A DNA stretch of 64,000 bases from Hetaerina americana (lineage: Eukaryota > Arthropoda > Insecta > Odonata > Calopterygidae), in assembly GCA_022747635.1 (NCBI GenBank), contig JAKTNV010000754.1, positions 1-64,000 on the forward strand. Reading direction: 5' to 3'. Under the pieces are notes generated by a model. The model was given only the letters and a program-made list of their open reading frames with translations, had not been told where the DNA came from and made no database searches. This document shows positions 1-64,000 of the stretch, in pieces. The position numbers were made by a program, and so were the translations under genes. Numbering within the stretch: position 1 is the first letter of the stretch; the number at the start of each line of letters is the position of its first letter.

Positions 1-2823
1 ACCCCCCCTTTGGGTTCTAGGTGAAAATCTCACTCGACACAAATCAAACAAAATGTTTCCATGGTGTGTATTGTTGTTTTCATCAAATAAACAAAATAAA
101 ACCCAGAATAAATCTTATAAAACAAGAAATGAGCAGAAAAGATGCTTCAGCGCTAGTGTTAATGTACTAAAAGAGGCCAAATTTCTAAAAATATTGCGAA
201 AAACAACAATCTTCTGTTTAAGAGTGAATGTTTGAGGTGTATAGAAGGCTTTTATTTCATTTTTAGAAATTTTAATTTTTCACATTTTTCCATGAAAAGT
301 GCCACTACCCCCCCCTTTGGGTTCTAGGTGAAATCTCACTCGACACAAATCAAACAAAAATGTTTCCATGGTGTGTATTGTTGTTCATTTTCATCAAATA
401 AACATAATAAAACCCAGAATAAATCCTGAAAGACAAGAAATGAGCATAAAAGATGCTTCAGCGCTAGTGTTAATGTTACTAAAAGAGGCCAAATTTCTAA
501 AAATATTGCGAAAAACAACAATCTTCTGTTTTAGAGTGATGTTTAGGGTATATAGAAGGCATTTATTTCATTTTTAGAAATTTTAATTTTTCACATTTTT
601 CCATGAAAAGTGCCAATACCCCCCCCATTGGGTTCTAGGTGAAAATCTCACTCGACACAAATCAAACAAAAATGTTTCCATGGTGTGTATTGTTGTTCAT
701 TTTCATCAAATAAACAAATAAAACCCAGAATAAATCCTGAAAGACAAGAAATGAGCATAAAAGATGCTTCAGCGCTTGTGTTAATGTTACTAAAAGAGGC
801 CAAATTTCTAAAAATATTGCGAAAAACATCAAACTTCTGTTTTAGAGTGAATGTTTGAGGTGTATAGAAGGCATTTATTTCATTTTAAGAAATTTTAATT
901 TTTCACATTTTTCCATGAAAAGTGCCAATACCTACCCTTTGGGTTCTAGGTGAAAATATCACTCGACACAAATCAAACAAAAATATTTCCATGGTGTGTA
1001 TTGTTGTTCATTTTCATCAAATAAACAAAATAAAACCCAGAATAAATCCTGAAAGACAAGAAATGAGCAGAAAAGATGCTTCAGCGCTAGTGTTAATGTT
1101 ACTAAAAGAGGCCAAATTTCTAAAAATATTGCGAAAAACAACAATCTTCTGTTTTAGAGTGAATGTTTGGGGCGTATAGAAGGCATTTATTTCATTTTTA
1201 GAAATTTTAATTTTTCATATTTTTCCATGAAAAGTGCCAATATTCTTTGGGTTCTAGGTGAAAATCTCACTGGACACAAATCAAACAAAAATGTTTCCAT
1301 GGTGTGTTTTGTTGTTCATTTTCATCAAATAAACAAAATAAAACCCAGAATAAATCCTGAAAGACAAGAAATGAGCATAAAAGATGCTTCAGCGCAAAGG
1401 TTAATGTACTAAAAGAGCCAAAATTTCTAAAAATATTGCGAAAAAACAACAATCTTCTGTTTTAGAGTGAATGTTTGGGGTGTATAGAAGGCATTTATTT
1501 CATTTTTAGAATTTTAATTTTTCACATTTTTCCATGAAAAGTGCCAATACCCCCCCTTTGGGTTCTAGGTGAAAATCTCACTCGACACAAATCAAACAAA
1601 AATGTTTCCATGGTGTGTATTGTTGTTCATTTTCATCAAATAAACAAAATAAAACCCAGAATAAATCTTATAAAACAAGAAATGAGCAGAAAAGATGCTT
1701 CAGCGCTAGTGTTAATGTACTAAAAGAGGCCAAATTTCTAAAAATATTGCGAAAAAACAACAATCTTCTGTTTTAGAGTGAATGTTTGAGGTGTATAGAA
1801 GGCTTTTATTTCATTTTTAGAAATTTTAATTATTCACATTTTTCCATGAAAAGTGCCACTACCCCCCCCTTTGGGTTCTAGGTGAAAATCTCACTCGACA
1901 CAAATCAAACAAAAATGTTTCCATGGTGTGTATTGTTGTTCATTTTCATCAAATAAACAAAATAAAACCCAGAATAAACCTGAAAGACAGAAATGAGCAA
2001 AAAAGATGCTTCAGCGCTAGTGTTAATGTACCAAAAGAGGCCAAATTTCTAAAAATATTGCGAAAAACAACAATCTTCTGTTTTAGAGTGCATGTTTGGG
2101 GTGTATAGAAGGCATTTATTTCATTTTTAGAAATTTTATTTTTTCACATTTTTCCATGAAAAGTGCCAATACCCCCCCATTGGGTTCTAGGTGAAAATCT
2201 CACTCGACACAAATCAAACAAAAATGTTTCCATGGTGTGTATTGTTGTTCATTTTCATCAAATAAACAAAATAAAACCCAGAATAAATCCTGAAAGACAA
2301 GAAATGAGCATAAAAGATGCTTCAGCGCTAGTGTTTATGTACTAAAAGAGCCCAAATTTCTAAAAATATTGCGAAAAACAACAATCTTCTGTTTAGAGTG
2401 AATGTTTGAGGTGTATAGAAGGCATTTATTTCATTTTTAGAAATTTTAATTTTTCACATTTTTCCATGAAAAGTGCCAATACCCCCCCTTTTGGGTTCTA
2501 GGTGAAAATCTCACTCGACACAAATCAAACAAAAATATTTCCATGGTGTGTATTGTTGTTCATTTTCATCAAATAAACAAAATAAAACCCAGAATAAATC
2601 CTGAAAGACAAGAAATGAGCAGAAAAGATGCTTCAGCGCTAGTGTTAATGTACTAAAAGAGGCCAAATTTCTAAAAATATTGCGAAAAAACAACAATCTT
2701 CTGTTTTAGAGTGAATGTTTGGGGTGTATAGAAGGCATTTATTTCATTTTTAGATATTTTAATTTTTCACATTTTTCCATGAAAAGTACCAATACCCCCC
2801 CATTTGGGTTCTAGGTGAAAATC
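1..2823. repeat. Indel-rich left segment
   Basis: Ten monomers with many one- or few-base gains and losses. They include a lost CAT near 77, a lost A near 331, a lost A near 539, a lost A near 716, a lost T and A near 1978-1990, GTAC in place of GTTAC in monomers 30, 1267, 1578, 1891, 2200 and 2511, and one extra A after GCG in 1267, 1578 and 2511. The related copy at 5.6-7.2 kb has the full-length forms. This may be a more decayed array edge or residual consensus error. Confidence 0.7.
1267..1577 (+). repeat. Divergent monomer lacking the C-tract
   Basis: The usual C-tract before TTTGGG is replaced by TATTC at about 1230-1236. The monomer also has CACTGGAC for CACTCGAC, GTGTGTTTTG for GTGTGTATTG, and GCGCAAAGG. 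It has no counterpart in the second left-domain HOR copy. Confidence 0.7.
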
Positions 2824-4077
2824 TCACTCGACCCAAATCAAACAAAAATGTTTCCATGGTGTGTATTGTTGTTCATTTTCATCAAATAAACATAATAAAA
2901 CCCAGAATAAATCCTGAAAGACTAGAAATGAGCATAAAAGATGCTTCAGCGCTAGTGTTAATGTTACTAAAAGAACCCAAATTTCTAAAAATATTTCGAA
3001 AAACAACAATCTTCTGTTTTAGAGTGAATGTTTGAGGTGTATAGAAGGCTTTTATTTCATTTTTAGAAATTTTAATTTTTCACATTTTTCCATGAAAAGT
3101 GCCAATACCCCCCCCTTTGGGTTCTAGTTGAAAATCTCACTCGACCCAAATCAAACAAAAATGTTTCCATGGTGTGTATTGTTGTTCATTTTCATCAAAT
3201 AAACAAAATAAAACCCAGAATAAATTCTGAAAGACAAGAAATGAGCATAAAAGATGCTTAAGCGCTAGTGTTAATGTTACTAAAAGAGCCCAAATTTCTA
3301 AAAATATTGCGAAAAACAACAATCTTCTGTTTTAGAGTGAATGTTTGAGGTGTATGGAAGGCATTTATTTCATTTTTAGAAATTTTAATTTTTCGCATTT
3401 TTCCATGAAAAGTGCCAATACCCCCCCCCCTTTGGGTTCTAGGTGAAAATCTCACTCGAAACAAATGAAACAAAAATGTTTCCATTGTGTGTATTGATGT
3501 TCATTTTCATCAAATAAACAAAATAAAACCCAGAATAAATCCTGAAAGACAAGAAATGAGCATAAAAGATGATTCAGCGCTTGTGTTAATGTTAATAAAA
3601 CAGCCCAAATTTCTAAAAATATTGCGAAAAACAACAATCTTCTGTTTTAGAGTGAATGTTTGAGGTGTATAGAAGGCATTTATTTCATTTTTAGAAATTT
3701 TAATTTTTCACATTTTTCCATGAAAAGTGCCAATACCCCCCCCTTTGGGTTCTAGGTGAAAATCTCACTCGACACAAATCAAACAAAAATGTTTCCATGG
3801 TGTGTATTGTTGTTCATTTTCATCAAATAAACAAAATGAAACCCAGAATAAATCCTGAAAGACAAGAAATGAGCATAAAAGATGCTTCAGCGCTAGTGTT
3901 AATGTTACTAAAAGAGCCAAAATTTCTAAAAATATTGCGAAAAACAACAATCTTCTGTTTTAGAGTGAATGTTTGGGGTGTATAGAAGGCATTTATTTCA
4001 TTTTTAGAAATTTTAATTTTTCACATTTTTCCATGAAAAGTGCCAATACCCCCCCCTTTGGGTTCTAGGTGAAAATC

Positions 4078-4393
4078 TCACTCGACACAAATCAAACAAA
4101 AATGTTTCCATGGTGTGTATTGTTGTTCATTTTCATCAAATAAACAAAATAAAACCCAGAATAAATCCTGAAAGACAAGAAATGAGCATAAAAGATGCTT
4201 CAGCGCTAGTGTTAATGTTACTAAAAGAGGCCAAATTTCTAAAAATATTGCGAAAAACAACAATCTTCTGTTTTAGAGTGAATGTTTGGGGTATATAGAA
4301 GGCATTTATTTCATTTTTAGAAATTTTAATTTTTCACATTTTTCCATGAAAAGTGCCAATACCCCCCCCCCCTTTGGGTTCTAGGTGAAAATC
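4078..4393 (+). repeat. Reference monomer with internal landmarks
   Basis: This intact copy illustrates the unit. It begins at the phase motif TCACTCGAC. It carries CCATGG at 4108-4113, an A-rich stretch, AGCGCT at 4202-4207, and the two arms of an inverted repeat at 4233-4246 and 4313-4326. A T-rich segment follows, then TGCCAATA and a C-tract at 4362-4372 before TTTGGG. The spacing is 316 rather than 313 because this trailing C-tract has 11 C instead of 8. Read on the minus strand, the T-rich segment shows A4-A5 runs roughly 7-10 bp apart, which could give intrinsic bending (inference). CCATGG and AGCGCT occur in most copies, so the array should give a 313-bp ladder with enzymes cutting there. 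Confidence 0.9.
4233..4326. repeat. 14-bp inverted repeat in each monomer (example)
   Basis: AAATTTCTAAAAAT at 4233-4246 is the exact reverse complement of ATTTTTAGAAATTT at 4313-4326. The spacer is 66 nt. The same pair occurs in nearly every monomer. It is broken in a few, for example where the left arm reads AAATTTATAAAA (monomers 17806, 44171, 49130, 57187, 62150) and in the degenerate monomers 49442 and 62463. Dyad symmetries are common in satellites and can extrude as cruciforms or form RNA stems; a role here is not shown. Confidence 0.85.
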
Positions 4394-5641
4394 TCACTCG
4401 ACCCAAATCAAACAAAAATGTTTCCATGGTGTGTATTGTTGTTCATTTTCATCAAATAAACAAAATAAAACCCAGAATAAATCCTGAAAGACAAGAAATG
4501 AGCAGAAAAGATGCTTCAGCGCTAGTGTTAATGTTACTAAAAGAGGCCAAATTTCTAAAAATATTGCGAAAAACAACAATCTTCTGTTTTAGAGTGAATG
4601 TTTGAGGTGTATAGAAGGCATTTATTTCATTTTTAGAAATTTTAATTTTTCACATTTTTCCATGAAAAGTGCCAATACCCCCCCCTTTGGGTTCTAGGTG
4701 AAAATCTCACTCGACACAAATCAAACAAAAATGTTTCCATGGTGTGTATTGTTGTTCATTTTCATCAAATAAACAAAATAAAACCCAGAATAAATCCTGA
4801 AAGACAAGAAATGAGCATAAAAGATGCTTCAGCGCTAGTGTTAATGTTACTAAAAGAGCCCAAATTTCTAAAAATATTGCGAAAAACATCAATCTTCTGT
4901 TTTAGAGTGAATGTTTGAGGTGTATAGAAGGCATTTATTTCATTTTTAGAAATTTTAATTTTTCACATTTTTCCATGAAAAGTGCCAATACCCCCCCCAT
5001 TGGGTTCTAGGTGAAAATCTCACTCGACACAAATCAAACAAAAATGTTTCCATGGTGTGTATTGTTGTTCATTTTCATCAAATAAACAAAATAAAACCCA
5101 GAATAAATCCTGAAAGACAAGAAATGAGCATAAAAGATGCTTCAGCGCTTGTGTTAATGTTACTAAAAGAGGCCAAATTTCTAAAAATATTGCGAAAAAC
5201 AACAATCTTCTGTTTTAGAGTGAATGTTTGAGGTGTATAGAAGGCATTTATTTCATTTTTAGAAATTTTAATTTTTCACATTTTTCCATGAAAAGTGCCA
5301 ATACCCCCCCTTTGGGTTCTAGGTGAAAATCTCACTCGACACAAATCAAACAAAAATGTTTCCATGGTGTGTATTGTTGTTCATTTTCATCAAATAAACA
5401 AAATAAAACCCAGAATAAATCCTGAAAGACAAGAAATGAGCATAAAAGATGCTTCAGCGCTAGTGTTAATGTTACTAAAAGAGCCCAAATTTCTAAAAAT
5501 ATTGCGAAAAACAAATCTTCTGTTTTAGAGTGAATGTTTGAGGTGTATAGAAGGCATTTATTTCATTTTTAGAAATTTTAATTTTTCACATTTTTCCATG
5601 AAAAGTGCCAATACCTCCCCTTTGGGTTCTAGGTGAAAATA

Positions 5642-8600
5642 TCACTCGACACAAATCAAACAAAAATATTTCCATGGTGTGTATTGTTGTTCATTTTCAT
5701 CAAATAAACAAAATAAAACCCAGAATAAATCCTGAAAGACAAGAAATGAGCAGAAAAGATGCTTCAGCGCTAGTGTTAATGTTACTAAAAGAGGCCAAAT
5801 TTCTAAAAATATTGCGAAAAACAACAATCTTCTGTTTTAGAGTGAATGTTTGAGGTGTATAGAAGGCATTTATTTCATTTTTAGAAATTTTAATTTTTCA
5901 TATTTTTCCATGAAAAGTGCCAATACCCCCCCCTTTGGGTTCTAGGTGAAAATCTCACTCGACACAAATCAAACAAAAATGTTTCCATGGTGTGTATTGT
6001 TGTTCATTTTCATCAAATAAACAAAATAAAACCCAGAATAAATCTTATAAAACAAGAAATGAGCAGAAAAGATGCTTCAGCGCTAGTGTTAATGTTACTA
6101 CAAGAGGCCAAATTTCTAAAAATATTGCGAAAAACAACAATCTTCTGTTTTAGAGTGAATGTTTGAGGTGTATAGAAGGCTTTTATTTCATTTTTAGAAA
6201 TTTTAATTTTTCACATTTTTCCATGAAAAGTGCCACTACCCCCCCCTTTGGGTTCTAGGTGAAAATCTCACTCGACACAAATCAAACAAAAATGTTTCCA
6301 TGGTGTGTATTGTTGTTCATTTTCATCAAATAAACAAAATAAAACCCAGAATAAATCCTGAAAGACAAGAAATGAGCAAAAAAGATGCTTCAGCGCTAGT
6401 GTTAATGTTACCAAAAGAGGCCAAATTTCTAAAAATATTGCGAAAAACAACAATCTTCTGTTTTAGAGTGCATGTTTGGGGTGTATAGAAGGCATTTATT
6501 TCATTTTTAGAAATTTTATTTTTTCACATTTTTCCATGAAAAGTGCCAATACCCCCCCCATTGGGTTCTAGGTGAAAATCTCACTCGACACAAATCAAAC
6601 AAAAATGTTTCCATGGTGTGTATTGTTGTTCATTTTCATCAAATAAACAAAATAAAACCCAGAATAAATCCTGAAAGACAAGAAATGAGCATAAAAGATG
6701 CTTCAGCGCTAGTGTTTATGTTACTAAAAGAGCCCAAATTTCTAAAAATATTGCGAAAAACAACAATCTTTTTTTTTAGAGTGAATGTTTGAGGTGTATA
6801 GAAGGCATTTATTTCATTTTTAGAAATTTTAATTTTTCACATTTTTCCATGAAAAGTGCCAATACCCCCCCTTTTGGGTTCTAGGTGAAAATCTCACTCG
6901 ACACAAATCAAACAAAAATATTTCCATGGTGTGTATTGTTGTTCATTTTCATCAAATAAACAAAATAAAACCCAGAATAAATCCTGAAAGACAAGAAATG
7001 AGCAGAAAAGATGCTTCAGCGCTAGTGTTAATGTTACTAAAAGAGGCCAAATTTCTAAAAATATTGCGAAAAACAACAATCTTCTGTTTTAGAGTGAATG
7101 TTTGGGGTGTATAGAAGGCATTTATTTCATTTTTAGAAATTTTAATTTTTCACATTTTTCCATGAAAAGTACCAATACCCCCCCCTTTGGGTTCTAGGTG
7201 AAAATCTCACTCGACCCAAATCAAACAAAAATGTTTCCATGGTGTGTATTGTTGTTCATTTTCATCAAATAAACAAAATAAAACCCAGAATAAATCCTGA
7301 AAGACAAGAAATGAGCATAAAAGATGCTTAAGCGCTAGTGTTAATGTTACTAAAAGAGCCCAAATTTCTAAAAATATTGCGAAAAACAACAATCTTCTGT
7401 TTTAGAGTGAATGTTTGAGGTGTATGGAAGGCATTTATTTCATTTTTAGAAATTTTAATTTTTCGCATTTTTCCATGAAAAGTGCCAATACCCCCCCCCT
7501 TTGGGTTCTAGGTGAAAATCTCACTCGAAACAAATCAAACAAAAATGTTTCCATTGTGTGTATTGATGTTCATTTTCATCAAATAAACAAAATAAAACCC
7601 AGAATAAATCCTGAAAGACAAGAAATGAGCATAAAAGATGATTCAGCGCTTGTGTTAATGTTAATAAAACAGCCCAAATTTCTAAAAATATTGCGAAAAA
7701 CAACAATCTTCTGTTTTAGAGTGAATGTTTGAGGTGTATAGAAGGCATTTATTTCATTTTTAGAAATTTTAATTTTTCACATTTTTCCATGAAAAGTGCC
7801 AATACCCCCCCCTTTGGGTTCTAGGTGAAAATCTCACTCGACACAAATCAAACAAAAATGTTTCCATGGTGTGTATTGTTGTTCATTTTCATCAAATAAA
7901 CAAAATGAAACCCAGAATAAATCCTGAAAGACAAGAAATGAGCATAAAAGATGCTTCAGCGATAGTGTTAATGTTACTAAAAGAGCCAAAATTTCTAAAA
8001 ATATTGCGAAAAACAACAATCTTCTGTTTTAGAGTGAATGTTTGGGGTGTATAGAAGGCATTTATTTCATTTTTAGAAATTTTAATTTTTCACATTTTTC
8101 CATGAAAAGTGCCAATACCCCCCCCTTTGGGTTCTAGGTGAAAATCTCACTCGACACAAATCAAACAAAAATGTTTCCATGGTGTGTATTGTTGTTCATT
8201 TTCATCAAATAAACAAAATAAAACCCAGAATAAATCCTGAAAGACAAGAAATGAGCATAAAAGATGCTTCAGCGCTAGTGTTAATGTTACTAAAAGAGGC
8301 CAAATTTCTAAATATATTGCGAAAAACAACAATCTTCTGTTTTAGAGTGAATGTTTGGGGTATATAGAAGGCATTTATTTCATTTTTTAGAATTTTAATT
8401 TTTCACATTTTTCCATGAAAAGTGCCAATACCCCCCCCCCTTTGGGTTCTAGGTGAAAATCTCACTCGACCCAAATCAAACAAAAATGTTTCCATGGTGT
8501 GTATTGTTGTTCATTTTCATCAAATAAACAAAATAAAACCCAGAATAAATCCTGAAAGACAAGAAATGAGCAGAAAAGATGCTTCAGCGCTAGTGTTAAT

Positions 8601-9087
8601 GTTACTAAAAGAGGCCAAATTTCTAAAAATATTGCGAAAAACAACAATCTTCTGTTTTAGAGTGAATGTTTGAGGTGTATAGAAGGCATTTATTTCATTT
8701 TTAGAAATTTTAATTTTTCACATTTTTCCATGAAAAGTGCCAAAACCCCCCCCTTTGGGTTCTAGGTGAAAATCTCACTCGACACAAATCAAACAAAAAT
8801 GTTTCCATGGTGTGTATTGTTGTTCATTTTCATCAAATAAACAAAATAAAACCCAGAATAAATCCTGAAAGACAAGAAATGAGCATAAAAGATGCTTCAG
8901 CGCTAGTGTTAATGTTACTAAAAGAGCCCAAATTTCTAAAAATATTGCGAAAAACATCAATCTTCTGTTTTAGAGTGAATGTTTGAGGTGTATAGAAGGC
9001 ATTTATTTCATTTTTAGAAATTTTAATTTTTCACATTTTTCCATGAAAAGTGCCAATACCCCCCCCTTTGGGTTCTAGGTGAAAATC
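5642..9087. repeat. Left-domain HOR copy 2 (11 monomers)
   Basis: Monomers 5642, 5955, 6268, 6581, 6894, 7207, 7521, 7834, 8147, 8462 and 8775 match 959, 1578, 1891, 2200, 2511, 3137, 3452, 3765, 4078, 4394 and 4707 in order. The offset falls from about 4,683 to 4,377 to 4,069 bp because counterparts of 1267 and 2824 are absent. After 3.1 kb the offset stays at 4,068-4,070 bp, equal to 13 monomers. Confidence 0.75.
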
Positions 9088-11907
9088 TCACTCGACACAA
9101 ATCAAACAAAAATGTTTCCATGGTGTGTATTGTTGTTCATTTTCATCAAATAAACAAAATGAAACCCAGAATAAATCCTGAAAGACAAGAAATGAGCATA
9201 AAAGATGCTTCAGCGCTAGTGTTAATGTTACTAAAAGAGCCAAAATTTCTAAAAATATTGCGAAAAACAACAATCTTCTGTTTTAGAGTGAATGTTTGGG
9301 GTGTATAGAAGGCATTTATTTCATTTTTAGAAATTTTAATTTTTCACATTTTTCCATGAAAAGTACCAATACCCCCCCATTTGGGTTCTAGGTGAAAATC
9401 TCACTCGACCCAAATCAAACAAAAATGTTTCCATGGTGTGTATTGTTGTTCATTTTCATCAAATAAACAAAATAAAACCCAGAATAAATCCTGAAAGACT
9501 AGAAATGAGCATAAAAGATGCTTCAGCGCTAGTGTTAATGTTACTAAAAGAACCCAAATTTCTAAAAATATTGCGAAAAACAACAATCTTCTGTTTTAGA
9601 GTGAATGTTTGAGGTGTATAGAAGGCTTTTATTTCATTTTTAGAAATTTTAATTTTTCACATTTTTCCATTAAAAGTGCCAATACCCCCCCCTTTGGGTT
9701 CTAGTTGAAAATCTCACTCGACCCAAATCAAACAAAAATGTTTCCATGGTGTGTATTGTTGTTCATTTTCATCAAATAAACAAAATAAAACCCAGAATAA
9801 ATTCTGAAAGACAAGAAATGAGCATAAAAGATGCTTAAGCGCTAGTGTTAATGTTACTAAAAGAGCCCAAATTTCTAAAAATATTGCGAAAAAAAACAAT
9901 CTTCTGTTTTAGAGTGAATGTTTGAGGTGTATAGAAGGCATTTATTTCATTTTTAGAAATTTTAATTTTTCGCATTTTTCCATGAAAAGTGCCAATACCC
10001 CCCCCCTTTGGGTTCTAGGTGAAAATCTCACTCGAAACAAATCAAACAAAAATGTTTCCATTGTGTGTATTGATGTTCATTTTCATCAAATAAACAAAAT
10101 GAAACCCAGAATAAATCCTGAAAGACAAGAAATGAGCATAAAAGATGCTTCAGCGCTAGTGTTAATGTTACTAAAAGAGCCAAAATTTCTAAAAATATTG
10201 CGAAAAACAACAATCTTCTGTTTTAGAGTGAATGTTTGAGGTGTATAGAAGGCATTTATTTCATTTTTAGAAATTTTAATTTTTCACATTTTTCCATGAA
10301 AAGTGCCAATACCCCCCCCTTTGGGTTCTAGGTGAAAATCTCACTCGACACAAATCAAACAAAAATGTTTCCATGGTGTGTATTGTTGTTCATTTTCATC
10401 AAATAAACAAAATGAAACCCAGAATAAATCCTGAAAGACAAGAAATGAGCATAAAAGATGCTTCAGCGCTAGTGTTAATGTTACTAAAAGAGCCAAAATT
10501 TCTAAAAATATTGCGAAAAACAACAATCTTCTGTTTTAGAGTGAATGTTTGGGGTGTATAGAAGGCATTTATTTCATTTTTAGAAATTTTAATTTTTCAC
10601 ATTTTTCCATGAAAAGTGCCAATACCCCCCCCTTTGGGTTCTAGGTGAAAATCTCACTCGACACAAATCAAACAAAAATGTTTCCATGGTGTGTATTGTT
10701 GTTCATTTTCATCAAATAAACAAAATGAAACCCAGAATAAATCCTGAAAGACAAGAAATGAGCATAAAAGATGCTTCAGCGCTAGTGTTAATGTTACTAA
10801 AAGAGCCAAAATTTCTAAAAATATTGCGAAAAACAACAATCTTCTGTTTTAGAGTGAATGTTTGGGGTGTATAGAAGGCATTTATTTCATTTTTAGAAAT
10901 TTTAATTTTTCACATTTTTCCATGAAAAGTGCCAATACCCCCACCTTTGGGTTCTAGGTGAAAATCTCACTCGACACAAATCAAACAAAAATGTTTCCAT
11001 GGTGTGTATTGTTGTTCATTTTCATCAAATAAACAAAATAAAAGCCAGAATAAATCCTGAAAGACAAGAAATGAGCATAAAAGATGCTTCAGCGCTAGTG
11101 TTAATGTTACTAAAAGAGGCCAAATTTCTAAAAATATTGAGAAAAACAACAATCTTCTGTTTTAGAGTGAATGTTTGGGGTATATAGAAGGCATTTATTT
11201 CATTTTTAGAAATTTTAATTTTTCACATTTTTCCATGAAAAGTGCCAATACCCCCCCCCCTTTGGGTTCTAGGTGAAAATCTCACTCGACCCAAATCAAA
11301 CAAAAATGTTTCCATGGTGTGTATTGTTGTTCATTTTCATCAAATAAACAAAATAAAACCCAGAATAAATCCTGAAAGACAAGAAATGAGCAGAAAAGAT
11401 GCTTCAGCGCTAGTGTTAATGTTACTAAAAGAGGCCAAATTTCTAAAAATATTGCGAAAAACAACAATCTTCTGTTTTAGAGTGAATGTTTGAGGTGTAT
11501 AGAAGGCATTTATTTCATTTTTAGAAATTTTAATTTTTCACATTTTTCCATGAAAAGTGCCAATACCCCCCCCTTTGGGTTCTAGGTGAAAATCTCACTC
11601 GACACAAATCAAACAAAAATGTTTCCATGGTGTGTATTGTTGTTCATTTTCATCAAATAAACAAAATAAAACCCAGAATAAATCCTGAAAGACAAGAAAT
11701 GAGCATAAAAGATGCTTCAGCGCTAGTGTTAATGTTACTAAAAGAGCCCAAATTTCTAAAAATATTGCGAAAAACATCAATCTTCTGTTTTAGAGTGAAT
11801 GTTTGAGGTGTATAGAAGGCATTTATTTCATTTTTAGAAATTTTAATTTTTCACATTTTTCCATGAAAAGTGCCAATACCCCCCCCTTTGGGTTCTAGGT
11901 GAAAATC
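9088..11907. repeat. Left-domain HOR copy 3 (9 monomers)
   Basis: Monomers 9401, 9714, 10028, 10341, 10967, 11282 and 11595 follow the order of 2824, 3137, 3452, 3765, 4078, 4394 and 4707. The GAAACCC type appears at 9088 and again as the adjacent pair 10341 and 10654, a local one-monomer duplication. The stretch from 8147 repeats at 10967 with an offset of 2,820 bp (nine monomers). The 2824-type monomer missing from copy 2 is present here, so copy 3 does not derive from copy 2 alone. Confidence 0.7.
10028..10340 (+). repeat. Mosaic monomer with internal patch
   Basis: The head carries CGAAAC, CCATTG and GATGTTC, as in monomers 3452 and 7521. The middle (10101 to at least 10182) carries GAAACCC, CTAGTG and GAGCCAAAA, as in 3765 and 7834. 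The tail returns to GTTTGAGG (A at 10239), where 3765 and 7834 have GTTTGGGG. The pattern fits a short conversion tract or a double exchange. Confidence 0.65.
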
Positions 11908-12219
11908 TCACTCGACACAAATCAAACAAAAATGTTTCCATGGTGTGTATTGTTGTTCATTTTCATCAAATAAACAAAATGAAACCCAGAATAAATCCTG
12001 AAAGACAAGAAATGAGCATAAAAGATGCTTCAGCGCTTGTGTTAATGTTACTAAAAGAGGCAAAATTTCTAAAAATATTGCGAAAAACAACAATCTTCTG
12101 TTTTAGAGTGAATGTTTGGGGTGTATAGAAGGCATTTATTTCATTTTTAGAAATTTTAATTTTTCACATTTTTCCATGAAAAGTGCCAATACCCCCCCTT
12201 TGGGTTCTAGGTGAAAATC
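11908..12219 (+). repeat. Transitional mosaic monomer at domain boundary
   Basis: It combines GAAACCC of the left-domain 3765 type with CTTGTG and GAGG of the 5020 type, yet keeps CAAAATTT after GAGG. This gives GAGGCAAAA, intermediate between GAGCCAAAA on the left and GAGGCCAAA on the right. It lacks the later GACAAAAAATG change. It looks like a relative of the first core monomer of the right-domain HOR. Confidence 0.6.
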
Positions 12220-15200
12220 TCACTCGACACAAATCAAACAAAAATGTTTCCATGGTGTGTATTGTTGTTCATTTTCATCAAATAAACAAAATAAAACCCA
12301 GAATAAATCCTGAAAGACAAGAAATGAGCATAAAAGATGCTTTAGCGCTAGTGTTAATGTTACTAAAAGAGCCCAAATTTCTAAAAATATTGCGAAAACA
12401 ACAATCTTCTGTTTTAGAGTGAATGTTTGAGGTGTATAGAAGGCATTTATTTCATTTTTAGAAATTTTAATTTTTCACATTTTTCCATTAAAGGGCCAAA
12501 ACCCCCCTTTGGGTTTCCAGGTGAAAATCTCACTCGACACAAATCAAACAAAAATGTTTCCATGGTGTGTATTGTTGTTCATTTTCATCAAATAAACAAA
12601 ATAAAACCCAGAATAAATCCTGAAAGACAAGAAATGAGCATAAAAGATGCTTCAGCGCTTGTGTTAATGTTACTAAAAGAGGCCAAATTTCTAAAAATAT
12701 TGCGAAAAACAAAAATCTTCTGTTTTAGAGTGAATGTTTGAGGTGTATAGAAGGCATTTATTTCATTTTTAGAAATTTTAATTTTTCACATTTTTCCATG
12801 AAAAGTGCCAATACCCCCCCCTTTGGGTTCTAGGTGAAAATCTCACTCGAAACAAATCAAACAAAAATGTTTCCATGGTGTGTATTGTTGTTCATTTTCA
12901 TCAAATAAACAAAATAAAACCCAGAATAAATCCTGAAAGACAAGAAATGAGCATAAAAGATGCTTCAGCGCTAGTGTTAATGTTACTAAAAGAGCCCAAA
13001 TTTCTAAAAATATTGCGAAAAACATCAATCTTCTGTTTTAGAGTGAATGTTTGAGGTGTATAGAAGGCATTTATTTCATTTTTAGAAATTTTAATTTTTC
13101 ACATTTTTCCATGAAAAGTGCCAATACCCCCCCCTTTGGGTTCTAGGTGAAAATCTCACTCGACACAAATCAAACAAAAATGTTTCCATGGTGTGTATTG
13201 TTGTTCATTTTCATCAAATAAACAAAATGAAACCCAGAATAAATCCTGAAAGACAAAAAATGAGCATAAAAGATGCTTCAGCGCTTGTGTTAATGTTACT
13301 AAAAGAGGCCAAATTTCTAAAAATATTGCGAAAAACAACAATCTTCTGTTTTAGAGTGAATGTTTGGGGTGTATAGAAGGCATTTATTTCATTTTTAGAA
13401 ATTTTAATTTTTCACATTTTTCCATGAAAAGTGCCAATACCCCCCCCTTTGGGTTCTACGTGAAAATCTCACTCGACACAAATCAAACAAAAATGTTTCC
13501 ATGGTGTGTATTGTTGTTCATTTTCATCAAATAAACAAAATAAAACCCAGAATAAATCCTGAAAGACAAGAAATGAGCATAAAAGATGCTTTAGCGCTAG
13601 TGTTAATGTTACTAAAAGAGCCCAAATTTCTAAAAATATTGCGAAAACAACAATCTTCTGTTTTAGAGTGAATGTTTGAGGTGTATAGAAGGCATTTATT
13701 TCATTTTTAGAAATTTTAATTTTTCACATTTTTCCATTAAAGGGCCAATACCCCCCCTTTGGGTTCTAGGTGAAAATCTCACTCGACACAAATCAAACAA
13801 AAATGTTTCCATGGTGTGTATTGTTGTTCATTTTCATCAAATAAACAAAATAAAACCCAGAATAAATCCTGAAAGACAAGAAATGAGCATAAAAGATGCT
13901 TCAGCGCTAGTGTTAATGTTACTAAAAGAGCCCAAATTTCTAAAAATATTGCGAAAAACATCAATCTTCTGTTTTAGAGTGAATGTTTGAGGTGTATAGA
14001 AGGCATTTATTTCATTTTTAGAAATTTTAATTTTTCACATTTTTCCATGAAAAGTGCCAATACCCCCCCCTTTGGGTTCTAGGTGAAAATCTCACTCGAC
14101 ACAAATCAAACAAAAATGTTTCCATGGTGTGTATTGTTGTTCATTTTCATCAAATAAACAAAATGAAACCCAGAATAAATCCTGAAAGACAAAAAATGAG
14201 CATAAAAGATGCTTCAGCGCTTGTGTTAATGTTACTAAAAGAGGCCAAATTTCTAAAAATATTGCGAAAAACAACAATCTTCTGTTTTAGAGTGAATGTT
14301 TGGGGTGTATAGAAGGCATTTATTTCATTTTTAGAAATTTTAATTTTTCACATTTTTCCATGAAAAGTGCCAATACCCCCCCCTTTGGGTTCTAGGTGAA
14401 AATCTCACTCGACACAAATCAAACAAAAATGTTTCCATGGTGTGTATTGTTGTTCATTTTCATCAAATAAACAAAATAAAACCCAGAATAAATCCTGAAA
14501 GACAAGAAATGAGCATAAAAGATGCTTCAGCGCTTGTGTTAATGTTACTAAAAGAGGCCAAATTTCTAAAAATATTGCGAAAAACAACAATCTTCTGTTT
14601 TAGAGTGAATGTTTAGGGTATATAGAAGATATTTATTTCATTTTTAGAAATTTTAATTTTTCACATTTTTCCATGAAAAGTGCCAATACCCACCCTTTGG
14701 GTTCTAGGTGAAAATCTCACTCGACACAAATCAAACAAAAATGTTTCCATGGTGTGTATTGTTGTTCATTTTCATCAAATAAACAAAATAAAACCCAGAA
14801 TAAATCCTGAAAGACAAGAAATGAGCATAAAAGATGCTTCAGCGCTTGTGTTAATGTTACTAAAAGAGGCCAAATTTCTAAAAATATTGCGAAAAACAAC
14901 AATCTTCTGTTTTAGAGTGAATGTTTGGGGTGTATAGAAGGCATTTATTTCATTTTTAGAAATTTTAATTTTTCACATTTTTCCATGAAAAGTGCCAATA
15001 CCCCCCCTTTGGGTTCTAGGTGAAAATCTCACTCGACACAAATCAAACAAAAATGTTTCCATGGTGTGTATTGTTGTTCATTTTCATCAAATAAACAAAA
15101 TAAAACCCAGAATAAATCCTGAAAGACAAGAAATGAGCATAAAAGATGCTTCAGCGCTAGTGTTAATGTTACTAAAAGAGCCCAAATTTCTAAAAATATT

Positions 15201-15341
15201 GCGAAAAACATCAATCTTCTGTTTTAGAGTGAATGTTTGAGGTGTATAGAAGGCATTTATTTCATTTTTAGAAATTTTAATTTTTCACATTTTTCCATGA
15301 AAAGTGCCAATACCCCCCCCTTTGGGTTCTAGGTGAAAATC
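12220..15341. repeat. Transition segment, ten monomers before the first full HOR unit
   Basis: Monomers 12220 (GCTTTAGCG), 12530 (first K junction), 12843 (CGAAAC), 13156 (GAAACCC plus GACAAAAAATG) and 13469 (CTACGTG) repeat in the same order at 22457, 28977 and 38897. Next come 13779 (half-K junction), 14092, 14405, 14717 and 15029. No 37-bp-deleted monomer occurs in this segment. Confidence 0.7.
13779..14091 (+). repeat. Chimeric monomer, breakpoint in the C-tract
   Basis: To the left of the C-tract the sequence is K type (ATTAAAGGGCC, ending near 13746). To the right it is standard type (GGGTTCTAGG, 13761-13770) rather than GGGTTTCCAGG. The two halves of the K block are otherwise always found together, so the join lies between about 13745 and 13767, in or beside the C-tract. 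Confidence 0.7.
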
Positions 15342-16805
15342 TCACTCGACACAAATCAAACAAAAATGTTTCCATGGTGTGTATTGTTGTTCATTTTCAT
15401 CAAATAAACAAAATGAAACCCAGAATAAATCCTGAAAGACAAAAAATGAGCATAAAAGATGCTTCAGCGCTTGTGTTAATGTTACTAAAAGAGGCCAAAT
15501 TTCTAAAAATATTGCGAAAAACAACAATCTTCTGTTTTAGAGTGAATGTTTGGGGTGTATAGAAGGCATTTATTTCATTTTTAGAAATTTTAATTTTTCA
15601 CATTTTTCCATGAAAAGTGCCAATACCCCCCCCTTTGGGTTCTACGTGAAAATCTCACTCGACACAAATCAAACAAAAATGTTTCCATGGTGTGTATTGT
15701 TGTTCATTTTCATCAAATAAACAAAATAAAACCCAGAATAAATCCTGAAAGACAAGAAATGAGCATAAAAGATGCTTTAGCGCTAGTGTTAATGTTACTA
15801 AAAGAGCCCAAATTTCTAAAAATATTGCGAAAAACATCAATCTTCTGTTTTAGAGTGAATGTTTGAGGTGTATAGAAGGCATTTATTTCATTTTTAGAAA
15901 TTTTAATTTTTCACATTTTTCCATTAAAGGGCCAATACCCCCCTTTGGGTTTCCAGGTGAAAATCTCACTCGACACAAATCAAACAAAAATGTTTCCATG
16001 GTGTGTATTGTTGTTCATTTTCATCAAATAAACAAAATAAAACCCAGAATAAATCCTGAAAGACAAGAAATGAGCATAAAAGATGCTTCAGCGCTTGTGT
16101 TAATGTTACTAAAAGAGGCCAAATTTCTAAAAATATTGCGAAAAACAACAATCTTCTGTTTTAGAGTGAATGTTTGGGGTGTATAGAAGGCATTTATTTC
16201 ATTTTTAGAAATTTTAATTTTTCACATTTTTCCATGAAAAGTGCCAATACCACCCCCTTTGGGTTCTAGGTGAAAATCTCACTCGACACAAATCAAACAA
16301 AAATGTTTCCATGGTGTGTATTGTTGTTCATTTTCATCAAATAAACAAAAGAAAACCCAGAATAAATCCTGAAAGACAAGAAATGAGCATAAAAGATGCT
16401 TCAGCGCTAGTGTTAATGTTACTAAAAGAGCCCAAATTTCTAAAAATATTGCGAAAAACAACAATCTTCTGTTTTAGAGTGAATATTTGAGGTGTATAGA
16501 AGGCATTTATTTCATTTTTAGAAATTTTAATTTTTCTCATTTTTCCATTAAAGGGCCAATACCCCCCTTTGGGTTTCCAGGTGAAAATCTCACTCGACAC
16601 AAATCAAACAAAAATGTTTCCATGGTGTATATTGTTGTTCATTTTCATCAAATAAACAAAATAAAACCCAGAATAAATCCTGAAAGACAAGAAATGAGCA
16701 TAAAAGATCCTTCAGCGCTAGTGTTAATGTTACTAAAAGAACCCAAATTTCTAAAAATATTGCGAAAAACAACAATCTTCTGTTTTAGAGTGAATGTTTG
16801 AGGTG

Positions 16806-16813
16806 TATATAAG
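16806..16813 (+). other. TATATAAG motif in a core monomer (one of ten)
   Basis: In the fifth core monomer a single G-to-T change turns GTATAGAAGG into GTATATAAGG, giving TATATAAG. The same change is in monomers 21554, 28074, 33657, 37994, 42955, 47914, 52565, 55971 and 60934, about 216 bp after the phase motif, so it occurs once per HOR unit. It resembles a eukaryotic TATA box, but no gene or start site accompanies it. I record it as a motif, not as a promoter. Confidence 0.4.
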
Positions 16814-17178
16814 GCATTTATTTCATTTTTAGAAATTTTAATTTTTCACATTTTTCCATGAAAAGTGCCAATACCCCCCCCCTTTGGGTTCTAGGTGAAA
16901 ATCTCACTCGACACAAATCAAACAAAAATGTTTCCATGGTGTGTATTGTTGTTCATTTTCATCAAATAAACAAAATAAAACCCAGAATAAATCCTGAAAG
17001 ACAAGAAATGAGCATAAAAGATGCTTCAGCGCTAGTGTTAATGTTACTAAAAGAGCCCAAATTTCTAAAAATATTGCGAAAAACAACAATCTTCTGTTTT
17101 AGAGTGAATATTTGAGGTGTATAGAAGGCATTTATTTCATTTTTAGAAATTTTAATTTTTCTCATTTTTCCATGAAAA

Positions 17179-17454
17179 GTGCCAATACACAAATCAAACA
17201 AAAATGTTTTCATGGTGTGTATTATTGTTCATTTTCATCAAATAAACAAAATAAAACCCAGAATAAATCCTGAAAGACAAGAAATGAGCATAAAAGATGC
17301 TTCAGCGCTAGTGTTAATGTTACTAAAAGAGCCCAAATTTCTAAAAATATTGCGAAAAACAACAATCTTCTGTTATAGAGTGAATGTTTGAGGTGTATAG
17401 AAGGCATTTATTTCATTTTTAGAAATTTTAATTTTTCACATTTTTCCATGAAAA
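17179..17454 (+). repeat. Short monomer 1 (276 bp, 37-bp deletion)
   Basis: The C-tract, TTTGGGTTCTAGG and the phase motif are missing: CCAATAC runs directly into ACAAATCAAAC. AC stands at both edges of the lost segment, so a 2-bp microhomology marks the deletion (17187-17188). The copy also has TTTTCATGG (CCATGG site lost), TATTATTG and CTGTTATAGAG. It ends the seven-monomer core. Confidence 0.9.
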
Positions 17455-19533
17455 GTGCCAATACCCCCCCCTTTGGGTTCTAGGTGAAAATCTCACTCGA
17501 CACAAATCAAACAAAAATGTTTCCATGGTGTGTATTGTTGTTCATTTTCATCAAATAAACAAATTAAAACCCAGAATAAATCCTGAAAGACAAGAAATGA
17601 GCATAAAAGATGCTTCAGCGCTAGTGTTAATGTTACTAAAAGAGCCCAAATTTCTAAAAATATTGCGAAAAACAACAATCTTCTGTTTTAGAGTGAATGT
17701 TTGAGGTGTATAGAAGGCATTTATTTCATTTTTAGAAATTTTAATTTTTCACATTTTTCCATGAAAAGTTCCAATACCCCCCCCTTTGGGTTCTTGGTGA
17801 AAATCTCACTCCACACAAATCAAACAAAAATGTTTCCATGGTGTGTATTGTTGTTCATTTTCATCAAATAAACAAAATAAAACCCAGAATAAATCCTGAA
17901 AGACAAGAAATGAGCATAAAAGATGCTTCAGCGCTAGTGTTAATGTTACTAAAAGAGCCCAAATTTATAAAAAAATTGCGAAAAACAACAATCTTCTGTT
18001 TTAGAGTGAATGTTTGAGGTGTATAGAAGGCATTTATTTCATTTTTAGAAATTTTAATTTTTCACATTTTTCCATGAAAAGTGCCAATACCCCCCCCCTT
18101 TGGGTTCTAGGTGAAAATCTCACTTGACACAAATCAAACAAAAATGTTTCCATGGTGTGTATTGTTGTTCATTTTCATCAAATAAACAAAATAAAACCCA
18201 GAATAAATCCTGAAAGACAAGAAATGAGCAAAAAAGATGCTTCAGCGCTGGTGTTAATGCTACTAAAAGAGCCCAAATTTCTAAAAATATTGCGAAAAAC
18301 AACAATCTTCTGTTTTAGAGTAAATGTTTGAGGTGTATAGAAGGCATTTATTTCATTTTTAGAAATTTTAATTTTTCACATTTTTCCATGAAAAGTTCCA
18401 ATACCCCCACCTTTGGGTTCTTGGTGAAAATCTCACTCCACACAAATCAAACAAAAATGTTTCCATGGTGTGTATTGTTGTTCATTTTCATCAAATAAAC
18501 AAAATAAAACCCAGAATAAATCCTGAAAGACAAGAAATGAGCATAAAAGATGCTTTAGCGCTAGTGTTAATGTTACTAAAAGAGCCCAAATTTCTAAAAA
18601 TATTGCGAAAACAACAATCTTCTGTTTTAGAGTGAATGTTTGAGGTGTATAGAAGGCATTTATTTCATTTTTAGAAATTTTAATTTTTCACATTTTTCCA
18701 TTAAAGGGCCAATACCCCCCTTTGGGTTTCCAGGTGAAAATCTCACTCGACACAAATCAAACAAAAATGTTTCCATGGTGTGTATTGTTGTTCATTTTCA
18801 TCAAATAAACAAAATAAAACCCAGAATAAATCCTGAAAGACAAGAAATGAGCATAAAAGATGCTTCAGCGCTTGTGTTAATGTTACTAAAAGAGGCCAAA
18901 TTTCTAAAAATATTGCGAAAAACAACAATCTTCTGTTTTAGAGTGAATGTTTAGGGTATATAGAAGGCATTTATTTCATTTTTAGAAATTTTAATTTTTC
19001 ACATTTTTCCATGAAAAGTGCCAATACCCCCCCTTTGGGTTCTAGGTGAAAATCTCACTCGACACAAATCAAACAAAAATGTTTCCATGGTGTGTATTGT
19101 TGTTCATTTTCATCAAATAAACAAAATAAAACCCAGAATAAATCCTGAAAGACAAGAAATGAGCATAAAAGATGCTTCAGCGCTTGTGTTAATGTTACTA
19201 AAAGAGGCCAAATTTCTAAAAATATTGCGAAAAACAACAATCTTCTGTTTTAGAGTGAATGTTTGGGGTGTATAGAAGGCATTTATTTCATTTTTAGAAA
19301 TTTTAATTTTTCACATTTTTCCATGAAAAGTGCCAATACCCCCCCTTTGGGTTCTAGGTGAAAATCTCACTCGACACAAATCAAACAAAAATGTTTCCAT
19401 GGTGTGTATTGTTGTTCATTTTCATCAAATAAACAAAATAAAACCCAGAATAAATCCTGAAAGACAAGAAATGAGCATAAAAGATGCTTTAGCGCTAGTG
19501 TTAATGTTACTAAAAGAGCCCAAATTTCTAAAA

Positions 19534-19572
19534 ATTCACTCTAAAACAAAAATCTTCTGTTTTAGAGTGAAT
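19534..19572. repeat. Perfect hairpin, 14-bp stem, 11-nt loop (copy 1)
   Basis: ATTCACTCTAAAAC (19534-19547) is the exact reverse complement of GTTTTAGAGTGAAT (19559-19572), with loop AAAAATCTTCT. Ordinary monomers have ATATTGCGAAAAAC in place of the left arm. Seven consecutive bases differ (19536-19542), and all seven equal the reverse complement of AGAGTGA at 19564-19570. This copy sits on a GCTTTAGCG, GAGCCC monomer body. Confidence 0.9.
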
Positions 19573-22142
19573 GTTTGAGGTGTATAGAAGGCATTTATTT
19601 CATTTTTAGAAATTTTAATTTTTCACATTTTTCCATGAAAAGTGCCAATACCCCCCCCTTTGGGTTCTAGGTGAAAATCTCACTCGACACAAATCAAACA
19701 AAAATGTTTCCATGGTGTGTATTGTTGTTCATTTTCATCAAATAAACAAAATAAAACCCAGAATAAATCCTGAAAGACAAGAAATGAGCATAAAAGATGC
19801 TTCAGCGCTAGTGTTAATGTTACTAAAAGAGCCCAAATTTCTAAAAATATTGCGAAAAACATCAATCTTCTGTTTTAGAGTGAATGTTTGAGGTGTATAG
19901 AAGGCATTTATTTCATTTTTAGAAATTTTAATTTTTCACATTTTTCCATGAAAAGTGCCAATACCCCCCCCTTTGGGTTCTAGGTGAAAATCTCACTCGA
20001 CACAAATCAAACAAAAATGTTTCCATGGTGTGTATTGTTGTTCATTTTCATCAAATAAACAAAATGAAACCCAGAATAAATCCTGAAAGACAAGAAATGA
20101 GCATAAAAGATGCTTTAGCGCTAGTGTTAATGTTACTAAAAGAGGCCAAATTTCTAAAAATATTGCGAAAAACAACAATCTTCTGTTTTAGAGTGAATGT
20201 TTGGGGTGTATAGAAGGCATTTATTTCATTTTTAGAAATTTTAATTTTTCACATTTTTCCATGAAAAGTGCCAATACCCCCCCCTTTGGGTTCTAGGTGA
20301 AAATCTCACTCGACACAAATCAAACAAAAATGTTTCCATGGTGTGTATTGTTGTTCATTTTCATCAAATAAACAAAATGAAACCCAGAATAAATCCTGAA
20401 AGACAAAAAATGAGCATAAAAGATGCTTCAGCGCTTGTGTTAATGTTACTAAAAGAGGCCAAATTTCTAAAAATATTGCGAAAAACAACAATCTTCTGTT
20501 TTAGAGTGAATGTTTGGGGTGTATAGAAGGCATTTATTTCATTTTTAGAAATTTTAATTTTTCACATTTTTCCATGAAAAGTGCCAATACCCCCCCCTTT
20601 GGGTTCTACGTGAAAATCTCACTCGACACAAATCAAACAAAAATGTTTCCATGGTGTGTATTGTTGTTCATTTTCATCAAATAAACAAAATAAAACCCAG
20701 AATAAATCCTGAAAGACAAGAAATGAGCATAAAAGATGCTTTAGCGCTAGTGTTAATGTTACTAAAAGAGCCCAAATTTCTAAAAATATTGCGAAAAACA
20801 TCAATCTTCTGTTTTAGAGTGAATGTTTGAGGTGTATAGAAGGCATTTATTTCATTTTTAGAAATTTTAATTTTTCACATTTTTCCATTAAAGGGCCAAT
20901 ACCCCCCTTTGGGTTTCCAGGTGAAAATCTCACTCGACACAAATCAAACAAAAATGTTTCCATGGTGTGTATTGTTGTTCATTTTCATCAAATAAACAAA
21001 ATAAAACCCAGAATAAATCCTGAAAGACAAGAAATGAGCATAAAAGATGCTTCAGCGCTTGTGTTAATGTTACTAAAAGAGGCCAAATTTCTAAAAATAT
21101 TGCGAAAAACAACAATCTTCTGTTTTAGAGTGAATGTTTGGGGTGTATAGAAGGCATTTATTTCATTTTTAGAAATTTTAATTTTTCACATTTTTCCATG
21201 AAAAGTGCCTATACCACCCCCTTTGGGTTCTAGGTGAAAATCTCACTCGACACAAATCAAACAAAAATGTTTCCATGGTGTGTATTGTTGTTCATTTTCA
21301 TCAAATAAACAAAAGAAAACCCAGAATAAATCCTGAAAGACAAGAAATGAGCATAAAAGATGCTTCAGCGCTAGTGTTAATGTTACTAAAAGAGCCCAAA
21401 TTTCTAAAAATATTGCGAAAAACAACAATCTTCTGTTTAAGAGTGAATGTTTGAGGTGTATAGAAGGCATTTATTTCATTTTTAGAAATTTTAATTTTTC
21501 ACATTTTTCCATTAAAGGGCCAATACCCCCCTTTGGGTTTCCAGGTGAAAATCTCACTCGACACAAATCAAACAAAAATGTTTCCATGGTGTATATTGTT
21601 GTTCATTTTCATCAAATAAACAAAATAAAACCCAGAATAAATCCTGAAAGACAAGAAATGAGCATAAAAGATCCTTCAGCGCTAGTGTTAATGTTACTAA
21701 AAGAACCCAAATTTCTAAAAATATTGCGAAAAACAACAATCTTCTGTTTTAGAGTGAATGTTTGAGGTGTATATAAGGCATTTATTTCATTTTTAGAAAT
21801 TTTAATTTTTCACATTTTTCCATGAAAAGTGCCAATACCCCCCCCCTTTGGGTTCTAGGTGAAAATCTCACTCGACACAAATCAAACAAAAATGTTTCCA
21901 TGGTGTGTATTGTTGTTCATTTTCATCAAATAAACAAAATAAAACCCAGAATAAATCCTGAAAGACAAGAAATGAGCATAAAAGATGCTTCAGCGCTAGT
22001 GTTAATGTTACTAAAAGAGCCCAAATTTCTAAAAATATTGCGAAAAACAACAATCTTCTGTTTTAGAGTGAATATTTGAGGTGTATAGAAGGCATTTATT
22101 TCATTTTTAGAAATTTTAATTTTTCTCATTTTTCCATGAAAA

Positions 22143-22418
22143 GTGCCAATACACAAATCAAACAAAAATGTTTTCATGGTGTGTATTATTGTTCATTTTC
22201 ATCAAATAAACAAAATAAAACCCAGAATAAATCCTGAAAGACAAGAAATGAGCATAAAAGATGCTTCAGCGCTAGTGTTAATGTTACTAAAAGAGCCCAA
22301 ATTTCTAAAAATATTGCGAAAAACAACAATCTTCTGTTATAGAGTGAATGTTTGAGGTGTATAGAAGGCATTTATTTCATTTTTAGAAATTTTAATTTTT
22401 CACATTTTTCCATGAAAA
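22143..22418 (+). repeat. Short monomer 2
   Basis: Same 37-bp deletion and linked substitutions as the first. It is followed by a GCTTTAGCG monomer rather than the AAATTAAAACC monomer. Confidence 0.9.
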
Positions 22419-25400
22419 GTGCCAATACCCCCCCCTTTGGGTTCTAGGTGAAAATCTCACTCGACACAAATCAAACAAAAATGTTTCCATGGTGTGTATT
22501 GTTGTTCATTTTCATCAAATAAACAAAATAAAACCCAGAATAAATCCTGAAAGACAAGAAATGAGCATAAAAGATGCTTTAGCGCTAGTGTTAATGTTAC
22601 TAAAAGAGCCCAAATTTCTAAAAATATTGCGAAAACAACAATCTTCTGTTTTAGAGTGAATGTTTGAGGTGTATAGAAGGCATTTATTTCATTTTTAGAA
22701 ATTTTAATTTTTCACATTTTTCCATTAAAGGGCCAAAACCCCCCTTTGGGTTTCCAGGTGAAAATCTCACTCGACACAAATCAAACAAAAATGTTTCCAT
22801 GGTGTGTATTGTTGTTCATTTTCATCAAATAAACAAAATAAAACCCAGAATAAATCCTGAAAGACAAGAAATGAGCATAAAAGATGCTTCAGCGCTTGTG
22901 TTAATGTTACTAAAAGAACCCAAATTTCTAAAAATATTGCGAAAAACAAAAATCTTCTGTTTTAGAGTGAATGTTTGAGGTGTATAGAAGGCATTTATTT
23001 CATTTTTAGAAATTTTAATTTTTCACATTTTTCCATGAAAAGTGCCAATACCCCCCCCTTTGGGTTCTAGGTGAAAATCTCACTCGAAACAAATCAAACA
23101 AAAATGTTTCCATGGTGTGTATTGTTGTTCATTTTCATCAAATAAACAAAATAAAACCCAGAATAAATCCTGAAAGACAAGAAATGAGCAAAAAAGATGC
23201 TTCAGCGCTAGTGTTAATGTTACTAAAAGAGCCCAAATTTCTAAAAATATTGCGAAAAACATCAATCTTCTGTTTTAGAGTGAATGTTTGAGGTGTATAG
23301 AAGGCATTTATTTCATTTTTAGAAATTTTAATTTTTCACATTTTTCCATGAAAAGTGCCAATACCCCCCCCTTTGGGTTCTAGGTGAAAATCTCACTCGA
23401 CACAAATCAAACAAAAATGTTTCCATGGTGTGTATTGTTGTTCATTTTCATCAAATAAACAAAATGAAACCCAGAATAAATCCTGAAAGACAAAAAATGA
23501 GCATAAAAGATGCTTCAGCGCTTGTGTTAATGTTACTAAAAGAGGCCAAATTTCTAAAAATATTGCGAAAAACAACAATCTTCTGTTTTAGAGTGAATGT
23601 TTGGGGTGTATAGAAGGCATTTATTTCATTTTTAGAAATTTTAATTTTTCACATTTTTCCATGAAAAGTGCCAATACCCCCCCCTTTGGGTTCTACGTGA
23701 AAATCTCACTCGACACAAATCAAACAAAAATGTTTCCATGGTGTGTATTGTTGTTCATTTTCATCAAATAAACAAAATAAAACCCAGAATAAATCCTGAA
23801 AGACAAGAAATGAGCATAAAAGATGCTTTAGCGCTAGTGTTAATGTTACTAAAAGAGCCCAAATTTCTAAAAATATTGCGAAAACAACAATCTTCTGTTT
23901 TAGAGTGAATGTTTGAGGTGTATAGAAGGCATTTATTTCATTTTTAGAAATTTTAATTTTTCACATTTTTCCATTAAAGGGCCAATACCCCCCTTTGGGT
24001 TTCCAGGTGAAAATCTCACTCGACACAAATCAAACAAAAATGTTTCCATGGTGTGTATTGTTGTTCATTTTCATCAAATAAACAAAATAAAACCCAGAAT
24101 AAATCCTGAAAGACAAGAAATGAGCATAAAAGATGCTTCAGCGCTTGTGTTAATGTTACTAAAAGAGGCCAAATTTCTAAAAATATTGCGAAAAACAACA
24201 ATCTTCTGTTTTAGAGTGAATGTTTAGGGTATATAGAAGATATTTATTTCATTTTTAGAAATTTTAATTTTTCACATTTTTCCATGAAAAGTGCCAATAC
24301 CCCCCCTTTGGGTTCTAGGTGAAAATCTCACTCGACACAAATCAAACAAAAATGTTTCCATGGTGTGTATTGTTGTTCATTTTCATCAAATAAACAAAAT
24401 AAAACCCAGAATAAATCCTGAAAGACAAGAAATGAGCATAAAAGATGCTTCAGGGCTAGTGTTAATGTTACTAAAAGAGGCCAAATTTCTAAAAATATTG
24501 CGAGAAACAACAATCTTCTGTTTTAGAGTGAATGTTTGAGGTGTATAGAAGGCATTTATTTCATTTTTAGAAATTTTAATTTTTCACATTTTTCCATGAA
24601 AAGTGCCAATACCCCCCCCTTTGGGTTCTACGTGAAAATCTCACTCGACACAAATCAAACAAAAATGTTTCCATGGTGTGTATTGTTGTTCATTTTCATC
24701 AAATAAACAAAATAAAACCCAGAATAAATCCTGAAAGACAAGAAATGAGCATAAAAGATGCTTTAGCGCTAGTGTTAATGTTACTAAAAGAGCCCAAATT
24801 TCTAAAAATATTGCGAAAACAACAATCTTCTGTTTTAGAGTGAATGTTTGAGGTGTATAGAAGGCATTTATTTCATTTTTAGAAATTTTAATTTTTCACA
24901 TTTTTCCATTAAAGGGCCAATACCCCCCTTTGGGTTTCCAGGTGAAAATCTCACTCGACACAAATCAAACAAAAATGTTTCCATGGTGTGTATTGTTGTT
25001 CATTTTCATCAAATAAACAAAATAAAACCCAGAATAAATCCTGAAAGACAAGAAATGAGCATAAAAGATGCTTCAGCGCTTGTGTTAATGTTACTAAAAG
25101 AGGCCAAATTTCTAAAAATATTGCGAAAAACAACAATCTTCTGTTTTAGAGTGAATGTTTAGGGTATATAGAAGATATTTATTTCATTTTTAGAAATTTT
25201 AATTTTTCACATTTTTCCATGAAAAGTGCCAATACCCCCCCTTTGGGTTCTAGGTGAAAATCTCACTCGACACAAATCAAACAAAAATGTTTCCATGGTG
25301 TGTATTGTTGTTCATTTTCATCAAATAAACAAAATAAAACCCAGAATAAATCCTGAAAGACAAGAAATGAGCATAAAAGATGCTTCAGCGCTTGTGTTAA

Positions 25401-25429
25401 TGTTACTTAAAGAGGCCAAATTTCTAAAA

Positions 25430-25468
25430 ATTCACTCTAAAACAAAAATCTTCTGTTTTAGAGTGAAT
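25430..25468. repeat. Perfect hairpin (copy 2)
   Basis: Same 14-11-14 structure, on a CTTGTG, TTACTTAAAG, GAGGCC monomer body. Confidence 0.9.
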
Positions 25469-26825
25469 GTTTGAGGTGTATAGAAGGCATTTATTTCATT
25501 TTTAGAAATTTTAATTTTTCACATTTTTCCATGAAAAGTGCCAATACCCCCCCCTTTGGGTTCTAGGTGAAAATCTCACTCGACACAAATCAAACAAAAA
25601 TGTTTCCATGGTGTGTATTGTTGTTCATTTTCATCAAATAAACAAAATAAAACCCAGAATAAATCCTGAAAGGCAAGAAATGAGCATAAAAGATGCTTCA
25701 GCGCTAGTGTTAATGTTACTAAAAGAGCCCAAATTTCTAAAAATATTGCGAAAAACATCAATCTTCTGTTTTAGAGTGAATGTTTGAGGTGTATAGAAGG
25801 CATTTATTTCATTTTTAGAAATTTTAATTTTTCACATTTTTCCATGAAAAGTGCCAATACCCCCCCCTTTGGGTTCTAGGTGAAAATCTCACTCGACACA
25901 AATCAAACAAAAATGTTTCCATGGTGTGTATTGTTGTTCATTTTCATCAAATAAACAAAATGAAACCCAGAATAAATCCTGAAAGACAAAAAATGAGCAT
26001 AAAAGATGCTTCAGCGCTTGTGTTAATGTTACTAAAAGAGGCCAAATTTCTAAAAATATTGCGAAAAACAACAATCTTCTGTTTTAGAGTGAATGTTTGG
26101 GGTGTATAGAAGGCATTTATTTCATTTTTAGAAATTTTAATTTTTCACATTTTTCCATGAAAAGTGCCAATACCCCCCCCTTTGGGTTCTACGTGAAAAT
26201 CTCACTCGACACAAATCAAACAAAAATGTTTCCATGGTGTGTATTGTTGTTCATTTTCATCAAATAAACAAAATAAAACCCAGAATAAATCCTGAAAGAC
26301 AAGAAATGAGCATAAAAGATGCTTTAGCGCTAGTGTTAATGTTACTAAAAGAGCCCAAATTTCTAAAAATATTGCGAAAAACATCAATCTTCTGTTTTAG
26401 AGTGAATGTTTGAGGTGTATAGAAGGCATTTATTTCATTTTTAGAAATTTTAATTTTTCACATTTTTCCATTAAAGGGCCAATACCCCCCTTTGGGTTTC
26501 CAGGTGAAAATCTCACTCGACACAAATCAAACAAAAATGTTTCCATGGTGTGTATTGTTGTTCATTTTCATCAAATAAACAAAATAAAACCCAGAATAAA
26601 TCCTGAAAGACAAGAAATGAGCATAAAAGATGCTTCAGCGCTTGTGTTAATGTTACTAAAAGAGGCCAAATTTCTAAAAATATTGCGAAAAACAACAATC
26701 TTCTGTTTTAGAGTGAATGTTTGGGGTGTATAGAAGGCATTTATTTCATTTTTAGAAATTTTAATTTTTCACATTTTTCCATGAAAAGTGCCAATACCAC
26801 CCCCTTTGGGTTCTAGGTGAAAATC

Positions 26826-27138
26826 TCACTCGACACAAATCAAACAAAAATGTTTCCATGGTGTGTATTGTTGTTCATTTTCATCAAATAAACAAAAGAA
26901 AACCCAGAATAAATCCTGAAAGACAAGAAATGAGCATAAAAGATGCTTCAGCGCTTGTGTTAATGTTACTAAAAGAGGCCAAATTTCTAAAAATATTGCG
27001 AAAAACAACAATCTTCTGTTTTAGAGTGAATGTTTGGGGTGTATAGAAGGCATTTATTTCATTTTTAGAAATTTTAATTTTTCACATTTTTCCATGAAAA
27101 GTGCCAATACCCCCCCCTTTGGGTTCTACGTGAAAATC
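26826..27138 (+). repeat. Chimeric junction monomer of the 6,520-bp duplication
   Basis: The front half matches monomer 33346: CCACCCCC head, AAAGAAAACCC, and GACAAG with G at 26927. The back half matches monomer 20306: GCGCTTGTG with T at 26956, then GAGGCC and GTTTGGGG. The join therefore lies between 26927 and 26956. A front from the segment beyond the second copy and a back from the segment before the first copy is what unequal crossover predicts. Confidence 0.85.
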
Positions 27139-28662
27139 TCACTCGACACAAATCAAACAAAAATGTTTCCATGGTGTGTATTGTTGTTCATTTTCATCAA
27201 ATAAACAAAATAAAACCCAGAATAAATCCTGAAAGACAAGAAATGAGCATAAAAGATGCTTTAGCGCTAGTGTTAATGTTACTAAAAGAGCCCAAATTTC
27301 TAAAAATATTGCGAAAAACATCAATCTTCTGTTTTAGAGTGAATGTTTGAGGTGTATAGAAGGCATTTATTTCATTTTTAGAAATTTTAATTTTTCACAT
27401 TTTTCCATTAAAGGGCCAATACCCCCCTTTGGGTTTCCAGGTGAAAATCTCACTCGACACAAATCAAACAAAAATGTTTCCATGGTGTGTATTGTTGTTC
27501 ATTTTCATCAAATAAACAAAATAAAACCCAGAATAAATCCTGAAAGACAAGAAATGAGCATAAAAGATGCTTCAGCGCTTGTGTTAATGTTACTAAAAGA
27601 GGCCAAATTTCTAAAAATATTGCGAAAAACAACAATCTTCTGTTTTAGAGTGAATGTTTGGGGTGTATAGAAGGCATTTATTTCATTTTTAGAAATTTTA
27701 ATTTTTCACATTTTTCCATGAAAAGTGCCTATACCACCCCCTTTGGGTTCTAGGTGAAAATCTCACTCGACACAAATCAAACAAAAATGTTTCCATGGTG
27801 TGTATTGTTGTTCATTTTCATCAAATAAACAAAAGAAAACCCAGAATAAATCCTGAAAGACAAGAAATGAGCATAAAAGATGCTTCAGCGCTAGTGTTAA
27901 TGTTACTAAAAGAGCCCAAATTTCTAAAAATATTGCGAAAAACAACAATCTTCTGTTTAAGAGTGAATGTTTGAGGTGTATAGAAGGCATTTATTTCATT
28001 TTTAGAAATTTTAATTTTTCACATTTTTCCATTAAAGGGCCAATACCCCCCTTTGGGTTTCCAGGTGAAAATCTCACTCGACACAAATCAAACAAAAATG
28101 TTTCCATGGTGTATATTGTTGTTCATTTTCATCAAATAAACAAAATAAAACCCAGAATAAATCCTGAAAGACAAGAAATGAGCATAAAAGATCCTTCAGC
28201 GCTAGTGTTAATGTTACTAAAAGAACCCAAATTTCTAAAAATATTGCGAAAAACAACAATCTTCTGTTTTAGAGTGAATGTTTGAGGTGTATATAAGGCA
28301 TTTATTTCATTTTTAGAAATTTTAATTTTTCACATTTTTCCATGAAAAGTGCCAATACCCCCCCCCTTTGGGTTCTAGGTGAAAATCTCACTCGACACAA
28401 ATCAAACAAAAATGTTTCCATGGTGTGTATTGTTGTTCATTTTCATCAAATAAACAAAATAAAACCCAGAATAAATCCTGAAAGACAAGAAATGAGCATA
28501 AAAGATGCTTCAGCGCTAGTGTTAATGTTACTAAAAGAGCCCAAATTTCTAAAAATATTGCGAAAAACAACAATCTTCTGTTTTAGAGTGAATATTTGAG
28601 GTGTATAGAAGGCATTTATTTCATTTTTAGAAATTTTAATTTTTCTCATTTTTCCATGAAAA

Positions 28663-28938
28663 GTGCCAATACACAAATCAAACAAAAATGTTTTCATGGT
28701 GTGTATTATTGTTCATTTTCATCAAATAAACAAAATAAAACCCAGAATAAATCCTGAAAGACAAGAAATGAGCATAAAAGATGCTTCAGCGCTAGTGTTA
28801 ATGTTACTAAAAGAGCCCAAATTTCTAAAAATATTGCGAAAAACAACAATCTTCTGTTATAGAGTGAATGTTTGAGGTGTATAGAAGGCATTTATTTCAT
28901 TTTTAGAAATTTTAATTTTTCACATTTTTCCATGAAAA
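28663..28938 (+). repeat. Short monomer 3
   Basis: Copy of the short monomer at 22143, exactly 6,520 bp away within the tandem duplication. Confidence 0.9.
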
Positions 28939-31900
28939 GTGCCAATACCCCCCCCTTTGGGTTCTAGGTGAAAATCTCACTCGACACAAATCAAACAAAA
29001 ATGTTTCCATGGTGTGTATTGTTGTTCATTTTCATCAAATAAACAAAATAAAACCCAGAATAAATCCTGAAAGACAAGAAATGAGCATAAAAGATGCTTT
29101 AGCGCTAGTGTTAATGTTACTAAAAGAGCCCAAATTTCTAAAAATATTGCGAAAACAACAATCTTCTGTTTTAGAGTGAATGTTTGAGGTGTATAGAAGG
29201 CATTTATTTCATTTTTAGAAATTTTAATTTTTCACATTTTTCCATTAAAGGGCCAAAACCCCCCTTTGGGTTTCCAGGTGAAAATCTCACTCGACACAAA
29301 TCAAACAAAAATGTTTCCATGGTGTGTATTGTTGTTCATTTTCATCAAATAAACAAAATAAAACCCAGAATAAATCCTGAAAGACAAGAAATGAGCATAA
29401 AAGATGCTTCAGCGCTTGTGTTAATGTTACTAAAAGAACCCAAATTTCTAAAAATATTGCGAAAAACAAAAATCTTCTGTTTTAGAGTGAATGTTTGAGG
29501 TGTATAGAAGGCATTTATTTCATTTTTAGAAATTTTAATTTTTCACATTTTTCCATGAAAAGTGCCAATACCCCCCCCTTTGGGTTCTAGGTGAAAATCT
29601 CACTCGAAACAAATCAAACAAAAATGTTTCCATGGTGTGTATTGTTGTTCATTTTCATCAAATAAACAAAATAAAACCCAGAATAAATCCTGAAAGACAA
29701 GAAATGAGCAAAAAAGATGCTTCAGCGCTAGTGTTAATGTTACTAAAAGAGCCCAAATTTCTAAAAATATTGCGAAAAACATCAATCTTCTGTTTTAGAG
29801 TGAATGTTTGAGGTGTATAGAAGGCATTTATTTCATTTTTAGAAATTTTAATTTTTCACATTTTTCCATGAAAAGTGCCAATACCCCCCCCTTTGGGTTC
29901 TAGGTGAAAATCTCACTCGACACAAATCAAACAAAAATGTTTCCATGGTGTGTATTGTTGTTCATTTTCATCAAATAAACAAAATGAAACCCAGAATAAA
30001 TCCTGAAAGACAAAAAATGAGCATAAAAGATGCTTCAGCGCTTGTGTTAATGTTACTAAAAGAGGCCAAATTTCTAAAAATATTGCGAAAAACAACAATC
30101 TTCTGTTTTAGAGTGAATGTTTGGGGTGTATAGAAGGCATTTATTTCATTTTTAGAAATTTTAATTTTTCACATTTTTCCATGAAAAGTGCCAATACCCC
30201 CCCCTTTGGGTTCTACGTGAAAATCTCACTCGACACAAATCAAACAAAAATGTTTCCATGGTGTGTATTGTTGTTCATTTTCATCAAATAAACAAAATAA
30301 AACCCAGAATAAATCCTGAAAGACAAGAAATGAGCATAAAAGATGCTTTAGCGCTAGTGTTAATGTTACTAAAAGAGCCCAAATTTCTAAAAATATTGCG
30401 AAAACAACAATCTTCTGTTTTAGAGTGAATGTTTGAGGTGTATAGAAGGCATTTATTTCATTTTTAGAAATTTTAATTTTTCACATTTTTCCATTAAAGG
30501 GCCAATACCCCCCTTTGGGTTTCCAGGTGAAAATCTCACTCGACACAAATCAAACAAAAATGTTTCCATGGTGTGTATTGTTGTTCATTTTCATCAAATA
30601 AACAAAATAAAACCCAGAATAAATCCTGAAAGACAAGAAATGAGCATAAAAGATGCTTCAGCGCTTGTGTTAATGTTACTAAAAGAGGCCAAATTTCTAA
30701 AAATATTGCGAAAAACAACAATCTTCTGTTTTAGAGTGAATGTTTAGGGTATATAGAAGATATTTATTTCATTTTTAGAAATTTTAATTTTTCACATTTT
30801 TCCATGAAAAGTGCCAATACCCCCCCTTTGGGTTCTAGGTGAAAATCTCACTCGACACAAATCAAACAAAAATGTTTCCATGGTGTGTATTGTTGTTCAT
30901 TTTCATCAAATAAACAAAATAAAACCCAGAATAAATCCTGAAAGACAAGAAATGAGCATAAAAGATGCTTCAGGGCTAGTGTTAATGTTACTAAAAGAGG
31001 CCAAATTTCTAAAAATATTGCGAGAAACAACAATCTTCTGTTTTAGAGTGAATGTTTGAGGTGTATAGAAGGCATTTATTTCATTTTTAGAAATTTTAAT
31101 TTTTCACATTTTTCCATGAAAAGTGCCAATACCCCCCCCTTTGGGTTCTACGTGAAAATCTCACTCGACACAAATCAAACAAAAATGTTTCCATGGTGTG
31201 TATTGTTGTTCATTTTCATCAAATAAACAAAATAAAACCCAGAATAAATCCTGAAAGACAAGAAATGAGCATAAAAGATGCTTTAGCGCTAGTGTTAATG
31301 TTACTAAAAGAGCCCAAATTTCTAAAAATATTGCGAAAACAACAATCTTCTGTTTTAGAGTGAATGTTTGAGGTGTATAGAAGGCATTTATTTCATTTTT
31401 AGAAATTTTAATTTTTCACATTTTTCCATTAAAGGGCCAATACCCCCCTTTGGGTTTCCAGGTGAAAATCTCACTCGACACAAATCAAACAAAAATGTTT
31501 CCATGGTGTGTATTGTTGTTCATTTTCATCAAATAAACAAAATAAAACCCAGAATAAATCCTGAAAGACAAGAAATGAGCATAAAAGATGCTTCAGCGCT
31601 TGTGTTAATGTTACTAAAAGAGGCCAAATTTCTAAAAATATTGCGAAAAACAACAATCTTCTGTTTTAGAGTGAATGTTTAGGGTATATAGAAGATATTT
31701 ATTTCATTTTTAGAAATTTTAATTTTTCACATTTTTCCATGAAAAGTGCCAATACCCCCCCTTTGGGTTCTAGGTGAAAATCTCACTCGACACAAATCAA
31801 ACAAAAATGTTTCCATGGTGTGTATTGTTGTTCATTTTCATCAAATAAACAAAATAAAACCCAGAATAAATCCTGAAAGACAAGAAATGAGCATAAAAGA

Positions 31901-31949
31901 TGCTTCAGCGCTTGTGTTAATGTTACTTAAAGAGGCCAAATTTCTAAAA

Positions 31950-31988
31950 ATTCACTCTAAAACAAAAATCTTCTGTTTTAGAGTGAAT
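31950..31988. repeat. Perfect hairpin (copy 3)
   Basis: Same structure; duplicate of the copy at 25430, 6,520 bp away. Confidence 0.9.
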
Positions 31989-34245
31989 GTTTGAGGTGTA
32001 TAGAAGGCATTTATTTCATTTTTAGAAATTTTAATTTTTCACATTTTTCCATGAAAAGTGCCAATACCCCCCCCTTTGGGTTCTAGGTGAAAATCTCACT
32101 CGACACAAATCAAACAAAAATGTTTCCATGGTGTGTATTGTTGTTCATTTTCATCAAATAAACAAAATAAAACCCAGAATAAATCCTGAAAGGCAAGAAA
32201 TGAGCATAAAAGATGCTTCAGCGCTAGTGTTAATGTTACTAAAAGAGCCCAAATTTCTAAAAATATTGCGAAAAACATCAATCTTCTGTTTTAGAGTGAA
32301 TGTTTGAGGTGTATAGAAGGCATTTATTTCATTTTTAGAAATTTTAATTTTTCACATTTTTCCATGAAAAGTGCCAATACCCCCCCCTTTGGGTTCTAGG
32401 TGAAAATCTCACTCGACACAAATCAAACAAAAATGTTTCCATGGTGTGTATTGTTGTTCATTTTCATCAAATAAACAAAATGAAACCCAGAATAAATCCT
32501 GAAAGACAAAAAATGAGCATAAAAGATGCTTCAGCGCTTGTGTTAATGTTACTAAAAGAGGCCAAATTTCTAAAAATATTGCGAAAAACAACAATCTTCT
32601 GTTTTAGAGTGAATGTTTGGGGTGTATAGAAGGCATTTATTTCATTTTTAGAAATTTTAATTTTTCACATTTTTCCATGAAAAGTGCCAATACCCCCCCC
32701 TTTGGGTTCTACGTGAAAATCTCACTCGACACAAATCAAACAAAAATGTTTCCATGGTGTGTATTGTTGTTCATTTTCATCAAATAAACAAAATAAAACC
32801 CAGAATAAATCCTGAAAGACAAGAAATGAGCATAAAAGATGCTTTAGCGCTAGTGTTAATGTTACTAAAAGAGCCCAAATTTCTAAAAATATTGCGAAAA
32901 ACATCAATCTTCTGTTTTAGAGTGAATGTTTGAGGTGTATAGAAGGCATTTATTTCATTTTTAGAAATTTTAATTTTTCACATTTTTCCATTAAAGGGCC
33001 AATACCCCCCTTTGGGTTTCCAGGTGAAAATCTCACTCGACACAAATCAAACAAAAATGTTTCCATGGTGTGTATTGTTGTTCATTTTCATCAAATAAAC
33101 AAAATAAAACCCAGAATAAATCCTGAAAGACAAGAAATGAGCATAAAAGATGCTTCAGCGCTTGTGTTAATGTTACTAAAAGAGGCCAAATTTCTAAAAA
33201 TATTGCGAAAAACAACAATCTTCTGTTTTAGAGTGAATGTTTGGGGTGTATAGAAGGCATTTATTTCATTTTTAGAAATTTTAATTTTTCACATTTTTCC
33301 ATGAAAAGTGCCAATACCACCCCCTTTGGGTTCTAGGTGAAAATCTCACTCGACACAAATCAAACAAAAATGTTTCCATGGTGTGTATTGTTGTTCATTT
33401 TCATCAAATAAACAAAAGAAAACCCAGAATAAATCCTGAAAGACAAGAAATGAGCATAAAAGATGCTTCAGCGCTAGTGTTAATGTTACTAAAAGAGCCC
33501 AAATTTCTAAAAATATTGCGAAAAACAACAATCTTCTGTTTTAGAGTGAATATTTGAGGTGTATAGAAGGCATTTATTTCATTTTTAGAAATTTTAATTT
33601 TTCTCATTTTTCCATTAAAGGGCCAATTCCCCCCTTTGGGTTTCCAGGTGAAAATCTCACTCGACACAAATCAAACAAAAATGTTTCCATGGTGTATATT
33701 GTTGTTCATTTTCATCAAATAAACAAAATAAAACCCAGAATAAATCCTGAAAGACAAGAAATGAGCATAAAAGATCCTTCAGCGCTAGTGTTAATGTTAC
33801 TAAAAGAACCCAAATTTCTAAAAATATTGCGAAAAACAACAATCTTCTGTTTTAGAGTGAATGTTTGAGGTGTATATAAGGCATTTATTTCATTTTTAGA
33901 AATTTTAATTTTTCACATTTTTCCATGAAAAGTGCCAATACCCCCCCCCTTTGGGTTCTAGGTGAAAATCTCACTCGACACAAATCAAACAAAAATGTTT
34001 CCATGGTGTGTATTGTTGTTCATTTTCATCAAATAAACAAAATAAAACCCAGAATAAATCCTGAAAGACAAGAAATGAGCATAAAAGATGCTTCAGCGCT
34101 AGTGTTAATGTTACTAAAAGAGCCCAAATTTCTAAAAATATTGCGAAAAACAACAATCTTCTGTTTTAGAGTGAATATTTGAGGTGTATAGAAGGCATTT
34201 ATTTCATTTTTAGAAATTTTAATTTTTCTCATTTTTCCATGAAAA

Positions 34246-34521
34246 GTGCCAATACACAAATCAAACAAAAATGTTTTCATGGTGTGTATTATTGTTCATT
34301 TTCATCAAATAAACAAAATAAAACCCAGAATAAATCCTGAAAGACAAGAAATGAGCATAAAAGATGCTTCAGCGCTAGTGTTAATGTTACTAAAAGAGCC
34401 CAAATTTCTAAAAATATTGCGAAAAACAACAATCTTCTGTTATAGAGTGAATGTTTGAGGTGTATAGAAGGCATTTATTTCATTTTTAGAAATTTTAATT
34501 TTTCACATTTTTCCATGAAAA
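34246..34521 (+). repeat. Short monomer 4
   Basis: Same deletion; followed by the AAATTAAAACC monomer 34560, as in unit 1. Confidence 0.9.
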
Positions 34522-34872
34522 GTGCCAATACCCCCCCCTTTGGGTTCTAGGTGAAAATCTCACTCGACACAAATCAAACAAAAATGTTTCCATGGTGTGT
34601 ATTGTTGTTCATTTTCATCAAATAAACAAATTAAAACCCAGAATAAATCCTGAAAGACAAGAAATGAGCATAAAAGATGCTTCAGCGCTAGTGTTAATGT
34701 TACTAAAAGAGCCCAAATTTCTAAAAATATTGCGAAAAACAACAATCTTCTGTTTTAGAGTGAATGTTTGAGGTGTATAGAAGGCATTTATTTCATTTTT
34801 AGAAATTTTAATTTTTCACATTTTTCCATGAAAAGTTCCAATACCCCCCCCTTTGGGTTCTTGGTGAAAATC

Positions 34873-35182
34873 TCACTCCACACAAATCAAACAAAAATGT
34901 TTCCATGGTGTGTATTGTTGTTCATTTTCATCAAATAAACAAAATAAAACCCAGAATAAATCCTGAAAGACAAGAAATGAGCATAAAAGATGCTTCAGCG
35001 CTAGTGTTAATGTTACTAAAAGAGCCCAAATTTCTAAAAATATTGCGAAAACAACAATCTTCTGTTTTAGAGTGAATGTTTGAGGTGTATAGAAGGCATT
35101 TATTTCATTTTTAGAAATTTTAATTTTTCACATTTTTCCATTAAAGGGCCAATACCCCCCTTTGGGTTTCCAGGTGAAAATC
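34873..35182 (+). repeat. Chimeric monomer at a two-monomer deletion
   Basis: The front (TTCTTGG, CTCCAC, GCTTCAG with C at 34996) matches monomer 17806. The back (TTTCTAAAAATATTG with C at 35034, then GCGAAAACAAC one A shorter) matches monomer 18433. The exchange lies between about 34996 and 35034 and removes counterparts of 18120 and of parts of its neighbours. Confidence 0.75.
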
Positions 35183-35973
35183 TCACTCGACACAAATCAA
35201 ACAAAAATGTTTCCATGGTGTGTATTGTTGTTCATTTTCATCAAATAAACAAAATAAAACCCAGAATAAATCCTGAAAGACAAGAAATGAGCATAAAAGA
35301 TGCTTCAGCGCTTGTGTTAATGTTACTAAAAGAGGCCAAATTTCTAAAAATATTGCGAAAAACAACAATCTTCTGTTTTAGAGTGAATGTTTAGGGTATA
35401 TAGAAGGCATTTATTTCATTTTTAGAAATTTTAATTTTTCACATTTTTCCATGAAAAGTGCCAATACCCCCCCTTTGGGTTCTAGGTGAAAATCTCACTC
35501 GACACAAATCAAACAAAAATGTTTCCATGGTGTGTATTGTTGTTCATTTTCATCAAATAAACAAAATAAAACCCAGAATAAATCCTGAAAGACAAGAAAT
35601 GAGCATAAAAGATGCTTCAGCGCTTGTGTTAATGTTACTAAAAGAGGCCAAATTTCTAAAAATATTGCGAAAAACAACAATCTTCTGTTTTAGAGTGAAT
35701 GTTTGGGGTGTATAGAAGGCATTTATTTCATTTTTAGAAATTTTAATTTTTCACATTTTTCCATGAAAAGTGCCAATACCCCCCCTTTGGGTTCTAGGTG
35801 AAAATCTCACTCGACACAAATCAAACAAAAATGTTTCCATGGTGTGTATTGTTGTTCATTTTCATCAAATAAACAAAATAAAACCCAGAATAAATCCTGA
35901 AAGACAAGAAATGAGCATAAAAGATGCTTTAGCGCTAGTGTTAATGTTACTAAAAGAGCCCAAATTTCTAAAA

Positions 35974-36012
35974 ATTCACTCTAAAACAAAAATCTTCTGT
36001 TTTAGAGTGAAT
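35974..36012. repeat. Perfect hairpin (copy 4)
   Basis: Same structure on the GCTTTAGCG, GAGCCC body, as in copy 1; 16,440 bp from it. Confidence 0.9.
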
Positions 36013-38582
36013 GTTTGAGGTGTATAGAAGGCATTTATTTCATTTTTAGAAATTTTAATTTTTCACATTTTTCCATGAAAAGTGCCAATACCCCCCCCTT
36101 TGGGTTCTAGGTGAAAATCTCACTCGACACAAATCAAACAAAAATGTTTCCATGGTGTGTATTGTTGTTCATTTTCATCAAATAAACAAAATAAAACCCA
36201 GAATAAATCCTGAAAGACAAGAAATGAGCATAAAAGATGCTTCAGCGCTAGTGTTAATGTTACTAAAAGAGCCCAAATTTCTAAAAATATTGCGAAAAAC
36301 ATCAATCTTCTGTTTTAGAGTGAATGTTTGAGGTGTATAGAAGGCATTTATTTCATTTTTAGAAATTTTAATTTTTCACATTTTTCCATGAAAAGTGCCA
36401 ATACCCCCCCCTTTGGGTTCTAGGTGAAAATCTCACTCGACACAAATCAAACAAAAATGTTTCCATGGTGTGTATTGTTGTTCATTTTCATCAAATAAAC
36501 AAAATGAAACCCAGAATAAATCCTGAAAGACAAGAAATGAGCATAAAAGATGCTTTAGCGCTAGTGTTAATGTTACTAAAAGAGGCCAAATTTCTAAAAA
36601 TATTGCGAAAAACAACAATCTTCTGTTTTAGAGTGAATGTTTGGGGTGTATAGAAGGCATTTATTTCATTTTTAGAAATTTTAATTTTTCACATTTTTCC
36701 ATGAAAAGTGCCAATACCCCCCCCTTTGGGTTCTAGGTGAAAATCTCACTCGACACAAATCAAACAAAAATGTTTCCATGGTGTGTATTGTTGTTCATTT
36801 TCATCAAATAAACAAAATGAAACCCAGAATAAATCCTGAAAGACAAAAAATGAGCATAAAAGATGCTTCAGCGCTTGTGTTAATGTTACTAAAAGAGGCC
36901 AAATTTCTAAAAATATTGCGAAAAACAACAATCTTCTGTTTTAGAGTGAATGTTTGGGGTGTATAGAAGGCATTTATTTCATTTTTAGAAATTTTAATTT
37001 TTCACATTTTTCCATGAAAAGTGCCAATACCCCCCCCTTTGGGTTCTACGTGAAAATCTCACTCGACACAAATCAAACAAAAATGTTTCCATGGTGTGTA
37101 TTGTTGTTCATTTTCATCAAATAAACAAAATAAAACCCAGAATAAATCCTGAAAGACAAGAAATGAGCATAAAAGATGCTTTAGCGCTAGTGTTAATGTT
37201 ACTAAAAGAGCCCAAATTTCTAAAAATATTGCGAAAAACATCAATCTTCTGTTTTAGAGTGAATGTTTGAGGTGTATAGAAGGCATTTATTTCATTTTTA
37301 GAAATTTTAATTTTTCACATTTTTCCATTAAAGGGCCAATACCCCCCTTTGGGTTTCCAGGTGAAAATCTCACTCGACACAAATCAAACAAAAATGTTTC
37401 CATGGTGTGTATTGTTGTTCATTTTCATCAAATAAACAAAATAAAACCCAGAATAAATCCTGAAAGACAAGAAATGAGCATAAAAGATGCTTCAGCGCTT
37501 GTGTTAATGTTACTAAAAGAGGCCAAATTTCTAAAAATATTGCGAAAAACAACAATCTTCTGTTTTAGAGTGAATGTTTGGGGTGTATAGAAGGCATTTA
37601 TTTCATTTTTAGAAATTTTAATTTTTCACATTTTTCCATGAAAAGTGCCTATACCACCCCCTTTGGGTTCTAGGTGAAAATCTCACTCGACACAAATCAA
37701 ACAAAAATGTTTCCATGGTGTGTATTGTTGTTCATTTTCATCAAATAAACAAAAGAAAACCCAGAATAAATCCTGAAAGACAAGAAATGAGCATAAAAGA
37801 TGCTTCAGCGCTAGTGTTAATGTTACTAAAAGAGCCCAAATTTCTAAAAATATTGCGAAAAACAACAATCTTCTGTTTTAGAGTGAATGTTTGAGGTGTA
37901 TAGAAGGCATTTATTTCATTTTTAGAAATTTTAATTTTTCACATTTTTCCATTAAAGGGCCAATACCCCCCTTTGGGTTTCCAGGTGAAAATCTCACTCG
38001 ACACAAATCAAACAAAAATGTTTCCATGGTGTATATTGTTGTTCATTTTCATCAAATAAACAAAATAAAACCCAGAATAAATCCTGAAAGACAAGAAATG
38101 AGCATAAAAGATCCTTCAGCGCTAGTGTTAATGTTACTAAAAGAACCCAAATTTCTAAAAATATTGCGAAAAACAACAATCTTCTGTTTTAGAGTGAATG
38201 TTTGAGGTGTATATAAGGCATTTATTTCATTTTTAGAAATTTTAATTTTTCACATTTTTCCATGAAAAGTGCCAATACCCCCCCCCTTTGGGTTCTAGGT
38301 GAAAATCTCACTCGACACAAATCAAACAAAAATGTTTCCATGGTGTGTATTGTTGTTCATTTTCATCAAATAAACAAAATAAAACCCAGAATAAATCCTG
38401 AAAGACAAGAAATGAGCATAAAAGATGCTTCAGCGCTAGTGTTAATGTTACTAAAAGAGCCCAAATTTCTAAAAATATTGCGAAAAACAACAATCTTCTG
38501 TTTTAGAGTGAATATTTGAGGTGTATAGAAGGCATTTATTTCATTTTTAGAAATTTTAATTTTTCTCATTTTTCCATGAAAA

Positions 38583-38858
38583 GTGCCAATACACAAATCA
38601 AACAAAAATGTTTTCATGGTGTGTATTATTGTTCATTTTCATCAAATAAACAAAATAAAACCCAGAATAAATCCTGAAAGACAAGAAATGAGCATAAAAG
38701 ATGCTTCAGCGCTAGTGTTAATGTTACTAAAAGAGCCCAAATTTCTAAAAATATTGCGAAAAACAACAATCTTCTGTTATAGAGTGAATGTTTGAGGTGT
38801 ATAGAAGGCATTTATTTCATTTTTAGAAATTTTAATTTTTCACATTTTTCCATGAAAA
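38583..38858 (+). repeat. Short monomer 5
   Basis: Same deletion; followed by the GCTTTAGCG path, as in units 2 and 3. Confidence 0.9.
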
Positions 38859-41246
38859 GTGCCAATACCCCCCCCTTTGGGTTCTAGGTGAAAATCTCAC
38901 TCGACACAAATCAAACAAAAATGTTTCCATGGTGTGTATTGTTGTTCATTTTCATCAAATAAACAAAATAAAACCCAGAATAAATCCTGAAAGACAAGAA
39001 ATGAGCATAAAAGATGCTTTAGCGCTAGTGTTAATGTTACTAAAAGAGCCCAAATTTCTAAAAATATTGCGAAAACAACAATCTTCTGTTTTAGAGTGAA
39101 TGTTTGAGGTGTATAGAAGGCATTTATTTCATTTTTAGAAATTTTAATTTTTCACATTTTTCCATTAAAGGGCCAAAACCCCCCTTTGGGTTTCCAGGTG
39201 AAAATCTCACTCGACACAAATCAAACAAAAATGTTTCCATGGTGTGTATTGTTGTTCATTTTCATCAAATAAACAAAATAAAACCCAGAATAAATCCTGA
39301 AAGACAAGAAATGAGCATAAAAGATGCTTCAGCGCTTGTGTTAATGTTACTAAAAGAGGCCAAATTTCTAAAAATATTGCGAAAAACAAAAATCTTCTGT
39401 TTTAGAGTGAATGTTTGAGGTGTATAGAAGGCATTTATTTCATTTTTAGAAATTTTAATTTTTCACATTTTTCCATGAAAAGTGCCAATACCCCCCCCTT
39501 TGGGTTCTAGGTGAAAATCTCACTCGAAACAAATCAAACAAAAATGTTTCCATGGTGTGTATTGTTGTTCATTTTCATCAAATAAACAAAATAAAACCCA
39601 GAATAAATCCTGAAAGACAAGAAATGAGCATAAAAGATGCTTCAGCGCTAGTGTTAATGTTACTAAAAGAGCCCAAATTTCTAAAAATATTGCGAAAAAC
39701 ATCAATCTTCTGTTTTAGAGTGAATGTTTGAGGTGTATAGAAGGCATTTATTTCATTTTTAGAAATTTTAATTTTTCACATTTTTCCATGAAAAGTGCCA
39801 ATACCCCCCCCTTTGGGTTCTAGGTGAAAATCTCACTCGACACAAATCAAACAAAAATGTTTCCATGGTGTGTATTGTTGTTCATTTTCATCAAATAAAC
39901 AAAATGAAACCCAGAATAAATCCTGAAAGACAAAAAATGAGCATAAAAGATGCTTCAGCGCTTGTGTTAATGTTACTAAAAGAGGCCAAATTTCTAAAAA
40001 TATTGCGAAAAACAACAATCTTCTGTTTTAGAGTGAATGTTTTGGGTGTATAGAAGGCATTTATTTCATTTTTAGAAATTTTAATTTTTCACATTTTTCC
40101 ATGAAAAGTGCCAATACCCCCCCCTTTGGGTTCTACGTGAAAATCTCACTCGACACAAATCAAACAAAAATGTTTCCATGGTGTGTATTGTTGTTCATTT
40201 TCATCAAATAAACAAAATAAAACCCAGAATAAATCCTGAAAGACAAGAAATGAGCATAAAAGATGCTTTAGCGCTAGTGTTAATGTTACTAAAAGAGCCC
40301 AAATTTCTAAAAATATTGCGAAAACAACAATCTTCTGTTTTAGAGTGAATGTTTGAGGTGTATAGAAGGCATTTATTTCATTTTTAGAAATTTTAATTTT
40401 TCACATTTTTCCATTAAAGGGCCAATACCCCCCTTTGGGTTTCCAGGTGAAAATCTCACTCGACACAAATCAAACAAAAATGTTTCCATGGTGTGTATTG
40501 TTGTTCATTTTCATCAAATAAACAAAATAAAACCCAGAATAAATCCTGAAAGACAAGAAATGAGCATAAAAGATGCTTCAGCGCTTGTGTTAATGTTACT
40601 AAAAGAGGCCAAATTTCTAAAAATATTGCGAAAAACAACAATCTTCTGTTTTAGAGTGAATGTTTAGGGTATATAGAAGATATTTATTTCATTTTTAGAA
40701 ATTTTAATTTTTCACATTTTTCCATGAAAAGTGCCAATACCCCCCCTTTGGGTTCTAGGTGAAAATCTCACTCGACACAAATCAAACAAAAATGTTTCCA
40801 TGGTGTGTATTGTTGTTCATTTTCATCAAATAAACAAAATAAAACCCAGAATAAATCCTGAAAGACAAGAAATGAGCATAAAAGATGCTTCAGCGCTTGT
40901 GTTAATGTTACTAAAAGAGGCCAAATTTCTAAAAATATTGCGAAAAACAACAATCTTCTGTTTTAGAGTGAATGTTTGGGGTGTATAGAAGGCATTTATT
41001 TCATTTTTAGAAATTTTAATTTTTCACATTTTTCCATGAAAAGTGCCAATACCCCCCCTTTGGGTTCTAGGTGAAAATCTCACTCGACACAAATCAAACA
41101 AAAATGTTTCCATGGTGTGTATTGTTGTTCATTTTCATCAAATAAACAAAATAAAACCCAGAATAAATCCTGAAAGACAAGAAATGAGCATAAAAGATGC
41201 TTCAGCGCTTGTGTTAATGTTACTTAAAGAGGCCAAATTTCTAAAA

Positions 41247-41285
41247 ATTCACTCTAAAACAAAAATCTTCTGTTTTAGAGTGAAT
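41247..41285. repeat. Perfect hairpin (copy 5)
   Basis: Same structure on the TTACTTAAAG body. Confidence 0.9.
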
Positions 41286-43543
41286 GTTTGAGGTGTATAG
41301 AAGGCATTTATTTCATTTTTAGAAATTTTAATTTTTCACATTTTTCCATGAAAAGTGCCAATACCCCCCCCTTTGGGTTCTAGGTGAAAATCTCACTCGA
41401 CACAAATCAAACAAAAATGTTTCCATGGTGTGTATTGTTGTTCATTTTCATCAAATAAACAAAATAAAACCCAGAATAAATCCTGAAAGGCAAGAAATGA
41501 GCATAAAAGATGCTTCAGCGCTAGTGTTAATGTTACTAAAAGAGCCCAAATTTCTAAAAATATTGCGAAAAACATCAATCTTCTGTTTTAGAGTGAATGT
41601 TTGAGGTGTATAGAAGGCATTTATTTCATTTTTAGAAATTTTAATTTTTCACATTTTTCCATGAAAAGTGCCAATACCCCCCCCTTTGGGTTCTAGGTGA
41701 AAATCTCACTCGACACAAATCAAACAAAAATGTTTCCATGGTGTGTATTGTTGTTCATTTTCATCAAATAAACAAAATGAAACCCAGAATAAATCCTGAA
41801 AGACAAAAAATGAGCATAAAAGATGCTTCAGCGCTTGTGTTAATGTTACTAAAAGAGGCCAAATTTCTAAAAATATTGCGAAAAACAACAATCTTCTGTT
41901 TTAGAGTGAATGTTTGGGGTGTATAGAAGGCATTTATTTCATTTTTAGAAATTTTAATTTTTCACATTTTTCCATGAAAAGTGCCAATACCCCCCCCTTT
42001 GGGTTCTACGTGAAAATCTCACTCGACACAAATCAAACAAAAATGTTTCCATGGTGTGTATTGTTGTTCATTTTCATCAAATAAACAAAATAAAACCCAG
42101 AATAAATCCTGAAAGACAAGAAATGAGCATAAAAGATGCTTTAGCGCTAGTGTTAATGTTACTAAAAGAGCCCAAATTTCTAAAAATATTGCGAAAAACA
42201 TCAATCTTCTGTTTTAGAGTGAATGTTTGAGGTGTATAGAAGGCATTTATTTCATTTTTAGAAATTTTAATTTTTCACATTTTTCCATTAAAGGGCCAAT
42301 ACCCCCCTTTGGGTTTCCAGGTGAAAATCTCACTCGACACAAATCAAACAAAAATGTTTCCATGGTGTGTATTGTTGTTCATTTTCATCAAATAAACAAA
42401 ATAAAACCCAGAATAAATCCTGAAAGACAAGAAATGAGCATAAAAGATGCTTCAGCGCTTGTGTTAATGTTACTAAAAGAGGCCAAATTTCTAAAAATAT
42501 TGCGAAAAACAACAATCTTCTGTTTTAGAGTGAATGTTTGGGGTGTATAGAAGGCATTTATTTCATTTTTAGAAATTTTAATTTTTCACATTTTTCCATG
42601 AAAAGTGCCAATACCACCCCCTTTGGGTTCTAGGTGAAAATCTCACTCGACACAAATCAAACAAAAATGTTTCCATGGTGTGTATTGTTGTTCATTTTCA
42701 TCAAATAAACAAAAGAAAACCCAGAATAAATCCTGAAAGACAAGAAATGAGCATAAAAGATGCTTCAGCGCTAGTGTTAATGTTACTAAAAGAGCCCAAA
42801 TTTCTAAAAATATTGCGAAAAACAACAATCTTCTGTTTTAGAGTGAATATTTGAGGTGTATAGAAGGCATTTATTTCATTTTTAGAAATTTTAATTTTTC
42901 TCATTTTTCCATTAAAGGGCCAATACCCCCCCTTTGGGTTTCCAGGTGAAAATCTCACTCGACACAAATCAAACAAAAATGTTTCCATGGTGTATATTGT
43001 TGTTCATTTTCATCAAATAAACAAAATAAAACCCAGAATAAATCCTGAAAGACAAGAAATGAGCATAAAAGATCCTTCAGCGCTAGTGTTAATGTTACTA
43101 AAAGAACCCAAATTTCTAAAAATATTGCGAAAAACAACAATCTTCTGTTTTAGAGTGAATGTTTGAGGTGTATATAAGGCATTTATTTCATTTTTAGAAA
43201 TTTTAATTTTTCACATTTTTCCATGAAAAGTGCCAATACCCCCCCCCTTTGGGTTCTAGGTGAAAATCTCACTCGACACAAATCAAACAAAAATGTTTCC
43301 ATGGTGTGTATTGTTGTTCATTTTCATCAAATAAACAAAATAAAACCCAGAATAAATCCTGAAAGACAAGAAATGAGCATAAAAGATGCTTCAGCGCTAG
43401 TGTTAATGTTACTAAAAGAGCCCAAATTTCTAAAAATATTGCGAAAAACAACAATCTTCTGTTTTAGAGTGAATATTTGAGGTGTATAGAAGGCATTTAT
43501 TTCATTTTTAGAAATTTTAATTTTTCTCATTTTTCCATGAAAA

Positions 43544-43819
43544 GTGCCAATACACAAATCAAACAAAAATGTTTTCATGGTGTGTATTATTGTTCATTTT
43601 CATCAAATAAACAAAATAAAACCCAGAATAAATCCTGAAAGACAAGAAATGAGCATAAAAGATGCTTCAGCGCTAGTGTTAATGTTACTAAAAGAGCCCA
43701 AATTTCTAAAAATATTGCGAAAAACAACAATCTTCTGTTATAGAGTGAATGTTTGAGGTGTATAGAAGGCATTTATTTCATTTTTAGAAATTTTAATTTT
43801 TCACATTTTTCCATGAAAA
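43544..43819 (+). repeat. Short monomer 6
   Basis: Same deletion; followed by the AAATTAAAACC path. Confidence 0.9.
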
Positions 43820-44797
43820 GTGCCAATACCCCCCCCTTTGGGTTCTAGGTGAAAATCTCACTCGACACAAATCAAACAAAAATGTTTCCATGGTGTGTAT
43901 TGTTGTTCATTTTCATCAAATAAACAAATTAAAACCCAGAATAAATCCTGAAAGACAAGAAATGAGCATAAAAGATGCTTCAGCGCTAGTGTTAATGTTA
44001 CTAAAAGAGCCCAAATTTCTAAAAATATTGCGAAAAACAACAATCTTCTGTTTTAGAGTGAATGTTTGAGGTGTATAGAAGGCATTTATTTCATTTTTAG
44101 AAATTTTAATTTTTCACATTTTTCCATGAAAAGTTCCAATACCCCCCCCTTTGGGTTCTTGGTGAAAATCTCACTCCACACAAATCAAACAAAAATGTTT
44201 CCATGGTGTGTATTGTTGTTCATTTTCATCAAATAAACAAAATAAAACCCAGAATAAATCCTGAAAGACAAGAAATGAGCATAAAAGATGCTTCAGCGCT
44301 AGTGTTAATGTTACTAAAAGAGCCCAAATTTATAAAAAAATTGCGAAAAACAACAATCTTCTGTTTTAGAGTGAATGTTTGAGGTGTATAGAAGGCATTT
44401 ATTTCATTTTTAGAAATTTTAATTTTTCACATTTTTCCATGAAAAGTGCCAATACCCCCCCCCTTTGGGTTCTAGGTGAAAATCTCACTTGACACAAATC
44501 AAACAAAAATGTTTCCATGGTGTGTATTGTTGTTCATTTTCATCAAATAAACAAAATAAAACCCAGAATAAATCCTGAAAGACAAGAAATGAGCAAAAAA
44601 GATGCTTCAGCGCTGGTGTTAATGCTACTAAAAGAGCCCAAATTTCTAAAAATATTGCGAAAAACAACAATCTTCTGTTTTAGAGTAAATGTTTGAGGTG
44701 TATAGAAGGCATTTATTTCATTTTTAGAAATTTTAATTTTTCACATTTTTCCATGAAAAGTTCCAATACCCCCACCTTTGGGTTCTTGGTGAAAATC

Positions 44798-45420
44798 TCA
44801 CTCCACACAAATCAAACAAAAATGTTTCCATGGTGTGTATTGTTGTTCATTTTCATCAAATAAACAAAATAAAACCCAGAATAAATCCTGAAAGACAAGA
44901 AATGAGCATAAAAGATGCTTTAGCGCTAGTGTTAATGTTACTAAAAGAGCCCAAATTTCTAAAAATATTGCGAAAACAACAATCTTCTGTTTTAGAGTGA
45001 ATGTTTAGGGTATATAGAAGGCATTTATTTCATTTTTAGAAATTTTAATTTTTCACATTTTTCCATGAAAAGTGCCAATACCCCCCCTTTGGGTTCTAGG
45101 TGAAAATCTCACTCGACACAAATCAAACAAAAATGTTTCCATGGTGTGTATTGTTGTTCATTTTCATCAAATAAACAAAATAAAACCCAGAATAAATCCT
45201 GAAAGACAAGAAATGAGCATAAAAGATGCTTCAGCGCTTGTGTTAATGTTACTAAAAGAGGCCAAATTTCTAAAAATATTGCGAAAAACAACAATCTTCT
45301 GTTTTAGAGTGAATGTTTAGGGTATATAGAAGGCATTTATTTCATTTTTAGAAATTTTAATTTTTCACATTTTTCCATGAAAAGTGCCAATACCCCCCCT
45401 TTGGGTTCTAGGTGAAAATC
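44798..45420 (+). repeat. Two monomers with a converted junction
   Basis: Monomer 44798 starts like 18433 (TTCTTGG, GCTTTAGCG, AAAACAAC) but ends in GTTTAGGGTATA and a standard ATGAAAAGTGCC junction. In unit 1 the equivalent tail is GTTTGAGG followed by a K junction. Monomer 45109 then has the body and GTTTAGGG tail of 18743 without its K head. The monomer number is unchanged, so a patch of roughly 100 bp (about 44,998-45,100) appears replaced. The same state is seen at 57815-58437. Confidence 0.55.
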
Positions 45421-45732
45421 TCACTCGACACAAATCAAACAAAAATGTTTCCATGGTGTGTATTGTTGTTCATTTTCATCAAATAAACAAAATAAAACCC
45501 AGAATAAATCCTGAAAGACAAGAAATGAGCATAAAAGATGCTTCAGCGCTTGTGTTAATGTTACTAAAAGAGGCCAAATTTCTAAAAATATTGCGAAAAA
45601 CAACAATCTTCTGTTTTAGAGTGAATGTTTGGGGTGTATAGAAGGCATTTATTTCATTTTTAGAAATTTTAATTTTTCACATTTTTCCATGAAAAGTGCC
45701 AATACCCCCCCTTTGGGTTCTAGGTGAAAATC

Positions 45733-46978
45733 TCACTCGACACAAATCAAACAAAAATGTTTCCATGGTGTGTATTGTTGTTCATTTTCATCAAATAAAC
45801 AAAATAAAACCAGAATAAATCCTGAAAGACAAGAAATGAGCATAAAAGATGCTTTAGCGCTAGTGTTAATGTTACTAAAAGAGCCCAAATTTCTAAAATA
45901 TTGCGAAAACAACAATCTTCTGTTTTAGAGTGAATGTTTGAGGTGTATAGAAGGCATTTATTTCATTTTTAGAAATTTTAATTTTTCACATTTTTCCATT
46001 AAAGGGCCAATACCCCCTTTGGGTTTCCAGGTGAAAATCTCACTCGACACAAATCAAACAAAAATGTTTCCATGGTGTGTATTGTTGTTCATTTTCATCA
46101 AATAAACAAAATAAAACCCAGAATAAATCCTGAAAGACAAGAAATGAGCATAAAAGATGCTTCAGCGCTTGTGTTAATGTTACTAAAAGAGGCCAAATTT
46201 CTAAAAATTCACTCTAAAACAAAAATCTTCTGTTTTAGAGTGAATGTTTGAGGTGTATAGAAGGCATTTATTTCATTTTTAGAAATTTTAATTTTTCACA
46301 TTTTTCCATGAAAAGTGCCAATACCCCCCCCTTTGGGTTCTAGGTGAAAATCTCACTCGACACAAATCAAACAAAAATGTTTCCATGGTGTGTATTGTTG
46401 TTCATTTTCATCAAATAAACAAAATAAAACCCCAGAATAAATCCTGAAAGACAAGAAATGAGCATAAAAGATGCTTCAGCGCTAGTGTTAATGTTACTAA
46501 AAGAGCCCAAATTTCTAAAAATATTGCGAAAAACATCAATCTTCTGTTTTAGAGTGAATGTTTGAGGTGTATAGAAGGCATTTATTTCATTTTTAGAAAT
46601 TTTAATTTTTCACATTTTTCCATGAAAAGTGCCAATACCCCCCCCCTTTGGGTTCTAGGTGAAAATCTCACTCGACACAAATCAAACAAAAATGTTTCCA
46701 TGGTGTGTATTGTTGTTCATTTTCATCAAATAAACAAAATGAAACCCAGAATAAATCCTGAAAGACAAAAATGAGCATAAAAGATGCTTCAGCGCTTGTG
46801 TTAATGTTACTAAAAGAGGCCAAATTTCTAAAAATATTGCGAAAAACAACAATCTTCTGTTTTAGAGTGAATGTTTGGGGTGTATAGAAGGCATTTATTT
46901 CATTTTAGAAATTTTAATTTTTCACATTTTTCCATGAAAAGTGCCAATACCCCCCCCTTTGGGTTCTACGTGAAAATC
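45733..46978. repeat. Cluster of one-base indels
   Basis: Within about 1.2 kb there is a lost C near 45811, a lost A near 45896, a five-C tract near 46013, an extra C near 46431, a lost A near 46769 and a lost T near 46903. The near-identical copy at 58.75-60.0 kb has the usual form at each point. Neighbouring stretches on both sides are free of such changes. Confidence 0.7.
46207..46245. repeat. Perfect hairpin (copy 6)
   Basis: Same structure, in a monomer with a K-type head. Confidence 0.9.
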
Positions 46979-48502
46979 TCACTCGACACAAATCAAACAA
47001 AAATGTTTCCATGGTGTGTATTGTTGTTCATTTTCATCAAATAAACAAAATAAAACCCAGAATAAATCCTGAAAGACAAGAAATGAGCATAAAAGATGCT
47101 TTAGCGCTAGTGTTAATGTTACTAAAAGAGCCCAAATTTCTAAAAATATTGCGAAAAACATCAATCTTCTGTTTTAGAGTGAATGTTTGAGGTGTATAGA
47201 AGGCATTTATTTCATTTTTAGAAATTTTAATTTTTCACATTTTTCCATTAAAGGGCCAATACCCCCCTTTGGGTTTCCAGGTGAAAATCTCACTCGACAC
47301 AAATCAAACAAAAATGTTTCCATGGTGTGTATTGTTGTTCATTTTCATCAAATAAACAAAATAAAACCCAGAATAAATCCTGAAAGACAAGAAATGAGCA
47401 TAAAAGATGCTTCAGCGCTTGTGTTAATGTTACTAAAAGAGGCCAAATTTCTAAAAATATTGCGAAAAACAACAATCTTCTGTTTTAGAGTGAATGTTTG
47501 GGGTGTATAGAAGGCATTTATTTCATTTTTAGAAATTTTAATTTTTCACATTTTTCCATGAAAAGTGCCTATACCACCCCCTTTGGGTTCTAGGTGAAAA
47601 TCTCACTCGACACAAATCAAACAAAAATGTTTCCATGGTGTGTATTGTTGTTCATTTTCATCAAATAAACAAAAGAAAACCCAGAATAAATCCTGAAAGA
47701 CAAGAAATGAGCATAAAAGATGCTTCAGCGCTAGTGTTAATGTTACTAAAAGAGCCCAAATTTCTAAAAATATTGCGAAAAACAACAATCTTCTGTTTTA
47801 GAGTGAATGTTTGAGGTGTATAGAAGGCATTTATTTCATTTTTAGAAATTTTAATTTTTCACATTTTTCCATTAAAGGGCCAATACCCCCCTTTGGGTTT
47901 CCAGGTGAAAATCTCACTCGACACAAATCAAACAAAAATGTTTCCATGGTGTATATTGTTGTTCATTTTCATCAAATAAACAAAATAAAACCCAGAATAA
48001 ATCCTGAAAGACAAGAAATGAGCATAAAAGATCCTTCAGCGCTAGTGTTAATGTTACTAAAAGAACCCAAATTTCTAAAAATATTGCGAAAAACAACAAT
48101 CTTCTGTTTTAGAGTGAATGTTTGAGGTGTATATAAGGCATTTATTTCATTTTTAGAAATTTTAATTTTTCACATTTTTCCATGAAAAGTGCCAATACCC
48201 CCCCCCTTTGGGTTCTAGGTGAAAATCTCACTCGACACAAATCAAACAAAAATGTTTCCATGGTGTGTATTGTTGTTCATTTTCATCAAATAAACAAAAT
48301 AAAACCCAGAATAAATCCTGAAAGACCAGAAATGAGCATAAAAGATGCTTCAGCGCTAGTGTTAATGTTACTAAAAGAGCCCAAATTTCTAAAAATATTG
48401 CGAAAAACAACAATCTTCTGTTTTAGAGTGAATATTTGAGGTGTATAGAAGGCATTTATTTCATTTTTAGAAATTTTAATTTTTCTCATTTTTCCATGAA
48501 AA

Positions 48503-48778
48503 GTGCCAATACACAAATCAAACAAAAATGTTTTCATGGTGTGTATTATTGTTCATTTTCATCAAATAAACAAAATAAAACCCAGAATAAATCCTGAAAG
48601 ACAAGAAATGAGCATAAAAGATGCTTCAGCGCTAGTGTTAATGTTACTAAAAGAGCCCAAATTTCTAAAAATATTGCGAAAAACAACAATCTTCTGTTAT
48701 AGAGTGAATGTTTGAGGTGTATAGAAGGCATTTATTTCATTTTTAGAAATTTTAATTTTTCACATTTTTCCATGAAAA
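48503..48778 (+). repeat. Short monomer 7
   Basis: Same deletion; preceded by the monomer with the private GACCAG change. Confidence 0.9.
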
Positions 48779-49441
48779 GTGCCAATACCCCCCCCTTTGG
48801 GTTCTAGGTGAAAATCTCACTCGACACAAATCAAACAAAAATGTTTCCATGGTGTGTATTGTTGTTCATTTTCATCAAATAAACAAATTAAAACCCAGAA
48901 TAAATCCTGAAAGACAAGAAATGAGCATAAAAGATGCTTCAGCGCTAGTGTTAATGTTACTAAAAGAGCCCAAATTTCTAAAAATATTGCGAAAAACAAC
49001 AATCTTCTGTTTTAGAGTGAATGTTTGAGGTGTATAGAAGGCATTTATTTCATTTTTAGAAATTTTAATTTTTCACATTTTTCCATGAAAAGTTCCAATA
49101 CCCCCCCCTTTGGGTTCTTGGTGAAAATCTCACTCCACACAAATCAAACAAAAATGTTTCCATGGTGTGTATTGTTGTTCATTTTCATCAAATAAACAAA
49201 ATAAAACCCAGAATAAATCCTGAAAGACAAGAAATGAGCATAAAAGATGCTTCAGCGCTAGTGTTAATGTTACTAAAAGAGCCCAAATTTATAAAAAAAT
49301 TGCGAAAAACAACAATCTTCTGTTTTAGAGTGAATGTTTGAGGTGTATAGAAGGCATTTATTTCATTTTTAGAAATTTTAATTTTTCACATTTTTCCATG
49401 AAAAGTTCCAATACCCCCCCCTTTGGTTCTTGGTGAAAATC

Positions 49442-49752
49442 TCACTCCACACAAATCAAACAAAAATGTTTCCATGGTGTGTATTGTTGTTCATTTTCAT
49501 CAAATAAACAAAATAAAACCCAGAATAAATCCTGAAAGACAAGAAATGAGCATAAAAGATGCTTCAGCGCAAGTGTTCATGTTACTAAAAGAGCCCTAAT
49601 ATCTAAAAATATTTCCAAAAAATACAATCTTCTGTTTTAGAGTGAATGTGTGAGGTGTATAGAAGGCATTTATTTCATTTTTAGAAAATTTAATTTTTCA
49701 CATTTTTCCATTAAAGGGCCAATACCCCCCTTTGGGTTTCCAGGTGAAAATC
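49442..49752 (+). repeat. Degenerate monomer
   Basis: It carries many private changes: CTTTGGTTC in the head, GCGCAAGTGTTCATG, CCCTAATATC, TATTTCCAAAAAATAC, GAATGTGTGAGG and TTTAGAAAATTT. They break both arms of the usual inverted repeat and remove the TGCG CpG. All except the head change recur in monomer 62463. Confidence 0.8.
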
Positions 49753-50853
49753 TCACTCGACACAAATCAAACAAAAATGTTTCCATGGTGTGTATTGTTG
49801 TTCATTTTCATCAAATAAACAAAATAAAACCCAGAATAAATCCTGAAAGACAAGAAATGAGCATAAAAGATGCTTCAGCGCTTGTGTTAATGTTACTAAA
49901 AGAGGCCAAATTTCTAAAAATATTGCGAAAAACAACAATCTTCTGTTTTAGAGTGAATGTTTAGGGTATATAGAAGGCATTTATTTCATTTTTAGAAATT
50001 TTAATTTTTCACATTTTTCCATGAAAAGTGCCAATACCCCCCCTTTGGGTTCTAGGTGAAAATCTCACTCGACACAAATCAAACAAAAATGTTTCCATGG
50101 TGTGTATTGTTGTTCATTTTCATCAAATAAACAAAATAAAACCCAGAATAAATCCTGAAAGACAAGAAATGAGCATAAAAGATGCTTCAGCGCTTGTGTT
50201 AATGTTACTAAAAGAGGCCAAATTTCTAAAAATATTGCGAAAAACAACAATCTTCTGTTTTAGAGTGAATGTTTGGGGTGTATAGAAGGCATTTATTTCA
50301 TTTTTAGAAATTTTAATTTTTCACATTTTTCCATGAAAAGTGCCAATACCCCCCCTTTGGGTTCTAGGTGAAAATCTCACTCGACACAAATCAAACAAAA
50401 ATGTTTCCATGGTGTGTATTGTTGTTCATTTTCATCAAATAAACAAAATAAAACCCAGAATAAATCCTGAAAGACAAGAAATGAGCATAAAAGATGCTTT
50501 AGCGCTAGTGTTAATGTTACTAAAAGAGCCCAAATTTCTAAAAATATTGCGAAAACAACAATCTTCTGTTTTAGAGTGAATGTTTGAGGTGTATAGAAGG
50601 CATTTATTTCATTTTTAGAAATTTTAATTTTTCACATTTTTCCATTAAAGGGCCAATACCCCCCTTTGGGTTTCCAGGTGAAAATCTCACTCGACACAAA
50701 TCAAACAAAAATGTTTCCATGGTGTGTATTGTTGTTCATTTTCATCAAATAAACAAAATAAAACCCAGAATAAATCCTGAAAGACAAGAAATGAGCATAA
50801 AAGATGCTTCAGCGCTTGTGTTAATGTTACTAAAAGAGGCCAAATTTCTAAAA

Positions 50854-50892
50854 ATTCACTCTAAAACAAAAATCTTCTGTTTTAGAGTGAAT
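50854..50892. repeat. Perfect hairpin (copy 7)
   Basis: Same structure, in a K-headed monomer followed by a 12-C tract. Confidence 0.9.
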
Positions 50893-52878
50893 GTTTGAGG
50901 TGTATAGAAGGCATTTATTTCATTTTTAGAAATTTTAATTTTTCACATTTTTCCATGAAAAGTGCCAATACCCCCCCCCCCCTTTGGGTTCTAGGTGAAA
51001 ATCTCACTCGACACAAATCAAACAAAAATGTTTCCATGGTGTGTATTGTTGTTCATTTTCATCAAATAAACAAAATAAAACCCAGAATAAATCCTGAAAG
51101 ACAAGAAATGAGCATAAAAGATGCTTCAGCGCTAGTGTTAATGTTACTAAAAGAGCCCAAATTTCTAAAAATATTGCGAAAAACATCAATCTTCTGTTTT
51201 AGAGTGAATGTTTGAGGTGTATAGAAGGCATTTATTTCATTTTTAGAAATTTTAATTTTTCACATTTTTCCATGAAAAGTGCCAATACCCCCCCCTTTGG
51301 GTTCTAGGTGAAAATCTCACTCGACACAAATCAAACAAAAATGTTTCCATGGTGTGTATTGTTGTTCATTTTCATCAAATAAACAAAATGAAACCCAGAA
51401 TAAATCCTGAAAGACAAAAAATGAGCATAAAAGATGCTTCAGCGCTTGTGTTAATGTTACTAAAAGAGGCCAAATTTCTAAAAATATTGCGAAAAACAAC
51501 AATCTTCTGTTTTAGAGTGAATGTTTGGGGTGTATAGAAGGCATTTATTTCATTTTTAGAAATTTTAATTTTTCACATTTTTCCATGAAAAGTGCCAATA
51601 CCCCCCCCTTTGGGTTCTACGTGAAAATCTCACTCGACACAAATCAAACAAAAATGTTTCCATGGTGTGTATTGTTGTTCATTTTCATCAAATAAACAAA
51701 ATAAAACCCAGAATAAATCCTGAAAGACAAGAAATGAGCATAAAAGATGCTTTAGCGCTAGTGTTAATGTTACTAAAAGAGCCCAAATTTCTAAAAATAT
51801 TGCGAAAAACATCAATCTTCTGTTTTAGAGTGAATGTTTGAGGTGTATAGAAGGCATTTATTTCATTTTTAGAAATTTTAATTTTTCACATTTTTCCATT
51901 AAAGGGCCAATACCCCCCTTTGGGTTTCCAGGTGAAAATCTCACTCGACACAAATCAAACAAAAATGTTTCCATGGTGTGTATTGTTGTTCATTTTCATC
52001 AAATAAACAAAATAAAACCCAGAATAAATCCTGAAAGACAAGAAATGAGCATAAAAGATGCTTCAGCGCTTGTGTTAATGTTACTAAAAGAGGCCAAATT
52101 TCTAAAAATATTGCGAAAAACAACAATCTTCTGTTTTAGAGTGAATGTTTGGGGTGTATAGAAGGCATTTATTTCATTTTTAGAAATTTTAATTTTTCAC
52201 ATTTTTCCATGAAAAGTGCCAATACCACCCCCTTTGGGTTCTAGGTGAAAATCTCACTCGACACAAATCAAACAAAAATGTTTCCATGGTGTGTATTGTT
52301 GTTCATTTTCATCAAATAAACAAAAGAAAACCCAGAATAAATCCTGAAAGACAAGAAATGAGCATAAAAGATGCTTCAGCGCTAGTGTTAATGTTACTAA
52401 AAGAGCCCAAATTTCTAAAAATATTGCGAAAAACAACAATCTTCTGTTTTAGAGTGAATGTTTGAGGTGTATAGAAGGCATTTATTTCATTTTTAGAAAT
52501 TTTAATTTTTCACATTTTTCCATTAAAGGGCCAATACCCCCCTTTGGGTTTCCAGGTGAAAATCTCACTCGACACAAATCAAACAAAAATGTTTCCATGG
52601 TGTATATTGTTGTTCATTTTCATCAAATAAACAAAATAAAACCCAGAATAAATCCTGAAAGACAAGAAATGAGCATAAAAGATCCTTCAGCGCTAGTGTT
52701 AATGTTACTAAAAGAACCCAAATTTCTAAAAATATTGCGAAAAACAACAATCTTCTGTTTTAGAGTGAATGTTTGAGGTGTATATAAGGCATTTATTTCA
52801 TTTTTAGAAATTTTAATTTTTCACATTTTTCCATGAAAAGTGCCAATACCCCCCCCCTTTGGGTTCTAGGTGAAAATC

Positions 52879-53153
52879 TCACTCGACACAAATCAAACAA
52901 AAATGTTTCCATGGTGTGTATTGTTGTTCATTTTCATCAAATAAACAAAATAAAACCCAGAATAAATCCTGAAAGACAAGAAATGAGCATAAAAGATGCT
53001 TCAGCGCTAGTGTTAATGTTACTAAAAGAGCCCAAATTTCTAAAAATATTGCGAAAAACAACAATCTTCTGTTATAGAGTGAATGTTTGAGGTGTATAGA
53101 AGGCATTTATTTCATTTTTAGAAATTTTAATTTTTCTCATTTTTCCATGAAAA
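52879..53153 (+). repeat. Core monomer with patch from the short monomer
   Basis: Other copies of this core monomer read GTTTTAGAGTGAATATTTG near the tail. This one reads GTTATAGAG and GAATGTTTG (about 53072-53090), the form of the adjacent short monomer. It then returns to its own TTTTTCTCATT further on (about 53132-53140). A short local conversion tract would explain this. Confidence 0.65.
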
Positions 53154-53429
53154 GTGCCAATACACAAATCAAACAAAAATGTTTTCATGGTGTGTATTAT
53201 TGTTCATTTTCATCAAATAAACAAAATAAAACCCAGAATAAATCCTGAAAGACAAGAAATGAGCATAAAAGATGCTTCAGCGCTAGTGTTAATGTTACTA
53301 AAAGAGCCCAAATTTCTAAAAATATTGCGAAAAACAACAATCTTCTGTTATAGAGTGAATGTTTGAGGTGTATAGAAGGCATTTATTTCATTTTTAGAAA
53401 TTTTAATTTTTCACATTTTTCCATGAAAA
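53154..53429 (+). repeat. Short monomer 8
   Basis: Same deletion; the monomer before it carries a patch of short-monomer sequence. Confidence 0.9.
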
Positions 53430-53779
53430 GTGCCAATACCCCCCCCCTTTGGGTTCTAGGTGAAAATCTCACTCAACACAAATCAAACAAAAATGTTTCC
53501 ATGGTGTGTATTGTTGTTCATTTTCATCAAATAAACAAATTAAAACCCAGAATAAATCCTGAAAGACAAGAAATGAGCATAAAAGATGCTTCAGCGCTAG
53601 TGTTAATGTTACTAAAAGAGCCCAAATTTCTAAAATATTGCGAAAAACAACAATCTTCTGTTTTAGAGTGAATGTTTGAGGTGTATAGAAGGCATTTATT
53701 TCATTTTTAGAAATTTTAATTTTCACATTTTTCCATGAAAAGTTCCAATACCCCCCCCTTTGGGTTCTTGGTGAAAATC

Positions 53780-54096
53780 TCACTCGACACAAATCAAACA
53801 AAAATGTTTCCATGGTGTGTATTGTTGTTCATTTTCATCAAATAAACAAAATAAAACCCAGAATAAATCCTGAAAGACAAGAAATGAGCATAAAAGATGC
53901 TTCAGCGCTTGTGTTAATGTTACTAAAAGAGGCCAAATTTCTAAAAATTCACTCTAAAACAAAAATCTTCTGTTTTAGAGTGAATGTTTGAGGTGTATAG
54001 AAGGCATTTATTTCATTTTTAGAAATTTTAATTTTTCACATTTTTCCATGAAAAGTGCCAATACCCCCCCCCCCCTTTGGGTTCTAGGTGAAAATC
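53780..54096 (+). repeat. Chimeric hairpin monomer, first of two
   Basis: The head has TTCTTGG (T at 53769), as in monomers 49130 and 49442. Immediately after comes CTCGAC (G at 53786) and then the body of a 50687-type monomer (CTTGTG, GAGGCC, hairpin, 12-C tract). The join lies in the 17 bp between 53769 and 53786. It removes the equivalents of three to four monomers. Confidence 0.75.
53947..53985. repeat. Perfect hairpin (copy 8)
   Basis: Same structure, in the first of two adjacent chimeric monomers. Confidence 0.9.
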
Positions 54097-54409
54097 TCAC
54101 TCGACACAAATCAAACAAAAATGTTTCCATGGTGTGTATTGTTGTTCATTTTCATCAAATAAACAAAATAAAACCCAGAATAAATCCTGAAAGACAAGAA
54201 ATGAGCATAAAAGATGCTTCAGCGCTTGTGTTAATGTTACTTAAAGAGGCCAAATTTCTAAAAATTCACTCTAAAACAAAAATCTTCTGTTTTAGAGTGA
54301 ATGTTTGAGGTGTATAGAAGGCATTTATTTCATTTTTAGAAATTTTAATTTTTCACATTTTTCCATGAAAAGTGCCAATACCCCCCCCTTTGGGTTCTAG
54401 GTGAAAATC
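54097..54409 (+). repeat. Chimeric hairpin monomer, second of two
   Basis: It begins after a 12-C tract, like monomer 51004, but its body (CTTGTG with T at 54227, TTACTTAAAG, hairpin) is that of monomer 41080. The join lies between about 54075 and 54227. It marks the left end of the large block shared with 41.1-51.0 kb. Confidence 0.75.
54264..54302. repeat. Perfect hairpin (copy 9)
   Basis: Same structure, 317 bp after copy 8. This is the only place where two hairpin monomers are adjacent. Confidence 0.9.
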
Positions 54410-56559
54410 TCACTCGACACAAATCAAACAAAAATGTTTCCATGGTGTGTATTGTTGTTCATTTTCATCAAATAAACAAAATAAAACCCAGAATAAATCC
54501 TGAAAGGCAAGAAATGAGCATAAAAGATGCTTCAGCGCTAGTGTTAATGTTACTAAAAGAGCCCAAATTTCTAAAAATATTGCGAAAAACATCAATCTTC
54601 TGTTTTAGAGTGAATGTTTGAGGTGTATAGAAGGCATTTATTTCATTTTTAGAAATTTTAATTTTTCACATTTTTCCATGAAAAGTGCCAATACCCCCCC
54701 CTTTGGGTTCTAGGTGAAAATCTCACTCGACACAAATCAAACAAAAATGTTTCCATGGTGTGTATTGTTGTTCATTTTCATCAAATAAACAAAATGAAAC
54801 CCAGAATAAATCCTGAAAGACAAAAAATGAGCATAAAAGATGCTTCAGCGCTTGTGTTAATGTTACTAAAAGAGGCCAAATTTCTAAAAATATTGCGAAA
54901 AACAACAATCTTCTGTTTTAGAGTGAATGTTTGGGGTGTATAGAAGGCATTTATTTCATTTTTAGAAATTTTAATTTTTCACATTTTTCCATGAAAAGTG
55001 CCAATACCCCCCCCTTTCGGTTCTAGGTGAAAATCTCACTCGACACAAATCAAACAAAAATGTTTCCATGGTGTGTATTGTTGTTCATTTTCATCAAATA
55101 AACAAAATAAAACCCAGAATAAATCCTGAAAGACAAGAAATGAGCATAAAAGATGCTTTAGCGCTAGTGTTAATGTTACTAAAAGAGCCCAAATTTCTAA
55201 AAATATTGCGAAAAACATCAATCTTCTGTTTTAGAGTGAATGTTTGAGGTGTATAGAAGGCATTTATTTCATTTTTAGAAATTTTAATTTTTCACATTTT
55301 TCCATTAAAGGGCCAATACCCCCCTTTGGGTTTCCAGGTGAAAATCTCACTCGACACAAATCAAACAAAAATGTTTCCATGGTGTGTATTGTTGTTCATT
55401 TTCATCAAATAAACAAAATAAAACCCAGAATAAATCCTGAAAGACAAGAAATGAGCATAAAAGATGCTTCAGCGCTTGTGTTAATGTTACTAAAAGAGGC
55501 CAAATTTCTAAAAATATTGCGAAAAACAACAATCTTCTGTTTTAGAGTGAATGTTTGGGGTGTATAGAAGGCATTTATTTCATTTTTAGAAATTTTAATT
55601 TTTCACATTTTTCCATGAAAAGTGCCAATACCACCCCCTTTGGGTTCTAGGTGAAAATCTCACTCGACACAAATCAAACAAAAATGTTTCCATGGTGTGT
55701 ATTGTTGTTCATTTTCATCAAATAAACAAAAGAAAACCCAGAATAAATCCTGAAAGACAAGAAATGAGCATAAAAGATGCTTCAGCGCTAGTGTTAATGT
55801 TACTAAAAGAGCCCAAATTTCTAAAAATATTGCGAAAAACAACAATCTTCTGTTTTAGAGTGAATATTTGAGGTGTATAGAAGGCATTTATTTCATTTTT
55901 AGAAATTTTAATTTTTCTCATTTTTCCATTAAAGGGCCAATACCCCCCTTTGGGTTTCCAGGTGAAAATCTCACTCGACACAAATCAAACAAAAATGTTT
56001 CCATGGTGTATATTGTTGTTCATTTTCATCAAATAAACAAAATAAAACCCAGAATAAATCCTGAAAGACAAGAAATGAGCATAAAAGATCCTTCAGCGCT
56101 AGTGTTAATGTTACTAAAAGAACCCAAATTTCTAAAAATATTGCGAAAAACAACAATCTTCTGTTTTAGAGTGAATGTTTGAGGTGTATATAAGGCATTT
56201 ATTTCATTTTTAGAAATTTTAATTTTTCACATTTTTCCATGAAAAGTGCCAATACCCCCCCCCTTTGGGTTCTAGGTGAAAATCTCACTCGACACAAATC
56301 AAACAAAAATGTTTCCATGGTGTGTATTGTTGTTCATTTTCATCAAATAAACAAAATAAAACCCAGAATAAATCCTGAAAGACAAGAAATGAGCATAAAA
56401 GATGCTTCAGCGCTAGTGTTAATGTTACTAAAAGAGCCCAAATTTCTAAAAATATTGCGAAAAACAACAATCTTCTGTTTTAGAGTGAATATTTGAGGTG
56501 TATAGAAGGCATTTATTTCATTTTTAGAAATTTTAATTTTTCTCATTTTTCCATGAAAA

Positions 56560-56835
56560 GTGCCAATACACAAATCAAACAAAAATGTTTTCATGGTGTG
56601 TATTATTGTTCATTTTCATCAAATAAACAAAATAAAACCCAGAATAAATCCTGAAAGACAAGAAATGAGCATAAAAGATGCTTCAGCGCTAGTGTTAATG
56701 TTACTAAAAGAGCCCAAATTTCTAAAAATATTGCGAAAAACAACAATCTTCTGTTATAGAGTGAATGTTTGAGGTGTATAGAAGGCATTTATTTCATTTT
56801 TAGAAATTTTAATTTTTCACATTTTTCCATGAAAA
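56560..56835 (+). repeat. Short monomer 9
   Basis: Same deletion; 13,016 bp from the short monomer at 43544. Confidence 0.9.
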
Positions 56836-59226
56836 GTGCCAATACCCCCCCCTTTGGGTTCTAGGTGAAAATCTCACTCGACACAAATCAAACAAAAATG
56901 TTTCCATGGTGTGTATTGTTGTTCATTTTCATCAAATAAACAAATTAAAACCCAGAATAAATCCTGAAAGACAAGAAATGAGCATAAAAGATGCTTCAGC
57001 GCTAGTGTTAATGTTACTAAAAGAGCCCAAATTTCTAAAAATATTGCGAAAAACAACAATCTTCTGTTTTAGAGTGAATGTTTGAGGTGTATAGAAGGCA
57101 TTTATTTCATTTTTAGAAATTTTAATTTTTCACATTTTTCCATGAAAAGTTCCAATACCCCCCCCTTTGGGTTCTTGGTGAAAATCTCACTCCACACAAA
57201 TCAAACAAAAATGTTTCCATGGTGTGTATTGTTGTTCATTTTCATCAAATAAACAAAATAAAACCCAGAATAAATCCTGAAAGACAAGAAATGAGCATAA
57301 AAGATGCTTCAGCGCTAGTGTTAATGTTACTAAAAGAGCCCAAATTTATAAAAAAATTGCGAAAAACAACAATCTTCTGTTTTAGAGTGAATGTTTGAGG
57401 TGTATAGAAGGCATTTATTTCATTTTTAGAAATTTTAATTTTTCACATTTTTCCATGAAAAGTGCCAATACCCCCCCCCCTTTGGGTTCTAGGTGAAAAT
57501 CTCACTTGACACAAATCAAACAAAAATGTTTCCATGGTGTGTATTGTTGTTCATTTTCATCAAATAAACAAAATAAAACCCAGAATAAATCCTGAAAGAC
57601 AAGAAATGAGCAAAAAAGATGCTTCAGCGCTGGTGTTAATGCTACTAAAAGAGCCCAAATTTCTAAAAATATTGCGAAAAACAACAATCTTCTGTTTTAG
57701 AGTAAATGTTTGAGGTGTATAGAAGGCATTTATTTCATTTTTAGAAATTTTAATTTTTCACATTTTTCCATGAAAAGTTCCAATACCCCCACCTTTGGGT
57801 TCTTGGTGAAAATCTCACTCCACACAAATCAAACAAAAATGTTTCCATGGTGTGTATTGTTGTTCATTTTCATCAAATAAACAAAATAAAACCCAGAATA
57901 AATCCTGAAAGACAAGAAATGAGCATAAAAGATGCTTTAGCGCTAGTGTTAATGTTACTAAAAGAGCCCAAATTTCTAAAAATATTGCGAAAACAACAAT
58001 CTTCTGTTTTAGAGTGAATGTTTAGGGTATATAGAAGGCATTTATTTCATTTTTAGAAATTTTAATTTTTCACATTTTTCCATGAAAAGTGCCAATACCC
58101 CCCCTTTGGGTTCTAGGTGAAAATCTCACTCGACACAAATCAAACAAAAATGTTTCCATGGTGTGTATTGTTGTTCATTTTCATCAAATAAACAAAATAA
58201 AACCCAGAATAAATCCTGAAAGACAAGAAATGAGCATAAAAGATGCTTCAGCGCTTGTGTTAATGTTACTAAAAGAGGCCAAATTTCTAAAAATATTGCG
58301 AAAAACAACAATCTTCTGTTTTAGAGTGAATGTTTAGGGTATATAGAAGGCATTTATTTCATTTTTAGAAATTTTAATTTTTCACATTTTTCCATGAAAA
58401 GTGCCAATACCCCCCCTTTGGGTTCTAGGTGAAAATCTCACTCGACACAAATCAAACAAAAATGTTTCCATGGTGTGTATTGTTGTTCATTTTCATCAAA
58501 TAAACAAAATAAAACCCAGAATAAATCCTGAAAGACAAGAAATGAGCATAAAAGATGCTTCAGCGCTTGTGTTAATGTTACTTAAAGAGGCCAAATTTCT
58601 AAAAATATTGCGAAAAACAACAATCTTCTGTTTTAGAGTGAATGTTTGGGGTGTATAGAAGGCATTTATTTCATTTTTAGAAATTTTAATTTTTCACATT
58701 TTTCCATGAAAAGTGCCAATACCCCCCCTTTGGGTTCTAGGTGAAAATCTCACTCGACACAAATCAAACAAAAATGTTTCCATGGTGTGTATTGTTGTTC
58801 ATTTTCATCAAATAAACAAAATAAAACCCAGAATAAATCCTGAAAGACAAGAAATGAGCATAAAAGATGCTTTAGCGCTAGTGTTAATGTTACTAAAAGA
58901 GCCCAAATTTCTAAAAATATTGCGAAAACAACAATCTTCTGTTTTAGAGTGAATGTTTGAGGTGTATAGAAGGCATTTATTTCATTTTTAGAAATTTTAA
59001 TTTTTCACATTTTTCCATTAAAGGGCCAATACCCCCCTTTGGGTTTCCAGGTGAAAATCTCACTCGACACAAATCAAACAAAAATGTTTCCATGGTGTGT
59101 ATTGTTGTTCATTTTCATCAAATAAACAAAATAAAACCCAGAATAAATCCTGAAAGACAAGAAATGAGCATAAAAGATGCTTCAGCGCTTGTGTTAATGT
59201 TACTAAAAGAGGCCAAATTTCTAAAA

Positions 59227-59265
59227 ATTCACTCTAAAACAAAAATCTTCTGTTTTAGAGTGAAT
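59227..59265. repeat. Perfect hairpin (copy 10)
   Basis: Same structure in a K-headed monomer; counterpart of copy 6. Confidence 0.9.
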
Positions 59266-61522
59266 GTTTGAGGTGTATAGAAGGCATTTATTTCATTTTT
59301 AGAAATTTTAATTTTTCACATTTTTCCATGAAAAGTGCCAATACCCCCCCCTTTGGGTTCTAGGTGAAAATCTCACTCGACACAAATCAAACAAAAATGT
59401 TTCCATGGTGTGTATTGTTGTTCATTTTCATCAAATAAACAAAATAAAACCCAGAATAAATCCTGAAAGACAAGAAATGAGCATAAAAGATGCTTCAGCG
59501 CTAGTGTTAATGTTACTAAAAGAGCCCAAATTTCTAAAAATATTGCGAAAAACATCAATCTTCTGTTTTAGAGTGAATGTTTGAGGTGTATAGAAGGCAT
59601 TTATTTCATTTTTAGAAATTTTAATTTTTCACATTTTTCCATGAAAAGTGCCAATACCCCCCCCTTTGGGTTCTAGGTGAAAATCTCACTCGACACAAAT
59701 CAAACAAAAATGTTTCCATGGTGTGTATTGTTGTTCATTTTCATCAAATAAACAAAATGAAACCCAGAATAAATCCTGAAAGACAAAAAATGAGCATAAA
59801 AGATGCTTCAGCGCTTGTGTTAATGTTACTAAAAGAGGCCAAATTTCTAAAAATATTGCGAAAAACAACAATCTTCTGTTTTAGAGTGAATGTTTGGGGT
59901 GTATAGAAGGCATTTATTTCATTTTTAGAAATTTTAATTTTTCACATTTTTCCATGAAAAGTGCCAATACCCCCCCCTTTGGGTTCTACGTGAAAATCTC
60001 ACTCGACACAAATCAAACAAAAATGTTTCCATGGTGTGTATTGTTGTTCATTTTCATCAAATAAACAAAATAAAACCCAGAATAAATCCTGAAAGACAAG
60101 AAATGAGCATAAAAGATGCTTTAGCGCTAGTGTTAATGTTACTAAAAGAGCCCAAATTTCTAAAAATATTGCGAAAAACATCAATCTTCTGTTTTAGAGT
60201 GAATGTTTGAGGTGTATAGAAGGCATTTATTTCATTTTTAGAAATTTTAATTTTTCACATTTTTCCATTAAAGGGCCAATACCCCCCTTTGGGTTTCCAG
60301 GTGAAAATCTCACTCGACACAAATCAAACAAAAATGTTTCCATGGTGTGTATTGTTGTTCATTTTCATCAAATAAACAAAATAAAACCCAGAATAAATCC
60401 TGAAAGACAAGAAATGAGCATAAAAGATGCTTCAGCGCTTGTGTTAATGTTACTAAAAGAGGCCAAATTTCTAAAAATATTGCGAAAAACAACAATCTTC
60501 TGTTTTAGAGTGAATGTTTGGGGTGTATAGAAGGCATTTATTTCATTTTTAGAAATTTTAATTTTTCACATTTTTCCATGAAAAGTGCCTATACCACCCC
60601 CTTTGGGTTCTAGGTGAAAATCTCACTCGACACAAATCAAACAAAAATGTTTCCATGGTGTGTATTGTTGTTCATTTTCATCAAATAAACAAAAGAAAAC
60701 CCAGAATAAATCCTGAAAGACAAGAAATGAGCATAAAAGATGCTTCAGCGCTAGTGTTAATGTTACTAAAAGAGCCCAAATTTCTAAAAATATTGCGAAA
60801 AACAACAATCTTCTGTTTTAGAGTGAATGTTTGAGGTGTATAGAAGGCATTTATTTCATTTTTAGAAATTTTAATTTTTCACATTTTTCCATTAAAGGGC
60901 CAATACCCCCCTTTGGGTTTCCAGGTGAAAATCTCACTCGACACAAATCAAACAAAAATGTTTCCATGGTGTATATTGTTGTTCATTTTCATCAAATAAA
61001 CAAAATAAAACCCAGAATAAATCCTGAAAGACAAGAAATGAGCATAAAAGATCCTTCAGCGCTAGTGTTAATGTTACTAAAAGAACCCAAATTTCTAAAA
61101 ATATTGCGAAAAACAACAATCTTCTGTTTTAGAGTGAATGTTTGAGGTGTATATAAGGCATTTATTTCATTTTTAGAAATTTTAATTTTTCACATTTTTC
61201 CATGAAAAGTGCCAATACCCCCCCCCTTTGGGTTCTAGGTGAAAATCTCACTCGACACAAATCAAACAAAAATGTTTCCATGGTGTGTATTGTTGTTCAT
61301 TTTCATCAAATAAACAAAATAAAACCCAGAATAAATCCTGAAAGACCAGAAATGAGCATAAAAGATGCTTCAGCGCTAGTGTTAATGTTACTAAAAGAGC
61401 CCAAATTTCTAAAAATATTGCGAAAAACAACAATCTTCTGTTTTAGAGTGAATATTTGAGGTGTATAGAAGGCATTTATTTCATTTTTAGAAATTTTAAT
61501 TTTTCTCATTTTTCCATGAAAA

Positions 61523-61798
61523 GTGCCAATACACAAATCAAACAAAAATGTTTTCATGGTGTGTATTATTGTTCATTTTCATCAAATAAACAAAATAAAA
61601 CCCAGAATAAATCCTGAAAGACAAGAAATGAGCATAAAAGATGCTTCAGCGCTAGTGTTAATGTTACTAAAAGAGCCCAAATTTCTAAAAATATTGCGAA
61701 AAACAACAATCTTCTGTTATAGAGTGAATGTTTGAGGTGTATAGAAGGCATTTATTTCATTTTTAGAAATTTTAATTTTTCACATTTTTCCATGAAAA
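61523..61798 (+). repeat. Short monomer 10
   Basis: Same deletion; 13,020 bp from the short monomer at 48503. Confidence 0.9.
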
Positions 61799-62462
61799 GT
61801 GCCAATACCCCCCCCTTTGGGTTCTAGGTGAAAATCTCACTCGACACAAATCAAACAAAAATGTTTCCATGGTGTGTATTGTTGTTCATTTTCATCAAAT
61901 AAACAAATTAAAACCCAGAATAAATCCTGAAAGACAAGAAATGAGCATAAAAGATGCTTCAGCGCTAGTGTTAATGTTACTAAAAGAGCCCAAATTTCTA
62001 AAAATATTGCGAAAAACAACAATCTTCTGTTTTAGAGTGAATGTTTGAGGTGTATAGAAGGCATTTATTTCATTTTTAGAAATTTTAATTTTTCACATTT
62101 TTCCATGAAAAGTTCCAATACCCCCCCCTTTGGGTTCTTGGTGAAAATCTCACTCCACACAAATCAAACAAAAATGTTTCCATGGTGTGTATTGTTGTTC
62201 ATTTTCATCAAATAAACAAAATAAAACCCAGAATAAATCCTGAAAGACAAGAAATGAGCATAAAAGATGCTTCAGCGCTAGTGTTAATGTTACTAAAAGA
62301 GCCCAAATTTATAAAAAAATTGCGAAAAACAACAATCTTCTGTTTTAGAGTGAATGTTTGAGGTGTATAGAAGGCATTTATTTCATTTTTAGAAATTTTA
62401 ATTTTTCACATTTTTCCATGAAAAGTTCCAATACCCCCCCCTTTGGGTTCTTGGTGAAAATC

Positions 62463-62773
62463 TCACTCCACACAAATCAAACAAAAATGTTTCCATGGTG
62501 TGTATTGTTGTTCATTTTCATCAAATAAACAAAATAAAACCCAGAATAAATCCTGAAAGACAAGAAATGAGCATAAAAGATGCTTCAGCGCAAGTGTTCA
62601 TGTTACTAAAAGAGCCCTAATATCTAAAAATATTTCCAAAAAATACAATCTTCTGTTTTAGAGTGAATGTGTGAGGTGTATAGAAGGCATTTATTTCATT
62701 TTTAGAAAATTTAATTTTTCACATTTTTCCATTAAAGGGCCAATACCCCCCTTTGGGTTTCCAGGTGAAAATC
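62463..62773 (+). repeat. Degenerate monomer, second copy
   Basis: It has the same private changes as monomer 49442 in the body (GCAAGTGTTCATG, TATTTCCAAAAAATAC, GAATGTGTGAGG), but a normal CTTTGGGTTCTTGG head. It supports common descent of units 7 and 10. Confidence 0.8.
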
Positions 62774-63874
62774 TCACTCGACACAAATCAAACAAAAATG
62801 TTTCCATGGTGTGTATTGTTGTTCATTTTCATCAAATAAACAAAATAAAACCCAGAATAAATCCTGAAAGACAAGAAATGAGCATAAAAGATGCTTCAGC
62901 GCTTGTGTTAATGTTACTAAAAGAGGCCAAATTTCTAAAAATATTGCGAAAAACAACAATCTTCTGTTTTAGAGTGAATGTTTAGGGTATATAGAAGGCA
63001 TTTATTTCATTTTTAGAAATTTTAATTTTTCACATTTTTCCATGAAAAGTGCCAATACCCCCCCTTTGGGTTCTAGGTGAAAATCTCACTCGACACAAAT
63101 CAAACAAAAATGTTTCCATGGTGTGTATTGTTGTTCATTTTCATCAAATAAACAAAATAAAACCCAGAATAAATCCTGAAAGACAAGAAATGAGCATAAA
63201 AGATGCTTCAGCGCTTGTGTTAATGTTACTAAAAGAGGCCAAATTTCTAAAAATATTGCGAAAAACAACAATCTTCTGTTTTAGAGTGAATGTTTGGGGT
63301 GTATAGAAGGCATTTATTTCATTTTTAGAAATTTTAATTTTTCACATTTTTCCATGAAAAGTGCCAATACCCCCCCTTTGGGTTCTAGGTGAAAATCTCA
63401 CTCGACACAAATCAAACAAAAATGTTTCCATGGTGTGTATTGTTGTTCATTTTCATCAAATAAACAAAATAAAACCCAGAATAAATCCTGAAAGACAAGA
63501 AATGAGCATAAAAGATGCTTTAGCGCTAGTGTTAATGTTACTAAAAGAGCCCAAATTTCTAAAAATATTGCGAAAACAACAATCTTCTGTTTTAGAGTGA
63601 ATGTTTGAGGTGTATAGAAGGCATTTATTTCATTTTTAGAAATTTTAATTTTTCACATTTTTCCATTAAAGGGCCAATACCCCCCTTTGGGTTTCCAGGT
63701 GAAAATCTCACTCGACACAAATCAAACAAAAATGTTTCCATGGTGTGTATTGTTGTTCATTTTCATCAAATAAACAAAATAAAACCCAGAATAAATCCTG
63801 AAAGACAAGAAATGAGCATAAAAGATGCTTCAGCGCTTGTGTTAATGTTACTAAAAGAGGCCAAATTTCTAAAA

Positions 63875-63913
63875 ATTCACTCTAAAACAAAAATCTTCTG
63901 TTTTAGAGTGAAT
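63875..63913. repeat. Perfect hairpin (copy 11)
   Basis: Same structure in a K-headed monomer; counterpart of copy 7. Confidence 0.9.
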
Positions 63914-64000
63914 GTTTGAGGTGTATAGAAGGCATTTATTTCATTTTTAGAAATTTTAATTTTTCACATTTTTCCATGAAAAGTGCCAATACCCCCCCCC

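What the first reader, a model, noticed from the sequence alone, without database searches (positions are those of the whole stretch)
20407..33476. 6,520-bp tandem duplication with the crossover mapped to about 29 bp
Phase points of the two copies differ by exactly 6,520 bp throughout, with shared rare variants. Monomer 26826 has the front of 33346 and the back of 20306, with the switch between 26927 and 26956. This is the product expected from an unequal crossover between misaligned HORs. The lack of any visible C-tract length change implies a very recent event, or an assembly duplication.
Basis: partly seen in the sequence, partly recalled or inferred. Interest (0 to 1): 0.75.

Follow-up and report, generated by a model that had tools for sequence, protein, structure and literature searches.

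The report
Perfect tandem duplication in satellite array
A 6,520-base block of a repetitive satellite array has been copied head-to-tail without a single difference, and the seam can be placed within 28 bases; it is a clean example of how such arrays are already thought to grow.

Summary
Positions 20408-26955 equal 26928-33475 with no difference (6,548 bp at lag 6,520). The monomer at the seam is an exact front/back hybrid of two parent monomers that still stand at the outer ends; its switch lies in 26928-26955. The 77-base seam occurs once in the 1.63-Gb assembly. The window is part of a 69-kb contig made wholly of a 313-bp satellite, probably of an invertebrate. A 37-bp-deletion marker shows higher-order repeats (HORs) of nominally 16 monomers; 4 of 11 intervals have that length. 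New here: the exchange was three monomers out of HOR register, turning an 18-monomer interval into 21 + 18. Recency is only an upper bound: another, 13-kb duplication in the contig is only weakly shown to be older (P 0.02-0.07 by counting choice). Unequal crossover fits, but out-of-register break-induced replication (BIR) gives the same product. An assembly duplication cannot be excluded without reads, though the seam argues against it. Known process, well-resolved example.

The parts
20408..26927 (+). Duplication copy A (6,520 bp)
   Evidence: identical at lag 6,520
26928..33447 (+). Duplication copy B (6,520 bp)
   Evidence: identical to copy A
26928..26955 (+). 28-bp switch tract at the seam, identical to 20408-20435 and 33448-33475
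26803..27115 (+). Hybrid seam monomer (variant 96T>G from one parent, 154A>T and 235A>G from the other)
   Evidence: the 77-base seam 26894-26970 is found once in the assembly
20283..20595 (+). Intact parent 1 (97A>G 125G>A 154A>T 235A>G), source of the hybrid's back
33323..33633 (+). Intact parent 2 (96T>G 176G>C 230G>A 282A>T and others), source of the hybrid's front
21845..22433 (+). 589-bp double unit with a 37-bp deletion: HOR marker inside copy A
28365..28953 (+). HOR marker inside copy B
33948..34536 (+). HOR marker just right of the duplication
34850..35159 (+). Second hybrid monomer: front like 17783, back like 18410; switch 34997-35033; removes 627 bp (two monomers)
40980..64000 (+). 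Another tandem duplication of about 13.02 kb (about 40980-53437 against about 53992-66454, running past the window end), few differences

Best explanation
A single homologous recombination event between two monomers 6,520 bp apart in the same array, most likely on sister chromatids, joined the front of one monomer to the back of another and so added one 6,520-bp copy. The partners were three monomers out of HOR register, so an 18-monomer HOR interval (5,583 bp) became a 21-monomer interval plus the original 18. Shown in the assembly: exact duplication, hybrid seam, intact parents at the outer edges, 28-bp switch, seam found once. Inferred: that the assembly is right here, sister chromatids, one event, and the pathway. 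I lean slightly to out-of-register break-induced replication (about 0.45 of my belief) over reciprocal unequal crossover (about 0.37), on published grounds and not on this sequence.
For: Exact 6,548-bp match and seam geometry, a single switch that keeps the 313-bp frame; seam once in 1.63 Gb, reversed control 0; partners 11 substitutions and 2 indels apart over 313 bp, with about 96-97% identity over three monomers on each side; HOR intervals of 21, 18, 16, 15, 14, 11 and 8 monomers in the same contig and at least two further out-of-register hybrids (34850 with a 37-bp switch; 67720) show that such exchange is usual here. Reviews and an experiment on out-of-register exchange and BIR, passages only: PMC8997354, PMC12321929, PMC11034957.
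Against: No reads, no second individual and no allele without the duplication: the HOR marker lies only on this contig, apart from one 2-mismatch hit on C343. Zero differences also fit an assembler using one set of reads twice. A reciprocal deletion seam was sought only in the five fetched contigs and not found (0 of 5); that absence says little.
Confidence: 0.82

Rival explanations
1. Assembly artefact: the block is present once in the animal and was laid down twice, or a chimeric read made the seam.
For: No difference at all in 6,520 bp; small contig (69,216 bp) whose first 2.5 kb (10 private indels) and 45-47.5 kb (4) look poorly polished.
Against: The seam is a hybrid monomer found nowhere else in the assembly; its partners share only 28 identical bases at the switch within about 96% identity, too little for overlap misjoining by accurate long reads (inference). 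No private indels from 10 to 45 kb, also when copy B is left out so that variants of the block are counted once.
Confidence: 0.12
2. Excision of a 6,520-bp circle (the seam made on circularisation) and its re-insertion into the array by homologous recombination.
For: Gives the identical product; listed among satellite mechanisms in PMC12321929 (passages).
Against: Needs two events instead of one; [quoted passage not shown]
Confidence: 0.04
3. An old duplication kept identical by gene conversion.
For: HOR copies here are generally very alike (median 4 differences in 1,843 bp).
Against: Identity is perfect over the whole block and ends at the seam tract, whereas conversion would leave patchy tracts; the review PMC12321929 gives conversion scales of under 500 bp in humans and about 125 bp in Arabidopsis (passage).
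Confidence: 0.02

Closest known systems
Unequal exchange model of satellite evolution (Smith 1976, as described in passages of PMC8997354)
   Same: Out-of-register homologous exchange between tandem monomers, giving duplication or deletion and hybrid monomers
   Different: No deletion partner seen; reciprocity cannot be shown
Break-induced replication model of HOR expansion (Rice 2020 as described in PMC8997354; Showman et al. 2024, PMC11034957; passages)
   Same: Predicts out-of-register restart behind the fork with net duplication, as seen
   Different: Those data are human alpha satellite, in cell lines for Showman et al.; here a 313-bp satellite in one static assembly
New HOR variants in human alpha satellite arrays (Logsdon et al. 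2024, PMC11062924; passages)
   Same: HOR forms change by gains and losses of units within an array
   Different: Monomer 313 bp instead of about 171 bp; unrelated organism; array size and centromere role unknown
Segmental duplications of satellite arrays in the pea chromosome 6 centromere (PMC10027222; passages)
   Same: Direct duplication of large parts of satellite arrays, seen in an assembly
   Different: Megabase scale in one case (5.2 Mb); seam not compared here

Membership tests
Tandem duplication by homologous out-of-register exchange | Two head-to-tail copies with a hybrid unit at the seam and intact parent units at the outer edges | tested here: met
Tandem duplication by homologous out-of-register exchange | Seam keeps the monomer frame | tested here: met
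   hybrid monomer is 313 bp with variants at the parents' positions
Reciprocal unequal crossover | Reciprocal deletion product | tested here: inconclusive
   90-base reciprocal seam in 0 of 5 fetched contigs, rest of the genome not searched; the other sister would normally be lost
Break-induced replication | Dependence on PIF1/RAD52 and one-sided synthesis | not testable with these tools
   single assembly
Higher-order repeat array | Multi-monomer unit repeated with higher identity than its monomers have to each other | tested here: met
   marker every 16 monomers in 4 of 11 intervals; HOR copies differ at a median of 4 places in 1,843 bp, the two parent monomers by 11 substitutions in 313 bp. 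Unit length is not constant.
Functional centromere satellite | Centromeric histone occupancy | not testable with these tools
   no chromatin data

The most novel reading that the evidence does not exclude
The array changes mainly by exchange that ignores HOR register but keeps monomer register, at a high current rate, so that HOR length is not maintained; the two best-mapped switches (monomer positions 126-153 and 148-184) would then mark a preferred exchange zone in mid-monomer. A third hybrid that switches earlier (between 29 and 96) speaks against the zone, not against the first half.
Probability: 0.1. Interest if true: 0.45.

Novelty: new member of a known kind. Interest (0 to 1): 0.3.

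Why it matters
Satellite arrays are thought to grow and shrink by out-of-register recombination, and fresh products with both parents still beside the seam are good evidence of partner choice. Here the partners were three monomers out of HOR register and about 96% alike, so strict HOR register was not needed. The 77-base seam, found once in the assembly, makes a simple genotyping target for measuring how young and how common the event is.

Tried and rejected
A special sequence at the switch: the 28-mer occurs 149 times in the 222 units of the contig and its tract is of ordinary variability (122 of 270 windows vary less), so no hotspot motif is claimed. A shared switch hotspot: a third hybrid (67720) carries its front parent's 29C>T and its back parent's 96T>G, so it switches earlier in the monomer. 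RNA families: no Rfam match at gathering scores in the window. Relatives: a 30-base core of the monomer had no exact match in genome contigs or viral contigs; these hold prokaryotes and viruses, so little was to be expected. Papers on a 313-bp satellite: three searches; two searches listed one paper each (PMC2719913, PMC7806164; listings only), none; nothing in the listings identified this satellite, and no claim is made that it is not in print. Searches for mechanism papers: (listings), of which five papers were looked into by passages. Organism: COX1 on contig C1580 is open under the invertebrate mitochondrial code and shows four stops under the vertebrate one; other codes were not tried. 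Its best solved relatives are, as I recall the entries, animal enzymes; the table prints no organism. So probably an invertebrate animal, not identified further. The idea that missing C-tract change proves recency was dropped after 7 of the 10 inner indels of the 13-kb pair turned out to lie in one 1.1-kb patch.

Full report
What was checked. The window is bases 1-64000 of contig C1309 (69,216 bp) of an assembly of 1.63 Gb in 1,580 contigs. The contig is satellite from end to end: all 223 blastn matches to a 313-bp consensus are over 250 bp and on one strand, mean identity about 98%, covering 7-69216. Four more contigs that the first genome search listed (C1131, C8, C16, C1323) are also wholly this satellite; that search scored only 40 of 1,385 candidates, so other satellite contigs may exist and were not examined. 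COX1 on contig C1580 is open under the invertebrate mitochondrial code, so the source is probably an invertebrate animal.

The duplication. At lag 6,520 there is one unbroken exact run, 20408-26955 against 26928-33475, 6,548 bp. A gapped alignment of the two 6,520-bp copies finds no substitution and no indel, and the 20 C-tracts found in each copy agree. The extra 28 bases (26928-26955) also stand at 33448-33475, so the seam cannot be placed more finely. Over 1,843 bp around the HOR marker, the 66 pairs among 12 copies differ at a median of 4 places; 3 of 66 pairs are identical, this one and two that belong to the 13-kb duplication, and the 11 pairs with the last, truncated HOR differ at about 30 places. 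Extrapolated, about 14 differences would be expected over 6,520 bp for ordinary HOR neighbours.

The seam. A script joining the two parents reproduced the hybrid's positions 91-180; the rest follows from the exact run. Of 11 units of the window with 96T>G, only this one has the parent-1 back. The 77-base seam 26894-26970 is found once in the whole assembly, with no hit of the reversed control.

Register. The HORs of this contig are marked by a pair of monomers fused by a 37-bp deletion (589-bp unit). Marker spacings are 4964, 6520, 5583, 4337, 4961, 4959, 4651, 3406, 4963, 4652 and 2468 bp, that is 16, 21, 18, 14, 16, 16, 15, 11, 16, 15 and 8 monomers (counted). The exchange partners stand six and three places before the deleted unit, so the event was three monomers out of HOR register: 6,520 = 5,583 + 937. 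The marker (up to two mismatches) was found 13 times in the assembly, 12 of them on C1309 and one, with two mismatches, on C343; no second haplotype of this HOR array was thus at hand. The first 17 kb of the contig carry no marker.

Other events in the same contig. Monomer 34850 is a deletion-type hybrid: it matches at lag 17,067 exactly up to 35033 and at lag 16,440 from 34997, a 37-bp switch and a loss of 627 bp. Monomer 67720 (beyond the window) has the front of the type at 18097/44462 and the back of the type at 37660/47580 and others. A tandem duplication of about 13.02 kb runs from about 40980-53437 to about 53992-66454. Between 42547 and 53437 it shows 1 substitution and 10 one-base indels, after leaving out two indels at the very ends of the compared stretch; 7 of the 10 lie between about 45.8 and 46.9 kb. 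Outside that patch there are 4 differences in 9.8 kb; were the 6,520-bp pair as old, 2.7 would be expected and none seen with probability 0.07. If the stretch 40980-42546 is added (2 substitutions and a 5-base C-tract difference), there are 7 in 11.3 kb, 4.0 expected, probability 0.018. So the 6,520-bp event is perhaps the younger one, not firmly so. A further pair at lag 16,440 (18557-22917) has 1 difference in 4,361 bp, comparably young.

Age. No difference in 6,520 bp gives a 95% upper bound of 4.6e-4 on pairwise divergence, or at most about 23,000-230,000 generations for mutation rates of 1e-8 to 1e-9 per base per generation (the rates are assumed).

Artefact or real. Indels seen in one unit only, a sign of poor polishing (C-tracts not counted), lie in the first 2.5 kb (10), at 5-10 kb (3), 45-47.5 kb (4) and 52.5-55 kb (1), none between 10 and 45 kb. 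Because a variant of the duplicated block is counted twice in that map, it was repeated without copy B: copy A then has no private indel and two private substitutions, both in monomer 24305. The seam itself needs some read to hold it, since its partners are about 96% alike with 28 identical bases at the switch; that is inference about how assemblers join reads, and the read type is unknown. Reads were not available, so the artefact keeps a probability of 0.12.

Mechanism. Reviews describe unequal exchange and break-induced replication as rival models for out-of-register change, the later one holding BIR likely to be the primary mode (passages of PMC8997354, and of PMC12321929). Showman et al. 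report array change in a human cell line that needs RAD52 and PIF1, with expansions more frequent than contractions (passages of PMC11034957). Logsdon et al. describe new HORs in human arrays and patterns that implicate more than simple unequal crossover (passages of PMC11062924). The sequence here fits either model. The 28-bp tract shows nothing special.

Verdict. The finding is accurate and is a clear example of a known process. The addition made here is that the exchange ignored HOR register while keeping monomer register, and that several products of the same kind lie in one 69-kb contig.

Noticed in passing
window 40980-64000 (continuing to contig position 66454): A second tandem duplication of about 13.02 kb with few differences; near its seam (53446-54073) stand an odd monomer (53757) that is not a simple two-parent switch and a 12-C tract.
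   Followed up: partly
window 45800-46910: Seven single-base indels against the paired copy; looks like a poorly polished patch rather than real variation.
   Followed up: partly
window 1-2500: Ten private indels and shortened monomers at the contig end, as expected of low coverage.
   Followed up: no
window 24305 and 30825: Monomer with 150C>G and 200A>G found only in the two copies, inside a 935-bp internal repeat; perhaps a trace of the older exchange that made the 18-monomer HOR.
   Followed up: no
contig C8 (36697-43103 counted on its reverse complement) and contig C1323 1-6407: The end of one satellite contig matches the start of the other in four long exact runs at an offset constant to one base: perhaps an unmerged overlap or two haplotypes.
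   Followed up: no
G000:C343:19583-19628: Single 2-mismatch match to the HOR marker outside C1309.
   Followed up: no
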